From the NCBI GenBank assembly GCA_025965175.1, contig JAOPXL010000209.1, positions 1 to 53,615 of the forward strand: a DNA stretch of 53,615 nt. The letters run 5' to 3'. A program made the translations under genes and the position numbers. The notes below the pieces were generated by a model, which saw nothing but the letters and a program-made list of their open reading frames with translations, searched no databases and was not told where the DNA came from. This DNA comes from Aeromicrobium sp. Lineage in GTDB: Bacteria > Actinomycetota > Actinomycetes > Propionibacteriales > Nocardioidaceae. Below are positions 1 through 53,615 of the stretch, piece by piece. The first letter of the stretch is position 1. Each line of letters begins with the position of its first letter.

Positions 1-299
1 CGCACCTCGGAATGCCCGAGATCTCGGAATTCCTCGATCTCGCCGACCGTAACGCCAGCGTGCGACTCGACACCACGATGGCCTTCGTGGACTTCTGGGG
101 GGAGCGCGTCCCCGATGGCGTGGGGCCGCGGCTGCTCGACCTGCAGGAGCGCATCCTGTTCGGCACCGACTTCCCCAACATCCCCTATGCGTACGCCCAC
201 CAGGTCGAGGTGCTGCAACGTCTCGACCTCGGCGATGACTGGATGCGTGACGTGCTGTGGAACAACGGTGCGATGCTGTTCGGTGTGACTGGGACATGA
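1..299 (+). CDS. Amidohydrolase-family protein, C-terminal end (5' truncated)
   Basis: The reading frame is open from the window edge, so only about the last 99 codons are visible. The segment reads HLGMPE...DLADR, then a DTT triplet, then LFGTDFPNIPY near the end. This matches the last part of amidohydrolase_2 (PF04909, ACMSD-like TIM barrel) hydrolases and decarboxylases, where the Asp of FGTDFP is the usual metal/catalytic aspartate. The substrate cannot be read from this fragment. Its TGA overlaps the ATG of the following MFS gene (ATGA), so the two are probably translationally coupled. The upstream part, with the first metal-binding histidines, lies outside the window. Confidence 0.8.
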   Translation, partial: HLGMPEISEFLDLADRNASVRLDTTMAFVDFWGERVPDGVGPRLLDLQERILFGTDFPNIPYAYAHQVEVLQRLDLGDDWMRDVLWNNGAMLFGVTGT

Positions 300-1672
300 G
301 GCTCGCGAGCTCGCAGGGACGTTGGCTGCTGGCGGCGATGATCCTCGGCACGGGCATGGCGTTTCTCGACGGGTCGATCGTCTCGCTCGCGCTGCCGGCA
401 ATCAACCGTGATCTCGACGCCGGCGTGGCCGGACTGCAGTGGGTCATCAACGCCTACACGCTCACGCTCGCAGCACTGATCCTGGTCGGTGGCTCGCTCG
501 GTGACCGACTGGGCCGACGGAAGGTCTTCGTCGTCGGTGTCGTGTGGTTCGCGATCGCCTCGATGCTGTGCGCGATCTCGCCGACGATCGAGGTGCTCGT
601 CGCCGCGCGCGGTCTGCAGGGCATCGGTGCCGCGCTGCTGACCCCCGGAAGTCTCGCGATCATCTCGGCCTCATTCGTTGCCGAGGACCGTGGCAAGGCG
701 ATCGGCGTGTGGTCCGGCATGGCCGGTGTGACGACGGCCATCGGGCCGCTGATCGGCGGCTGGCTGGTCGACGCGGTCGGCTGGCGCTCGATCTTCTGGC
801 TCAACGTGCCGCTGGCGGCTGTCGTCGTGTGGCTCGCGGTTGTGCACGTGCCCGAGACGAAGGGGGAGCAGGACAAGCTCGACGTCGCCGGGGCTGTCCT
901 CACCGCCGGTGGGTTGGCCTTCCTGACATACGGGCTGGTCGAGAAGTCGTGGACGTTCGGCGTGATCGGTGTCGTGGTCCTGGCCGCCTTCGTCTGGCAG
1001 CAGAAAGTCACGCCGCACGCGTTGGTGCCGCTCAGCCTGTTTGCCGACCGCATCTTCACCGCCGCCAACATCTGTACGTTCGCGATCTACGGCGCGCTCA
1101 GCGGCTCGATGTTCCTGCTCGTGCTCCAGCTGCAGTACGTCAGCGGCTACAAACCACTCGAGGCCGGCATCGCCACGATCCCAGGAACGATCCTGATGCT
1201 GCTGTTCTCGGGCCGCGCCGGCGCGCTCGGTGCCCGGATCGGGCCGCGCTGGCCGATGACATTCGGACCGCTGATCTGCTCGATCGGGCTCTTGCTCATG
1301 CTGCGGATCGGCGAGGATGCCAACTTCGTGACCGATGTGCTGCCCGGCACGATCGTCTTCGGCGTAGGCATCACCTTGCTGGTCGCCCCGTTGACGACCG
1401 CGGTGCTGGCCGCGGCACCGGACTCACAGACCGGCATCGCCTCGGGCATCAACAACGCCGTCGCGCGTACGGCATCGTTGCTGGCGGTGGCCGCCATTCC
1501 GCCGATCGCTGGCATCGCCGGCAGTGACTTCACCAAGCCATCTGTCTTCTCGCCGGGATTCCACACCGGCATCCTGATCTGCACGGGGATGCTCATCGCC
1601 GCCGGCATCTGCGCCGCGACGCTGATCCACGGCCAGAAGGTCAGCCCGCGGGCGATGACCTCAGACGCCTGA
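296..1672 (+). CDS. MFS drug-efflux transporter, DHA2 (EmrB/QacA) family
   Basis: A 458-residue membrane protein with at least 12 hydrophobic segments. The N-terminal motif LDGSIVSLALPAI (about 24-36) is typical of DHA2 transporters. MFS motif A is GGSLGDRLGRRK (about 65-76), and a motif-C-like GPLIGGWL follows in the fifth helix. These proteins export drugs or metabolites by proton antiport across the cytoplasmic membrane. I chose the ATG at 296 because it overlaps the upstream TGA; a longer reading from 257 adds 13 residues without membrane character. Coupling to an amidohydrolase hints at export of a related compound, but that is inference. The next gene downstream is tmRNA. Confidence 0.9.
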   Translation: MRLASSQGRWLLAAMILGTGMAFLDGSIVSLALPAINRDLDAGVAGLQWVINAYTLTLAALILVGGSLGDRLGRRKVFVVGVVWFAIASMLCAISPTIEVLVAARGLQGIGAALLTPGSLAIISASFVAEDRGKAIGVWSGMAGVTTAIGPLIGGWLVDAVGWRSIFWLNVPLAAVVVWLAVVHVPETKGEQDKLDVAGAVLTAGGLAFLTYGLVEKSWTFGVIGVVVLAAFVWQQKVTPHALVPLSLFADRIFTAANICTFAIYGALSGSMFLLVLQLQYVSGYKPLEAGIATIPGTILMLLFSGRAGALGARIGPRWPMTFGPLICSIGLLLMLRIGEDANFVTDVLPGTIVFGVGITLLVAPLTTAVLAAAPDSQTGIASGINNAVARTASLLAVAAIPPIAGIAGSDFTKPSVFSPGFHTGILICTGMLIAAGICAATLIHGQKVSPRAMTSDA

Positions 1673-1677
1673 CACAG

Positions 1678-1705
1678 TTCGCCCGTCAGTCGGCTGGAGT
1701 ATGCT
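1678..1705 (+). promoter_or_regulatory. Possible promoter of ssrA (tmRNA)
   Basis: A TTCGCC -35-like hexamer (1678-1683) and a TATGCT -10-like hexamer (1700-1705) are separated by 16 bp, just downstream of the MFS stop codon. The mature tmRNA 5' end lies 35 nt further on, which fits a short 5' leader removed by RNase P. The match to consensus is only moderate. Confidence 0.4.
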
Positions 1706-1740
1706 TGGGGTGTCGCTTCGGCGGCGTTGAAAACTCAAGA

Positions 1741-2107
1741 GGGGCTGATCGGTTTCGACTAAGGTCGTTCGATTCAGGAGAAGCGGGTAGAGGATCCAGG
1801 GTTATCTCTTTAACGATCTCTGGAAACCAACAAGTGCCGATTCCAAGCGCACTGACTTCGCCCTCGCTGCTTAAGCGATAGGTGGAGGGCTGGCCCGGGG
1901 GAGTTCCCGCTCCGGATCGCCAGTCTCATTTAGGGGACTTGCTGGTCACACGGCGTCGCAGCGTGTGATCGGGACTTTTCTGCGACTGAGCCCGTCGGCG
2001 ACGCGTCTGTCCGAGCGCCGGGGCCGAGAAAAGCGACTAGACGGACTGCACCCGGAGAAGCCCTGACTCAGCGCCGTAGGACCCGGGTTCGATTCCCGGC
2101 AGCTCCA
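1741..2107 (+). ncRNA. ssrA: tmRNA (transfer-messenger RNA)
   Basis: The 5' end GGGGCTGATCGGTTTCGAC and the 3' end GGGTTCGATTCCCGGCAGCTCC-A form the alanine-tRNA-like acceptor stem (GGGGCTG with CAGCTCC) and T arm. The central part holds a short reading frame (1836-1874) ending in the ALAA-stop signature, followed by GC-rich segments consistent with pseudoknots. tmRNA with SmpB rescues stalled ribosomes and tags the nascent peptide for proteolysis. The CCA end is not encoded: the bases after the discriminator A are CGA, so CCA must be added after transcription. Length is about 367 nt, normal for a one-piece tmRNA. Confidence 0.96.
1836..1874 (+). other. tmRNA tag-peptide reading frame (ADSKRTDFALAA)
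   Basis: The frame GCC GAT TCC AAG CGC ACT GAC TTC GCC CTC GCT GCT TAA encodes ADSKRTDFALAA. With the alanine carried by the charged tmRNA, the full tag would be A-ADSKRTDFALAA. The LAA end is the ClpXP-type recognition signal. GCC at 1836 as resume codon is inferred from the usual Ala-Asp opening of actinobacterial tags and from the spacing to the ALAA stop. Confidence 0.88.
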
Positions 2108-2168
2108 CGAATGAGAAATGCCCCCTGCCAGCTCCGCTCCAGAGTTGGCAGGGGGCATTTCTCATTCG
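2108..2168 (+). terminator. ssrA terminator, 23-bp perfect hairpin
   Basis: The arms 2108-2130 and 2146-2168 are exact reverse complements (CGAATGAGAAATGCCC... with ...GGGCATTTCTCATTCG), with a 15-nt loop. The stem starts immediately at the tmRNA 3' end, so its outer pairs take in the CGA that replaces an encoded CCA. There is no T-run after it. Confidence 0.85.
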
Positions 2169-2344
2169 CAGACCATGCAGCGAATCGGTATGGGCCCCCA
2201 TCGACGCGCCGCCGTCATCGCGCCGGAGCCGCCCTCAGGCGCCGCCGCACCAGGGATCCCGGCAGCTCCGGCGAGGGAGCCCGAGGAACCCCCACCCGCC
2301 CAAACCCACTTGCGTGAGCCGGACACACCGATAGCGTGAAGGAC

Positions 2345-2626
2345 ATGCCCGCCTTCACCGACGCCCAGATCGAAGACGCCCTCGAGAGCCTGCCCGGCTG
2401 GTCGCAGGAGGGGGAAGCCATCGTGAAGTCGTTCGAGTTCGATGACTTCCCGGCGGCCATCGCGTTCATCAACCGGGCAGCGGGCCCGATCGACGAGATG
2501 AACCACCACCCCGAGTGGACCAACGTCTACAACCGCGTCGACATTCGGCTGACGAGCCACGACACCGGCGGGGTCACCGACCGGGACGTGAAGCTAGCGC
2601 GGGTCCTGGAGCGCGTCGCCTTCTAG
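2345..2626 (+). CDS. 4a-hydroxytetrahydrobiopterin dehydratase (PCD/DCoH family)
   Basis: A 93-residue protein that dehydrates 4a-carbinolamine pterins, recycling the cofactor of aromatic amino-acid hydroxylases; many bacterial copies have a wider pterin role. The family signature EMNHHPEW is at about 51-58, followed by the conserved His of TSHDTGG (72) and an Asp at 79, at the expected spacing. An in-frame GTG at 2336 would add three residues (MKD). The GATAGC hexamer just upstream would suit leaderless or near-leaderless transcription. No aromatic hydroxylase gene is nearby. It converges on the VKOR gene, with 18 bp between the two stop codons. Confidence 0.9.
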
Positions 2627-2644
2627 CCGAGCGCACCCGGGCCG

Positions 2645-3256
2645 TCAGGCCCAGAGGTTCGAGCCGAACTTGAACCAGATCGCGGCGATCACGGCGACGT
2701 ACCAGAGCACATTGATCAACAGAGTCCAGTCGCTCACGAACGTCGTGACGGCATTGCGCGGCGCGAACCAGCGCAGGTTGCGCGCCGTCACCCAGATGAA
2801 GATCGGGATTGTCACGGCCCACACGACCATGCACCACGGGCACAGCTTCCCGATCTCGTAGATGCTCTGGCTCTGCAGCCAGGTCACGAAGCCGATCCCG
2901 AACAGCACGCCGGCCTGCAGCCCCAGCCAGAAGAAGTCCGGCAGCTGCACGCGCGCGACGAGCAGGACCCCGATCGTCACGACGACCGCGAAGCCGGCGA
3001 CGCCGATGAGGGGGTTGGGGAACCCGAATGCCGACGCCTGATCGGTGTTGATGACCCCGCCGCAGCTCACGAAGGCATTGAGGTCGCAGCTCAGCGCCTT
3101 GTCGGGGTGCTCGATGAACTCGATCTTGTCGATCAGCAGGATCGCGGCGGACAGCAGCCCGATCGCGCCGCCGATCGTCAGGAGCCAGCCCAGCCCACGG
3201 TTCGACTCCTCGTACGGGTCGAGGTCGGCATCGGGCACACGGGTCTGCTCGGTCAT
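2645..3256 (-). CDS. Vitamin K epoxide reductase (VKOR) family membrane oxidoreductase
   Basis: A 203-residue polytopic membrane protein. It has the full VKOR cysteine set: a loop pair C57 and C65 (SCDLNAFVSCGG) and the membrane active site CPWC at 139-142. In actinobacteria VKOR reoxidises DsbA-like proteins and so drives disulfide formation in exported proteins. Several exported proteins in this window (LCP proteins, lysozyme-like proteins) carry paired cysteines that such a system would oxidise; that link is inference. I chose the ATG at 3256, about 10 nt after an AGGA; the frame stays open far upstream only as the antisense shadow of the monooxygenase. It diverges from the monooxygenase gene. 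Confidence 0.93.
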   Translation of the reverse strand: MTEQTRVPDADLDPYEESNRGLGWLLTIGGAIGLLSAAILLIDKIEFIEHPDKALSCDLNAFVSCGGVINTDQASAFGFPNPLIGVAGFAVVVTIGVLLVARVQLPDFFWLGLQAGVLFGIGFVTWLQSQSIYEIGKLCPWCMVVWAVTIPIFIWVTARNLRWFAPRNAVTTFVSDWTLLINVLWYVAVIAAIWFKFGSNLWA

Positions 3257-3361
3257 GATGGAAATCCTAGGGGGAGTCGGCAACCGGTGGTGGGCGGACG
3301 GGTACACGCCGCCGGCGACTCGGCTACAGTTCGGATACTCACGGTATTCGAAAGGTGTCCC

Positions 3362-4828
3362 ATGACGACTCCAGAGCACGTCGACGTCATCCTCGTCGGC
3401 GCCGGCCTGTCCGGCATCGGAGCGGCCCACCGCCTCCAGGAGCAGTGCCCCGGCAAGACGTACACGATCCTCGAGGCCCGCGACGCGGTCGGTGGCACGT
3501 GGGACCTGTTCCGCTATCCGGGCATCCGGTCGGACTCGGACATGTTCACGCTGAGCTTCCCGTTCCGGCCGTGGACCAACGACCGGTCGATCGCGCACGG
3601 GGCGGACATTCGCACGTACATCGAGGACGCCGCCGACGAGCTCGGCATCCGGGAGCGCATCCGGTTTGGTCACCGCGTCGAGTCGGCGTCGTGGTCGTCC
3701 GACGACGCGCGCTGGACCGTGACGTCGGCGGTCGACGGCCGTCAGGTCGTGCAGACCGCCTCGTTCCTCTATCTCTGCAGCGGCTACTACAGCTACGACA
3801 GCGGCTTCACACCGGACTTCCCGGGCCTTGAGACGTACCAGGGCACGGTGGTCCACCCACAGGCCTGGCCCGAGGACCTGGACTACGCGGGCAAGAGGGT
3901 CGTCGTGATCGGCAGCGGCGCGACCGCCGTGACTCTCATCCCCTCGATGGCCGACGATGTCGACCACATCACGATGCTGCAGCGCTCTCCGACGTACATC
4001 ACGACCCTGCCGGCCGAGGACAAGCTCGCGCAGCGGCTGCGACGGGTCCTGCCGCCGGGACTCGCGCACCGGGTCATCCGGCGCAAGAACGCGATCGTCT
4101 CGATCGGCTTCTACCTGTTCTGCCGGCGCTTCCCGACCCTGGCGAGGAAGGCCCTGCTCGCCCGGGCGAAGAAGCAGCTGCCCGAGGGCACCGACATGGC
4201 CGACTTCACCCCCCGCTACGACCCGTGGGACCAGCGGCTGTGCGTCGTGCCTGACGGTGACCTGTTCCGCTCGATCCGCAGAGGCCAGGCCTCGATCGTC
4301 ACCGACACGATCGCAGGTTTCACGCCGTCCGGCATCGCCCTGGACTCGGGGGCGCACCTCGACGCCGACATCGTGGTGACCGCGACGGGCCTGCAGGTCG
4401 TCGCCCTCGGCCAGATCGCGCTCGAGGTCGACGGACGCTCGATCGACCCGCACGAGCTGTACGTCTACAAGGGCCTGATGTTCAGCGGGATCCCCAACTT
4501 CGCGTGGTGCGTCGGCTACACCAACGCGTCGTGGACGCTGCGCGCCGACCTGTCGTCGCAGTACGTCTGCCGGCTCGTCAACCTGCTGGACGCCAAGGGC
4601 GTCGACTACGGGATGCCCGACCCGCGCGGCGCGTCGGGTCAGCCGCGCCCCATCCTCGACCTGACCTCGGGGTACGTCACCCGGGTCGCGGACCTGCTGC
4701 CGCAGCAGGGCGCCGCCGCGCCGTGGACGATCCGGCAGAACTGGCTGCTCGACTCCCGGGACATGAGGCGAACCGATCTGGAGGAGGCCATGGTCTTCGG
4801 CCGGGCGAAGGCGCCCGTCGGCGTCTGA
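3362..4828 (+). CDS. EthA-like flavin-containing / Baeyer-Villiger monooxygenase
   Basis: A 488-residue FAD- and NADPH-dependent monooxygenase. The N-terminal Rossmann motif GAGLSG is at 13-18, followed by GGTWDLFRYPGIRSDSD, typical of type I Baeyer-Villiger enzymes. The family fingerprint (F/Y)xGxxxHxxxW appears as YQGTVVHPQAW (about 158-168), and the second nucleotide-binding motif is VIGSGATA (about 183-190). The closest well-known relative is mycobacterial EthA, which oxygenates ketones and activates ethionamide. Start: ATG at 3362 after AAAGGTG. The substrate is unknown, and no adjacent TetR gene like EthR is present. It converges on nei2 with 3 bp between the stop codons. Confidence 0.9.
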   Translation: MTTPEHVDVILVGAGLSGIGAAHRLQEQCPGKTYTILEARDAVGGTWDLFRYPGIRSDSDMFTLSFPFRPWTNDRSIAHGADIRTYIEDAADELGIRERIRFGHRVESASWSSDDARWTVTSAVDGRQVVQTASFLYLCSGYYSYDSGFTPDFPGLETYQGTVVHPQAWPEDLDYAGKRVVVIGSGATAVTLIPSMADDVDHITMLQRSPTYITTLPAEDKLAQRLRRVLPPGLAHRVIRRKNAIVSIGFYLFCRRFPTLARKALLARAKKQLPEGTDMADFTPRYDPWDQRLCVVPDGDLFRSIRRGQASIVTDTIAGFTPSGIALDSGAHLDADIVVTATGLQVVALGQIALEVDGRSIDPHELYVYKGLMFSGIPNFAWCVGYTNASWTLRADLSSQYVCRLVNLLDAKGVDYGMPDPRGASGQPRPILDLTSGYVTRVADLLPQQGAAAPWTIRQNWLLDSRDMRRTDLEEAMVFGRAKAPVGV

Positions 4829-4831
4829 CGC

Positions 4832-5611
4832 TCACGTCTGGCAGTGCGGGCACCAGAAGGTGTTGCGCTCGGCGGTCGGCCGGTCGCCGAGCTGGCCGTT
4901 GAGGAGCCTGGTCCCGCAGCGGCGGCAGCGGGCGCGCTCGCGGGAGTAGACCCAGCGGTCCTCCCCGGAGCGGGTGCTGCCGGTGAACGAGCGCTCGACG
5001 CGGGACTTGTTGACATCGAGCATCCGCTGGCCCCGGGAGATGACCCGTCGCAGGTCAGGCACCTCGCCGACGGGGCGGGTCGGCAACAGGCCCATCAGGA
5101 ACAGCAGCTCGTTGACGTACTCGTTGCCGAAGCCGGCAAGGTTGCGCTGGTCCAGCAAGGCCAGGAACACCGGCCGGCCGGGGTCGGCGGACGTTCGGGC
5201 CACGGCCTGGTCGAGGTCCCAGCCCGGGCCCAGCAGGTCGGGGCCGAGGTGCCCGATGACGGAGTCCTCGTCGTCGCGGGCGATGACCTCGAGGATGCCG
5301 AGCGAGTAGCCGATGGCCTGCCACTCGGCGTTGGTCAGGACGGCGCGCGCGGAGTGGCCGGGTCGGCGCCACGGGGTCTCGAGCCGCTGGACGTGCCACG
5401 CCCCCTCCATCTTCAGGTGGGAGTGGATCGAGTGGGTCGGGGTGCGGATCATGAGGTGCTTGCCGTGGCTGACGACCTCGTCGACGACGTCGCCGGACAG
5501 GTCGACCGTCGCGAAGGCCGGGACGCGGAAGTCGGTCCGGATCAGCTCGGTCCCGGCGAGGGCCTCGTGCAGGTGGTGCGCCGTCCGCCACACGGTGTCG
5601 CCCTCAGGCAT
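4832..5611 (-). CDS. nei2: Fpg/Nei-family DNA glycosylase/AP lyase, Nei2-like
   Basis: A 259-residue base-excision repair enzyme. The N-terminus MPEGDTVW supplies the catalytic Pro2 and Glu3 of the family after Met removal, and MPEGDTVW is typical of the actinobacterial Nei2 branch. A conserved NKSRVERSF loop precedes the C-terminal zinc finger with C229, C232, C254 and C257. It removes oxidised bases and cleaves the abasic site. The start overlaps the end of lhr by 8 bp, so both are in one transcript. The lhr-nei2 pair is conserved in mycobacteria (Rv3296-Rv3297), which supports the assignment. Specificity for particular oxidised bases is not readable here. Confidence 0.93.
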   Translation of the reverse strand: MPEGDTVWRTAHHLHEALAGTELIRTDFRVPAFATVDLSGDVVDEVVSHGKHLMIRTPTHSIHSHLKMEGAWHVQRLETPWRRPGHSARAVLTNAEWQAIGYSLGILEVIARDDEDSVIGHLGPDLLGPGWDLDQAVARTSADPGRPVFLALLDQRNLAGFGNEYVNELLFLMGLLPTRPVGEVPDLRRVISRGQRMLDVNKSRVERSFTGSTRSGEDRWVYSRERARCRRCGTRLLNGQLGDRPTAERNTFWCPHCQT

Positions 5612-8600
5612 CCATCCTCAGTCCCTTGATCGTCCGCTCGAAGCCGGCCCCCAGCAGCGCGTCCCCGAGCGGTGACGAGCCGACGGGGGATCCGCCGACC
5701 GTCTCGATCGAGAGCCGGCTGATCCGGCGGGCGCGGACCGTGCGCGCCAGGGACGTCGCCGCCGCGGCAAGCCGGGCCGGGTCGTCGTCGAACACCAGCG
5801 CCTTCTTGCCGCCCCGCTCGAGGTAGAGGACCAGGGCGCCGTCGTGAATCACGACGAGCGACCCCGCCTTGCGCGCCGGCCGGTGCCGGGTCGAGTCGTC
5901 GTCCTCCCGGCGGGCCGGCCAGGGCAGGGCCGCGCCGTAGGCATTGGCCGGATCGGTCGCGGCGAGGGTGATCGCGTCGGCGTCGCTCAGCCGCTCGTCC
6001 TCACGGACGTGCCCGCGCATGCGGTCGACCGTCGACGGGGCGGCGAACTGGGCGGCGCCGAGGGTCTCGATGTAGTAGCCGCGCAGGACCGAGCCGGTCT
6101 GCTCGAGCTCCCGCAGCAGGCGGTAGACCCCGGCGAAGCCGCCGGGGGTCTGCTCGGCCATGACCGACCCGCGGGTCACGACGCCGTAGCGCCCCACGAG
6201 AGCCTCGGTGCGGGTCAGCTGCAGGCTCGTGCTGTCGGCCGCGGACTCGGTCAGGCCGAACCACCGGCCGCTGACGGTCGGCGGTCCCTGCAGCGCGACG
6301 CGCGGCGACCGGGCGCGGCGGCCGTGAATGCGGGCTCGCGGCGTGGGGCGCGTGGTCCGGTGCGCCCCGCCCCGCCCGACCATCACGCGCATCGGGCTGA
6401 ACGTGTCGTTGCTGACCTGGCCGGACCAGACCAGGTCCCACAGCGCTGCGGTCAGCCCGACGTGGTCGTCGCTGGCGACTGCGTCCGCGAGCTGGCGGAA
6501 CAGGAACGCTCCACCGCCCTCCAGCGCCTCGACGATGCTGGTGTGCAGCGGCGTCGGGTCCTCGGTCGCCCGAGCCCCGGCGGCCCGCAGCACGAGGTCG
6601 GCGGGGTGCAGCTGCACCCACCCGTCGTTGCCGGGCAGGGTTCCGGCGCCGGACCAGATGATCTCGCCGGCCGTCGTCAGCTCGTCGAGCATCGCGGGAG
6701 AGTAGTCACGCACCCGGGCGGGCAGCACGAGGGACTCCCACGCCGATGCCGGCAGGGCCAACCCGGCCAGCTGGTCGATCGCGGTCAGGACGCCGTCGAC
6801 TCCGCGCAGGTTGCCGCCGACACCCTGCCACGAGGGCAGGAAGCGGGCGTACGTCTGGGGGTCGACGGGCTCCACCTGCTGACGCGCGGCGGCGAGCGAT
6901 CGGGACCGCAGCCGGCGCAGCACGCCCGGCTCGACCCACTCGCTGCCAGTGGCCTGGGGCCGGAACTCGCCCTCGGTGAGGCGCCCGTCGCGGGACAACC
7001 GGCGCAGCACCTGGTCGGCGACGGCGGTGCCGAGCCCGAACCGGGCTGCCGCCTCGGCAGTGGTGAACGGGCCGTGGGTGCGGGAGTAGCGCGACAGCAG
7101 ATCGGTCAGCGGGTCCGCCGTGACCTCGAGGTGCGCCTCGGAGATCCCCGCGGGGACGACGACGCCCAGTGCGTCACGCAGGCGGCCGGCATCCTCGACG
7201 ACCGCCCAGCGGACGTCGCCGGCGACCGCGACCTCGATGGCCCGCCGAGCCTCGCGCAGCTCGGCCAGCCAGCCCGCGGCGTGCTCCGCGAGATCAGGCT
7301 GGGTCCGCGCCTCGACCTCGGAAGTCGACAGCGGCCCGAGGATCCGCAGCAGGTCCGCGACCCCCTCGAGGTCCTTGGCGCGACGGTCGTCGGCGAGCCG
7401 CTGCAGCTCGAGCTCGGTGCGCTCGATGACCTCGGGGTCCAGCAGCTCCCGGAGCTCGGCACGGCCCAGCAGCTCGGCGAGCAGGGTCGGGTCGAGGGTC
7501 AGCGCCGAGGCCCGACGCTCGGCCAGGGGGGTGTCGCCCTCGTAGAGGAACGCCGCGACGTAGCCGAACAGCAGGGTCTGGGCAAAGGGGGAGGCCCGCT
7601 CGGTCGTGACCTCCGCGATCTGCACCTCGCGGGAGGCGAGCCGGGTCGACAGGGCCGTCAGGGCCGGCAGGTCGTAGACGTCCTGCAGGCACTCGCGCGC
7701 GGTCTCGAGCAGGATGGGGAAGGACGGATACTTGCGGGCGACGTCGAGCAGCTGGGCGGACCGCTGTCGCTGCTGCCACAGAGGGGCACGCGACCCGGGG
7801 TTGCGGCGAGGGAGCAGCAGCGCGCGGGCGGCGCACTCGCGGAAGCGGGAGGCGAACAGCGCCGAGCCGCCCACCTCCTCGGTCACGATCTTGTCGAGCT
7901 CGTCGGGCTCGAAGACGAACAGGTCCGCCCCAGGTGGATCGGTCTCGGTGTCGGGGATGCGGGCGACGATGCCGTCGTCGCTGGCCACGACGGAGCCGTC
8001 CATGCCGTAGCGCTCGATGATGCGGGCAGCGACGGCCAGCGCCCAGGGGGCATGGACCCGGCGGCCGAACGGCGAGTGCAGCACGACCCGCCAGTCGCCG
8101 AGCTCGTCGCGGAAGCGCTCGACCAGCAGCGTCCGGTCGTGCGGGACCTGCCCGGTCGCCGCCTTCTGGTCCCCCAGGTAGGCGCCGAGGTTGTCCGAGG
8201 CCCTCCGGTCCAGGCCGAGCCCAGCAGTGCGGGCAGCGAGCGCGTCGGGCGCCAGGGCGGACGCCTCACGGACGAAGCCGCCGATCGCCTCGCCCAACTC
8301 ATAGGGCCGCCCGATCGCGTCGCCCTTCCAGAACGGCAGCCGGGCGGGCTGGCCGAAGGCGGGCGTCACGATGACCCGGTCGTGCGTGATCTCCTGGATC
8401 CGCCAGCTCGTCGCGCCGAGCGCGAACACGTCGTTGATGCGCGACTCGTAGACCATCTCCTCGTCGAGCTCGCCGACCTTGCGGCTCCCGGTCTCCTCGG
8501 TGCCCGCCGCGAGGTTGACCGAGAACATGCCCCGGTCCGGGATCGTCCCGCCGCTGGTGACGGCGAGCCGCTGGGCGCCGGGCCGACCCGTGATCGTGCC

Positions 8601-10157
8601 GGCGTCACGGTCCCACACGACCCGGGGTCGAAGCTCTGCGAACTCGTCGGACGGATAGCGACCCGACAGCAGGTCGAGGGTCGCGTCGTAGGCCGAGCGG
8701 GGCAGCGTCGCGAACGGGGCGCTGCGCCGGACGGTGTGGAACCACTCCTCGACGTCGAGCGGCTCGAGCGCCGTCGCGGCGACGGTCTGCTGGGCCAGGA
8801 TGTCGAGCGGGTTGGCCGGAATGTCGAGGCGCTCGATGAGTCCTTGCTGCATCCGCGACGTCGTGACCGCCGCGCCCAGCAGGTCCTGGCGCGAGGTCGG
8901 ATAGGTCACGCCCTGCGAGATCTCGCCGACCTGGTGCCCGGCCCGTCCGACCCGCTGCAGGCCGCTTGCGACCGAGGGTGGCGACGACACCTGGATCACC
9001 AGGTCGACCGCGCCCATGTCGATGCCGAGCTCGAGGCTGGACGTCGCGACGACGCAGCGCAGCCGGCCGGACTTGAGCTCGTCCTCGATCAGCGCCCGCT
9101 GCTCCTTGCTGACCGATCCGTGGTGGGCGCGGGCCAGAACGAGCTCGGCACCGTCGGCCGTGCCGCTCGAGGCCATGAGCTGGGCCGGGGACCGGTCGGA
9201 CGTGTTGTCCGACCGGGCGCCGAGGTGTCCGGCGTAGGCCTCGTTGAGCCGTGCCGTGAGCCGCTCTGCGACACCGCGCGAGTTGACGAAGATGATGGTC
9301 GAGCGGTGCTCGAGGACGCGGTGCATCACGGCCTCCTCGACGTGCGGCCAGATGCTGCCGCGCGGCTGCTCGTCCTCGCCCGGCGCCAGCGAGCGGGCTC
9401 CACTGCCCTCGTCGCGTGGGGGAGCCGGGATCTTGGTCAGGTCGTCGACCGGCACGACGACCTCCAGCGCCAGCCGCGTCGCGGCCTCGGGTGCGACGAC
9501 CCGGACCCGGCCGGACCCGCCCAGGAAGCGGGCGACCTCGTCGTGCGGCCGCACCGTCGCGCTGAGCCCGATGCGGCGGGCAGGGGACTCGAGCAGCTCG
9601 TCGAGGCGCTCGAGCGAGACCGCGAGGTGCGCGCCGCGCTTGGTGCCCGCGACGGCGTGGATCTCGTCGACGATGACGGTGTCGACGTGGCGCAGCGTCT
9701 CGCGCGCTGCCGACGTCAGCATCAGGAACAACGACTCGGGAGTCGTGATGAGGATGTCCGGCGGGTGCTGAACCAGGGTCCGGCGCTCCCGTTGAGGTGT
9801 GTCGCCGGAGCGCACGCCGACCGTCACCTGGCGGAACTGGTCGCCGCGCCTCGCCGCGGCCTGGGTGATCCCGACCAGCGGCGACCTGAGGTTGCGCTCG
9901 ACGTCGACCGCCAGCGCCTTGAGGGGCGAGATGTAGAGGACACGCGTGCCCTCGGACTCGCCGGCGTGCATCAACCGGTCGATCGCGGACAGGAAGGCCG
10001 CGAGCGTCTTGCCCGAGCCGGTCGGGGCGACCACGAGGACGTGCTCGTCACCCTCGACGCCGTCCCAGGCGCCCTCCTGGGCGGGTGTGGGGGCGTCGAA
10101 GGACTTGGTGAACCACTCCCGCGTCGCGGGGGCGAAACGGTCGATCGCTCCATGCAT
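5604..10157 (-). CDS. lhr: ATP-dependent helicase Lhr (large form)
   Basis: A 1517-residue superfamily 2 DNA helicase. The N-terminal core has the Q-motif region PTPAQ (23-27), Walker A APTGSGKT (44-51), DEIH box VDEIH (163-167) and motif VI GLQRVGRAGH. These are followed by the Lhr winged-helix and beta-barrel core and a long C-terminal extension of about 650 residues, as in the full-length actinobacterial enzyme. Lhr translocates 3' to 5' on single-stranded DNA and unwinds RNA-DNA hybrids; it is linked to DNA repair. Start: ATG at 10157. The 1491-codon open frame on the opposite strand over the same DNA is a composition shadow. Confidence 0.96.
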   Translation of the reverse strand: MHGAIDRFAPATREWFTKSFDAPTPAQEGAWDGVEGDEHVLVVAPTGSGKTLAAFLSAIDRLMHAGESEGTRVLYISPLKALAVDVERNLRSPLVGITQAAARRGDQFRQVTVGVRSGDTPQRERRTLVQHPPDILITTPESLFLMLTSAARETLRHVDTVIVDEIHAVAGTKRGAHLAVSLERLDELLESPARRIGLSATVRPHDEVARFLGGSGRVRVVAPEAATRLALEVVVPVDDLTKIPAPPRDEGSGARSLAPGEDEQPRGSIWPHVEEAVMHRVLEHRSTIIFVNSRGVAERLTARLNEAYAGHLGARSDNTSDRSPAQLMASSGTADGAELVLARAHHGSVSKEQRALIEDELKSGRLRCVVATSSLELGIDMGAVDLVIQVSSPPSVASGLQRVGRAGHQVGEISQGVTYPTSRQDLLGAAVTTSRMQQGLIERLDIPANPLDILAQQTVAATALEPLDVEEWFHTVRRSAPFATLPRSAYDATLDLLSGRYPSDEFAELRPRVVWDRDAGTITGRPGAQRLAVTSGGTIPDRGMFSVNLAAGTEETGSRKVGELDEEMVYESRINDVFALGATSWRIQEITHDRVIVTPAFGQPARLPFWKGDAIGRPYELGEAIGGFVREASALAPDALAARTAGLGLDRRASDNLGAYLGDQKAATGQVPHDRTLLVERFRDELGDWRVVLHSPFGRRVHAPWALAVAARIIERYGMDGSVVASDDGIVARIPDTETDPPGADLFVFEPDELDKIVTEEVGGSALFASRFRECAARALLLPRRNPGSRAPLWQQRQRSAQLLDVARKYPSFPILLETARECLQDVYDLPALTALSTRLASREVQIAEVTTERASPFAQTLLFGYVAAFLYEGDTPLAERRASALTLDPTLLAELLGRAELRELLDPEVIERTELELQRLADDRRAKDLEGVADLLRILGPLSTSEVEARTQPDLAEHAAGWLAELREARRAIEVAVAGDVRWAVVEDAGRLRDALGVVVPAGISEAHLEVTADPLTDLLSRYSRTHGPFTTAEAAARFGLGTAVADQVLRRLSRDGRLTEGEFRPQATGSEWVEPGVLRRLRSRSLAAARQQVEPVDPQTYARFLPSWQGVGGNLRGVDGVLTAIDQLAGLALPASAWESLVLPARVRDYSPAMLDELTTAGEIIWSGAGTLPGNDGWVQLHPADLVLRAAGARATEDPTPLHTSIVEALEGGGAFLFRQLADAVASDDHVGLTAALWDLVWSGQVSNDTFSPMRVMVGRGGAHRTTRPTPRARIHGRRARSPRVALQGPPTVSGRWFGLTESAADSTSLQLTRTEALVGRYGVVTRGSVMAEQTPGGFAGVYRLLRELEQTGSVLRGYYIETLGAAQFAAPSTVDRMRGHVREDERLSDADAITLAATDPANAYGAALPWPARREDDDSTRHRPARKAGSLVVIHDGALVLYLERGGKKALVFDDDPARLAAAATSLARTVRARRISRLSIETVGGSPVGSSPLGDALLGAGFERTIKGLRMDA

Positions 10158-10315
10158 CGGTCCATCGTCCCAGCCGCCTCGGACATGCGCTCGTCGTCAT
10201 CGGCGAGCCGGGTCCGAGCCGGTGCCCGGGGGGCTCGTCAGGACATCCGCGGAACCCCCGGCCGACGACCGGGACACCGTCACGTGGGGGTGAGCGTATG
10301 CGGCATGCTGGCGGC

Positions 10316-11347
10316 ATGACGTTGCGCCTGCTCGCCACGATGTCCGCCGTGGCCCTGACCCTGACTGCCTGCTCGTCCTCGGACGGGGCCGCGGCGAAGA
10401 CCCCCGACGCCACGGAGGGCAGGAGTGCCGAGCTCGTCCAGATCTCGCCGCTGACCGGCAAGGCGCTCCGCGACGGCAGCCCGGGCAATCCCGTCTTCGT
10501 CGTCAAGATCGAGAACACCGACGGCGGCGCTCCGCAGTACGGGCTGGACAAGGCCGATCTCGTGCTCGAGGAGCTCGTCGAGGGCGGCCTGACCCGCCTG
10601 GCGGCATTCTTCTACTCCAACCTCCCGGACAAGGTCGGCCATGTGCGCTCGCTGCGGACCAGCGACATCGGCATCGCCGGACCCGTGGGCGGGCAGATCG
10701 TCGCATCGGGTGGAGCCACCCGGGCGTACAACGAGGTCACTCGCGCCGGGATCACGGTCTTCTCGGAGGACGCCGGCTCACCGGGGTTCAGCAGCGACCC
10801 CCTCAAGGTGCGCCCGTACAACCGCCTGATCAACCTCAAGACCGTCGCCAAGCAGGCCCGGCCCACCACGATCACGGGTCCTTACCTGCCGTGGACGCCC
10901 ACCTCGCCGGACGCCACGCCTGCGGCACCCAGCGACAGCGCCGCGACGCCGGCAGCACCGAAGCGGGCCACCCGGGCGAGCGTGCGGTTCTCCAGCTCGA
11001 CGTCGACGGCGTGGGCCCTCGAGGACAAGAAGTGGGTACGCACGAACGGTCACGCCCAGTCCGGCACGGACTTCGAGGCCGACACCATGATCGTGCTGTT
11101 CTGCAAGGTCGGCGATGCCGGCTACACCGATCCGGCCGGCAACCCGGTCCCGGAGACCGTGTTCGAGGGCAAGGGGGAAGCGCAGGTCTTCCACGGCGAC
11201 GAGGTCACGACGGTCGCATGGCACAAGTCCGGCCTCGACAAGTCGGTGACCTTCACCCACGAGGACGGCACGCCGTACACGATCGACCCGGGCCACGTCT
11301 TCCTGGAGCTCGTGCCGCAGGGCGCCGGCAGCGTCACGCTGGGCTGA
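10316..11347 (+). CDS. DUF3048 (YerB-like) lipoprotein
   Basis: A 343-residue exported protein. The signal peptide ends in the lipobox LTAC (16-19), so Cys19 should be lipidated and the protein anchored on the outer face of the membrane. The mature part matches DUF3048/YerB proteins: PLTGKALRDGSPGNP, then VVKIENTDGGAPQYGLDKADLVLEELVEGG and RFGHVRSLRTSD-like text (VGHVRSLRTSDI). A low-complexity Ala/Pro/Thr stretch near 200-225 interrupts the domain. The molecular function of the family is not established. ATG at 10316 is preferred over 10298 because it begins the signal peptide. It diverges from lhr and converges on a TetR gene. Confidence 0.85.
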   Translation: MTLRLLATMSAVALTLTACSSSDGAAAKTPDATEGRSAELVQISPLTGKALRDGSPGNPVFVVKIENTDGGAPQYGLDKADLVLEELVEGGLTRLAAFFYSNLPDKVGHVRSLRTSDIGIAGPVGGQIVASGGATRAYNEVTRAGITVFSEDAGSPGFSSDPLKVRPYNRLINLKTVAKQARPTTITGPYLPWTPTSPDATPAAPSDSAATPAAPKRATRASVRFSSSTSTAWALEDKKWVRTNGHAQSGTDFEADTMIVLFCKVGDAGYTDPAGNPVPETVFEGKGEAQVFHGDEVTTVAWHKSGLDKSVTFTHEDGTPYTIDPGHVFLELVPQGAGSVTLG

Positions 11348-11363
11348 GGCACCAGCGGCTGGC

Positions 11364-12017
11364 TCAGCCGATCGTCGGCAGCAGGCGCAGGCCGGCGAGG
11401 AGCGCACCGATCGTGGCCTGCACCTCTTCGCTGGCGGCGTCGGGGTCCCCGGCGTCGGCGACGTACTCCGACGCCGACCGGACCGCGCCGTAGAACACCG
11501 CGGCGAACGCGTTGCCCAGCTCGTCGCCGCCGCCCAGGTCCTTCAACAGCTCGTCGACGATACGCTGCACCAGGCCGAACGAGGCGGCCCGCTCGGCCTC
11601 CTGCCAGTGCTCGTGGCCGAGCGCGACGGGCCCCTCCTGCATGCAGATGCGGCGGAACTGCGGCTCGCGGCAGACCTCGAGGAACTTCTCGAGTCCGATC
11701 TGTGCCCGCTCCCACGGGTCCTTCGAGGTGGCCAGCGCCTTCTCGATGTCGGCCGTCGTGCCGTCCTGGACGCGCAGGAAGACGCTCTCGAACAGCGCGA
11801 GCTTGCTGGGGAAGTGGTGGTAGAGCGCGCCCTTCGTGACCCGGGCGGCGGCGACGACCTCATCGAGGGAGGTGCCGGCGTAGCCGTGGTCGGTGAAGAG
11901 CTGGGTCGCGTTGTCGAGCAGGGCGCGTTTGGTGCTCGAGGAGTAGTCCTGGCGTCGCGACGTCTTGGCGCGAGCGGTCCGCAGGACGGTCTTGGTGACC
12001 CGAGCGTGAGGAGGCAT
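11364..12017 (-). CDS. TetR/AcrR-family transcriptional regulator
   Basis: A 217-residue one-component regulator. The N-terminal helix-turn-helix is at about 30-76 (RALLDNATQLFTDHGYAGTS, then VTKGALYHHFPSK with the canonical YHHFPSK recognition region). The rest is a ligand-binding and dimerisation domain ending in GALLAGLRLLPTIG. It is the only TetR gene in the window. Candidate operators elsewhere in the window (19-bp palindrome at 33449, TACC-GAC-GGTA at 28437) are of TetR type, but nothing ties this protein to them. It diverges from the exopolysaccharide arm that begins at 12261, so a role there is possible. The ligand is unknown. Confidence 0.92.
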   Translation of the reverse strand: MPPHARVTKTVLRTARAKTSRRQDYSSSTKRALLDNATQLFTDHGYAGTSLDEVVAAARVTKGALYHHFPSKLALFESVFLRVQDGTTADIEKALATSKDPWERAQIGLEKFLEVCREPQFRRICMQEGPVALGHEHWQEAERAASFGLVQRIVDELLKDLGGGDELGNAFAAVFYGAVRSASEYVADAGDPDAASEEVQATIGALLAGLRLLPTIG

Positions 12018-12114
12018 TCGGCCAGTCTACGGTGATCCGCCTCTCGTGCGGCGAAATCACATACCCAGAGTTTGTGGTGGCTTCCGGCCTGGCTCGGCTG
12101 CTTGTCGGCCCCCA

Positions 12115-12173
12115 ATGGTGGGATTTGTCAGCATCGGGGCATTGCGGCGAAAAGATGGTCCGATGGTGGGATT
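12115..12173. repeat. Direct repeat ATGGTGGGATT in the TetR/exopolysaccharide divergent promoter region
   Basis: Two exact 11-bp copies lie at 12115-12125 and 12163-12173, 48 bp apart. They sit in the 243-bp gap between the divergent TetR gene and the first gene of the rightward exopolysaccharide arm. The spacing is close to 4.5 helical turns. They could be binding sites for a regulator, but no protein can be assigned. Confidence 0.4.
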
Positions 12174-12260
12174 CTGCCGTCTCCTGCCCGCACCTAGCGT
12201 CAGTGCCACACCCTGTGAGGCCCTCTCCCCACGGCACCTCACGCGAGAACGGAGTCGGCG

Positions 12261-13472
12261 ATGGATGAGACGGAAATTGCGGTGATCGGGGCTGGTCCCC
12301 ACGGTCTGGGAGCGACCGAGCGGCTGCGTGCCGCAGGACGAGAGGTGGCCGTGATCGGCGAGCCCATGTCGTTCTGGCACACCATGCCGAAAGGCCTCTG
12401 GATGCGCTCACGCCGCAATGGATCGTCCATCGGTGACGTCACTGGGCCTCTGTCGATGGAGGGCTACACGGAATCCACCCAGGCCGTGGTGGAACGACAC
12501 CTGTCGCTCGAGACGTTCATCGAGTACGGCCTCTGGTACCAGCAGCGCGTCGCCTCCGACGTCATCCGTCGGCAGGTCGTCCAGCTCGCACGCGCTGGCC
12601 GCGGCTTCGTGCTCACGTTCAACGACGGGACCCACCTTCGAGCCAGCCGGGTCCTCGTGGCCACGGGCATCGCCGAGTTCACCCGGCGCCCGGCCATGCT
12701 GCGTCAGCTGCCGACCGAGCTGGCCTCCCACGTGGCCGATCACGGCGACTACGAGCGCTTCCGCGGCAAGAGCATCGCGATCATCGGGGCCGGGCAGAGC
12801 GCCCTGGAGTCCGCCGCGCTGATGCACGAGGGCGGCGCCGACGTCGAGGTGCTGGCCAGGCACCCTCAGGTCCATTGGCTCCACGGTGACGGTCTGATCG
12901 ACGGCCTCGGCCGCTTCGCACCGCTGTTCTACGCGCCCACCGACGTCGGCCCGATCGGGATCTCCCGGCTCGTCGCGACGCCCGAGGTCTTCCGTCGCTT
13001 CCCCCGTCCGATCTTCGACGTGATCGCCGCACGCGCGATCCGTCCGGCGGGGGCGTCCTGGCTCAAGCCACGACTGCCCGACGTGCCGATCACCGCGGGC
13101 GCGGTCGTCACCAGCGCGACCCCGCACCACGATCAGATCGACCTGCAGCTCTCGAACGGCAGCAGCCGTCGGGTGGACCACCTCCTGTTCGCCACGGGGT
13201 ACGACGTCGACATCCGGCGCTACCCGTTCCTCGATCGGACACTGGCCGAGCAGGTTCGATGCGTCGACGGCTATCCCGTCCTCAAACGTGGCCTGGAGTC
13301 CTCCGTGCCGCGGCTGCACTTCCTGGGGGCGCCCGCCGCCCGTTCCTTCGGGCCAGTCATGCGCTTCGTGGCCGGCAGCTGGTTCAGCTCGAAGGCGATC
13401 GTCAAGACCGTCGCCGCGCAGGACCGCGGGCGATCCGCTCGACGTGCGTCCCGCTCCGCGGCTGCGGCCTGA
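12261..13472 (+). CDS. FAD-dependent NAD(P)-binding oxidoreductase of the exopolysaccharide locus
   Basis: A 403-residue flavoprotein with two dinucleotide-binding motifs: GAGPHG (10-15) at the N-terminus and GAGQSALESA (about 175-184) in the middle. This two-Rossmann layout is that of flavin monooxygenases and ornithine-hydroxylase-like proteins. WHTMPKGLWMRS near residue 40 and LLFATGYDVDIRRYPFL near 315 also fit that superfamily. No Cys pair of the disulfide-reductase type is evident. ATG at 12261 follows a GGAG. It is the first gene of the rightward arm, and its TGA overlaps the ATG of the ATP-grasp gene (TGATG). The substrate is unknown; modification of a sugar-linked or amino-acid group is a guess from context. 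Confidence 0.8.
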   Translation: MDETEIAVIGAGPHGLGATERLRAAGREVAVIGEPMSFWHTMPKGLWMRSRRNGSSIGDVTGPLSMEGYTESTQAVVERHLSLETFIEYGLWYQQRVASDVIRRQVVQLARAGRGFVLTFNDGTHLRASRVLVATGIAEFTRRPAMLRQLPTELASHVADHGDYERFRGKSIAIIGAGQSALESAALMHEGGADVEVLARHPQVHWLHGDGLIDGLGRFAPLFYAPTDVGPIGISRLVATPEVFRRFPRPIFDVIAARAIRPAGASWLKPRLPDVPITAGAVVTSATPHHDQIDLQLSNGSSRRVDHLLFATGYDVDIRRYPFLDRTLAEQVRCVDGYPVLKRGLESSVPRLHFLGAPAARSFGPVMRFVAGSWFSSKAIVKTVAAQDRGRSARRASRSAAAA

Positions 13473-14683
13473 TGACCACCACCGACACCGGCCGGTCGTC
13501 CGCGTTCGCTCGCTCGCAAGGCGTGCCGGGAGCGCTGGTCGTCGGCGGCGACTACCAAGGTCTTGGCATCGCGAGGAGCCTCGGCAGACGAGGGATCCCC
13601 GTCGCGGTGCTCGACGACGAGGTCTCCATCGCCCCGAGGTCTCGCTACGTGCAGCACTCGATGCGGGTGCCCACGCTGCGCAGCGCGGAGGCGACCACGG
13701 ACGCCCTGCAGGCGGCGGCTCGCCGCTTCGGGCTGGACGGGTGGGTGCTGTTCCCGACCCGCGAGGAGACCGTGGCCGCGGTGGCACAGAACCGGGACGA
13801 GCTGGCACGCACGTTCCGGGTCCCGACTCCGTCGTGGCGGACAGTCAGGGTCGCCTGGGACAAGCGCCGGACGTACCAGGTGGCCGAGCGGCTCGGCATC
13901 GACGTGCCCCGGTGCTGGTTCCCCCACAGCGAGTCCGACCTGAGCGAGATCGCGCTCGACAACCCCGTGATCATCAAGCCTGCGATCAAGGAGCACTTCT
14001 TCTACGAGACCGGTGCCAAGGCGTGGCGTGCGGACGATCGGGCCGAGCTGCTGCACAAGTTCCGCCTGGCCACGTCGATCATCCCGGTCGAGGAGGTGAT
14101 CGTCCAGGAACTGGTACCTGGCGGCGGCGAGGGACAGCTCGCCTATTGCGCCTTCATCAAGGACGGTGAGCCGGTCGGGACGATGACCGTGGTGCGTCGG
14201 CGTCAGCACCCCTCCGATTTCGGCCGTGCCAGCACCTACGTCGAGACGATCGATCTGCCGGAGCTCGAGGCGCCCTCGCTGCGACTGCTGCGCGAGATGG
14301 ACTACTACGGCCTCGTCGAGCTGGAGTTCAAGCGGGACGAGCACACCGGCGCCGTCAAGCTGCTCGATGTCAACGCCCGAACCTGGGGCTACCACGGTCT
14401 GGGTCCCGCGGCCGGCGTCGACTTCCCCGCCCTTCTGCATCGCGACCAGCTGGGGCTGCCGGTGCACCCGTGCCGCGCCCGAGCCGGAGTGCGCTGGGTC
14501 CGGCTCGCCACGGACGTGCCGAATGCCGTGCGCGACATCAGACACGGCCGGCTCCGAGCCGCCGACTACCTGCGCACCCTGCGGGGGATCGACGTGGGCG
14601 CAGTGTGGGCGGCCGATGATCCGCTCCCGATGGTGGCGGAGATCGGGATCCTGCCGCGTCTCGCCATGAGCCGTGGGCTCTAG
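13472..14683 (+). CDS. ATP-grasp carboxylate-amine ligase-like protein
   Basis: A 403-residue ATP-grasp protein. An N-terminal pre-ATP-grasp domain starts ALVVGGDYQGLGIARSLGRRGIPVAVLD. The ATP-binding core follows, with WDKRRTYQVAERLGI, the lysine strand NPVIIKPAIKEH, the EEVIVQELVPGGG hinge, and the metal-binding end LVELEFKRD...LLDVNARTWG (about 278-302). Relatives form amide or carbamoyl bonds through acyl phosphates. In exopolysaccharide loci such proteins may attach amino acids or other acids to sugars, but here this is inference. Start overlaps the previous stop. Gene order FAD protein / ATP-grasp / deacetylase / GT4 suggests one decoration pathway. Confidence 0.82.
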   Translation: MTTTDTGRSSAFARSQGVPGALVVGGDYQGLGIARSLGRRGIPVAVLDDEVSIAPRSRYVQHSMRVPTLRSAEATTDALQAAARRFGLDGWVLFPTREETVAAVAQNRDELARTFRVPTPSWRTVRVAWDKRRTYQVAERLGIDVPRCWFPHSESDLSEIALDNPVIIKPAIKEHFFYETGAKAWRADDRAELLHKFRLATSIIPVEEVIVQELVPGGGEGQLAYCAFIKDGEPVGTMTVVRRRQHPSDFGRASTYVETIDLPELEAPSLRLLREMDYYGLVELEFKRDEHTGAVKLLDVNARTWGYHGLGPAAGVDFPALLHRDQLGLPVHPCRARAGVRWVRLATDVPNAVRDIRHGRLRAADYLRTLRGIDVGAVWAADDPLPMVAEIGILPRLAMSRGL

Positions 14684-14697
14684 ACAAGGGGTGTCAC

Positions 14698-16200
14698 GTG
14701 TTCACGTCATCGGTCCCTTTCGAGTTCGGCGACTACATGCGTGTCCCGGTCGCGGTCGACCCGACCCTGGGTCGCACGCTGCCGGACCGCGTCGGTGTCC
14801 TCCACGCCGCTGAGTCACCGGACGGGCCGCGGCTCCTGTGGGCCCGCTCCGTCGACGGTCGCCACTCGCCCGGGACCAGCACGGGCCACTACAAGCTCGA
14901 CGACATCGACCTCGTCTGCCCGGTGTTCACCGGGACACCCGAGGAGATCGGCTGTCGTCGCGGGACCGGGGGTGAGGGGTGGCGGCCCCTCACCCCCGTG
15001 CAGAACCTCCACGGCACCGTTGTGGCGCAGGTCTGGACCGACGATCACGGCAGCCTGTTCCTCCCGTTCGATCCGGGTGAGGCGATGTCGTGGCTGTGGT
15101 CGGAGCGATACACGACGCTTGGCAGCGCGGGACTGCGAAGCCGGCTGCGTCAGCTGGTGGTGACGGTCTACTACACGATCCGGCCGGTGCTGCCACGGAA
15201 GCTCCAGCTGGTGCTCCGCCGCGGTCACGCCGCACGGCAGACGTACCCGGACTTTCCCGGGTGGCCCGAGGAGCACGCGCTGCACGATCTCTACGACTGG
15301 CTCCTGGAGCGTCTCGAGCAGATCGCCGGGGAGCCTGTCCCGTACCTGCACCCGTGGCCGGACGGCCACACCTCGGCCTTCGTGCTCACGCACGACGTCG
15401 AGACTGCGGCGGGCCGGGACGCGATCGAGGCCCTGCGAGCGCCCGAGCGCGCACGCGGACTTCGGTCCTCGTGGAACCTGGTGCCCGAGCGGTACTCGGT
15501 GGCAGACGAGCTGCTCGACCTACTGCGGTCCGAGGGCTGCGAGATCGGCGTGCACGGGCTGCGCCACGACGGTCGCGACCTGGCGTCGAGGCGCATGCTC
15601 CGCAAGCGGCTCCCGGCGATCCGGGCCTGGGCGGACCGGTGGGGTGCCGTCGGCTTCCGGTCACCGGCCACCCAGCGCTCGTGGGACCTGATGCCGCAGC
15701 TGGGCTTCAACTACGACTCCTCCTACACCGACAGTGCACCGCACGAACCACGTCCGGGCGGATGCTGCACCTACCTGCCGTTCTTCATCGACGACCTCGT
15801 CGAGCTTCCCTTGACACTGCCGCAGGACCACACCCTGTTCGACATCCTCAAGATGACCGATGGGTCGGTTTGGCGGTCCAAGGTCGATGCGCTCCGGTCC
15901 CGCGGAGGGATGGTCCTGATGATCGCCCATCCCGACTACGTCGACTGCCCGGGAATGCTGCAGGCTTGGGAGGAGCTGCTGGACCAGCTGGACGCCGACC
16001 CCGGGGCGTGGCACGCACTGCCACGGGAGGTCGCCACCTGGTGGCGCCGCCGGGCGCAGTCGGTCCCGGAGCTGACGGGCGGGGTGTGGACGGTCCGTGG
16101 TCCTGCCGCCGGCGAGGCCGTGGTGGCGTGGTCGTCACCGCGGACCAGCCAACCATCCGGTCTTACGGTGGGGAACGCTTCAGAGGCTGCGCATGAGTGA
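14698..16200 (+). CDS. NodB-type polysaccharide deacetylase with a novel N-terminal domain
   Basis: A 500-residue protein. The first 210 residues match no family I recognise (FEFGDYMRVPVAVD, PGTSTGHYKLDD). The C-terminal half is a polysaccharide-deacetylase barrel. Motif 1 is LTHDVET (about 230-236, catalytic-base Asp), the metal histidines are in HGLRHD (about 286-291), and GFRSPATQRSWDLM is motif 3. The IAHPDY segment supplies the last His. No signal peptide is visible, so it probably acts in the cytosol on a nucleotide- or lipid-linked sugar. GTG start at 14698 after AAGGGGTG. It overlaps the next gene by 8 bp. Confidence 0.83.
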   Translation: MFTSSVPFEFGDYMRVPVAVDPTLGRTLPDRVGVLHAAESPDGPRLLWARSVDGRHSPGTSTGHYKLDDIDLVCPVFTGTPEEIGCRRGTGGEGWRPLTPVQNLHGTVVAQVWTDDHGSLFLPFDPGEAMSWLWSERYTTLGSAGLRSRLRQLVVTVYYTIRPVLPRKLQLVLRRGHAARQTYPDFPGWPEEHALHDLYDWLLERLEQIAGEPVPYLHPWPDGHTSAFVLTHDVETAAGRDAIEALRAPERARGLRSSWNLVPERYSVADELLDLLRSEGCEIGVHGLRHDGRDLASRRMLRKRLPAIRAWADRWGAVGFRSPATQRSWDLMPQLGFNYDSSYTDSAPHEPRPGGCCTYLPFFIDDLVELPLTLPQDHTLFDILKMTDGSVWRSKVDALRSRGGMVLMIAHPDYVDCPGMLQAWEELLDQLDADPGAWHALPREVATWWRRRAQSVPELTGGVWTVRGPAAGEAVVAWSSPRTSQPSGLTVGNASEAAHE

Positions 16201-17410
16201 CGTTCGCGGCGCACACGTCGCAGCGATGGTGCAGAACGTGTCCCTCGCCGACGACAACCGCCTGTGCAAGCAGGTCGAGGCGCTCCGGGCGGCGGGATGC
16301 CGGGTCACGGTGATCACGCGGCGCGATGATGCCAACGAGCCGTGGCGGGGTCTTCCCGGCCTGACGTTGCTCGAGTACCGCGCGCCGGTGGACGGCGCCT
16401 CCGCGGGCGGGCACGTCCGGGAGTACGCCACCTCGTTGATGCGGCAGATCCCGCGCCTGGTCCAGCTGCACCTGCGTGACCGCATCGACGTCCTGCAGGT
16501 CTGCCAGCCACCCGACCTCTACTTCCCGGTGACCGCGCTGGCCCGGCGGCTCGGGGTACGCGTGCTGCTCGACCAGCGCGACCTGATGCCCGAGACCTTC
16601 GCCCAGAGATATCCCTCTGCGCCGGCACGGGCGATGCAGGTCCTGGACTGGCTGGAGAGGCGCACCCAGGCCCATGTCGACGCGAGCGTGACGGTCAACG
16701 ACCACCTTCGTGACCGGTTGATCGCGGCGGGGGGCGCGCCCGAGCGGATCCACGTGGTCCGCAACGGCCCCGTGCTGGAGCGGCTCGATCGAGGCGGTGC
16801 GTCACCGCGCCTCCCGATCCCGTCACACGTGCGATCCGACCTCTCGTCGATCGTGACGTGGGCCGGCAAGATGGGCCGACAGGACCGGGTCGACGACGTG
16901 ATCCGGGTGGCGGATCGCGTGGTCCATGAGTGGGGTCGCGATGACGTGGGCTTCGTGCTGATAGGGAACGGTGAGTGCCTCGACGAGCTGCGCTGCATGG
17001 TCGACGAGCTCGGGCTGCGCGACAGCGTCTGGTTCCCCGGCTGGCTGGGCGAGGTGGATCTCTACGGTCATCTAGCCGCTGCCGATGTCGGCGTGGACAC
17101 CTCGTTGCAGCCCGAGGTGACCCCCGTGAAGGCGATGGAGTACCTCGGCGTCGGACTACCCCTGGTGGCCTACGACGTGCAGGAGACCCGGCGCCTGGCC
17201 GAGGGCGCCGCGGTCCTGGTGGCTCCGGGGGACACAGAGGCGCTGGCCCGCAAGCTGCTCAGGCTGCTCGACGACCCCACGGAGCGTGCACGGCTCGGCC
17301 GGGTGGGCAGCGATCGGGTCCGACGGTCCCTGGCGTGGGACCGTCAGAGCGAGGTCTACCTCGACACCGTCGCCGGGCTGATCACGACCCGCCGTGACGA
17401 GCTCGTCTAG
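16193..17410 (+). CDS. GT4-family glycosyltransferase
   Basis: A 405-residue GT-B glycosyltransferase. The N-terminal half binds the acceptor (HVAAMVQNVSLADDNRLCKQVEALRAAGCRVTVITRRDD), and DVLQVCQPPDLYFP is typical of GT4. The C-terminal half holds the nucleotide-sugar site with the donor-binding EVTPVKAMEYLGVGLP region (about 307-322), which corresponds to the EX7E motif. It would transfer one sugar to the lipid-linked repeat unit on the cytoplasmic face. ATG at 16193 overlaps the deacetylase stop. This is the only dedicated glycosyltransferase besides the initiating enzyme within the locus, so others must be encoded elsewhere. Its TAG shares the palindrome CTAG with the convergent operon. 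Confidence 0.9.
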   Translation: MSDVRGAHVAAMVQNVSLADDNRLCKQVEALRAAGCRVTVITRRDDANEPWRGLPGLTLLEYRAPVDGASAGGHVREYATSLMRQIPRLVQLHLRDRIDVLQVCQPPDLYFPVTALARRLGVRVLLDQRDLMPETFAQRYPSAPARAMQVLDWLERRTQAHVDASVTVNDHLRDRLIAAGGAPERIHVVRNGPVLERLDRGGASPRLPIPSHVRSDLSSIVTWAGKMGRQDRVDDVIRVADRVVHEWGRDDVGFVLIGNGECLDELRCMVDELGLRDSVWFPGWLGEVDLYGHLAAADVGVDTSLQPEVTPVKAMEYLGVGLPLVAYDVQETRRLAEGAAVLVAPGDTEALARKLLRLLDDPTERARLGRVGSDRVRRSLAWDRQSEVYLDTVAGLITTRRDELV

Positions 17411-18393
17411 TCCGCAAAACCGGGCTGGAGCCAGAACCTGTCGTCCATCAGGCCCTTGACGCGTGCGGCGTAGTCACGCGCCGCCGGGATCTTCCAGTCG
17501 CCCGCGAACCAGACCCCGACACACCCCCAGACGTCTCCACGCTCGTACCCGTCGCGGCGACTCAGCCAGACGATCCAGCCCTCCATACATCCGCGCAGGT
17601 GCGCGGCGGCGTAGTCCAGCGCGAACGCCGTCGAGTCCCGGCTGAAGGGGAATGTGCCGTTCTGGTTGCCAAGCATCCGCCCCCACTCGGGGTCCTGCCA
17701 GGCCATGACACCGATGATGGAGAACGTCTTGGGGCACACGCCTTCGCCGTAGTCGCGGGCGTAGTCGTACCCGTACCGGTTCAGCTCGGTGCAGAACTCC
17801 CGGGACGCGGCGGTGGGCTTCTTGACCATGTCGCCGCACCCACGCTTCTCGACGCACGTGCCGTCGGACTCGCGCTCACCCTCGTACCACGTCGACTCCG
17901 CAGCTGCCATGGCCCTGAGCAGGTTGTCGGATATCCCCCACTTGCAGGCCGCCCACTGGATGTTCTCGTCAGTGGTCCCGGTGTGCTGGCCGGTCACGCG
18001 AGGCAGCAACCACGTGTTGAACTGGGATGCGTAGGTGCGCCCATCACCGCGTGGTCGCGAGGAGAACGATCGACGGACGTCGGCGGGGTTCGGCCGCGTG
18101 TGATTGGCGACGGTGTTGCTCGGCCTGGGCTCCCACGTCGAGCGGTGCACCCGGCGGGCGCAGCTCTGGCCCGACGGCAGGTCCTTCCACGAGCCGGCCG
18201 GCTGCGTCGTGAAGTACCCGTCGGGGTCGGGCCCGCGCGCGGTGCCCTTCGGGGCGGGTACGTCCGAATCACTCCGCAGGCCCGAATCGCTCCGCAGGCC
18301 CACGGCCAGCAGCGAGCCGACGGCCGCGAGGAGCAGCACCCCGCCGAGGACAGCCTTGAGCCAGCCCTTGTTCAACCGCGGCGGAGACCACAT
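17407..18393 (-). CDS. Secreted Cys-rich lysozyme-like protein of the exopolysaccharide operon
   Basis: About 328 residues with a signal anchor at 15-33 (LKAVLGGVLLLAAVGSLLAVGL) and a mostly extracellular chain. The segment NLLRAMAAAESTWYEGE, followed by IIGVMAWQDPEWG and a run of aromatic residues, looks like a lysozyme/lytic-transglycosylase fold with the candidate catalytic Glu near 166. Eight cysteines in the exported part suggest four disulfides. A tandem duplication of six residues (GLRSDS) sits just after the anchor. ATG at 18393 overlaps the previous stop (TGATG); a GTG at 18396 is equally possible. Cleaving the polymer or opening peptidoglycan for it are plausible roles, but the family assignment is tentative. 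Confidence 0.65.
   Translation of the reverse strand: MWSPPRLNKGWLKAVLGGVLLLAAVGSLLAVGLRSDSGLRSDSDVPAPKGTARGPDPDGYFTTQPAGSWKDLPSGQSCARRVHRSTWEPRPSNTVANHTRPNPADVRRSFSSRPRGDGRTYASQFNTWLLPRVTGQHTGTTDENIQWAACKWGISDNLLRAMAAAESTWYEGERESDGTCVEKRGCGDMVKKPTAASREFCTELNRYGYDYARDYGEGVCPKTFSIIGVMAWQDPEWGRMLGNQNGTFPFSRDSTAFALDYAAAHLRGCMEGWIVWLSRRDGYERGDVWGCVGVWFAGDWKIPAARDYAARVKGLMDDRFWLQPGFAD
18264..18299. repeat. 18-bp tandem duplication inside the lysozyme-like gene
   Basis: Two adjacent 18-bp units (18264-18281 and 18282-18299) differ at one base and encode GLRSDS twice, directly after the membrane anchor. They look like a recent in-frame duplication in a linker. Confidence 0.85.
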
Positions 18394-19892
18394 CACGAGA
18401 GCACCGGGCTTGTGGGCTCGCCGTTGGGGGACGGCTGGGGGAGGCGACCGGCGTCCCCGGTCAGGTCGGATCCGGCAGCTCCCGGCCGGAGGTCCTCGCG
18501 GCTCGCGGGTCTGGTCCAGCCGCGAGGGTCGGTGTGGGGACCGGGCCAGCGGGCCGGGGCCGGTGCGAAGCCGCCCGACGTCGGGTTGATCCAGAACCTC
18601 AGAGCCGTGACCTGGCGGGTGGCCCAGGCCCGTGCCGTGGCGAATCCTTCTCGCAGGCGCCGACGGCGGGGCGTGATGACCAGACCCATCAGCTTGTCGG
18701 TGTCATGATCCAGGGCCTGGACCGCGGCGATCGTCGACGTGCGCGAGCAGCGGCCCAGAGCGACCACCAGGAGGATTTTGTCGGCACGCAGGGCCATCCC
18801 GGCGCTGCGCCAGGCTGGCGGGCCGTCGATGACGATGAGCGCCTCGGGCAGACGCTCGTGGAGCTCGGGGATCAGGTCCGTCAGCCCCGCTGCGGCGGCC
18901 CCTGCGTCGTCCCACTCACCCACGGGGACGACGTGCAGCCCCTCGTGCGTGGTCGATCGGGCCTTCGGCCACGCGCTCCCGTGGGCGGCGCCGACCTTGG
19001 CGCTGTTCCGATCCCGGGACATGCGTGCGACGACCTCATCGTCTGCCGTCACCAGGACCACGACTCGCCCCATCCGCGCCAGGGCGAGAGCGGTCAGCGC
19101 CGCGACCGTGGAGCTGCCGCACCCCGGCGCCGCCCCGGTCACCAACAGGGAGGACGGCGGTCCTCCTTCGACCCGACCCAGCACCCGTGCGGCCAGCGAG
19201 TCGAGCTGTGCGCGACCAGCCCGGACACGCGGATCGTTTCCCGTCGACCTGCGGGTCAGGGCTGGAGTCACCGCCAGGGCGTCGAGGTCGGCGCATCGCT
19301 CGGCGTCGTCGATCGTACGGATCCGGCCCCGTACACGGTCCCACGCGCGTGCCGCGCCGAATCCGGTCAGCAGGCCCGCGAGGACCGCCACGCCCAGGAT
19401 GACCGGGTAGTTGGCACCCACGGGCGCGGACGGAAGCGTCGGCGGACTGACCATCTTGGCGACGGGATTCTTGCCGCCCGGCGGGTTGCGCACCTTGAGG
19501 TAGGTCCGGGCGAAGACCTTTGCCCCCTCCAGCGCAGCCTCCGGGGTGCCGGCCGTGTAGCTCATCACGAGGACCTGGGTGTCGACGGGGACCGAGACCG
19601 ACAGGTGCTGGAGCGGCTGCCTGGCCGTCACACCCAGCTCCGCGGCCGCGGTGCTGATGACCTCGGTGGAGGTCGCCACCCGTTGCTCGGTCGGCATCGA
19701 CGGCGCGATGAAGTTGCCGCTCGGCGTGATCGTCGGATCGATCAGGATCTCCGCGGTGGCCGAGTACCGCGGATCGCTCTGGGTCACGTGAAGCGCGACG
19801 GCGATGGACAGGCCCGTGGTGACGATCATCATCCAGGCGTACAGACGGAGCATCGCCGTGTCGCGGCCCCTGGGCAGAGTCGAGGCCCTCAT
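18393..19892 (-). CDS. Wzz-like chain-length protein fused to a degenerate BY-kinase domain
   Basis: 499 residues. Two membrane helices (about 17-36 and 161-181) flank a Wzz-type extracellular domain, as in polysaccharide co-polymerases. The C-terminal cytoplasmic domain resembles a bacterial tyrosine kinase but is degraded. The Walker A loop reads APGCGSST (255-262), with Ser in place of the essential Lys. Walker A' reads VTADDE instead of DxD. Only Walker B IDGPP (355-359) looks normal, and the tail has no tyrosine cluster. It probably regulates chain length without kinase activity. ATG at 19892 has a strong AAGGAGG and overlaps the upstream stop. The longer frame upstream is an antisense shadow of the polymerase gene. 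Confidence 0.85.
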   Translation of the reverse strand: MRASTLPRGRDTAMLRLYAWMMIVTTGLSIAVALHVTQSDPRYSATAEILIDPTITPSGNFIAPSMPTEQRVATSTEVISTAAAELGVTARQPLQHLSVSVPVDTQVLVMSYTAGTPEAALEGAKVFARTYLKVRNPPGGKNPVAKMVSPPTLPSAPVGANYPVILGVAVLAGLLTGFGAARAWDRVRGRIRTIDDAERCADLDALAVTPALTRRSTGNDPRVRAGRAQLDSLAARVLGRVEGGPPSSLLVTGAAPGCGSSTVAALTALALARMGRVVVLVTADDEVVARMSRDRNSAKVGAAHGSAWPKARSTTHEGLHVVPVGEWDDAGAAAAGLTDLIPELHERLPEALIVIDGPPAWRSAGMALRADKILLVVALGRCSRTSTIAAVQALDHDTDKLMGLVITPRRRRLREGFATARAWATRQVTALRFWINPTSGGFAPAPARWPGPHTDPRGWTRPASREDLRPGAAGSDLTGDAGRLPQPSPNGEPTSPVLS

Positions 19893-21352
19893 GGTTGTCC
19901 TCCTTGAACAGATTGACGACGCGATCGCTGGCTCTCCGCGGCGACCTGACTTCCGCACGCAGACAGGGCCAGGAGGCCGAACAGGGCGTCCGCCGACCCG
20001 CGATAGGTGATGTGCGGGTCGAAGATCATGAGCACGATGCACGACACCAGGCCTGCGTACGAGGCCAGGGCCGCCACCGCCGACGGGGTGGCCAGCGCGC
20101 GCGCGGCCGGTCCGGTCGTCTTCAGACCCGTCCACACGAACCAGCCGAACGCCAGGAACAGAGGCAGGCCCCCTCCCCACAGGAGCCACAGGTAACCGCT
20201 CTCGATCCAGACGAAGCCGAACGCGCCCTCGACAGGCACGCGAGCAGCGGGTCGCACGCCGACGAGGAAATTGCTGCCGTCGATGATCTGCGGCCAGAAG
20301 TAGGTCGCCAGGTTGTAGTAGCGCACCAACCAGCTGGTCGGCATGCCGTGCAGCGAGGAGAAGTCGGCGATGCGCGGAGCGATGGTCGTCGGCCACAGGG
20401 CCGCGACCGCGACCGGGAGGCCCAGCAGGGACCACCTCAGCAGATCGAGACGGCGCAGCAGCACGGCGACGCACACGATGGCCAGCATGAGTCCCAGGAC
20501 GCTGGAGAACTCGGCGGCGGAGAACACGGACACGACGAGGACCAGCGCGGCCGGGGCCAGGCACCAGATCAGGGCCGGCGTCCGGCTCAGCAGGCCCAGG
20601 ACGATCACCAGGTTCAGCACCATGAGGTCCGCCGTGGCCGCCGGGAGACCGACCGTCGAGCCGGCCCGGGTCGAGAGGACGACGTCGCTGTAGCCGAACG
20701 GCGCATACAGCGGTTCGAGCAGTGCGCGCACACCGAACAGGTCGAGCGACTGCATGAGGCCTATCAGCCCGACCACCACCCCGACGACCACCGACACCCA
20801 CAGGGCGATCGCGACCTCGCGCTCGCTTCGTACCGTGAAGCGGACGACGGCGTACAGCAGCAGGAACTTCCACATCACGACCGCGTAGGTCCAGTCGTCG
20901 AGCTCGACCGGCCGTCCACGAAGGATCATGAAGACGATCGGGATCAACGATGCGGCGAGCGCGAACCACACGAACGCGCGGGCCATCGGGTCCAGCGTCA
21001 GGACGAACCGGCCCCTGCGTCGACGCTGCAGCGCGACCTGCACACCCAGGATGGCGACGAGGAAGAACGTCAGTGCCTCGTTGACCCGCATCTGGGGCAC
21101 CAGACGGCCCCGGTCGATCCCCACCACGAGTGGGGTGACGCCGACGATCAAGTACGCCGCGACGGCCGGCCGCCTCCAGACGGCCGCAGCCAGGATCGCC
21201 CCGACCACCAGACCCAGACACACCAGAGGTGCCCTCCCGGCCAGCACGCCCATCCCGGCCGCGACCATGACGCCCAACAACAGGACGACGAGCGCTCGGA
21301 CCCGGTCGGACCGATCAGTCGGCCAGTACTCCTCGGCGACGAAGGCGGTCAT
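19889..21352 (-). CDS. Wzy-like O-antigen polymerase/ligase
   Basis: A 487-residue polytopic membrane protein with about 11-12 hydrophobic helices and one large extracellular loop around 330-400 (ADFSSLHGMPTSWLVRYYN...GFVWIESGYLWLLWGGG). This layout is typical of O-antigen ligase/polymerase (Wzy_C, PF04932) proteins, which join lipid-linked repeat units on the outer face of the membrane. Sequence conservation in the family is low, so the call rests on topology and position between flippase and co-polymerase. Start ATG at 21352 overlaps the flippase stop (ATGA). Polymerase versus ligase cannot be decided from sequence alone. Confidence 0.82.
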   Translation of the reverse strand: MTAFVAEEYWPTDRSDRVRALVVLLLGVMVAAGMGVLAGRAPLVCLGLVVGAILAAAVWRRPAVAAYLIVGVTPLVVGIDRGRLVPQMRVNEALTFFLVAILGVQVALQRRRRGRFVLTLDPMARAFVWFALAASLIPIVFMILRGRPVELDDWTYAVVMWKFLLLYAVVRFTVRSEREVAIALWVSVVVGVVVGLIGLMQSLDLFGVRALLEPLYAPFGYSDVVLSTRAGSTVGLPAATADLMVLNLVIVLGLLSRTPALIWCLAPAALVLVVSVFSAAEFSSVLGLMLAIVCVAVLLRRLDLLRWSLLGLPVAVAALWPTTIAPRIADFSSLHGMPTSWLVRYYNLATYFWPQIIDGSNFLVGVRPAARVPVEGAFGFVWIESGYLWLLWGGGLPLFLAFGWFVWTGLKTTGPAARALATPSAVAALASYAGLVSCIVLMIFDPHITYRGSADALFGLLALSACGSQVAAESQRSRRQSVQGGQP

Positions 21353-22971
21353 GCGGGGCTCGATCCGGGAACGGCGCGATCGCCACGTGCTCCGTCGAGC
21401 AACCACGTCAGCTCCACCGAGCCGAGGGATCGGTGGATGCCCAGGTAGACCGCGACGCCGGCCGAGGTGCCGACGAGACTGGCGATGAGCCAGGCGGACG
21501 CACCCTCCAGCGTCGCCGTCGCGACGGCGGCGACGGACCACGCGACCGCTGCCATCGCGACGCTGGCGGAGACCGTGCGGCACACCGAGGGCCACAACCG
21601 GTTCGTCGGCGGGGCGAGCCCGTGGCGCACCCGGAGCGACAGGTGGACGCCGCCGACCATCGAGGCCACGGCGAAGGCGCCGCTCAGCCCGGTGACCAGC
21701 GCGGACCCGCTGACGAACCCGGCCGGCACGACGAGTGCCACGCAGACGACCGACTGCACCATCATCGAGCGCAGCGGTGACCTCGCATCGCTTCGGGCAT
21801 AGGCGGCCTGCGTGGAGATGACGAAAAGCGTCTCGCCGACGAGCCCGAGCGCCAGGGCACTCAGCGATCCGGCCACCATCGCGACACCGGCGGCGGTGGA
21901 CATCTGTCCTGCCGCCACGACATGCGCCAGGGGAAGTGCGAGCACGAGGTAGCCGAGTGCGGCAGGAACCACCAGGAACAGGGCCAGCCCGACAGCACGC
22001 TGATAGGCATCGGCGAAGTCGGTCGCGTCGTCCTCGTCCGTCATCCTGGACAGCCGCGGTAGGAGTGCCAGGCCCACAGGGGCGGCCGCGATGGCCAACG
22101 GCAGGTGGTAGAAGCTCAAGGACATCTGCAGGGCGACCGTGCCGCCGGCCACCTGTCCGGCCACGGCCAGCAGCAGCAAGGTCTGGGCCGCGAGCAGGCC
22201 GGCCTGCGCCATGGACGAGACCGCACGCCGCGCGACCTGACGGACGTCGGGGTCCCGCCAGCCGGGCCTGGGGAGGAGGGTGACACCGCACCGGCGCGCG
22301 CCCCACCACTGGACGCCGGCGTGCATGACCACGGCGAGGGTGGATCCGCCACCGATCAGCAGCACGGCCGCAGTCGGCACCGACCCGTCCGTCGGACTCG
22401 CGAACAAATGCCCGGCGAGGAGCAGCACGGCGATGACGCCCAGGTTCTCCAACGCGGGCGCCGCGGCGGCGAGCAGGTAACGACGTTTCGCGTACATCAC
22501 CGCGGTGGCCGATGCGACCAACGCGTAGCAGAACACCTGAGGGATCGCGAGCACGGCCAGCGGCAGCACCGACTCGCCATTGGGCAGGAACAGCGGCACC
22601 GCGATGATCGCGACAGGAGCCGCGACCAGCAGGATCAACCACTCGACGCCGAGAAACCCGCCCGCGACCCGCCCGGTCTCGTCGCCGTCACCGGCGTCGA
22701 TGTGTCGCACCAGGGCCGGCACCAGCAGTGACGACAGCAGCGAACCGGCCAGGAAGCCGTAGAAGACCAGGTTGGGCAGCACGTTGGTCAGCTGGTACGA
22801 GTTGGCGAAGAACGTCGGACCGAGCACGGCGCCGATGACGATGACCCGCGCCAGCCCGGTCACCCTGCTGGTCATGGTCCAGACAGCGACGGTCATGGTG
22901 TCCCGCGCTGCTCCGGCATCGATGGACAGGTCCTCGGACGCGAAGGGCGACTGTTGTCCGCCTCGGCTCAT
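21349..22971 (-). CDS. MurJ/MviN-type lipid-linked oligosaccharide flippase
   Basis: A 540-residue membrane protein of the MVF/MOP superfamily with about 14 helices. The N-terminal TVAVWTMTSRVTGLARVIVIGAVLG and YQLTNVLPNLVFYGFLAGSLLSSLLVPAL are characteristic MurJ text. Placed in an exopolysaccharide operon, it probably works as the Wzx-equivalent that moves the undecaprenyl-linked repeat across the membrane, rather than as the essential lipid II flippase. ATG at 22971 follows GGAGG and overlaps the preceding stop by 4 bp. The upstream extension of the open frame overlaps the sugar transferase and is not used. Confidence 0.88.
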   Translation of the reverse strand: MSRGGQQSPFASEDLSIDAGAARDTMTVAVWTMTSRVTGLARVIVIGAVLGPTFFANSYQLTNVLPNLVFYGFLAGSLLSSLLVPALVRHIDAGDGDETGRVAGGFLGVEWLILLVAAPVAIIAVPLFLPNGESVLPLAVLAIPQVFCYALVASATAVMYAKRRYLLAAAAPALENLGVIAVLLLAGHLFASPTDGSVPTAAVLLIGGGSTLAVVMHAGVQWWGARRCGVTLLPRPGWRDPDVRQVARRAVSSMAQAGLLAAQTLLLLAVAGQVAGGTVALQMSLSFYHLPLAIAAAPVGLALLPRLSRMTDEDDATDFADAYQRAVGLALFLVVPAALGYLVLALPLAHVVAAGQMSTAAGVAMVAGSLSALALGLVGETLFVISTQAAYARSDARSPLRSMMVQSVVCVALVVPAGFVSGSALVTGLSGAFAVASMVGGVHLSLRVRHGLAPPTNRLWPSVCRTVSASVAMAAVAWSVAAVATATLEGASAWLIASLVGTSAGVAVYLGIHRSLGSVELTWLLDGARGDRAVPGSSPA

Positions 22972-23651
22972 CGAGCACCTCCGCGCAGCATGGTCAGGGG
23001 AGTGAAGACGATGATCCGCAGGTCCGTGGCGGGCGCGCACTTCTCGACGTACTCGACGTCCAGGCGCAGGCCGTCGAGCATCGTGAGCCGGTTCCGGCCG
23101 CTGATCTGCCACAAGCCGGTGAGTCCCGGTCGCACGAGGAACCTGCTGGAGACCGAGATCGGGAAGAGCTCTGCCTCCCACGGCAGCGCGGGACGCGGAC
23201 CCACCAACGACATGTCGCCGCGCAGCACGTTGATCAGCTGGGGAAGCTCATCGATGCTGGTGCGCCGGAGGAACCGTCCCACGGGGGTGACGCGCGGGTC
23301 GTGATCGAGCTTGTACAGGCCCTCGTACTGCCGGGGGTCCTCCCCGGCCATCATCCGCCGGACGAACGACTGGTGCGCCTCGTGCGAACAGTCCTGGACC
23401 ATGGTGCGGAACTTCAGTAGGACGAATGGTTGGGTGCCTGCTCCGACGCGCACCTGGCGGAACACGGCGCCCCCAGGACTCGTGATGCGCACGGCCACGT
23501 AGGCCAGCAGCATCACCGGTGACAGGACGATCAGCAGCAGCGCGGCCAGCACGACGTCAAGCGCACGTTTGCCGGGGTACTGCCGGATCCCGGCGCGAGA
23601 CAGCTGGCGCGTCCGACGAGCGCTGAGCCGCCCGGCCAGCCACGCGGTCAT
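22968..23651 (-). CDS. Initiating sugar transferase (polyprenyl-phosphate phosphoglycosyl transferase)
   Basis: A 227-residue small-type bacterial sugar transferase (PF02397). A re-entrant membrane helix (about 27-50, KRALDVVLAALLLIVLSP) precedes the catalytic core with LKFRTM (about 79-84), RRTSIDELPQLINVLRGDMSLVGPRP (about 128-153; Asp-Glu catalytic pair) and LTGLWQISGR. It transfers a phospho-sugar from UDP- to undecaprenyl phosphate and starts each repeat unit. Given the neighbouring WlbA/DegT/acetyltransferase genes, a diacetamido sugar is a plausible first residue. Its ATG at 23651 overlaps the acetyltransferase stop by 4 bp. Confidence 0.93.
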   Translation of the reverse strand: MTAWLAGRLSARRTRQLSRAGIRQYPGKRALDVVLAALLLIVLSPVMLLAYVAVRITSPGGAVFRQVRVGAGTQPFVLLKFRTMVQDCSHEAHQSFVRRMMAGEDPRQYEGLYKLDHDPRVTPVGRFLRRTSIDELPQLINVLRGDMSLVGPRPALPWEAELFPISVSSRFLVRPGLTGLWQISGRNRLTMLDGLRLDVEYVEKCAPATDLRIIVFTPLTMLRGGAR

Positions 23652-24292
23652 GCGACGCTCCCCTCGTCCTCCGGGGCCTCGGCAGCCCGCAGGGAGTACC
23701 GGTGCCCGGCCAGACGATCGGCCCCCTCGACGCGCTTCTCGACCGGCACCAGGTCCTCGACCCGCCCGCGCACCCGAGCAGGGTTCCCGAAGGCCACCAC
23801 CCCTGGCTCGACATCGCGCGTGACCACCGAGCCGGCGCCGATGATGGCGCCCTCTCCGATCCGCACGAAGGGCAGCACGGTGACATTCACGCCGAGCTGG
23901 GCGCCCGCTCCGATGAATGGTCCGGACATCACGTCTCGCGAGCCCTGCTGCCCCGGGTACAGGTCGTTGGCGATGCTCACACCCGGAGCGAGGAAGGCGC
24001 CGTCGCCGATCTCGGTGTACTGCGCCACGTAGCAGTTGCAGTGGATCTTCACCCCGTGGCCGATCACCGTGCCGTAGTCGATCACGGTGTTGCTCCAGAT
24101 CGACACGTCGTCACCGAGCACACAGTCCTCGCGGATCACGACGTTGTGCCCGGTCTCCAGTCGCTCGCCGATGCTGCACCCGCTGTACACGACCGTCCCG
24201 CAGCGCAGGAATCCCCGTCCCCACGGGCCGTACGCCCAGGCATCCTCCTCGGAGAGGAAGACCTGTCGGGGCTCACGCTCCGGGCCGGTCAC
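23648..24292 (-). CDS. Hexapeptide-repeat N-acetyltransferase (WlbB/WbpD-like)
   Basis: A 214-residue left-handed beta-helix protein built from hexapeptide repeats (VVIREDCVLGDDVSIWSNTVID, YGTVIGHGVKIHC, then AIIGAGSVVTRDVEPGVVAFGNPAR). The GNPAR end is typical of sugar-nucleotide acetyltransferases. In the Wlb/Wbp pathway such an enzyme acetylates the 3-amino group made by the aminotransferase. Position directly after a WlbA-type dehydrogenase and DegT aminotransferase supports this role. It overlaps the aminotransferase gene by 20 bp. An O-acetyltransferase role cannot be excluded. Confidence 0.85.
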   Translation of the reverse strand: MTGPEREPRQVFLSEEDAWAYGPWGRGFLRCGTVVYSGCSIGERLETGHNVVIREDCVLGDDVSIWSNTVIDYGTVIGHGVKIHCNCYVAQYTEIGDGAFLAPGVSIANDLYPGQQGSRDVMSGPFIGAGAQLGVNVTVLPFVRIGEGAIIGAGSVVTRDVEPGVVAFGNPARVRGRVEDLVPVEKRVEGADRLAGHRYSLRAAEAPEDEGSVA

Positions 24293-25460
24293 CGGGGGGC
24301 TCCATGTCGGCCGTGATGTGTGCGAGAGCGTCGCAGACCCGCATCACGTCGGTGTCGGGCAGTCGGGGATACATCGGCAGGGACACGATCTGTCCGGCAA
24401 GGGTCTCGACGTTGGGCAGACGGCCCGGGGACCAGTGCTGGTACGGGGCCAGTTGGTGGCACGGCGTCGGGTAGTGGACTCCCGTGGCGATGCCGAGGGC
24501 GGCGAGCTCGGTCCGCACGCGGTTCCGCTGCGGAACCCTGACCACCATCAGGTGGCGGACCCCTTGGGAGTGCTCGAGCTGGAGCAGCGGTGTCACCGTG
24601 GGCGGGAGCTCCGCGGCGTACAGCCGGGCCAGGCGGCGCCGATCGTCGTTCCACTGGTCGAGGTGCCGCAGCTTGGCGGACAGCGTCACGGCCTGGACCG
24701 TGTCCAGCCGGCTGTTGGTCCCGATCCGGACGTGGTTGTAGTGCCGTCCTTCGGAGTCGCTGGGCCTGCCGTGGTCGCGCATCGAACGGATGCGCTCGGC
24801 GATGCCCTGGTCGGAGGTGACCACTGCGCCGGCGTCGCCGAACGCGCCGAGGTTCTTGCCGGGGTAGAAGCTGAAGCAGCCGACGGCGCCGAAGCCTCCT
24901 GCCCTGGTGCCGCGCCACGTGGCACCGTGTGCCTGCGCGGCATCCTCGATCAGCACCAGACCGTGCCGCGTCGCGCAGCGGGCGAGAGCATCCATGTCCG
25001 CGAGCTGGCCGAACAGGTGGACGGCCACGATGGCCCGGGTCCTGTCGGACAGCGCAGCCTCGACCTCCGCCGCGCCCATCAGCCCGGTGTCCAGCGCGGC
25101 ATCGACGAACCGAGGAGTCGCCCCGACGAGCACGATGGCCTCCACCGTGGCGACGAACGTGTTCGCCGGCACGATGATCTCGTCGCCCGGGCCGAGGTCG
25201 AGCGCACGCAGCGCCAGGACCAACGCGTCGGTCCCGTTGCCGACCCCCATGGCGTGCTCGGTGCCGCAGTACGCGGCCCACTCGTCCTCGAAGGACTCGA
25301 CCTCCTCGCCTCCGACGAAGCGGTTGGACGCAATCACCTTCTCCCAACCCGTTCGTACCTCGGTGGCGACCACGGCGGTCGTGGTGCCGAGGTCCAGGAA
25401 CGGGATGGTGCCGGACGGCGGCACCGGAGCCGGGGTCGTCACTTCCACGCGTGTAGTCAT
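24273..25460 (-). CDS. DegT/DnrJ/EryC1/StrS aminotransferase (WlbC/WbpE-like)
   Basis: A 395-residue PLP-dependent sugar aminotransferase. GNGTDALVLAL (75-85) binds phosphate, EDAAQAHGA (172-180) holds the Asp that contacts the PLP nitrogen, and the internal-aldimine lysine is K202 in FYPGKNLGAFGDAGA. It would aminate a 3-keto UDP-sugar using glutamate. ATG at 25460 overlaps the dehydrogenase stop (ATGA). The open frame extends much further upstream only as an out-of-frame shadow of the dehydrogenase gene. Confidence 0.92.
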   Translation of the reverse strand: MTTRVEVTTPAPVPPSGTIPFLDLGTTTAVVATEVRTGWEKVIASNRFVGGEEVESFEDEWAAYCGTEHAMGVGNGTDALVLALRALDLGPGDEIIVPANTFVATVEAIVLVGATPRFVDAALDTGLMGAAEVEAALSDRTRAIVAVHLFGQLADMDALARCATRHGLVLIEDAAQAHGATWRGTRAGGFGAVGCFSFYPGKNLGAFGDAGAVVTSDQGIAERIRSMRDHGRPSDSEGRHYNHVRIGTNSRLDTVQAVTLSAKLRHLDQWNDDRRRLARLYAAELPPTVTPLLQLEHSQGVRHLMVVRVPQRNRVRTELAALGIATGVHYPTPCHQLAPYQHWSPGRLPNVETLAGQIVSLPMYPRLPDTDVMRVCDALAHITADMEPPGDRPGA

Positions 25461-26584
25461 CCGGCGAACTCCTCTTGAACTGCTTCGCTCAGGACGGGCG
25501 TGACGGCCGAGCCGGTCGGGCGTGCCTCGTCCAGCGACGGCACCGGCGCGAAGTCCCGTGTGCGACCGGGCAGGCGGACCGCGACGCCCTCGTGCATGGC
25601 ACGTTGCGCGGCCTCCAGCACCTGGACCACCTCGACGCCGCTCTGGCCGTCGGTGAGCGGTCGGAGACCGGTCTGCACACAGTTCAGGAAGTGCTCGTCC
25701 TCGACGCGCAGCGGCTCGTTCATCGCCAGGTAGGGCGAGACGATGTCGCCGTGCCGGTAGGACATCGGGATCGCGGTGAGGTCGGCGCCGTCCGTCATCG
25801 CGGTGACGCCCTTGTCGTGCACCTTGACGCGCTGCTCGGCCTTGAGGTCGTCGAAGACCACCATCTTGTTGCTGCCGACCACCGTGACCTCGCGGACCTT
25901 CTTGGGGTTCAGCCAGCTGACGTGGACGTTGGCGAACACCCCCGGGTCGTCGTAGTAGAGCCTCAGCTGCGCGACGTCCTCGAGCCGGGGGTGGGCGTTG
26001 CGCGCACCCCAGCACTCCACCATCGACGGCGACGACCCGAGCACGTAGTTCAGGATGGAGATGTCGTGCGGGGCCAGGTCGAAGACCACGTTGACGTCAC
26101 GTTGGTACAGGCCGAGATTGAGCCTGGCTGTGTCGAGGTAGTACAGGTCGCCGAGATCGCCTCGCTGCACCATCGACCGGAGCTCCCACACCGCGGAGTG
26201 GTACTCGAAGGTGTGGCCGACCATCAGTGTCACGCCCTTGTTCTCGGCCGCCCTCACCATGGCTTGGCCCTCCTTGACGGTGGGCGCCAGCGGTTTCTCG
26301 ACCAGGACGTGGACCCCACGCCCGATGGCCTCCAGCGCGAGGGGGGCATGCAGTGTCGGCGGCACTGCGATCACCACCGCGTCGAGCTGCCCCAGCGCAT
26401 CGCTGAGAGTTCTGTACTCGTCCACGCGCGGATACACGCGGGTGACCGCGCTGCGCCTCTCGTCGCTCGGATCGATCACGCACACACGTGACACGGCTTC
26501 CAACGACAGCAGGGTCCGTACGTGCTTCGAACCCCAGTACCCGCACCCGACGACCCCGACTCGAAGTCCTTGCTCTGCCTTCAT
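25457..26584 (-). CDS. Gfo/Idh/MocA dehydrogenase (WlbA/WbpB-like)
   Basis: A 375-residue NAD(P)-dependent sugar dehydrogenase. The Rossmann motif is GVVGCGYWGSKH (10-21), the family EKP motif is at 96-98, and GHTFEYHSAV follows in the catalytic domain. WlbA/WbpB enzymes oxidise C3 of UDP-GlcNAcA, starting the route to 2,3-diacetamido-2,3-dideoxy sugars. The aminotransferase and acetyltransferase that follow match steps two and three. UDP-GlcNAc 6-dehydrogenase, needed before this step, is not in the window. It is the first gene of the leftward operon. A GTG one codon upstream (26587) is an alternative start; no strong ribosome-binding site is seen. Confidence 0.9.
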   Translation of the reverse strand: MKAEQGLRVGVVGCGYWGSKHVRTLLSLEAVSRVCVIDPSDERRSAVTRVYPRVDEYRTLSDALGQLDAVVIAVPPTLHAPLALEAIGRGVHVLVEKPLAPTVKEGQAMVRAAENKGVTLMVGHTFEYHSAVWELRSMVQRGDLGDLYYLDTARLNLGLYQRDVNVVFDLAPHDISILNYVLGSSPSMVECWGARNAHPRLEDVAQLRLYYDDPGVFANVHVSWLNPKKVREVTVVGSNKMVVFDDLKAEQRVKVHDKGVTAMTDGADLTAIPMSYRHGDIVSPYLAMNEPLRVEDEHFLNCVQTGLRPLTDGQSGVEVVQVLEAAQRAMHEGVAVRLPGRTRDFAPVPSLDEARPTGSAVTPVLSEAVQEEFAG

Positions 26585-26974
26585 CACTCAACTCGCATTC
26601 TCGCGGCGAGCGGCTTGGCGGAGCCGACTCATGGCTTGCTGACAACAGCCACCTCACTACAGCGAGCCGAGCATTGGCAATGACACGAACGGTGGGTATG
26701 CAAATGCCAAAATCGCCCATCCTGAACTGTTCGCCGAGGACGACCGACGGCTGACGCGGGCTGTTGCCGGCGCCGGTGGCGGAGAGCCGCAACAGGCTGC
26801 GGACAGCCGCACATCGTGGTCGCCGGGTGGTGCGGACCCCCGTAGGAGTTGGAGGAATTGCACCCGGACCGTTCTGGACGGATGCATTGTTCTGGCATAT
26901 CCCGGCGCACTCGAGGTCCGAACGGCGACCGGGGACAGGCAGCTCAGCCGCGGAACGACACCCAGGGGAGCCTC
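26585..26974. other. 390-bp gene-free divergent control region of the leftward exopolysaccharide operon
   Basis: No convincing protein-coding frame is present; the open frames here are short and have no recognisable domain. The part near 26650-26730 is richer in A+T than its surroundings and holds the inverted repeat TTGGCA (26674-26679) and TGCCAA (26705-26710), 25 bp apart. The region must drive the wlbA-like gene leftward and the leader/BldC-like genes rightward, but no clear -35/-10 pair can be assigned in either direction. The long leader suggests regulated transcription. Confidence 0.5.
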
Positions 26975-27055
26975 ATGGATAGCAATGACATGTCCGCATC
27001 ACCGTTGCACGTCGCAACCTCTCGGTGCGACGAGCGTCCGGGCGGAGGGATCTGA
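26975..27055 (+). CDS. Possible 26-codon leader ORF before the BldC-like gene
   Basis: ATG at 26975 follows AGGGGAG at good spacing and encodes a 26-residue peptide (MDSNDMSASPLHVATSRCDE and six more residues). Its TGA (27053-27055) ends one base before the ATG of the BldC-like gene, so translation could be coupled. Within it, GTTGC-ACGTC-GCAAC (27004-27018) can fold as a hairpin extended by CACC/GGTG. No homologue is recognised. It could be a regulatory leader or chance. Confidence 0.35.
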   Translation: MDSNDMSASPLHVATSRCDERPGGGI

Positions 27056-27056
27056 C

Positions 27057-27263
27057 ATGAAGGTGGTCAACGAGCCTGACGTCCTGATGAGGCCTGCGGA
27101 AGTTGCTGCGATCTTCGACGTCCACACCAAGACCGTCTGCAAATGGGCCGACGCAGGAAACCTCACCGTGATCCGGACCATGGGGGGTCATCGACGGTAT
27201 CTGCGGGCAGAGGTCATGGCCCTGCGGAACGCCAAGGTCACGCTGCGCCGCTGGGGGGTATGA
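27057..27263 (+). CDS. BldC-like MerR-type DNA-binding protein
   Basis: A 68-residue protein that is almost only a winged helix-turn-helix: MRPAEVAAIFDVHTKTVCKWADAGNLTVIRT-MGGHRRY. This matches the BldC/excisionase-like branch of MerR, with the diagnostic GGHRRY at 43-48. BldC of Streptomyces binds DNA cooperatively at direct repeats and controls development. Position next to the divergent exopolysaccharide operon suggests local control, which is inference. ATG at 27057 follows GGAGGGATCTGAC; an upstream in-frame ATG at 26985 is unlikely. The EEP-family gene follows after 12 bp. Confidence 0.88.
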   Translation: MKVVNEPDVLMRPAEVAAIFDVHTKTVCKWADAGNLTVIRTMGGHRRYLRAEVMALRNAKVTLRRWGV

Positions 27264-27275
27264 CCCCTGTCAACC

Positions 27276-28340
27276 ATGCAGCCGTACCTGCCCGTGGTCA
27301 GGGTTGCCGCGGGCGTCATCGCCGCGTCCCTGGTCCTCCCGACGCTCGCCATCACGATCGCTCGGATGGTGCCGGGGGACAGCCTCCGGTGGGTGATCCT
27401 TCGCGCCTTCACCCCGGTGGCGATCATCCCGTACGCCCTCGCGCTCGTCGTCCTGGTCGCGATGTCCCAAGGCCTTCGCACGGTGGCCCACAGGATCGTG
27501 GTGTCGGCGTTGGCGGCGGTGGCGTCGCTGCTCCTGCTGCACGTGTGGTGGTTCGTCCAGCCATTCCTGGTCGACGCGCCCGGGTCGGCGACCGCCGACG
27601 GGTTCGTCGTCATGACGGCCAATCTGCACATCGGTGGGGCTGACCCGGATGCGGTGCTCGACGCCGTGGACGACCAGGGCGTGGACGTCCTGGTCCTCGA
27701 GGAGATCACCCCGTTGGCCCTCGCGGAGCTGGACCGGGCCGGCCTCGATCGACGGCTGGGTCACCGAATCGGCGCCGCGCGCCCGAATCGCGACGGGATC
27801 ATGATCTTCGCGAACGAGCCGCTGCGCGACCCCACCAGGATCGGCACCAGCACTCCGGGGGTCGGTGCCGAGATGGCCACCAGTCGCGGCCCGTTGCGCA
27901 TCCTGGCGGTGCACCCGATCGCACCGAACAACGGCGTCGCGCAGTGGTCGAGCGATCTCGACGTCATCCTCTCGACGGCGAGGGCGTCACGGGGGCCGAC
28001 GATCGTCGCGGGCGACTTCAACGCCACCTTGGACCACCCTCACCTCCGCGCGCTGATGAGCTCGAGCTACCGCGATGCCAGCGTCGAGTCCGGACTGGGT
28101 TGGCGGCCCACCTGGCCGTCACCGAACAAGATCCGGTTCGCCGGCATGAAGCTGCCTTCGCTGTTCGCGCTCGATCACATCTTCGTCCGCGGCCCGCTGG
28201 AGGCCACACAGGCGCAGGTGCGACTCGTCCACGGCACTGATCATCGTGCGCTGGTGACCCGCATCGCGTGGACCGACGCGCCGCATCGCACGACCCATGA
28301 GCCGGCCCGGGCGGACGACGCCCGTCCCGCCGTGCGGTGA
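27276..28340 (+). CDS. Membrane-anchored endonuclease/exonuclease/phosphatase (EEP) family protein
   Basis: 354 residues. Three hydrophobic helices occupy the first ~95 residues, and the catalytic EEP domain follows. Visible motifs are MTANLHIGG (Asn/His metal region, about 110), VLEEI (catalytic Glu), GDFNAT (about 245-250), and the C-terminal DHIF and TDHRALV (Asp-His pair). EEP enzymes hydrolyse phosphodiesters in nucleic acids, phospholipids or phosphoinositides. Membrane anchorage with the domain after the third helix suggests an extracytoplasmic substrate. The gene follows the BldC-like gene, but whether it serves the exopolysaccharide locus is unknown. Confidence 0.85.
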   Translation: MQPYLPVVRVAAGVIAASLVLPTLAITIARMVPGDSLRWVILRAFTPVAIIPYALALVVLVAMSQGLRTVAHRIVVSALAAVASLLLLHVWWFVQPFLVDAPGSATADGFVVMTANLHIGGADPDAVLDAVDDQGVDVLVLEEITPLALAELDRAGLDRRLGHRIGAARPNRDGIMIFANEPLRDPTRIGTSTPGVGAEMATSRGPLRILAVHPIAPNNGVAQWSSDLDVILSTARASRGPTIVAGDFNATLDHPHLRALMSSSYRDASVESGLGWRPTWPSPNKIRFAGMKLPSLFALDHIFVRGPLEATQAQVRLVHGTDHRALVTRIAWTDAPHRTTHEPARADDARPAVR

Positions 28341-28436
28341 CACCGACGTCCCTGCTGGGGTGACCCACCTCTCGTGGGTGACGTCACATGCCGCGGGCTT
28401 GGTGGGCTGGCGATCGTCCAACATACTGAGAGTACG

Positions 28437-28447
28437 TACCGACGGTA
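28437..28447. promoter_or_regulatory. Possible TetR-type operator TACC-GAC-GGTA
   Basis: A perfect 4-3-4 palindrome (TACC GAC GGTA) lies 38 bp before the ATG at 28485. An outer pair CATAC (28422-28426) and GTATG (28445-28449) overlaps it. Such sequences are common as TetR-family half-operators. The regulator is unknown. Confidence 0.4.
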
Positions 28448-28484
28448 TGGACCTTCGGGCTGACGGAACAGAGAGGAGCACGCC

Positions 28485-28997
28485 ATGACCTGGGATGCTT
28501 ACAACCGTCGCAAGGACACCCTGCGAGACATGCTCGCGATCGCCGACCGCCGTCGTGACATCACCCTGACCGAGCTGCTCGACACGGTCGACCCGGCCCG
28601 AGCGGCCTTCCCGACCGAGACCGAGCTGCTCTTCGAGCTGCAGATGACCTGGTTCCAGCGCCTCAGCGGTCAGATGGAGCGCCTGCTGGACGGCACCGAG
28701 AGCCCCGAGGTGGTCCCCGTGCAGGCATGGGTCGACACCGCCTTCGAGCTGCCGGGCGCCCGCGCCCTACTCGACGCCCACCTGGACGCTCCCGCGCTCC
28801 GCAAGGCGTTCGCCAAGGAGATGGCCTACCTGGCGACCTCTGCCGGCGTCCCGACCTACGACCTCGACCTCACGGCCCACGGCCGCCGCATCCAGGACTC
28901 CGCCCGGGAGTCGCTGGCGGAGTCCCCGGTGCCCGAGCTCCCCGACGCCCAGCCCCTGGGACTCATGGCTCGTCTGCGCAGCGTCATCGCTGCTTGA
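28485..28997 (+). CDS. Conserved-looking hypothetical protein, 170 aa
   Basis: I do not recognise this family. The protein is soluble and mostly helical: WDAYNRRKDTLRDMLAIADRRRD opens it, then ELLFELQMTWFQRLSGQMERLL, and AHGRRIQDSARESLAESP near the end. No signal peptide, membrane segment or cysteine motif is present. It has a good ribosome-binding site (GAGAGGAG, 8 nt before ATG) and normal codon use, so it is very likely real. A TetR-type palindrome lies upstream and a strong bidirectional terminator downstream, so it is probably a single-gene, regulated transcript. Confidence 0.7.
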   Translation: MTWDAYNRRKDTLRDMLAIADRRRDITLTELLDTVDPARAAFPTETELLFELQMTWFQRLSGQMERLLDGTESPEVVPVQAWVDTAFELPGARALLDAHLDAPALRKAFAKEMAYLATSAGVPTYDLDLTAHGRRIQDSARESLAESPVPELPDAQPLGLMARLRSVIAA

Positions 28998-29008
28998 CGC
29001 ACACAGGC

Positions 29009-29053
29009 AACCCCGCTCGGCGCCTCCCTCCCTCCTTCGCGCCGGGCGGGGTT
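29009..29053. terminator. Bidirectional terminator hairpin between convergent genes
   Basis: The arms AACCCCGCTCGGCGC (29009-29023) and GCGCCGGGCGGGGTT (29039-29053) pair over 15 bp with one T-G wobble, around a 15-nt pyrimidine-rich loop. An outer ACGCAC/GTGCGT pair (28997-29002 and 29055-29060) extends it. It lies between the 170-aa gene and the MerR gene. Confidence 0.8.
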
Positions 29054-29084
29054 AGTGCGTTCTGCGCGGGTGCGTCCTGCGTGA

Positions 29085-29855
29085 TCAGTGCGTGCCGGGA
29101 GGTTGCGCGCGATCCGTGCCGAAGCCGGAGATCTGCTCGCCGATCTCGGTGTCGATCGAGCTGCGGAACTCGCTGCGGAAGATCCCCAGGGTCACCTGGC
29201 TCGCGATCGGCAGCAGGCTTTCTACGACCGAGATGATGCGCGGCCAGTCGTCCTCCGGCAGGCCCGCATCGATGAACGGCTGGATGAGCCCGGCGACGAC
29301 CTCGCGGACGAAGGTGTCGGTGATGGTCCGCAGGTGGGACCGCAGGACCGGGAACAACGAGATGACGGTCTCGGGCGCGAGGCCCAGCAGGACCGCGTTC
29401 GCCCCGGCCCGGACGACAGCGGGATCCACGAGCCGGACCTGGTCGTCCGCGAGCTTCTCGACCAGACCCAGCCCGACCAGGGACTCGATCAGGGCGTCGT
29501 CCCGCTCGACCCCGGCCAGCGCGGCGAGGTCCTCACGCAACATGACCTCGTCACCGCCGTCCTCGGGCAGGTCGAGGATCGTCATGAGGTCGAGGGTGTG
29601 GCCCGCAGTGCTCGAGGGCGTGTTCTGCACGGCCCGCTCGATCGCCGCGAGGGTGAAGCCACGCTCGAGGAGCTGGCGGATCAGCTGAAGACGCTGCAGG
29701 TGCTCGCGGTTGTAGTAGCCCGTGCGGCCGGCCAGGCGAGGGGCGTCGATCAGCCCCCGGCCCGCGTACGCCCGCACGTTGCGCACCGTCATCTGGGCGC
29801 GTGCGGCCAGCTCATCGACCGTGAACTCCTCGGCGGCGGTGGACTCGTCGGACAT
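29085..29855 (-). CDS. MerR-family transcriptional regulator
   Basis: A 256-residue regulator. The N-terminal MerR winged helix (about 10-78) reads FTVDELAARAQMTVRNVRAYAGRGLIDAPRLAGRTGYYNREHLQRL. The remaining ~170 residues are a helical effector domain without the cysteines used by metal-sensing MerR proteins, so it probably senses an organic ligand or partner. It is transcribed alone and diverges from yqgE. No near-palindromic MerR promoter with long spacer was identified. Confidence 0.88.
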   Translation of the reverse strand: MSDESTAAEEFTVDELAARAQMTVRNVRAYAGRGLIDAPRLAGRTGYYNREHLQRLQLIRQLLERGFTLAAIERAVQNTPSSTAGHTLDLMTILDLPEDGGDEVMLREDLAALAGVERDDALIESLVGLGLVEKLADDQVRLVDPAVVRAGANAVLLGLAPETVISLFPVLRSHLRTITDTFVREVVAGLIQPFIDAGLPEDDWPRIISVVESLLPIASQVTLGIFRSEFRSSIDTEIGEQISGFGTDRAQPPGTH

Positions 29856-29908
29856 GGGGGAATCATAGGGGGCCCGGATCCCAGCACACTGGGCGCGGGA
29901 GGGGCATC

Positions 29909-30466
29909 ATGGTGCTCATGGACACGCTTCGCGGCAGTCTGCTGGTGGCCACACCGGCCATCGAGTCAGGTCCCTTCTGGCGAAGCGTCGTGTTCGTTCT
30001 AGACCACGACGCCGACGGTGCGCTGGGCGTCATCGTCAACCACCCCCTGGAGTCCGACGTCGACGACGTCCTGCCGGACTGGGCCGGGCTCGTCAACGCC
30101 CCGGTGTGCCTGTTCGACGGCGGGCCCGTCGCGATGGACTCGGCGCTGGCGCTCGGCGTCGTGGCGGACGCGCCGCCCCCGCTGGGCTGGCGACAGATGG
30201 CGGGTCGGGTGGGCCTCGTCGACCTCGACGGCCCCCTGCCCGACAATGGCGAGCTGGCCGGGCTGCGGGTCTTCGCAGGCTACGCCGGGTGGGGACCCGA
30301 GCAGGTGGAGAGCGAGCTGCTCGAGGGCGCGTGGCTCGTCGTGCCGGCCCGGGACAGCGACCTGACCTCGCCGCAGCCGGAGAACCTGTGGCGCGACGTC
30401 CTGATGCGCCAACAGGGTGACGTGAGGTTCTGGGCGACATTCCCGGACGACCCGTCGGCGAACTAG
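29909..30466 (+). CDS. YqgE/AlgH family protein
   Basis: A 185-residue DUF179 protein. The N-terminal LRGSLLVATPAIESGPFWRSVVFVLDHDADGALGVIVNHP is diagnostic, and FAGYAGWGPEQVESELLEGAWLV is the second conserved block (about 128-150). The biochemical role of the family is not settled. The ATG at 29909 follows GGGAGGGG; a second ATG at 29918 begins the conserved part and is an alternative. The DUF3039 and helicase genes follow on the same strand. Confidence 0.92.
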   Translation: MVLMDTLRGSLLVATPAIESGPFWRSVVFVLDHDADGALGVIVNHPLESDVDDVLPDWAGLVNAPVCLFDGGPVAMDSALALGVVADAPPPLGWRQMAGRVGLVDLDGPLPDNGELAGLRVFAGYAGWGPEQVESELLEGAWLVVPARDSDLTSPQPENLWRDVLMRQQGDVRFWATFPDDPSAN

Positions 30467-30499
30467 GACTTGGTCGGTCCGGGTCGTTAGACTCCGGGA

Positions 30500-30769
30500 G
30501 TGGCTTTCTTCGGACGTGGTGCAGAGACCGTTGTCGACGAGCGCACGGACCTGCGCACCGAGGACGGTGACCACGAGCGGTTCTCGCACTACGTCCCCAA
30601 GGACGAGCTGACCGAGGCGATCGTGATGGGCCATCCCGTCATCGCCCTGTGTGGCAAGGTCTGGACGCCGAGTCGTGATCCGGAGCGATTCCCGATCTGC
30701 CCGGAGTGCAAGGACATCTGGGAGAGCTTCGACAAGGACGACGAGGGGGATCCGTCGGGTGACGCGTAG
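30500..30769 (+). CDS. DUF3039 protein
   Basis: An 89-residue acidic protein of the actinobacterial DUF3039 family. RFSHYVPKDELTEAIVMGHPVIALCGKVWTPSRDP and FPICPECKDIWE carry three cysteines, of which the CPEC pair with the CGK cysteine may bind a metal. GTG start at 30500. The gene overlaps the start of the helicase by 11 bp, implying coupled translation and perhaps a joint function. Function of the family is unknown. Confidence 0.88.
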   Translation: MAFFGRGAETVVDERTDLRTEDGDHERFSHYVPKDELTEAIVMGHPVIALCGKVWTPSRDPERFPICPECKDIWESFDKDDEGDPSGDA

Positions 30770-32447
30770 CCAGAACCTCCGGGTCTGGCAGCGCGAGGCG
30801 TTCGAGCTCTACTCACGCACGCAACCCCGTGACTTCCTCACGGTCGCCACGCCCGGCGCGGGCAAGACGACCTTCGCCCTCACGATCGCCGCGGACCTCA
30901 TGGCCCGGGGGGTCGTCGAGCGCGTCATGATCGTCACGCCGACCGACCACCTCAAGACGCAGTGGGCGCTCGCCGCCTCGGGGATCGGCATCACGATCGA
31001 CCCGACGCTGGCCGGCTCGGGCGTCCTCGGCGCGGGATTCGACGGGTTCGCCGTGACCTACGCGGGCCTCGCAGTCAACCCCAACGCCTACCGCTCGCGG
31101 ATCGAGTACCGCCGCACGATGGTGATCCTCGACGAGGTGCACCACGCCGCCGACGCCCTGACCTGGGGCGATGCGGTGCAGGAGGCCTGCGAGCCCGCCG
31201 TCCGCCGGCTCGCGCTGACCGGCACGCCGTTCCGCTCCGACGAGAACCCGATCCCCTTCGTGACATACGCCCCGCAGGTCGACGGGTCCAAGACGAGCGT
31301 CGCTGACTACTCCTACGGCTACGGGCACGCGCTCAGGGACGGTGTCGTGCGGCCTGTCCTGTTCATGGCCTACTCCGGGCAGATGCACTGGCGGACGCGT
31401 GCCGGCGACGAGGTCGCCGCGCGTCTGGGCGCACCGCTGGACCGTGCCGCCACGGCGCAGGCGCTGCGCACGGCGCTGGACCCGGGCGGCTCCTGGATCC
31501 CCGAGGTGCTGACGGCTGCGCACACCCGCCTGATGGAGGTCCGCCGCGACGTGCCGGACGCCGGTGGACTCGTCATCGCCAGTGACCAGACCTCGGCGCG
31601 CGCCTACGCCTCGGTGCTGACCGACATCACGGGGACCAAGCCGACCGTCGTGCTCTCCGACGAGATGGGGTCGAGCGCCCGGATCGCGGACTTCTCGGCC
31701 GGCATGTCCCCGTGGATGGTCGCGGTCAGGATGGTCAGCGAGGGCGTCGACATCCCCCGGCTGTCGGTCGGCGTCTACGCGACCACGACTGCGACCCCGC
31801 TCTACTTCGCCCAGGCCGTTGGTCGCTTCGTCCGCGCGCGCCGCAAGGGCGAGACGGCGTCGATCTTCGTGCCCAGCGTCCCGGGCCTGCTGGCCCTCGC
31901 CTCGGACCTGGAGGCGCAGCGCGACCACGTGATCGGACGTCCGGTCAAGGACGAGGCGGATCTCTTCGCCGCCGAGGCCGAGCTCCTGGCCAAGGCCCAG
32001 CAGGAAGAGGGCGCCTCGGACCAGCTCGGCCAGTACAAGGCGCTGGCCAGCGACGCCTCGTTCGACCGGCTCGTCTACGACGGCGGTGAGTTCGGCTACG
32101 ACTCCCTCTCCGACGACGAGGGCGAGCTGGACTTCCTCGGCATCCCGGGCCTGCTCGGCCACGACCAGGTCGCCGAGCTCCTGCGGGCCTCCCGCGCCCA
32201 GCGCGCGCAGGCCAAGGGGCCGGCGTCCCCGGCCGCGGACGTCGCCCACGAGAAGCGCTCTGAGCTGCGGCGAGAGCTCAACGGCATGGTCGGCGCGTGG
32301 CACCACCGCACCGGCACCCCGCACGGCGTGACCCACACCCAGCTCCGCAAGCACTGCGGCGGGCCGCCGGCGGCGAGCGCGTCGGCCGAGCAGCTCCAGG
32401 CCCGCATCGACGCGCTGCGCAGCTGGGCGCTCAAGGCCTCGGGCTGA
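30759..32447 (+). CDS. DEAD/DEAH-box superfamily 2 helicase
   Basis: 562 residues. Walker A TPGAGKT is at 31-37, the DEVH box ILDEVHHAAD near 123-132, motif III-like LTGTPFRSDE near 152, and motif VI QAVGRFVRARR near 355. The layout resembles the XPB/type III restriction-like subunits of SF2, with a C-terminal extension ending in a helical domain (ELRRELNGMVGAWHHRTGTPHG). GTG at 30759 follows AGGGGG and overlaps the DUF3039 stop. The pair DUF3039-helicase is a conserved actinobacterial arrangement in my recollection. The nucleic-acid substrate is unknown. Confidence 0.9.
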   Translation: MTRSQNLRVWQREAFELYSRTQPRDFLTVATPGAGKTTFALTIAADLMARGVVERVMIVTPTDHLKTQWALAASGIGITIDPTLAGSGVLGAGFDGFAVTYAGLAVNPNAYRSRIEYRRTMVILDEVHHAADALTWGDAVQEACEPAVRRLALTGTPFRSDENPIPFVTYAPQVDGSKTSVADYSYGYGHALRDGVVRPVLFMAYSGQMHWRTRAGDEVAARLGAPLDRAATAQALRTALDPGGSWIPEVLTAAHTRLMEVRRDVPDAGGLVIASDQTSARAYASVLTDITGTKPTVVLSDEMGSSARIADFSAGMSPWMVAVRMVSEGVDIPRLSVGVYATTTATPLYFAQAVGRFVRARRKGETASIFVPSVPGLLALASDLEAQRDHVIGRPVKDEADLFAAEAELLAKAQQEEGASDQLGQYKALASDASFDRLVYDGGEFGYDSLSDDEGELDFLGIPGLLGHDQVAELLRASRAQRAQAKGPASPAADVAHEKRSELRRELNGMVGAWHHRTGTPHGVTHTQLRKHCGGPPAASASAEQLQARIDALRSWALKASG

Positions 32448-32472
32448 GCCGGCAGCCGCTACGCTCGCGGGC

Positions 32473-33420
32473 GTGACCCGTTCCAGCATGGCCCTGCGCA
32501 CCCGCATCTTCAGCGCGATCCTCGCCCGGATCACGACCCCTGTCGAGGAGGCTGGGGACTTCAAGACGCTGCGGGCCGAGCGACGCCGGCTGCAGGCGAC
32601 CGCGGTCGGACGGCGGGTCTTCGGCCACACCGACAAGGGCGCCCTCACCGAGGAGATCGTCCTCGGCACAGGGCAGCGAGCCCTGGTGCACCGCCCGCAC
32701 GGCGCGATCGGCCCGCTCCCGTGCGTCGTCAACTTCCACGGCGGGGGATGGGTCCAGGGCAATCCGGAGCAGTCGGTCTGGCTCGCGAGCCGGATCGCGG
32801 TCCGCAACCGCGTCGCGGTGGTCTCGCCGGCGTACCGGCTGGCGCCCGAGGACGTGTTCCCGGCGGCGGTCGACGACTGCTGGGGCAGCCTCACGTGGGT
32901 CGTCGAGCACGCAGCCGAGCTCGGCATCGACCCGCAGCGGATCGCGGTGATGGGCGACAGTGCCGGAGGCAACCTCGCCGCCGTCGTCGCGCTGCTGGCC
33001 CGGGACGCGGGTGGGCCGGAGCTGCGGGGGCAGGTCCTGATCTATCCCGGCACCGAGATGTACGACCGCTGGCCGTCCGAGGACCGCAATGCCGATGCGC
33101 CCGTCCTGACGTCGCGCAACATGCGGACGTTCGTCCGCCTCTACCTCGGTGAGCAGCACGGCACCGAGGACTTCCGCGCCTCCCCGATCCGTGCCGCGTC
33201 CCACGTCGACCTGCCCAAGGCGTTCATCCTGACCGCCGAGCTGGACCCGCTGCTCGACAACGGGACGCGCTACCGGGACGCCCTCGTGGCGGCTGGGGTG
33301 CCAGTCCGCTACGCGGAGTACGACGGCGCCATCCACGGCTTTCTGAGCCTGCCGGGCGTCGTGCCGGTGGCCTCGCGTGCCCTCGACGACATCGTCGGGT
33401 TCCTACGCGAGGTGCTCTGA
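32473..33420 (+). CDS. Alpha/beta hydrolase, hormone-sensitive-lipase (HSL) type esterase
   Basis: A 315-residue esterase. The oxyanion motif HGGGW is at 89-93, the nucleophile elbow GDSAGG at 161-166 (Ser163), and the acid and His are in AELDPLLDNG and AIHGFL near the end. Mycobacterial Lip proteins of this type cleave short- to medium-chain esters. A TACGCT hexamer (32460-32465) lies seven bases before the GTG at 32473, which suggests a leaderless mRNA; ATG at 32488 is an alternative start. It probably acts in the cytosol, as no signal peptide is seen. Confidence 0.9.
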   Translation: MTRSSMALRTRIFSAILARITTPVEEAGDFKTLRAERRRLQATAVGRRVFGHTDKGALTEEIVLGTGQRALVHRPHGAIGPLPCVVNFHGGGWVQGNPEQSVWLASRIAVRNRVAVVSPAYRLAPEDVFPAAVDDCWGSLTWVVEHAAELGIDPQRIAVMGDSAGGNLAAVVALLARDAGGPELRGQVLIYPGTEMYDRWPSEDRNADAPVLTSRNMRTFVRLYLGEQHGTEDFRASPIRAASHVDLPKAFILTAELDPLLDNGTRYRDALVAAGVPVRYAEYDGAIHGFLSLPGVVPVASRALDDIVGFLREVL

Positions 33421-33448
33421 ACGCGCGTTCTCGTTCCGCCGAAGCATT

Positions 33449-33467
33449 GTGACAGTGTCACTGTCAC
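33449..33467. promoter_or_regulatory. 19-bp perfect palindromic operator before the MpaB-type oxygenase gene
   Basis: GTGACAGTG-T-CACTGTCAC is an exact inverted repeat centred on T33458. It lies 14 bp before the ATG and directly before the probable -10 hexamer, so a bound repressor would block RNA polymerase. TGACA/TGTCA operators are typical of TetR-family repressors. Confidence 0.75.
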
Positions 33468-33469
33468 GA

Positions 33470-33475
33470 TAGTGT
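33470..33475 (+). promoter_or_regulatory. Probable -10 element of a leaderless promoter (TAGTGT)
   Basis: TAGTGT ends seven bases before the ATG at 33482, the spacing expected when transcription starts at the initiation codon. No ribosome-binding site precedes that ATG, which supports leaderless translation. Confidence 0.55.
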
Positions 33476-33481
33476 CCGGGC

Positions 33482-34357
33482 ATGAGGAAAGATCACTGGC
33501 AGCGGGTCATCGCGACGCTCGACCCCGAGACGGAGTACGAGCAGATCGCCCGGCTGGTCGCGATGCACGAGTTCCCGTGGGACTCGCAGCAGGCGCTGAG
33601 CTTCGCGTTGTTCCGCACGTACGCCGTCCCGTCGATCGGCCGGCTGCTGCACGACACGGGGGAGTTCACCGGCGCGGTCCAGAAGCGGCACGACGACACC
33701 GCGCTGCTGCTCGAGACGATCGCGGCCGAGGGGCTCGAGACCGACACGGGACGTGCCGGCGTGCGCCGGATGAACCAGATGCACGGCAGCTATGACATCT
33801 CCAACGACGACATGCGCTACGTCCTCGCGACCTTCGTCGTGACGCCGGTCCGGTGGATCGAGCGCTACGGCTGGCGCCGAGGCACTGCGGCCGAGAAGCT
33901 CGCGACGGTCCGCTACTACCAGCGGCTGGGTCGGCTGATGGGGATCAGGGACGTGCCCGCGGACTACCAGGGCTTCGCGGACCTGATGGACGCGTACGAG
34001 CGCGAGACGTACGTGTTCGACGCCAGGGCCCGTGCCGTCGCCGACTCGACGCTCGACCTGTTCGTGACGTTCTACCCCCGCCCGCTGCGGCCGGCGATGC
34101 GCCGGTTCAGCATCGCCCTGCTCGACGATCACCTGCGGGAGGCCTTCGCCTATCCGAGGCCCTCGCCCCTGGTGGTCCGGATGGCCCACGCGTCGCTGGT
34201 CGCCCGCGGCAGGTTCGTCCGCCTGCTGCCGCCGCGCCGCAAGCCCAAGCTGCTGCGCGACACCCACCGGATCCGCTCCTACCCGGGCGGATTCATGATC
34301 GAGAAGCTCGGCACGTTCCCCGCGACGATGCCCCAGGAGCGTGACCTGGCGTCGTGA
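33482..34357 (+). CDS. MpaB-type (DUF2236, rubber-oxygenase-like) oxygenase
   Basis: A 291-residue helical protein of the MpaB/latex-clearing family (PF09995). The conserved core reads FALFRTYAVPSIGRLLHDTGEF, then RMNQMHGSYDISNDDMRYVLATFVVTPVRW, with the heme-region histidine in MHG. Family members are heme b oxygenases that cleave isoprenoid or fatty chains, but most bacterial members have no known substrate. It is probably cytosolic or membrane-associated. A palindromic operator and leaderless promoter precede it. ATG at 33482 is the only plausible start. Confidence 0.88.
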   Translation: MRKDHWQRVIATLDPETEYEQIARLVAMHEFPWDSQQALSFALFRTYAVPSIGRLLHDTGEFTGAVQKRHDDTALLLETIAAEGLETDTGRAGVRRMNQMHGSYDISNDDMRYVLATFVVTPVRWIERYGWRRGTAAEKLATVRYYQRLGRLMGIRDVPADYQGFADLMDAYERETYVFDARARAVADSTLDLFVTFYPRPLRPAMRRFSIALLDDHLREAFAYPRPSPLVVRMAHASLVARGRFVRLLPPRRKPKLLRDTHRIRSYPGGFMIEKLGTFPATMPQERDLAS

Positions 34358-34381
34358 CCGGGCCCGTCAGGGCGTGAGCCG

Positions 34382-34467
34382 GGGTGAAGGTGGACCTGCA
34401 ACCTCACGGCCGGGTGAAGGTGGACCTGCAACTTTCTGAGCGCTGAGAAGGTTGCAGATCCACCTTC
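34382..34467. repeat. Repeat cluster A: two direct 21-bp copies and one inverted copy
   Basis: GGGTGAAGGTGGACCTGCAA(C) occurs at 34382-34402 and 34412-34432. The inverted copy GTTGCAGATCCACCTTC is at 34451-34467. The second direct copy with the inverted copy forms a 22-bp stem (34416-34437 with 34446-34467; one C-A mismatch, one T-G wobble) closed by an 8-nt loop. It lies between the oxygenase and luciferase-like genes and has no T-run. Confidence 0.85.
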
Positions 34468-34530
34468 GCGAAACGCAGAGGCTGCGCCGACGCAGGGAAG
34501 CATCAGCCGGGGACGGGCGTTGACCCCGTC

Positions 34531-35568
34531 GTGAGACTTTCCGTGCTGGACCTCGTCCCCGTTCGCACCGACCAGTCGACCAGCGACGCCCTCGCGGCGA
34601 CGGTGTCGCTGGCGCAGGTCGCCGACCGGCTCGGCTTCACCCGCTTCTGGGTCGCCGAGCACCACAACATGCCGGCCGTCGCCGCGACCTCCCCGCCGGT
34701 CCTGATCGGGATCCTCGGGGCCCACACCGAGCGCATCCGCCTGGGCTCCGGCGGCGTCATGCTGCCCAACCACGCCCCGCTCGCGGTGGCCGAGCAGTTC
34801 GCGCTGCTCGAGGCGGCGACCCCCGGGCGCATCGACCTCGGGATCGGCCGCGCACCCGGCTCGGACCCCGTGACCTCGATGGCGTTGCGCGGTGCGGCGG
34901 GCCGGGACGACACCGACGTCCAGAACTTCCCGCAGTACCTCGATGACGTCGTCGCGCTGATGGGCGCCGACGGCGTCCGGGTCGCGGTCCCGCGGCAGGA
35001 CTACGTCCTCAAGGCGACGCCCGCCGCGGCGTCCGAGCCGCGGATGTGGCTGCTCGGGTCGTCGATGTACTCGGCGCACCTCGCGGCCGAGAAGGGGCTG
35101 CCATATGTCTTCGCGCACCACTTCTCCGGGCAGGGCACCGCCGAGGCGCTCGCGGTCTACCGCCGGGAGTTCCGGCCGAGCGAGCTCGCGCCGGAGCCGG
35201 TCACCTTCTTGACGGTCAACGCCGCGGTCGCCCAGACCGAGGAGGAGGCGGCGGCCCTGATGCTGCCCAACCTGCAAATGATGGCCAAGCTCCGGACGGG
35301 ACAGCCCCTGACGGCGCTCGACCTCGTCGAGGACGCCCAGGCGCTCAACCTTCCCCCGCAGGCCCAGGCGATGGTCGAGTCGGCGTTCGGCAGGTCCGTC
35401 GTCGGCACCCCCGAGTCGGCCGCCCGGCAGGTCCGCGAGCTCGCGGAGCAGTTCGGCGTCGACGAGGTCATGGTCAATCCCGTCGCCTCGGCGCGACGCG
35501 GGACCGATCCGCGTACCGCCCCCGGCCGGGAGCACACGCTGGAGCTCCTCGCCAAGGAGCTCCTCTAA
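34531..35568 (+). CDS. LLM-class (luciferase-like) flavin-dependent oxidoreductase
   Basis: A 345-residue TIM-barrel protein of the bacterial-luciferase superfamily, of the MsnO8/alkanal-monooxygenase-like type. Family blocks are SVLDLVPVRTDQSTSDAL, then FWVAEHHNMPAVAATSPPVLIG (35-60), RIRLGSGGVMLPNHAPLAVAEQFALLEAATPGRIDLGIGRAPG, and LGSSMYSAHLAAEKGLPYVFAHHF. It uses FMNH2, or possibly F420, to oxidise an unknown organic substrate. GTG start at 34531. Repeat clusters A and B flank it on both sides. Confidence 0.9.
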   Translation: MRLSVLDLVPVRTDQSTSDALAATVSLAQVADRLGFTRFWVAEHHNMPAVAATSPPVLIGILGAHTERIRLGSGGVMLPNHAPLAVAEQFALLEAATPGRIDLGIGRAPGSDPVTSMALRGAAGRDDTDVQNFPQYLDDVVALMGADGVRVAVPRQDYVLKATPAAASEPRMWLLGSSMYSAHLAAEKGLPYVFAHHFSGQGTAEALAVYRREFRPSELAPEPVTFLTVNAAVAQTEEEAAALMLPNLQMMAKLRTGQPLTALDLVEDAQALNLPPQAQAMVESAFGRSVVGTPESAARQVRELAEQFGVDEVMVNPVASARRGTDPRTAPGREHTLELLAKELL

Positions 35569-35575
35569 CCAGGAC

Positions 35576-35680
35576 GGTCCGCGATTGGCGCAGACCGGTC
35601 CGCGACTGGCGCAGATCGAAGAAAATGAGACGGCGAGTCGTGCAGATCTGCGCCACTCGCGGAGGGGATTGCGCCAGTCG
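35576..35680. repeat. Repeat cluster B: two direct and two inverted copies of a CGAYTGGCGCA core
   Basis: Direct copies GGTCCGCGAYTGGCGCAGA lie at 35576-35594 and 35597-35615. An inverted copy GATCTGCGCCACTCGCGGA is at 35645-35663 (one mismatch to its partner 35599-35617), and a shorter inverted core TTGCGCCAGTCG at 35669-35680. The cluster lies between converging genes and may serve as a bidirectional terminator. An A-rich segment (GAAGAAAATGAGA) forms part of the loop. Confidence 0.85.
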
Positions 35681-35686
35681 ACGTCG

Positions 35687-36979
35687 TCAGAACCAGATGC
35701 TCAGATACGGGGCGACGGTCGAGCGGAACGTCGCGTCGACCCGTGCCGCGTCGCCCGTAAGGGTTCCGGTCGCCGCCAGCGTGGCGGCCGAGACACCGCC
35801 CAGGTAGAGCGAGCCGAGGGCCGTCGCGGTCGCCGAGGCATCGGCGGGCTCGTGGGTGGCCTCGACGGTGGCCTCACCGCGCTCGTCGACGTCGATGGCC
35901 CAGGTGCCCGCGGCCGGGCCGTCCGGGTCGTCGACCGCCAGGACGAGCTGGCCGGGGGAGGCGTACGTCCGCGCGGTCAGCGCCGCCGGCACGTCGAGGA
36001 CGCGGACCCACAGGTGGTCGAACTCGTTGACCCGGACGGCCCGGAAGTCATCGATCATCCAGCGCAGCGGCTCGTCGACGGGGCGCAGGTGTGCCGACAC
36101 CTTCGTGACGAGGTCCATCTCGAGCAGGAACCGCCACAGCCCGGCGTACGCGTCGGTGGTCGTCGCGACCAGCGCGTGGAGCGTGACGTCGTGCTCGACG
36201 AAGTCGGACGGATCTTCCTTCAGCTGGTACACCGCGAATCCCTGCGGGGTGCCGTCCGCGTCGTCGTAGCGGACGAAGCGGAGGTTCATGGCGTTGCTGT
36301 CGCCGACCGCGAGACCGAGCTGGCGGTCCCAGAGGTGTCCCTCGTAGGAGATCTGGCCGGGGGACTCCAGCCGCACCCGCTCGACGATCCGGTGACCGAC
36401 CTCCCGCAGCTGCTCGGGCGACACGAAGTGCACCCTGCCGGTCGGGGTAGGCCCGGTCCACCGGACCCGTCGGGTCAGCACCGTGACGTCCCGGGCCAGC
36501 GCGGCAGGAGCGAAGCCGAACCGGCGATAGATCGTGGACTCCGACACCGTCAGGACCGCGACGGGGCAGCCCAGGGCGATCGCGGTACGCAGCTCGGCGT
36601 CCAGCAGCGCCCGCGCGATCCCGCGGCGGCGATGGGTCGGCGCGACCGTGACCCCGCTGACCGCCCAGGCAGGGACCGAGCGGCGGCCCGGGACGGTGAG
36701 GTCGGTGGGCCAGCAGGTCGTCGTCGCGACGGGCGTCGCGGGATCGGCGGCGGTGGCATCCAGTACGCCGACCAGGCGCCGTCCGGCGACGAACCCGGTC
36801 CGACGCGCCTCGACCTGCTCGTCGGGCGGCGTCGGCCCGAGGAAGCCGCGGGTCTCGGCGTGGAACCACGCGGCGTGGTCGTCGGGGTCGGACGGGTCGA
36901 CGAGCCGCATCGTCAGGCTCTGCTCGGCCAGCCTGGCCCGCGACGTCTCGTCGATCGGGAAGTCGGTCGACGTGGTCAT
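35687..36979 (-). CDS. Eis-like GNAT N-acetyltransferase
   Basis: A 430-residue three-domain protein: an N-terminal GNAT domain with the acetyl-CoA loop VAPTHRRRGIARALLDAEL (about 120-138), a second GNAT-like domain, and a C-terminal SCP2-like domain ending in a free aromatic carboxylate (PYLSIWF). This is the architecture of Eis, which acetylates amines including aminoglycosides and protein lysines. STIYRRFGFAPA is typical. ATG at 36979 overlaps the pncA stop by 4 bp, so it is the last gene of the NAD-salvage operon. The natural substrate is unknown. Confidence 0.9.
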   Translation of the reverse strand: MTTSTDFPIDETSRARLAEQSLTMRLVDPSDPDDHAAWFHAETRGFLGPTPPDEQVEARRTGFVAGRRLVGVLDATAADPATPVATTTCWPTDLTVPGRRSVPAWAVSGVTVAPTHRRRGIARALLDAELRTAIALGCPVAVLTVSESTIYRRFGFAPAALARDVTVLTRRVRWTGPTPTGRVHFVSPEQLREVGHRIVERVRLESPGQISYEGHLWDRQLGLAVGDSNAMNLRFVRYDDADGTPQGFAVYQLKEDPSDFVEHDVTLHALVATTTDAYAGLWRFLLEMDLVTKVSAHLRPVDEPLRWMIDDFRAVRVNEFDHLWVRVLDVPAALTARTYASPGQLVLAVDDPDGPAAGTWAIDVDERGEATVEATHEPADASATATALGSLYLGGVSAATLAATGTLTGDAARVDATFRSTVAPYLSIWF

Positions 36980-37530
36980 GCGTGTACGCCGACCCCGGCG
37001 GCGGCCCACTCGGCGTGGACGGCGGGCACGTTGGCAGGGGACACGGCGGCGGTCAGGCTGTCCAGCACCAACACCGCGAAGCCCTCGCGGGCGGCGTCGA
37101 GCGCCGTCGCGCGGACGCAGTGGTCGGTCGCGATGCCGCACACGTCGACGCGGTCGATCCCGGCCGCACGGAGCCACGTCGCGAGGCCTGTCCCGACGGC
37201 GGAGGAGCCCTCGAAGCCGGAGTACGCCGCGGCGAACTCGCCCTTGTAGAAGATCTCGTCGAACAGCGATGGGTCAAGCGGAGGGTGGAACTGCTCGCCC
37301 GGCGTCCCGACGACGCAGTGCGGCGGCCACGAGTCGACGAAGTCGGGGGTGTCCGAGAAGTGGCTGCCGGGGTCGACGTGGTGGTCGCGGGTCGCGACCA
37401 CGGTAGCGTACGTCCCGGACGCGATCAGCCCGGCGACCTCGGTGGCGACCCGGGCCCCGCCCGCCACCGCGAGCGAGCCGCCCTCGCAGAAGTCGTTCTG
37501 GACGTCGACGACGATGAGCGCGGTGGTCAT
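36976..37530 (-). CDS. pncA: Nicotinamidase
   Basis: A 184-residue isochorismatase-fold amidase that converts nicotinamide to nicotinate. The catalytic triad is D9 (VVDVQNDF), K96 (YKGEF) and C138 (ATDHCVRATA). The metal ligands are D49, H51, H57 and H71, at the same numbers as in the M. tuberculosis enzyme by my count. Enzymes of this type also activate pyrazinamide. Its start overlaps the pncB stop (ATGA), so the product passes to the next enzyme from one transcript. Confidence 0.96.
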   Translation of the reverse strand: MTTALIVVDVQNDFCEGGSLAVAGGARVATEVAGLIASGTYATVVATRDHHVDPGSHFSDTPDFVDSWPPHCVVGTPGEQFHPPLDPSLFDEIFYKGEFAAAYSGFEGSSAVGTGLATWLRAAGIDRVDVCGIATDHCVRATALDAAREGFAVLVLDSLTAAVSPANVPAVHAEWAAAGVGVHA

Positions 37531-38828
37531 GGGATCTCCTCGTAGATCGTGTCGAGCGCCGGATCGCTCCGGGACAGCTGCATCGCGATGGCCGGCAGCT
37601 CCGCGAGCGCGGCCCGCAACCGGCCGCGGGACTCGTCGAGGGACTCGGTGTGGACCCGCTTCCCGTCCCGGACGAGCTCGACCAGCAGCGGGCGGTCGTC
37701 GTGGTCGGTCTCGGGAGCCTGACCGATGCCGATGACCTCGGCGGTGGCGGTGCCGGTCGTCGACCGACGCCGCAGGGCGTACTTACGACCACCCACGCTG
37801 GTCTTGTCCTTGCTTTTCTTGGCGACCGGCAGCATCTCACCGTCGTCGCCGACACGAGCGACCAGCTTGTAGACGAAGCCGCTGGTCGGCACCCCCGATC
37901 CCGTGACGAGCGCCGTCCCGACGCCGTAGCCGTCGACAGGTGCCGCGGCCAGTGCCGCGATGGCGTGCTCGTCCAGGTCGCTGGTCACGGTGATGCGGGT
38001 GCCGGTCGCGCCGAGCTCGTCGAGCTGTCCGCGGACCGCGCGCGCCAGCGACACCAGGTCACCGGAGTCCAGCCGCACCCCGCCGAGCCCGTCGCCGGCG
38101 ACGTCGACCGCGGTGCGGATCGCCTCGGGGATGTCGTACGTGTCGACCAGCAGTGTCGTGCCGGGACCCAGCGCGCGTACCTGCGACTCGAACGCCTCCT
38201 GCTCGGTGTCGTGCAGCAGGGTGAACGAGTGCGCGCTGGTCCCGGTCGTCGGGATGCCGTACGTCCGGCCGGCCTGGAGGTTGGACGTCGCGGCGAATCC
38301 GGCGATGTACGCCGACCGGGCCGCCGCGACCGCTGCGCCCTCGTGCGTGCGGCGCGATCCCATCTCGATGCAGGGTCGTGCGCCCGCGGCAGTGATCATC
38401 CGCGACGCGGCGGTGGCGATCGCGGAGTCGTGGTTAAGGATCGACAGGAACACCGTCTCAAGGACGACGCACTCGGCGAACGTCCCCTCGACGATCAGTA
38501 CGGGGGACTGCGGGAAGTAGAGCTCGCCGTCGGGGTAGCCCCACACGTCACCGGTGAACCGGTAGTCCGCCAGCCACGCGATCGTGTCGGCGTCGACGAC
38601 CTCGGCGTCCGCGAGCCAGGCGAGCTCGTCGGGACCGAACCGGAACTCCTCGAGGGCGTCGAGCGCGCGGCCGATCCCGGCCACGACGCCGTAGCGGCGT
38701 CCCCCGGACAGCCGGCGGCCGAAGAGCTCGAACACCGACCGGCGGTGCGCCGTCCCGTCGCGGAGGGTGGCCTGGAGCATCGTCAGCTCGTAGCGGTCGG
38801 TCAGCAGGGCGGTGCTGGGGCTGGTCAC
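37527..38828 (-). CDS. pncB: Nicotinate phosphoribosyltransferase
   Basis: A 433-residue enzyme that makes nicotinate mononucleotide from nicotinate and PRPP. Family text includes STALLTDRYELTMLQATLRDG at the N-terminus, LETVFLSILNHDSAIATAA, the active-site region YGIPTTGTSAHSF with its His, and GVRLDSGDLVSLAR for PRPP binding. With pncA it forms the deamidating NAD-salvage route. It begins the pncB-pncA-eis-like operon. The lysozyme-like gene starting further right reads toward it, with 99 bp between. Confidence 0.95.
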   Translation of the reverse strand: MTSPSTALLTDRYELTMLQATLRDGTAHRRSVFELFGRRLSGGRRYGVVAGIGRALDALEEFRFGPDELAWLADAEVVDADTIAWLADYRFTGDVWGYPDGELYFPQSPVLIVEGTFAECVVLETVFLSILNHDSAIATAASRMITAAGARPCIEMGSRRTHEGAAVAAARSAYIAGFAATSNLQAGRTYGIPTTGTSAHSFTLLHDTEQEAFESQVRALGPGTTLLVDTYDIPEAIRTAVDVAGDGLGGVRLDSGDLVSLARAVRGQLDELGATGTRITVTSDLDEHAIAALAAAPVDGYGVGTALVTGSGVPTSGFVYKLVARVGDDGEMLPVAKKSKDKTSVGGRKYALRRRSTTGTATAEVIGIGQAPETDHDDRPLLVELVRDGKRVHTESLDESRGRLRAALAELPAIAMQLSRSDPALDTIYEEIP

Positions 38829-38927
38829 GGGTCCAGCCTAGGGGTGGGCCAGCGCGAGTGCCGGGTGCGCCAGCGTCCAGGCCAGGCCGTCACGTGGACG
38901 CCGGTGCACCGCTCCTGCGGCATCGAC

Positions 38928-39752
38928 TCAGTTCGTCGAGACCCGCACCGTCGAGTGGCCTGCGTCGGAGTCCTTCTCCCAGCCCTTGTCCGAGCTGGAC
39001 GCGGTCCACGTCCGGCCGCCGAACGAGATGGAGGTGATGCCGAGCCGTGAGGCGTTGCCGACGAGGTAGTGGGCGATGGCCCAGCCCCTGGCCCGTACGT
39101 CGCCCGCCTTGCCCTCGAGCGGGTACGCGGCGTCGTCGCCGTCGCGCGTCACCCGGATGTCGCCGAACGACTTCTGCACGTCCTTGACGACCGCCGTGGT
39201 GCTGCCACCGCCCTGCGGGTTGATCTGGCACGTGAACCTCGCCGGGCTGTAGCCGCGCAGGGACGAGGCGAGCGCCCGGGCGTAGTCCTCGTGCTGGGCG
39301 TACGCACCCGGGAACGCCGAGCGCTGCACTTTCTGCGCTGCTTTGGTGATCTCCATCGACCCATAGCCGTCGACCTTGACGAGGGCGTCGTAGAACTTCC
39401 CGATCGCGTACCGCGGGTCGAGGATCTGCTCGACCGATCCCCAGCCCTGGGACGGACGCTGCTGGAACAGGCCCACCGAGTCACGGTCGCCGTAGTCGAT
39501 GTTGTGGATCTTCGACTCCTGGAACGCCGTCGCGATCGCGATCGTCGTGGCTCGTGGCGGCAGGCCCCGCTGCTGGGCGATCGCCGACATCAGGGCCGAC
39601 CACTGCCCCTGCTCGAGGTCGACCTCGGCGCGGATGTCGTTGACCTTGGCGACGCAGTACTCGCTGCGCAGGGGAGCGCGGTCGTTCAGGGTCGTGCCGA
39701 CCAAGACGACCGCCGCGACGAGGCCGAGCACGACGAACCAGCGGAACCTCAC
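38928..39752 (-). CDS. Exported lysozyme-like (SLT-fold) protein
   Basis: A 274-residue protein with an N-terminal signal anchor (WFVVLGLVAAVVLVGTTL, about 5-22). The middle resembles a transglycosylase-type lysozyme fold: TIAIATAFQESKIHNIDYGDRDSVGLFQQRPSQGWG, with the candidate catalytic Glu in QES and the structural GLFQQRP. A C-terminal region with GKAGDVRARGWAIAHYLVGNA suggests a second small domain. It probably acts on peptidoglycan outside the membrane. GTG start at 39752, 3 bp after dapD, so both are probably cotranscribed. Confidence 0.78.
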   Translation of the reverse strand: MRFRWFVVLGLVAAVVLVGTTLNDRAPLRSEYCVAKVNDIRAEVDLEQGQWSALMSAIAQQRGLPPRATTIAIATAFQESKIHNIDYGDRDSVGLFQQRPSQGWGSVEQILDPRYAIGKFYDALVKVDGYGSMEITKAAQKVQRSAFPGAYAQHEDYARALASSLRGYSPARFTCQINPQGGGSTTAVVKDVQKSFGDIRVTRDGDDAAYPLEGKAGDVRARGWAIAHYLVGNASRLGITSISFGGRTWTASSSDKGWEKDSDAGHSTVRVSTN

Positions 39753-39755
39753 GCG

Positions 39756-40700
39756 TCAGTTGGCGTGCAGCGCGGCGTTGAGCTCGATCCCGGTGCGCTT
39801 CCCACGCGGCCGGGCCTCGAGCACGCCGGTCTCACTGTTGGTCAGGAACAGGATGCCGTCCTGACCGGACAGCTCGGCGGCCTTGACCGTCGTGCCGTCG
39901 GGCATCGTGATCTTCGCGCCGGCCGTGACGTACGTGCCTGCGGCCACGACGCAGTCGTCGCCGAGTGAGATGCCGATGCCGGCGTTGGCGCCGATCAGGC
40001 AGTTCTCCCCGACGCTGACGACCTCCTTGCCGCCGCCGGACAGGGTGCCCATGATCGAGGCGCCGCCGCCGACGTCCGAGCCGTTGCCGACCGTGACGCC
40101 TGCCGAGATGCGTCCCTCGACCATCGCGGTGCCGAGCGTGCCGGCGTTGAAGTTGACGAAGCCCTCGTGCATCACGGTCGTGCCCTCGGCCAGGTGCGCG
40201 CCGAGGCGGACCCGGTCGGCGTCACCGATCCGGACGCCGGACGGGATGACGTAGTCGGTCATGCGGGGGAACTTGTCGACGCTCGTGACCTGCACGTGCA
40301 GCCCCGCCGTGCGGGCGCGGGCCCGGGTCGACTCGAAGCCGGCGACGGCGCACGGGCCGATCGAGGACCACACGACGTTGGCGAGCAGGCCGAACTGGCC
40401 GTCGACGTTGAGCCCGTGCGGTGCGACGAGCCGGTGCGACAGCAGGTGCAGTCGCAGCCACACGTCGTACGCATCGGTGGGCGCGGCCTGCAGGTCGGGG
40501 ATCTCGGTGCTGACGACGACCTTGGTCACCTGTCGCACGTCGTCCTCGCCCGCCAGCGCGATCAGCTCGGCCGGCTCGGTGCTGCTGTCCGGCGCGGCCC
40601 CGAGCCGCGGCTCGGGGTACCAGACGTCGAGGACCGTGCCGTCGGTCGTGAGGGTCGCGATGCCCCAGGCGTACGCGCCGGGGTGTTCCACAGAAGTCAT
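39756..40700 (-). CDS. dapD: 2,3,4,5-Tetrahydropyridine-2,6-dicarboxylate N-succinyltransferase
   Basis: A 314-residue trimeric beta-helix enzyme of lysine and diaminopimelate synthesis. The actinobacterial form is recognised by its N-terminal alpha/beta domain followed by hexapeptide repeats: [59 protein letters not shown] and [17 protein letters not shown]. It succinylates tetrahydrodipicolinate from succinyl-CoA. ATG at 40700. It lies next to a lysozyme-like gene and an LCP gene, all linked to the wall, on the same strand. Confidence 0.96.
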
Positions 40701-40762
40701 GCCCCCAACCTATCGAGCAGCCAGTGACCCCCGCGGCATCGCCTTCGCCGAGCGGATCGTCC

Positions 40763-41884
40763 TCAGCCCTTCGGCATGCCGTCCTCGGTGCACAGCGAGC
40801 CGATCTCGGACGTCTTGTCGGTCTTGATGAGGTCGAACATCTGCGGTGCGCGCCGCGCGTCCCAGTTGACCGCGAGGTCCTGGATCGGGACGGTGCAGCT
40901 CAGGCCGCCGCCGCCCATCGCCGACGACAGCGCGAGGGCGAACCGGACGAGCGCGACGGGCCCGACGTTCTCGCCGATCCGGAGCGATCCCGACGCGCCC
41001 GAGGCAACCCGGGCGTAGCGGACCGGGTTGATGACGGTCCAGGGCGACTTGGCCTCGGACGAGATCGAGCCGAGCACCTCGCGCTGGTTCTGCACACGCT
41101 GGATGTCGCCGTTGCCGAACGAGTGCCGATTGCGCGAGTACGCCAGCGCGGTCGGGCCGTCGGCGGTCTGGCAGCCCCTCTTGACGTCGAGCCCCGAGTC
41201 CTTGTCCTTCAGGTCGTCCTTGGGGCAGATCTCCACGCCGCCAAGCGAGTCGACGACCTTGACCAGGCCCCCGAAGCCGACCTCGACGTAGTCGTCGACC
41301 CGGATCCCGGTGTTGCGCTCGATAGTCTTGACCAGGAGCTGGGGACCCCCGAAGGCGTACGCCGCGTTGATCTTGGTCGTGCCGTAGCCGTCGATGGGGA
41401 CCAGCGAGTCGCGCGGGATCGACAGCAGCACGCTGGGGCCGCTACCGGTGTGGAGCAGCAGGATCGTGTCGGTGCGGGCGCCCTCGGCGCTGCCCGTCGT
41501 GAGCTTCTTGCGCTCCTCGGCAGTCAGGCCGCGCCGACTGTCCGAGCCGACCAGGAGGTACGTCGTCCCGGGCTGGTCGGCCGGGCGCTCGCCACCGGGC
41601 TCGGCATCGACCTTCTCGATCTTGCCCCAGGCCCAGATCGGCACCGCGATGAGGAAGATGATCCACGCGGCCAGCAGGGTCAGCACGATCCGTCGGATCG
41701 GCCGCTTGCGCCGCGGCTTCCCGGGCGGGGTCGCCCCAGCGACCCGACGTCCCGGCGGCGGGAGGTTGGGCGGGGGCAGGTCCGGCGCGGGCTGTCGCGA
41801 CGAGCCCTGGCGCGGGGCCTGCCGGGTCGGCTCGTCATCACCGTAGAGCCACCCGTAGCTGCCCTGGGGGCGGTCGTCTGACAT
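40763..41884 (-). CDS. LytR-CpsA-Psr (LCP) family protein, single-helix form
   Basis: 373 residues: a Pro-rich cytosolic tail (1-65), one membrane helix (IVLTLLAAWIIFLIAVPIWAWG) and an extracellular LCP domain. Conserved blocks are YLLVGSDSR, ARTDTILLLHT, LLSIPRDSLV, KINAAYAFGG, VVDSLGGVEI and ALAYSRNRHSF...RVQNQREVL, including the Arg residues that bind pyrophosphate. LCP enzymes transfer undecaprenyl-linked glycopolymers to peptidoglycan. Four cysteines occur in the domain (EICPKDD...KRGCQ, LSCTV, SLCTED). ATG at 41884 rather than 41947. It diverges from a second LCP gene. Confidence 0.94.
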   Translation of the reverse strand: MSDDRPQGSYGWLYGDDEPTRQAPRQGSSRQPAPDLPPPNLPPPGRRVAGATPPGKPRRKRPIRRIVLTLLAAWIIFLIAVPIWAWGKIEKVDAEPGGERPADQPGTTYLLVGSDSRRGLTAEERKKLTTGSAEGARTDTILLLHTGSGPSVLLSIPRDSLVPIDGYGTTKINAAYAFGGPQLLVKTIERNTGIRVDDYVEVGFGGLVKVVDSLGGVEICPKDDLKDKDSGLDVKRGCQTADGPTALAYSRNRHSFGNGDIQRVQNQREVLGSISSEAKSPWTVINPVRYARVASGASGSLRIGENVGPVALVRFALALSSAMGGGGLSCTVPIQDLAVNWDARRAPQMFDLIKTDKTSEIGSLCTEDGMPKG

Positions 41885-41995
41885 GGCACAGACCGTACCC
41901 GACCCGTCATGGCGCCACTGTCGTCTCGGGCGCCATGGCCGCGGCAAAATCCGCGCCCGACGTTCGGCGCGCCCTCAACCTCGGATCGAGAGTTT

Positions 41996-42005
41996 GTGTG
42001 CACAC
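41996..42005. promoter_or_regulatory. Palindrome GTGTGCACAC in the divergent LCP promoter region
   Basis: A perfect 10-bp palindrome, followed at once by CTGAG-AACCGC-CTCAG, which can form a small hairpin. It lies 40 bp before the ATG at 42045 and could be a regulator site shared by both divergent LCP genes. Confidence 0.35.
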
Positions 42006-42044
42006 TGAGAACCGCCTCAGCTTCTTCCCCCGTGTGAGGACACC

Positions 42045-43478
42045 ATGTCTGACGTTCGATCGAGTGTGATGGGTGGGTCGTACGACCGCCCGGCTGACAC
42101 CTCGGCCCGCATCCAGTTCCGCCGTGCCCTGACCCTGACGGCGATGACGCTCCTCATGCCCGGGTCCGCGCAGCTCGTGATGGGCAACAAGCGGATCGGC
42201 CGCCTCGGCGTCCGCATCTGGCTGGCCTTCCTGGCGATGGGTGTCGTGGTCCTGTTCCTGGCGCTCTTCTCACGCCAGACGCTGCTGTCGCTGACGCTCG
42301 ACTCGTCGCGGCCGCTGACGGTCGGCAAGTGGGTCCTGATCGCCGGTGCACTCGCCTGGGTCGCCCTGCTGGTCGACGCGTGGCGACTCGGTCGCCCGCT
42401 CGAGCTGGCCCGCAACCACCGGCTCTGGATGACAGGTGTCAACGGAGTGCTGTGCTTCTTCACGGCCGGGACGATGTTCTTCGCCGCACACCTCGTCGCG
42501 ACGGCCAACACGTCGATCGGCACGGTGTTCGCCTCCGACACGGTCTCGGCGCCCGAGTCCGGCCGCTACAACGTCCTGCTCCTCGGCGGCGACTCCGGTC
42601 CGGACCGCAGCGGTGTGCGGCCGGACTCGCTGACCGTCGCCAGCATCGACAAGGACAGCGGCCGGACGGTCCTGATCGGCCTCCCACGCAACCTGCAGGA
42701 CGTGCCGTTCCCGAAGGGCTCGGTGATGCGCAAGCAGTTCCCCGACGGGTTCAACGGCGAGGGGCAGTACCTCAACGCGATCAACACCTGGGCCAACGAC
42801 CACGCGTCCCTGTTCAAGGAGAAGAGCCCCGGCATCAAGGCCACGATGGGCGCCGTCGAGGAGATCACGGGGCTCAAGCTCAACTACTACGCGATGGTCA
42901 ACCTGAAGGGCTTCGCCGAGCTCATCGACGCCGTCGGCGGCGTGACCCTCGACGTGCGTGAGCGGACCGCGATCGGTGGCATCGGCTCGCCGATCAGCGG
43001 GTACATCGAGGCCGGCAAGCAGAAGCTCACCGGCAAGCAGGCGCTGTGGTACTCCCGCAGCCGGGTCCAGAACGACGACTTCTCCCGCATGGGCCGGCAG
43101 AAGTGCGTCATGAACGCGATGCTGCACCAGCTGAGCCCCAAGGCCGTGCTGCTCAACGTGGAGAAGATCGCTCAGTCGAGCAAGGCGCTGCTGACGACCG
43201 ACATCCCCCGTGGAGACCTCGACGTGTTCGCCGATCTCGCGCTCAAGGCGAAGTCGCAGAAGGTGTCGACCGTCTCGCTGGTCCCGCCGATCGTCTACAC
43301 CGGCAACCCCGACTACCCCAAGGTCCGACGCCTGATCGACAGGACCATCGCGAGTGCGGAGGGTCGCGCGACGACCAGCGAGTTCGCCGATGCCACGCTC
43401 ACGATCCCGAAGGCGGATGAGAAGGCCAAGGATCCCCGCAAGGCCAACCAGACCGGGGACCTCGGCTCGTCCTGCTGA
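42045..43478 (+). CDS. LCP family protein, polytopic form (copy 1)
   Basis: 477 residues. Unlike the single-helix LCP gene nearby, it has about four hydrophobic segments in the first 155 residues (AMTLLMPGSAQLVMG, IWLAFLAMGVVVLFLALF and two more) before the LCP domain. The domain has YNVLLLGGDSGPDRSGVRPDSLTVASID, LIGLPRNLQDVPFP, FAELIDAVGGVTLDV and ALWYSRSRVQNDDFSRMGRQKC. The exported part contains only two cysteines, C354 and the final residue C477. ATG after GAGGAC. It is a tandem paralogue of the next gene. Confidence 0.94.
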   Translation: MSDVRSSVMGGSYDRPADTSARIQFRRALTLTAMTLLMPGSAQLVMGNKRIGRLGVRIWLAFLAMGVVVLFLALFSRQTLLSLTLDSSRPLTVGKWVLIAGALAWVALLVDAWRLGRPLELARNHRLWMTGVNGVLCFFTAGTMFFAAHLVATANTSIGTVFASDTVSAPESGRYNVLLLGGDSGPDRSGVRPDSLTVASIDKDSGRTVLIGLPRNLQDVPFPKGSVMRKQFPDGFNGEGQYLNAINTWANDHASLFKEKSPGIKATMGAVEEITGLKLNYYAMVNLKGFAELIDAVGGVTLDVRERTAIGGIGSPISGYIEAGKQKLTGKQALWYSRSRVQNDDFSRMGRQKCVMNAMLHQLSPKAVLLNVEKIAQSSKALLTTDIPRGDLDVFADLALKAKSQKVSTVSLVPPIVYTGNPDYPKVRRLIDRTIASAEGRATTSEFADATLTIPKADEKAKDPRKANQTGDLGSSC

Positions 43479-43527
43479 AGGCTGTCGGATCCCGCCCTCG
43501 ATGTTCCCCCGCGGACACGCTGTCGGT

Positions 43528-43533
43528 GATAAT
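43528..43533 (+). promoter_or_regulatory. Possible -10 hexamer GATAAT before the second polytopic LCP gene
   Basis: GATAAT lies 33 bp before the ATG at 43567, in the 88-bp gap between the two LCP paralogues. No matching -35 is evident. It would give the second copy its own transcript with a short leader carrying GAGGGA. Confidence 0.4.
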
Positions 43534-43566
43534 GGAGGCCAGTCGGCCGTACCACCGTGAGGGAAC

Positions 43567-44976
43567 ATGACGCATCGCGCGAGTCTGTTGGGTCGTGGCT
43601 ACCAGGATCAGCACCTGGACTCGCCCCGTATCCGGTTCCGCCGCGCGCTCCTGATGTGCCTGATGACGCTCGTCGCGCCCGGATCCGGACACCTCGTCGC
43701 CGGTCGACGGGTCGTCGGCTACCTGGCGCTCGCCGTCTGGATCACGGCCATCGGCGGTGGGGGCCTGCTGCTGTGGAAGTACCGCCAGGACCGGGCCCAG
43801 GTGCTGGGATGGTTCACCGACACCGACGTGCTGATGGCGGCGCGGATCGTCCTGCTCGGTGTCCTGGTGCTGTGGACCGCGCTGTTCGTCGATGCCTGGC
43901 GGCTGGGGTCGCCGTTCCGGCTCGGGTTCGTGCGGGCGGCAGCGATCACGGTCCTGAACGTGGCGATCATCGCCGGCGTCGCCGGCTCCACGGCGTATGC
44001 CTCGCAGCTCATCAAGGTCTCGCGGGACACTGTGATCGAGGTGTTCCCCGAGGACGTCCCCACCTCGGCGCCGTTGAAGGGCCGCTACAACATCCTGCTG
44101 GTCGGATCGGATGCGGGCAAGGGCCGCACCGGCGTGCGTACGGACTCCCTGACGGTGGCGAGCATCGATGCGGACACGGGCAAGGTCGTCCTGGTCTCAC
44201 TGCCGCGCAACCTGCAGAATGTGCCGTTCTCGGCCGGCTCACCCATGTTGACGCTGTATCCCAACGGCTACAACTGTGGCCCGGACTGCCTGCTCAACGC
44301 GGTCCACACGGCCGCCCAGGACCGCACCGACCTCTATCCCGGCAGCGACGACCCGGGCCTGGAGGCCACGATCGACGCTGTCGAGGGCGCCACGAACCTG
44401 AAGATCAACTACTTCATCATGGTCAACCTCAACGGGTTCAAGGGGCTCGTCGACGCGGTCGGTGGCGTCCAGATCGACGTCAAGACCCGGATCGCCATGT
44501 TCGGCCACGACGACACGTGGCGCAACAAGTACATCGAGCCCGGCGATCAACGCCTCAACGGCAAGCAGGCGCTGTGGTACGCCCGAAGCCGGGTGCAGTC
44601 CGATGACTACACCCGGATGGGCCGGCAGAAATGCCTCATGGCTGCGATGGCGGACCAGCTCAGTCCGACCAAGGTGCTGACCAATGCGACCGCGATCGCG
44701 GCTTCCGGCAAGGAGTTGCTGAGCACCAGCATCCCGCAGCAGGAGCTCGGCGAGTTCGCCGACCTGGCGTTGAAGTCGCGCGGTAACAAGATCCGCACGG
44801 TGTCGATCGTGCCGCCGACGTTCAGCACGGTCAATCCCGACTACGTGGCGATCCACGCCGCGATCCAGAAGGCGATCGACAAGTCCGACGGGACCCTGCC
44901 GCCGGCCACCAGTGGGAAGAAGGACGACACCGGCCGGGCGGCCAACAACGCCGAGGACCTGGATGCCGTCTGCTGA
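43567..44976 (+). CDS. LCP family protein, polytopic form (copy 2)
   Basis: 469 residues, collinear with the upstream paralogue: the same multi-helix N-terminus (LMTLVAPGSGHLVAGRRVVGYLALAVW...) and LCP blocks YNILLVGSDAGKGRTGVRTDSLTVASID, LVSLPRNLQNVPF, GLVDAVGGVQIDV and ALWYARSRVQSDDYTRMGRQKC. It again ends in Cys (C469), with C356 as likely partner; a second pair occurs in YNCGPDC. ATG follows GTGAGGGAAC. The pair arose by tandem duplication and has diverged well. It may attach a different polymer from copy 1. Confidence 0.94.
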   Translation: MTHRASLLGRGYQDQHLDSPRIRFRRALLMCLMTLVAPGSGHLVAGRRVVGYLALAVWITAIGGGGLLLWKYRQDRAQVLGWFTDTDVLMAARIVLLGVLVLWTALFVDAWRLGSPFRLGFVRAAAITVLNVAIIAGVAGSTAYASQLIKVSRDTVIEVFPEDVPTSAPLKGRYNILLVGSDAGKGRTGVRTDSLTVASIDADTGKVVLVSLPRNLQNVPFSAGSPMLTLYPNGYNCGPDCLLNAVHTAAQDRTDLYPGSDDPGLEATIDAVEGATNLKINYFIMVNLNGFKGLVDAVGGVQIDVKTRIAMFGHDDTWRNKYIEPGDQRLNGKQALWYARSRVQSDDYTRMGRQKCLMAAMADQLSPTKVLTNATAIAASGKELLSTSIPQQELGEFADLALKSRGNKIRTVSIVPPTFSTVNPDYVAIHAAIQKAIDKSDGTLPPATSGKKDDTGRAANNAEDLDAVC

Positions 44977-44983
44977 GTGACCT

Positions 44984-44995
44984 GGCCGCGCGGCC
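44984..44995. terminator. GC palindrome between convergent genes, possible weak terminator
   Basis: GGCCGCGCGGCC is self-complementary and lies in the 26-bp gap between the LCP and ABC-transporter stop codons. The stem is short and no T-run follows. Confidence 0.3.
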
Positions 44996-45002
44996 GGGCG
45001 TC

Positions 45003-45764
45003 CTACTTGTCCTGCGCCTCTTGGTAGGCCGCGATGACCTCGTCGGGCTCGCCGTCCATGACCAAGGTGCCCTGGTCCAGCCAGATGACGCGGCTGCAGG
45101 TGTCCTTGATCGACTGCATGGAGTGGCTGACGAGGAACACCGTGCCGGCATTGTCACGGATCTCGCGGATGCGCGCCTCGCTGCGCTTGCGGAACGTGCG
45201 GTCGCCCACCGCGAGGGCCTCGTCGACGATGAGGATCTCGTGGGTGCGGGTGCTCGCGATGGCGAACTTCAACCGGGCGGTCATGCCCGACGAGTAGGCG
45301 CGCATCGGCAGGTCGATGAACTTCTCGAGGCCGGCGAACGAGACGATGTCGTCGTAGCTCTCCTCGATCTCCCGCATCGTGAGGCCCATCGCGAGACCGC
45401 CGAGGATGATGTTGCGCTCGCCCGACAGGTCACGGAGCAAGGCTGCCCCGACGCCCAGGAGGCTCGGGCGGGACTGGGCGTAGATCGAGCCGCTGCTGGT
45501 GCTCGTGAGTCCGACGATGGCGCGCATGAGGGTGGACTTGCCCGACCCGTTGGTGCCGATCACGCCGATGCTGTCGTTCTCGTACGCCGTGAAGGAGACG
45601 CCCCTGAGGGCGTGCACGGTCCGCATCTGCTTGCCCCGACCCCGGACGGAGAGCACCTTGCGGTCAGCATCGCTCGGACGCTTGCCGGTCGCGAAGACCT
45701 TGTACTTGACGTGCACGTCGTCGACGATCACGGCGGGTCTGCGGTTCGACGGCTCAGTCGACAC
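45003..45764 (-). CDS. Polysaccharide ABC exporter, ATP-binding subunit (Wzt/TagH type)
   Basis: A 253-residue ATPase. Walker A is GTNGSGKST (about 69-77), the signature is YSSGMTARL, Walker B is ILIVDEALAVGD and the H-loop is VSHSMQS. An N-terminal insert (FATGKRPSDADRKVLSVRGRGKQMRTVHAL) is typical of polysaccharide and teichoic-acid exporters. No C-terminal carbohydrate-binding extension is present, so it resembles TagH-short or galactan exporter (RfbE-like) ATPases. GTG at 45764 overlaps the permease gene by 11 bp. It exports a lipid-linked glycan across the membrane. Confidence 0.93.
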   Translation of the reverse strand: MSTEPSNRRPAVIVDDVHVKYKVFATGKRPSDADRKVLSVRGRGKQMRTVHALRGVSFTAYENDSIGVIGTNGSGKSTLMRAIVGLTSTSSGSIYAQSRPSLLGVGAALLRDLSGERNIILGGLAMGLTMREIEESYDDIVSFAGLEKFIDLPMRAYSSGMTARLKFAIASTRTHEILIVDEALAVGDRTFRKRSEARIREIRDNAGTVFLVSHSMQSIKDTCSRVIWLDQGTLVMDGEPDEVIAAYQEAQDK

Positions 45765-46638
45765 GTCCGTACCTTTCCTCGGCTCGCCAGAAGAACCACA
45801 GGCCGAACACGAACAGTCCGGCCGACCACAGGGTCGCGTACAGCCAATAGCGTCCGTCGACGGAGTAGTCGGGGCCCTGGAGCAGGGCGAACCTCGCGAG
45901 GCTCAGGAACTCGTGGACCGGCTGGAAGTCGAGGAGCCGGAGCAGCAGCTGATGCCCGTCGGGGTCGGTCGGGGTGGGTCCGAACCGCTTCTCGACGCTG
46001 AAGAAGATGCCCGTCGTGTAGAACACGAAGCGGGTCAGGAACGGCAGGAAGTTGTTGAGGTCCCGCCAGTGCACCGACAACCGGGCGGTGACGAGGGCCA
46101 GGCCGCAGTTGAAGACGTAGAACAGCGCGAAGATCGGAACGATCAGCAGCCACTGCAGGTCGACCGCGCCGAAGCCTCCGCTGATGACCAGGAAGACCAG
46201 CATGATCCCCACGGTCGGCAGGAACTGGAGGAATCGCTGCGTGACGCCGGCGAGCGGCAGGACCATGCGAGGGAAGGCCAGGCTCTGCACCAGCGCCGCA
46301 TTGTTGGTGATCGACTTGCCGCCACTGGTCCAGGACTGCGCGAAGAACTCGAAGACGAAGACCCCGATGATGAGGAACTCGATGAAGTGCTCCGGCCGGG
46401 ACTTGGAGCCCAGCAGCAGACCGAAGATCATGCCGTAGACGAGCGCGTTCATCAGCGGCTTGAGCACGACCCAGAGCATCCCGAGTGAGTTCTGCTGATT
46501 CTCGGACTCGATCTTGAACCGGGCCATCGAGTAGATGAACACCCGTCGCCGCCAGACCTCGGTGACGTATTCACGAAGTGGCGGCCGACCGCCGACCTTG
46601 ATCAAGCCCGCGTGCGCCGCGTCCTCGGCGGTTGTCAT
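45754..46638 (-). CDS. Polysaccharide ABC exporter, permease subunit (Wzm/TagG type)
   Basis: A 294-residue ABC-2 type permease with six hydrophobic helices. The amphipathic N-terminal gate region (LREYVTEVWRRRVFIYSMARFKIESENQQNSLGMLWVVLKPLMNALVYG) is characteristic of the Wzm/TagG family. It pairs with the following ATPase gene. ATG at 46638. The exported polymer is separate from the Wzx/Wzy-type locus at 12-27 kb; a galactan- or teichoic-acid-like chain attached by the nearby LCP proteins is a reasonable guess. Confidence 0.93.
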   Translation of the reverse strand: MTTAEDAAHAGLIKVGGRPPLREYVTEVWRRRVFIYSMARFKIESENQQNSLGMLWVVLKPLMNALVYGMIFGLLLGSKSRPEHFIEFLIIGVFVFEFFAQSWTSGGKSITNNAALVQSLAFPRMVLPLAGVTQRFLQFLPTVGIMLVFLVISGGFGAVDLQWLLIVPIFALFYVFNCGLALVTARLSVHWRDLNNFLPFLTRFVFYTTGIFFSVEKRFGPTPTDPDGHQLLLRLLDFQPVHEFLSLARFALLQGPDYSVDGRYWLYATLWSAGLFVFGLWFFWRAEERYGRVD

Positions 46639-46718
46639 GTGTGTGTTCTTCCCAACTGTTCAGGCGCGAGGCCGGCGGTCGACACCCGCAGCGGCCTCGA
46701 CGAGTGTAGCGGACCGGG

Positions 46719-47384
46719 CTACCCGATCTGGCCGACCTCCTGGGTTGCGACACGGGTGAGGTCCCCGGGTTTCGCGCCCGCCACGATGATCAGCGAGCCG
46801 CCGCCGAGGCACGTCGAGACGAGCAGCTCAGCGTCACGGATCGTGTCGCCGGGCGTGATGACGCGGCGTGCCCCGTCGGCCACCGCGGCGGCGAGGAGAT
46901 CGGCGTGGGTGCGCGACACACCGTGCGTCTCGAGCGCGATCGTGGACGGCTCGGGGGGGTCCAGCGCCACGAAGTGGTCGCCATGGCCCGGGACCTCCGC
47001 ACCGAGGTCCCAGAATCCCTCCGGCGCTGTCGCGAACCGGCCGCCGAGCGGGCGCAACGATGCCGCGACCCGGATGGGCTCGTCGGCCCGCAGATCCGGG
47101 CCACTGACGCCGATGTCGGCGGACCGATCCACGATCGCCCCGCCCACGGACCACGTCGACAGGATCCACACCACGGTGAGCCAGTGGCTCGGCAGGCCGA
47201 TCCGGATCCGGGTCCCGGGCCCGGCGTCCAGCTCGTCCACGAGGAAGTTGCTGGTCTTGGCGACCCAGTTGGCCGTCGTGACGGTGCTGAGCTCGACCCG
47301 CTCCCCGGTCGCCATGTCGTAGTAGGTCACGAGCGGCTGGGACGGGTCCGGGGCGGCCCGCAGCAGCTGGTCGAGCGACCTCAT
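46719..47384 (-). CDS. TIGR03089 family protein
   Basis: A 221-residue protein of the actinobacterial TIGR03089 family, which resembles a truncated AMP-binding (acyl-CoA synthetase) N-terminal domain: PLVTYYDMATGERVELSTVTTANWVAKTSNFLVDEL and GTRIRIGLPSHWLTVVWILSTWSVGG. It lacks the C-terminal adenylation motifs and so is not expected to be a full ligase. In mycobacteria a family member lies near LCP, rml and fbiA genes, as here. Its ATG overlaps the CofD-like stop by 4 bp. Function unknown. Confidence 0.85.
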   Translation of the reverse strand: MRSLDQLLRAAPDPSQPLVTYYDMATGERVELSTVTTANWVAKTSNFLVDELDAGPGTRIRIGLPSHWLTVVWILSTWSVGGAIVDRSADIGVSGPDLRADEPIRVAASLRPLGGRFATAPEGFWDLGAEVPGHGDHFVALDPPEPSTIALETHGVSRTHADLLAAAVADGARRVITPGDTIRDAELLVSTCLGGGSLIIVAGAKPGDLTRVATQEVGQIG

Positions 47385-48154
47385 GCGCTGCGCTTCCTGG
47401 CCAGCTCGAGCAGGGCGACCGGGTCGGCCGGGGCCGGCTCGGCCGCGCCGGGGTCGGGCTGGCGCAGTCCGGCGACCCGCACCAGCTCGGCCGGAGCGGT
47501 GTCCTGGTGGTCGACGACCAGGACGGGCAGCGCCTGGTCCAGCAGGTCGAGAAAACCTGGGGTCCGGAGCACGGGGTCGATCGCGAGGGTGCGGCTCGAC
47601 GGACCGAGGACCAGCACGTCCGTCGTGCGCAGGGCCTGGTCGACGGTGGGCGAGACCGAGATCTGGTCGGCCACCAGGAGCAGCTGGCTGGGCTCGTGCG
47701 ACGCGTGGTCGGCGAGGTAGTCCTCGACGTGGATCGCCCGCGGCTCATCCTTCGTCCCGACGACGACGCGGAGCTCCGCGCGACCGTCGCACACCGGCAG
47801 CAGCGCGTAGGGGAGTGCGCCGCGGGTCGCGGCGGCGACCGTCGCATCGGTGAGGGCGCCACCGTTCAGCGCGAGGTCGGTGCGGACGAGCCGGGCCGCG
47901 ACGGCCTGGTCGCTCGCGCGCTGCCATCGCGGGACGTACCCGATCTGCTCGAGCGAGTCGGCGACGGCGAAGGTCGGTGGGGTGGCGGCGGGGACCAGGA
48001 GCACGTCGAGGTCCGGGCTCGCGAGCAGCCCCGCAGCCACGTGCCCACGCACCGTGGGCGCGATGACGGTCAGGACGTCCTCGGGTGCCAGGGCGGCCGC
48101 GAGGGAGTGGACGAAGGGAGCGCCGTCGGCGCCGGAGATGAGCGTGATGCGCAT
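47381..48154 (-). CDS. Shortened, divergent CofD/FbiA-like protein
   Basis: 257 residues, against roughly 310-330 for FbiA/CofD, which builds the side chain of coenzyme F420. Similar blocks are the start RITLISGADGAPFVHSL, then DSLEQIGYVPRWQRASDQAVAARLVRTDLALNGGALTDAT, and TDVLVLGPSSRTLAIDPVLRTPG (compare the CofD PSNP...SI.P block). The glycine-rich GGVGGA start is replaced by GADGA, and the region with the nucleotide/metal Asp residues is shortened. It may be a pseudo-enzyme or have another substrate. No CofE/FbiB gene is adjacent. ATG at 48154; the upstream extension has no support. It diverges from whiB. Confidence 0.72.
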   Translation of the reverse strand: MRITLISGADGAPFVHSLAAALAPEDVLTVIAPTVRGHVAAGLLASPDLDVLLVPAATPPTFAVADSLEQIGYVPRWQRASDQAVAARLVRTDLALNGGALTDATVAAATRGALPYALLPVCDGRAELRVVVGTKDEPRAIHVEDYLADHASHEPSQLLLVADQISVSPTVDQALRTTDVLVLGPSSRTLAIDPVLRTPGFLDLLDQALPVLVVDHQDTAPAELVRVAGLRQPDPGAAEPAPADPVALLELARKRSA

Positions 48155-48234
48155 CCGTCCATTGTGTCGTGGGGCTGTCCGCTGAACGCCACGGGGGCGA
48201 CACGCCGGGAATTTGGTGAATCTTGCCATTGGGC

Positions 48235-48264
48235 TTGACATGTGAGAGGCGACAGGACTGTAAT
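48235..48264 (+). promoter_or_regulatory. whiB promoter, leaderless type
   Basis: TTGACA (48235-48240) and TGTAAT (48259-48264) are 18 bp apart. The -10 ends 7 bp before the ATG at 48272, so transcription should start at or one base before the start codon. Confidence 0.75.
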
Positions 48265-48271
48265 TCCATGT

Positions 48272-48526
48272 ATGTCATTCGATTTGGGTCAGCCGCAAGA
48301 GCTCGACGAGGAACTCATGTGGCAGGAGCGCGCCCTGTGCGCTCAGACGGACCCCGAGGCATTCTTCCCGGAGAAGGGTGGATCCACGCGCGAGGCCAAG
48401 CGGGTCTGCCTCACGTGCGACGTCCGAGGAGAGTGCCTCGAGTACGCCCTGGCGCACGATGAGCGATTCGGCATCTGGGGCGGTCTGTCCGAGCGCGAGC
48501 GACGCAAGCTCAAGAAGCGCGCCTGA
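48272..48526 (+). CDS. WhiB-family iron-sulfur transcription factor (WhiB2/WhmD-like)
   Basis: An 84-residue protein with the four cluster cysteines C23, C46, C49 and C55 in the WhiB pattern (LC...VCLTCDVRGEC), the GIWGG turn at 67-71 and a basic tail RERRKLKKRA that contacts DNA. WhiB proteins bind a [4Fe-4S] cluster and act with the principal sigma factor. Position between CofD-like and glycosyltransferase/DUF5719/manB genes matches whiB2 of mycobacteria, which controls septation. The ATG at 48272 fits the leaderless promoter; the open frame starting at 48242 would begin inside it. Confidence 0.95.
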   Translation: MSFDLGQPQELDEELMWQERALCAQTDPEAFFPEKGGSTREAKRVCLTCDVRGECLEYALAHDERFGIWGGLSERERRKLKKRA

Positions 48527-48584
48527 GCGTCGCCCCCGTGATTGCGGCCGACCTGCTCGGGGCGTCCAGGTTGGTCTGGTCCAC

Positions 48585-48590
48585 TAGGGT
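48585..48590 (+). promoter_or_regulatory. Possible -10 hexamer TAGGGT for the GT2 gene
   Basis: TAGGGT ends eight bases before the GTG at 48599 and no ribosome-binding site precedes that codon, a pattern that suits a leaderless mRNA. Confidence 0.4.
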
Positions 48591-48598
48591 TGCCCGTT

Positions 48599-51391
48599 GT
48601 GGACGAGAACGAGACGACGCGCCATTGGCTCGACGACCCGCCCTCCGTGGCGGCAGTTCTCGTCACCCACAACGGCGCCCGCTGGCTCCCGCAGGTGCTG
48701 GCCTCCTTCGCCCGGATGGCCCACGCGCCCACGGCGTGGCGTGTCGTCGACGTCAGCTCGACCGACGGCAGCGCCGAGCTGCTCCGTGACTCGTTCGGCG
48801 CGGACCGCATCACGTACGCCCCCTCCGGGACGGGCTTCGGTGATGCCGTGCGGCTGGGGCTGGCCGAGCTCCCGCCGACCGACTGGGTCTGGCTCCTGCA
48901 CGACGACGCCTCGGTCGTGCCCGGCACCTTGTCGGGCCTGCTCGACACCGCGACGTCGGCGCCCGACATCGCAGTCGTGGGCCCCAAGATCCGTGAGTGG
49001 CCATCGTTGCGGCGGCTGCTCGAGGTCGGCCTGACCGTCACGTCGACGGGCGCCCGCGAGACGGGGCTCGAGACGGGGGAGCCCGACGCGGGCCAGCACG
49101 ACCGGTCTCGGGACGTCCTGGCGGTCAACACTGCCGGCATGCTGGTCCGTCGCGACGTGTGGGACGAGCTCGACGGCCTCGACCCGGACCTGCCCCTGTT
49201 CTTCGACGACATCGACTTCGGCTGGCGCGTCGCGCGTGCCGGCCACCGCACCCGCACCGCGCCCTCCGCGGTCATGTTCCACGCCGAGTCGAGCCGTCGT
49301 GGCACGCGGCCGCGGACGTCGGGCGACGTGCCGCCGTGGGAGCAGCGTCGGGCGGCGCTGCACACGATGCTCGCCAACACCCCGATGCCACGATTCCTCT
49401 ACCAATACGTCCGGCTGTTCCTCGGCTCGCTCGTGCGGGTCCTCGGTCTGCTGATCGGCAAGGACCCCGAGGCGGCGAGTGACGAGCTCCTGGCCCTGCG
49501 GTCGACCTACCTCCACCCCGTCCGGCTGCGGCGCGCCCGGCAGCGCCGGGCGCTCACCGCGCGTCGCCGGCACCGGGAGATCCGCCACCTGATGGCCCCC
49601 TACTGGTTGCCCTACCAGCACGGCTACGACCTCCTCCGCGAGACGATCACGGCCCTGGTGCGACCCGAGGCGATCGCGACGGTCGGGCGACGCTCGACGG
49701 GCACCGACCGGGCGCCCGATGACGCAGACCTCGACGACGGGTCGTCGCTGCTGGCCCGTCGCCCGTGGCTCGCCGTCGTGCTGGCGCTGGTGATCTTGTC
49801 GTGCGTCGCGGCCCGCGGGCTGTTCGGTGGATCGCTCAACGGTGGAGCCCTGCTGCCCGCGCCGGAGACCGCAGGCGGTTGGTGGCAGCTCCTCGTCGAG
49901 GCGCGGCACCCCGTCGGCCTGTCGAGCGTCTCCCTGCCGCCGTTGTTCGCGCTCCCTCTCGCGGTCGTCGCGACGCCGTTCTGGTTCCACCCGGGCCTGG
50001 TCGTCACGACGCTCATGCTCTTCTCGGTGCCACTGGCGGCCCTGTCGGCGCACCGGCTCGGCCGGCAGATGAGCCCGCACCGCGCACCCCGGATCGTGTG
50101 GGCCGTGACGTACGCGCTCGCGGTCGTCGCGACGGGCGCCGTGGCCCAGGGCCGGGTCGGCACGGTCGTCGCGCTGATCGTGCTGCCGATCATCGTCAAC
50201 ACCGCGTGGCAGCTCGCCGAGAACCCCGGCTGGCAGCTTGCCCTGCGCTTCGGCATCTGGACCGCGCTGGCGGCAGCGTTCGCGCCGATCGTGCTGCTGC
50301 TGGCGTTCGGGGGCCTCGCGATCCTCTGGTACGCCGAGCAGCGCTGGGTCGGCCGGCACCTCGTCGTGGCAGTCGTGACCCCCTTGGTCCTGCTCGGGCC
50401 GTGGCTCCTGCAACGTGCCCTGCACCCGTGGCGGATGTGGTGGGAGGCCGGCTACCCGGTCCCCGGCGAGGCCGCGGTGAAGGACGTCGTCCTCGGGCGT
50501 GCCGGGGGAGCAGGCGCTGCGCCCGCGTGGCTCACGATCGGCCTGGTCGTCCTGGCAGTCGTGGCCCTCGTGCCACGGAGCACACGGTTCGGCGTGCGGC
50601 TGGCCTGGCTGACGGCGCTGCTGGGGCTTGCCGTCGCGTTGATCGGGACCGTCGTGACGTACTCGACCCCCGCCGGCCCGGCCGACCTGACCCCGTGGGT
50701 CGGGGTCCCGACCGTGCTGTGGATCGGGGGGCTCGCGACGGCCGTGCTGCTCGCGGCGCCGGCGGCGACCGGCTGGCCCCGCCCGGCGCTGGCCGCCGCG
50801 GTCGTCGTCGCGCTGGTGCTGCCGGTGGGCACCGCCGGATGGTGGCTCGCGCGCGGCGTCGACGGACCGCTCACAGACCGGCCGCCGAGCGTCGTGCCGG
50901 CGTTCCTGACCGAACGACCGGGGGACACCCTGATCCTGACCGGCTCGCTCGACGCGGGCGTCGACTGGCGTGTCGTGTCCGGCGACGGCCCCCACCTCGG
51001 GCAGGAGGCCGTGACGCCGTCGAGAGCCGACACCGCACGGGTCACCGTGGCGGTCCGGCAGCTGCTCGGCCAGTCATCGGGTGACGCGGTCGGGGCGATC
51101 AGCGCCGCGGGCATTGATGCGATCTACGCGCCCGAGGTCGACATCGACCTCGCGCAGCGGATCGACGCGGCACCCCAGGTGGCGCCCGCCGGCAGCGAAC
51201 GACCGGGCTCGCGGGTCTGGACCCTGTCCGCCGAGCCGCACTCCGAGGACGCCGGCGCGCCCTGGTGGCACCGCGGCCTGACGATCGTCCAGATCCTGCT
51301 GTGGCTCGGCGCGATCGTGCTGACGGCCCCCGTTCGCCGCCGACCGACCCCCGAGCCGCTGAGCTCCGACGACGAGGAGGTGACCGCATGA
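48599..51391 (+). CDS. GT2 glycosyltransferase fused to a large polytopic membrane domain
   Basis: 930 residues. Residues 15-260 form a GT-A transferase: AAVLVTHNGARWLPQVL, DVSSTDGSAELL, the metal-binding HDDA (101-104) and FFDDIDFGWRVARAGHRT with the catalytic-base Asp. From about 390 on there are some 12 hydrophobic helices, then an extracytoplasmic segment (RPGDTLILTGSLDAGVDWRVV...) and a final helix. This domain order resembles actinobacterial cell-wall galactofuranosyl/arabinosyl-like loci proteins adjacent to manB. It likely adds sugars to a lipid-linked wall polymer. GTG at 48599 is preferred over the TTG at 48542. Its end overlaps the DUF5719 start by 4 bp. Confidence 0.88.
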   Translation: MDENETTRHWLDDPPSVAAVLVTHNGARWLPQVLASFARMAHAPTAWRVVDVSSTDGSAELLRDSFGADRITYAPSGTGFGDAVRLGLAELPPTDWVWLLHDDASVVPGTLSGLLDTATSAPDIAVVGPKIREWPSLRRLLEVGLTVTSTGARETGLETGEPDAGQHDRSRDVLAVNTAGMLVRRDVWDELDGLDPDLPLFFDDIDFGWRVARAGHRTRTAPSAVMFHAESSRRGTRPRTSGDVPPWEQRRAALHTMLANTPMPRFLYQYVRLFLGSLVRVLGLLIGKDPEAASDELLALRSTYLHPVRLRRARQRRALTARRRHREIRHLMAPYWLPYQHGYDLLRETITALVRPEAIATVGRRSTGTDRAPDDADLDDGSSLLARRPWLAVVLALVILSCVAARGLFGGSLNGGALLPAPETAGGWWQLLVEARHPVGLSSVSLPPLFALPLAVVATPFWFHPGLVVTTLMLFSVPLAALSAHRLGRQMSPHRAPRIVWAVTYALAVVATGAVAQGRVGTVVALIVLPIIVNTAWQLAENPGWQLALRFGIWTALAAAFAPIVLLLAFGGLAILWYAEQRWVGRHLVVAVVTPLVLLGPWLLQRALHPWRMWWEAGYPVPGEAAVKDVVLGRAGGAGAAPAWLTIGLVVLAVVALVPRSTRFGVRLAWLTALLGLAVALIGTVVTYSTPAGPADLTPWVGVPTVLWIGGLATAVLLAAPAATGWPRPALAAAVVVALVLPVGTAGWWLARGVDGPLTDRPPSVVPAFLTERPGDTLILTGSLDAGVDWRVVSGDGPHLGQEAVTPSRADTARVTVAVRQLLGQSSGDAVGAISAAGIDAIYAPEVDIDLAQRIDAAPQVAPAGSERPGSRVWTLSAEPHSEDAGAPWWHRGLTIVQILLWLGAIVLTAPVRRRPTPEPLSSDDEEVTA

Positions 51392-52725
51392 CCCACGTGC
51401 GCAGCCTCGTCCTGCCGCTGGTGGCGGTGGTCCTGGTCGTGCTGGCGTCCCTCGTGCCGGGGGACGAGGAACCCCCACGCCGGCCGACGGCGGCCCCCAT
51501 CACCCAGACGACGTACGCCTGCCCGACCGGTTCGGCCATCACGGTCGCCGCCGGCCAGGTCGCGGCCGGGACCTCGGCCACCGCGACGGTGCTTCCCGAC
51601 GGGTCCACCGAGGACGGCCTGGCCGACAGCTCCACCTGGCGCACCCAGCGCGTCGCCGGAGAGGGAGTCATCGTCCAGCAGAAGGGTCGCAGCTCTGGCG
51701 CGGTCGGCTACTTCTCCGGCAGGGCGGCGGGCGCCGGTGGCGGCGGACTGGCCGTCGGGCAGTGCCCGGGTGTCGCGGACGACTCGTGGCTGCTCGGGCT
51801 GGGATCGGGTGAGAAGCATCTGTCCACCCTGGTCCTGACCAACCTCGCCGACACCCCGGCCATCGCCGACCTGACCCTCTGGGGCAAGCAGGGCAGGATC
51901 GAGGCGGTCGACGCCCAGGGCGTCGTGGTCGAGCCGCGATCGGTCCTGCGCGTCCCCGTCGCCGACCTGGCGGCAGGGGAGTCCGAGCTCGCGGTGCAGG
52001 TCCACCGTCGCCGCGGCTCGCTGTCCGTCGTGGCCGACGACGCCGCGACGGGCAGCTTCACGGGGACCGAGCCGATCTCGGCGACCGCGAGCCCCCGCCG
52101 CGAGCAGGTCGTCAGCGGGATCGTCGAGGGCACCGGGGGTCGCACGTTGCTGATCCTCAACCCGGGCTCGGCGACGGCGCGGGTCGGCGTCGACGTGATC
52201 GGGCCCAAGAGCACGTTCACCCCGTCCGGGCTCGACAAGGTCCGGGTGCCGGCCGGAGCGGTCAAGGTCGTCACGGTGCCGAAGTCCGCCGGGCCGGACG
52301 AGCAGGCGCTGCGCCTGACGTCGGACAGGCCGGTGTCGGCCACGGTGCGGATGAGCCCGGGGTCGAAGGACTACGCCTATGCGAAGTCGGCTCCGGCCCT
52401 GACCGGGCCCGCAGTCGTCCCGATCGACCTCGGGACACAGCTGGACGAACCCGAGCTCGTGCTGAGCGCGCCCGGGCGCGCGGCCTCGGTCGAGGTCGTG
52501 ACCTATGCCGCGGACATGGCCCGGCTGTCCTCGACCCGCGTCGCGGTCGCCGCCGGCACGACCAGGACGGTCACGGTGAAGGGCCGGGCGGCGTACGCCG
52601 TGCTGCGCCCGAAGGGGCGCGTGACGGGGGCAGTGACCTACACCCGTGGCAGGGGACTGAGCTCGCTCGTGCTGGGCACGGCGCCGCTCGAGGCCCTGGC
52701 GCCCCAGGTCCGGCCGCTGGGCTGA
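51388..52725 (+). CDS. DUF5719 exported protein
   Basis: 445 residues. An N-terminal helix (SLVLPLVAVVVLV-like, about 5-22) exports or anchors it. The rest is rich in beta-structure with repeated AVxVVxxPAG-type text (SSTWRTQRVAGEGVIVQQKGRSSG, TLLILNPGSATARVGVDVIGPKS, LRLTSDRPVSATVRM), typical of DUF5719. Two cysteines (YACPTG and GQCPGV) are probably joined. ATG at 51388 follows GAGGAGG and overlaps the GT2 stop. Strict co-transcription suggests it assists the transferase outside the membrane. Function unknown. Confidence 0.85.
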   Translation: MTHVRSLVLPLVAVVLVVLASLVPGDEEPPRRPTAAPITQTTYACPTGSAITVAAGQVAAGTSATATVLPDGSTEDGLADSSTWRTQRVAGEGVIVQQKGRSSGAVGYFSGRAAGAGGGGLAVGQCPGVADDSWLLGLGSGEKHLSTLVLTNLADTPAIADLTLWGKQGRIEAVDAQGVVVEPRSVLRVPVADLAAGESELAVQVHRRRGSLSVVADDAATGSFTGTEPISATASPRREQVVSGIVEGTGGRTLLILNPGSATARVGVDVIGPKSTFTPSGLDKVRVPAGAVKVVTVPKSAGPDEQALRLTSDRPVSATVRMSPGSKDYAYAKSAPALTGPAVVPIDLGTQLDEPELVLSAPGRAASVEVVTYAADMARLSSTRVAVAAGTTRTVTVKGRAAYAVLRPKGRVTGAVTYTRGRGLSSLVLGTAPLEALAPQVRPLG

Positions 52726-52729
52726 TCGG

Positions 52730-53176
52730 TCAGCGAGGACGCGGGTCGAGATCGTCCGGCGACATGTGCCAGACCTCGGCGAGCCGGTCGAGGACGACGG
52801 TCCAGACCAGGTCCTCGAGGTCCTCCCGGCCCGTGCAGCGCTGGACGATCGGGACCCGGAACAGCACGACCCGCTGGAGGTCGGGGCCGCCGGTCACGAT
52901 GCTCAGCGGCACGTCGTCGGTCCACTCCGGTGGCAGCAGCGGCGCCTCCTCGACCACGATCTCGACGTGATCGGGCTCGGCGGCGAAGTGCGCGTCGAGG
53001 GCCGTCACGATGTCGCGGACCAGGAGGTCGAACGACTCGCGCGCGGGCCGGTGGGCCGGCACGCTGCCCGGCGACAGCGGGCCCGGCAGGGCCATGGGCC
53101 CGCGGGGGCCGCGGCCGCGGCGGTCCCGCATGCGACCGGGTCGCGGACCACTCACGACACCGCCGAGATGATCCAT
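52730..53176 (-). CDS. Zincin-family (DUF1025) protein lacking the HExxH motif
   Basis: A 148-residue protein. An Arg/Gly-rich N-terminus (first ~45 residues) precedes the minimal-zincin fold: FDLLVRDIVTALDAHFAAEPDHVEIVVEEAPLLPPEW, then RVVLFRVPIVQRCTGREDLEDLVWTVVLDRLAEVWHMSPDDLDPRPR. In active relatives the last helix carries HExxHHFG; here that place reads LDRLAEVWHMS, so the zinc ligands are missing. Position matches mycobacterial Rv3259 beside DUF3499 and manB. The product is probably not a protease. ATG at 53176; it diverges from DUF3499. Confidence 0.8.
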   Translation of the reverse strand: MDHLGGVVSGPRPGRMRDRRGRGPRGPMALPGPLSPGSVPAHRPARESFDLLVRDIVTALDAHFAAEPDHVEIVVEEAPLLPPEWTDDVPLSIVTGGPDLQRVVLFRVPIVQRCTGREDLEDLVWTVVLDRLAEVWHMSPDDLDPRPR

Positions 53177-53224
53177 GCGGTGAGCCTAACGCGGACGTGC
53201 CCGGGCCGGGGCTAACCTCACCAC

Positions 53225-53554
53225 GTGGCAGTAGTTCGACGATGCACGCGCTCGGCGTGCTCCCAGAAGGCAGTGGCGACCTTGACGTACGTCTATGCGG
53301 ACCAGACCGCCGTGCTGGGTCCGCTGGCGACCTATGCGGAGCCGCACACGTACGACCTGTGTGCCGACCATTCCCAGCGCATGTCCGCCCCGCAGGGCTG
53401 GAACGTCCTGCGGCTCGCGCCGGACCCGACGGCCTCGGAGCCGTCACACGACGACCTGCTTGCGCTGGCGGACGCGGTCCGTGAGGCTGGACGTCCACCG
53501 GCTCCGGTCCCTGACGGGCCGCCGTCCCTTCGACTCGTGAGGCCCGATTCGTGA
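53225..53554 (+). CDS. DUF3499 protein
   Basis: A 109-residue protein of an actinobacterial family. RRCTRSACSQKAVATLTYVYADQTAVLGPLA and HTYDLCADHSQRM place two cysteines near the start and a Cys-His pair in the middle, a likely zinc site. The C-terminal third is Pro-rich and disordered. GTG start at 53225. Its TGA overlaps the GTG of manB, so the two are coupled. Function unknown; the conserved place before manB suggests a regulatory or accessory role. Confidence 0.9.
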   Translation: MAVVRRCTRSACSQKAVATLTYVYADQTAVLGPLATYAEPHTYDLCADHSQRMSAPQGWNVLRLAPDPTASEPSHDDLLALADAVREAGRPPAPVPDGPPSLRLVRPDS

Positions 53555-53615
53555 TCGATCCCCGTCTGGGGCTGGTGGTCAAGGCGTACGACGTGCGCGG
53601 CCGCTCGCCCGAAGA
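53551..53615 (+). CDS. manB: Phosphomannomutase/phosphoglucomutase, N-terminal start (3' truncated)
   Basis: Only 21 codons are inside the window: MIDPRLGLVVKAYDVRGRSP and on to the edge. The IKAYDVRG start is diagnostic of the alpha-D-phosphohexomutase family. Gene order after zincin-like and DUF3499 genes matches manB (Rv3257c) of mycobacteria. ManB interconverts mannose 6- and 1-phosphate, feeding GDP-mannose for wall polymers. GTG start overlaps the DUF3499 stop. Confidence 0.85.
   Translation, partial: MIDPRLGLVVKAYDVRGRSPE

Follow-up and report, generated by a model that had tools for sequence, protein, structure and literature searches.

We analysed a 53,615-nucleotide stretch from the genome of a soil actinobacterium, Aeromicrobium sp. 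(contig JAOPXL010000209.1, positions 1 to 53,615), referred to here as the window, in which four genes of the forward strand run towards a polysaccharide operon on the reverse strand. These four genes, the first three of which we call the trio, and one domain within the third are as follows.

12261..13472, + strand: FAD-dependent oxidoreductase, class B monooxygenase-like, 403 aa; first cassette gene
13472..14683, + strand: ATP-grasp ligase, 403 aa; second cassette gene
14698..16200, + strand: CE4/PuuE-type deacetylase, 500 aa, predicted cytosolic, GTG start; third cassette gene
14698..15063, + strand: N-terminal accessory domain of the deacetylase (residues ~1-122), mainly beta by secondary structure, no family
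16193..17410, + strand: GT4 glycosyltransferase (Glyco_trans_1_4, 74.4 bits)

The FAD stop codon and the ATP-grasp ATG have one base in common, a 14-base gap separates the ATP-grasp and deacetylase genes, the deacetylase and GT4 genes overlap by 8 bases, and the 3' end of the GT4 gene reaches 4 bases into the convergent gene at 17407-18396. The open reading frames and these junctions confirm what an earlier note on this DNA had described, four closely spaced or overlapping genes. Judging from spacing, the four genes may share one transcript, and GT4 is probably co-transcribed with the trio here. A longer ATP-grasp reading frame starting at 13259 is also listed; we prefer the start at 13472 because it lies at the FAD stop and because the alignment of relatives begins about there, the latter being weak support since the relatives' starts were chosen by nearness to the alignment. 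None of the four proteins contains a transmembrane-like stretch (maximum 19-residue Kyte-Doolittle mean, 1.15), so that a cytosolic location fits, as had been suggested for the deacetylase.

The convergent block comprises the following genes.

17407..18396, - strand: conserved block protein without a family (label LYT), no Pfam or NCBIfam match
18393..19898, - strand: Wzz/ATPase-like chain-length protein, by inspection, start approximate; weak AAA_16/BcsQ matches only
19889..21340, - strand: Wzy-like polymerase, by inspection, start approximate; no good Pfam match
21349..23181, - strand: MurJ/Wzx-type flippase (PF03023, 128.3 bits); reading frame as listed, putative start
22968..23651, - strand: polyprenyl-phosphate sugar-phosphate transferase, PGT (PF02397, 200.5 bits)
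23648..24292, - strand: hexapeptide acetyltransferase (PF00132, 88.7 bits; QdtC 3fs8, E 7.3e-27)
24273..25460, - strand: DegT/WbpE-like sugar aminotransferase (PF01041, 360.4 bits)
25457..26587, - strand: Gfo/Idh/MocA oxidoreductase (PF01408, 94.3 bits)

The MurJ/Wzx, Bac_transf, hexapeptide, DegT and Gfo/Idh/MocA families bear out the proposal that the four genes converge on a Wzx/Wzy-type operon, the Wzy and Wzz proteins being named by inspection because their Pfam matches are weak. Relatives of the chain-length protein sit in the block at related loci, and relatives of LYT occur in nine of the 15 trio loci and in both blocks that lack the trio. The DegT protein matches QdtB (3frk, 289 bits) and WbpE (3nyu, 252.8 bits), the nearest model of the MocA protein is the UDP-GlcNAc 3-dehydrogenase NF040723 (198.3 bits, under its 450-bit cut-off), and the PGT scores 246.4 bits against TIGR03025 (under the cut-off of 295.55). 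From these family assignments the block product should be a 2,3-diacetamido sugar, with sugar genes that do not reach cut-off in the specific NCBIfam models.

Gene order across genomes separates the trio from its neighbour. Of 17 genomes in which the deacetylase has a close relative, 15 keep FAD–ATP-grasp–deacetylase in this order and on one strand. The conserved, polysaccharide-linked module that had been proposed is thereby upheld, and the scattered, non-conserved order named as its refutation was not seen for the trio across the genomes checked. Left out of this count were eight of the 17 order-sample genomes with a match (G007, G018, G020, G022, G042, G051, G081 and G136) and the loci L030 and L031, because only parts of the protein matched, at 24-42% identity; neither FAD nor ATP-grasp matches were found at the left-out loci L011-L018 (short), L040 and L041 (longer), L030 and L031. 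With the Wzy-like polymerase as marker for the block, the block was present in 15/15 trio genomes (nine in the order sample, six others). Aeromicrobium ginsengisoli JCM 14732 is one relative with both trio and block. In the order sample of 293 genomes, in each of which the best five candidates were scored for the deacetylase, Wzy occurred in 9/9 deacetylase-positive versus 2/284 deacetylase-negative genomes (Fisher p 1.4e-15, uncorrected for kinship and linkage). Trio and block lie on separate contigs in all three Paractinoplanes genomes. The two Wzy-positive, deacetylase-negative genomes (G009 and G024) carry the block and GT4 and no trio in the examined stretch; no ATP-grasp relative was found in them, nor any deacetylase relative with all candidates scored, two control genomes being positive. 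A GT4 relative accompanied the Wzx/Wzy block in all five examined blocks that have no trio beside them, whether it is missing or located elsewhere, so that the four-gene unit of the earlier note shrinks to three. Judged by gene content, GT4 is a member of the backbone set MocA-DegT-hexapeptide-PGT-Wzx-Wzy and not of the cassette. The trio is an optional cassette tied to one conserved surface-polysaccharide operon, present or absent as a unit. No deacetylase relative at E <= 1e-15 was found among the best four candidates per genome in 395 other phylum genomes, and no description of the trio among the titles and abstract openings listed from an open-access library. The negatives of the order sample and of a search for distant ATP-grasp relatives are soft, because at most five and four candidates per genome, respectively, were scored.

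Neither Pfam nor NCBIfam gives a significant match for the deacetylase, whose predicted fold is of the CE4/PuuE type, with conserved D/E/H candidate active-site residues to which we assign presumed roles. It does not match PF01522, a family found in this genome only at C108 and matched weakly by 6 of 17 deacetylase relatives (best E 0.014). Compared with the CE4/PuuE-HpPgdA deacetylases (3rxz, 1z7a, 3cl6, 3qbu), it lacks that match and adds a THDVE motif, the beta domain and a helical connector. What had been taken as an uncharacterised 210-residue N-terminal domain is better split into the beta domain (~1-122) and a predicted, conserved helical connector (~126-210), on the basis of structure prediction and of the Ignavibacteriae relative L029, in which the connector is retained and the beta domain is missing. 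The beta domain is shortened in L025-L027 and barely covered by structural matches; a helical-moment check of the connector showed nothing special. Similarity to WbmS (3hft), a putative Bordetella O-antigen deacetylase, is weak; our search found no literature on WbmS function, and we know of no ATP-grasp/FAD pair there.

The ATP-grasp protein matches PF15632 above cut-off and has the fold of 2pn1, PurK, PylC and L-amino-acid ligase, with conserved candidate catalytic residues whose roles we likewise assume. It shares PF15632 and fold with the PRK12767/PF15632-like carboxylate-amine ligases, none of which with a solved structure is close in sequence (best profile match at E 1.8e-4), and the fold is common to many carboxylate-amine ligases. 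An ATP-grasp ligase has been predicted to modify surface polymers in animals, according to the accessible part of that article (PMC2824669).

The FAD protein matches Pyr_redox_2 (69.3 bits), Pyr_redox_3 (60 bits) and Lys_Orn_oxgnase (25.6 bits). All 15 relatives carry the motifs GAGP[HY]G, G[AG]GQSA and [AG]TGY (GxGxxG, GxGxxA and ATGY-like) and, between the dinucleotide motifs, an [ST]H...H.D stretch; there is no CxxC and no cysteine common to all 15. The two dinucleotide motifs and the ATGY-like motif are shared with class B flavoprotein monooxygenases (FMO/N-hydroxylating), and the FMO 5nmw is the best PDB profile match (58.8 bits), whereas the region separating the two motifs may differ from the FMO fingerprint. 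The FAD/ATP-grasp pair also has a life elsewhere and appears independent of this deacetylase, because, of 10 distant ATP-grasp relatives in actinobacteria, 7 sit next to a FAD gene and show no deacetylase match, and because a Bradyrhizobium locus (L066) holds the pair (46/47%) together with MocA, DegT and hexapeptide genes and two AsnB genes, with no deacetylase or FemAB detected in ~31 kb.

The closest parallel is the Wbp/Vim pathway of Porphyromonas gingivalis and Tannerella forsythia, for which deacetylation followed by addition of Ser or Gly to a 2,3-diacetamido uronic acid has been proposed, VimE being a putative deacetylase and VimA presumably adding the Ser or Gly; an exosortase association is reported and is not obligatory, and no flavoprotein appears in the accessible part of that account (PMC7468200). 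At the present locus, MocA dehydrogenase, DegT aminotransferase and hexapeptide acetyltransferase genes are all in the window, matched by their broad families with specific models below cut-off. The likeness thus lies in Gfo/Idh/MocA, DegT and hexapeptide-type genes for a predicted 2,3-diacetamido sugar in a polysaccharide context, with the families of the Wbp enzymes in part presumed by us, and in a CE4-type deacetylase with, as we propose, a separate enzyme that would re-acylate the freed amine. The difference is an ATP-grasp ligase and a flavoprotein where Wbp/Vim has the FemAB-like VimA. The VimE model NF053580 matched neither the window deacetylase (0 families at E <= 1) nor any of the 17 deacetylase relatives; an archaeal protein that matches it at 75 bits (cut-off 440) aligns to the deacetylase profile with 94.7% probability. 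FemAB gave no tblastn match in any of the 15 trio loci, the window included, TIGR03019 gave weak partial matches only (<= 44.9 bits) elsewhere in the nine genomes searched, and AsnB had no match in the window. Two relatives with the deacetylase and no FAD/ATP-grasp pair (L028 and L029) carry a TIGR03019-like, VimA-like FemAB gene (119.6 and 133.6 bits, cut-off 260.35) alongside genes for MocA, DegT and hexapeptide enzymes, to which L029 adds AsnB; the replacement of FemAB is a two-case argument, and both cases come from metagenome-assembled genomes that are distant from the clade with the trio. In Haloprofundus (L068), one region contains an ATP-grasp relative as well as a FemAB-like gene. We also considered a linking sugar for exosortase-type anchoring as the product and rejected it, because PF09721 was above cut-off in 0/293 order-sample genomes; two weak matches under cut-off were both in genomes without the trio.

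Our best reading, held tentatively, is that the cassette decorates the conserved Wzx/Wzy polysaccharide, with the deacetylase freeing an amine of a diamino sugar, the ATP-grasp ligase acylating it and the flavoprotein preparing or oxidising the acyl group. MocA would oxidise C3 of what is probably UDP-GlcNAc, DegT would place an amine there, and the hexapeptide enzyme would acetylate it to give a 2,3-diacetamido-2,3-dideoxy sugar, as their families suggest. The deacetylase may then strip one acetyl from the sugar, either at the nucleotide-sugar stage or within the lipid-linked repeat, and the ATP-grasp enzyme would activate a carboxylic acid, an amino acid being the likeliest, and ligate it to the freed amine, in the role proposed for the FemAB-type VimA. 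The flavoprotein may either prepare the acid for the ligase or oxidise the attached group, the weakest step; the earlier note's choice of oxidation of the attached group is without direct support. Its proposal that the deacetylase frees an amine for the ATP-grasp enzyme to acylate agrees with the neighbouring diacetamido-sugar genes and with the accessible part of the Wbp/Vim account (PMC7468200). Across relatives the trio carries invariant candidate active-site residues. The net result would probably be that a different acyl group, possibly an aminoacyl one, replaces an acetyl on the diamino sugar by an as yet undescribed route. Several points run against this reading: the VimE model does not match, no exosortase scored above cut-off, FAD/ATP-grasp pairs occur without a detected deacetylase (L066 and the distant relatives), and the flavoprotein has no established step and no counterpart in Wbp/Vim. 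The FemAB replacement, moreover, has two cases behind it and L068 combines both enzyme types, the ATP-grasp fold is widely shared, and the sugar genes stay below the specific cut-offs.

Ligases of the ATP-grasp class couple carboxylates to amines, and the sugar could be either partner. In one unlikely alternative, the ligase activates a uronic-acid carboxylate of the sugar and converts it to an amide, using an amine that the flavoprotein makes or alters, while the deacetylase works independently to remove a different acetyl group. The L066 pair, which lies with sugar genes of matching kinds and for which no deacetylase was detected, would suit this, as would UDP-sugar dehydrogenase-family genes in 9/9 trio genomes searched; however, PF03721 has no match in the window, and its presence in trio genomes says little because the family is near-universal (13/14 control genomes). 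The MocA protein, moreover, resembles an enzyme for UDP-GlcNAc, not its uronic acid, and the deacetylase's tie to the pair would go unexplained.

Somewhat less likely still is an ArnD-like deacetylase that leaves a free, positively charged amine on its substrate, a lipid-linked sugar or repeat, with the FAD/ATP-grasp pair serving an unrelated envelope or small molecule and being co-inherited only. Against it, the trio stays together in all 15 actinobacterial genomes with pair and deacetylase, three of them apart from the block, and deacetylase and ATP-grasp are both absent from the two block-only genomes. Improbable, in our view, is an N-hydroxylating flavoprotein working with the ATP-grasp ligase to place N-hydroxylated aminoacyl or hydroxamate groups on the diamino sugar of the polysaccharide; to our knowledge no bacterial glycan bears such a decoration, and if true it would mean an iron-binding or reactive surface polymer.

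In mycothiol and bacillithiol synthesis, MshA/B/C and BshA/B/C are of the same enzyme classes as the GT4, the deacetylase and the ligase. A pathway of this type, in which GT4 makes a glycoside, the deacetylase an amine, the ligase adds cysteine and the flavoprotein reduces the disulfide, matches in those classes and in the weak likeness of the FAD protein to bacillithiol reductase YpdA (33.6 bits, cut-off 339.9) and to 7a76, annotated as thioredoxin reductase (47.9 bits), but is very improbable and largely refuted by the cysteine content (no CxxC or shared Cys and, in the GPxG motif, H or Y in place of the Cys that YpdA presumably has there) and by the separation of GT4, which goes with the block in 5/5 tested blocks, from the trio, which itself tracks the Wzx/Wzy block.

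For the glycans that anchor proteins in Porphyromonas and Tannerella, de-N-acetylation and re-acylation have been proposed. If the polysaccharide-decoration reading is true, such exchange on diamino sugars would extend to the Gram-positive Actinomycetota, where it would employ a flavoprotein and another kind of ligase, driven by ATP, and three uncharacterised protein families would share one testable job. Backbones with and without the cassette form natural presence/absence pairs for comparison of the polysaccharide, which makes the chemistry directly testable.

The four adjoining genes described in the earlier note form a sound observation: their open reading frames and junctions place them, tightly spaced, on the + strand of the window, facing a polysaccharide gene block on the - strand.

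12261-13472, +, FAD oxidoreductase, first of the four genes
13472-14683, +, ATP-grasp protein, second
14698-16200, +, deacetylase, third
16193-17410, +, GT4 glycosyltransferase, fourth
Convergent block, -, in order from the GT4 end: unassigned protein, Wzz-like, Wzy-like, MurJ/Wzx, PGT, hexapeptide acetyltransferase, DegT aminotransferase, Gfo/Idh/MocA oxidoreductase

The end of the GT4 gene overlaps the end of the block by 4 bases, and the names Wzy and Wzz were assigned by inspection. The unassigned protein (17407-18396, -, ~330 residues), which matches no Pfam or NCBIfam model and appears membrane-anchored by inspection, has relatives of 52-79% identity in eight other loci carrying the first three genes (the trio) and in both blocks that lack them. 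Elsewhere in the window, a 602-residue open reading frame (2645-4453, -) includes a VKOR domain towards its C-terminus; its long N-terminal stretch may reflect a wrong start or a fusion.

Using the deacetylase as bait, we found matches in 17 of 293 genomes of the order (at most five candidates scored per genome), near full length in nine, own genome included. A scan of named species genomes returned 12 loci, 10 of them good relatives; the closest, at 85% identity to the window's deacetylase, is in Aeromicrobium ginsengisoli, followed at 81% by Aeromicrobium sp. 9AM, in line with an Aeromicrobium-like source genome. After two duplicates were merged, 17 distinct genomes with a close relative entered the alignment, and a check of conserved gene order across them found FAD oxidoreductase, ATP-grasp and deacetylase in that order on one strand in 15. 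Besides Aeromicrobium, this arrangement occurs in two further genera of the same family, in one genus of another family, and in Actinocatenispora, Longispora, Actinomycetospora and Paractinoplanes. Averaged over alignment columns, identity is 69% for the FAD oxidoreductase and 71% for the ATP-grasp protein (15 rows each). The deacetylase averages 56% (17 rows); its N-terminal domain is shortened in three fetched loci (L025-L027) and absent in an Ignavibacteriae MAG (L029). The window's upstream neighbours (TetR, DUF3048, Lhr) have no match in the trio loci, most of which extend ~6.5-7.7 kb past the FAD gene, indicating that conservation ends at that gene. In Actinocatenispora, the gene directly upstream of the FAD gene (L022, 4542-7610) encodes 1023 residues that include repeat domains and a canonical polysaccharide deacetylase domain.

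The earlier note had counted the GT4 gene into a four-gene module, and here the count is corrected to three. Of the 15 trio loci, 10 have GT4 after the deacetylase and two have it ahead of the FAD gene; three show no GT4 match nearby. Three Paractinoplanes genomes carry the trio without the block within ~10 kb; their block lies on another contig, of different length (Wzy 43%, MocA 54-55% identity), where Wzy adjoins a GT4 relative (40-42%), away from the trio. Conversely, when a sample of 293 genomes from the order, matched by handle to the deacetylase draw, was surveyed for Wzy of the block, 11 were positive: all nine with a near-full-length deacetylase, plus two further genomes, G009 and G024. 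Both carry MocA, DegT, hexapeptide, PGT, Wzx, Wzy, Wzz, the unassigned protein and GT4, with no FAD, ATP-grasp or deacetylase match within the fetched 19.5 kb. With all candidates scored, searches of both whole genomes found neither a deacetylase relative (controls G013 and G087 positive) nor an ATP-grasp relative; the ATP-grasp search had no positive control of its own, although G000 and G109 were positive with the same profile in another scan. In G009, GT4 (51%) keeps its place and adjoins a gene whose translation reads, by inspection, as an alanyl-tRNA synthetase; the GT4 relative of G024 (43%) is on the block's opposite side. Together, the separate contigs and the two trio-less blocks indicate that GT4 belongs with the backbone genes, and that the three trio genes are gained, lost and relocated jointly. 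The putative decoration unit comprises three genes. With all sources pooled, each of the 15 trio genomes has Wzy of the block. Fisher's test of the deacetylase-Wzy association in the order sample gives 1.4e-15, but because the genomes are related and the loci mostly linked, the Paractinoplanes cases are the better argument.

The block itself points to the sugar. MocA is closest to the UDP-GlcNAc 3-dehydrogenase model (198 bits, below the cut-off of 450), the solved structures nearest to DegT are the desosamine-type transaminase 2oga, QdtB and WbpE, and the hexapeptide enzyme is closest to QdtC. Such a set would yield a 2,3-diacetamido-2,3-dideoxy sugar, which might in addition be a uronic acid. 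No UDP-sugar dehydrogenase-family gene lies within the window; such genes occur in 9 of 9 searched genomes, yet also in 13 of 14 controls.

Two deacetylase loci, from an Acidimicrobiales MAG (L028) and the Ignavibacteriae MAG, lack the FAD and ATP-grasp genes. Both hold MocA, DegT, hexapeptide and PGT genes and a FemAB gene (TIGR03019 119.6 and 133.6 bits, below cut-off; PF13480 over cut-off), with AsnB additionally in L029. FemAB has no tblastn match in any of the 15 trio loci, the window among them. The gene set of these two loci is that of the Wbp/Vim pathway of Porphyromonas gingivalis and Tannerella forsythia (PMC7468200). There, a 2,3-diacetamido uronic acid is putatively deacetylated by VimE, and VimA presumably adds the amino acid, judging from an interspecies swap that changed Ser to Gly. 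The simplest reading is that the ATP-grasp enzyme, with the flavoprotein, would take VimA's place in Actinomycetota. Against this, the deacetylase and its relatives do not match the NCBI VimE model. A Wbp/Vim-like set also occurs in Archaea (Haloprofundus salinisoli plasmid, L068, 864-9116), comprising a VimE-like deacetylase (scoring 75 bits against a cut-off of 440), FemAB-like, MocA, DegT, acyltransferase and nucleotide-sugar dehydrogenase genes and a divergent ATP-grasp; FemAB-like and ATP-grasp genes are therefore not strictly exclusive everywhere.

FAD/ATP-grasp pairs that occur without the deacetylase also count against replacement of VimA. In Bradyrhizobium barranii, an overlapping pair (46/47% identity) neighbours MocA, sugar transferase, DegT, hexapeptide and two AsnB genes, with neither deacetylase nor FemAB detected in the region. 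Mesorhizobium has ATP-grasp (28%) and FAD (35%) relatives one gene apart, beside glycosyltransferases. At distant actinobacterial ATP-grasp loci, an FAD relative is adjacent in 7 of 10 (L045-L047 and L049-L052; ATP-grasp ~29-31%, FAD 34-37%), with no deacetylase match. Among plasmid regions with an FAD relative, six of eight records were examined (a second Bradyrhizobium record is among the remainder); four have an annotated ATP-grasp or carboxylate-amine ligase gene within two genes and two do not, and in Granulicella the neighbouring ATP-grasp genes show no tblastn match to the window's ATP-grasp. ATP-grasp matches occur in 78 plasmid records; among the minority of these that were examined, the Azospirillum, Deinococcus, Priestia, Halocatena and Halobaculum loci have no annotated relative of the trio's FAD gene adjoining.

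The chemistry first proposed, in which the deacetylase frees an amine, the ATP-grasp enzyme acylates it and the flavoprotein oxidises the added group, is a fair guess for the trio. Its deacetylase and ATP-grasp steps have gained context: the sugar genes fit, the deacetylase has a suitable predicted fold, and de-/re-acylation has a published precedent. The flavoprotein's step is still a guess. Deacetylase, GT4 and ATP-grasp are combined independently on a Priestia megaterium plasmid (L070, 6025-10228), where genes for a PIG-L deacetylase, a GT4, an ATP-grasp protein (annotated 'carbamoyl-phosphate synthase') and a kinase-like protein stand in a row among spore-coat genes.
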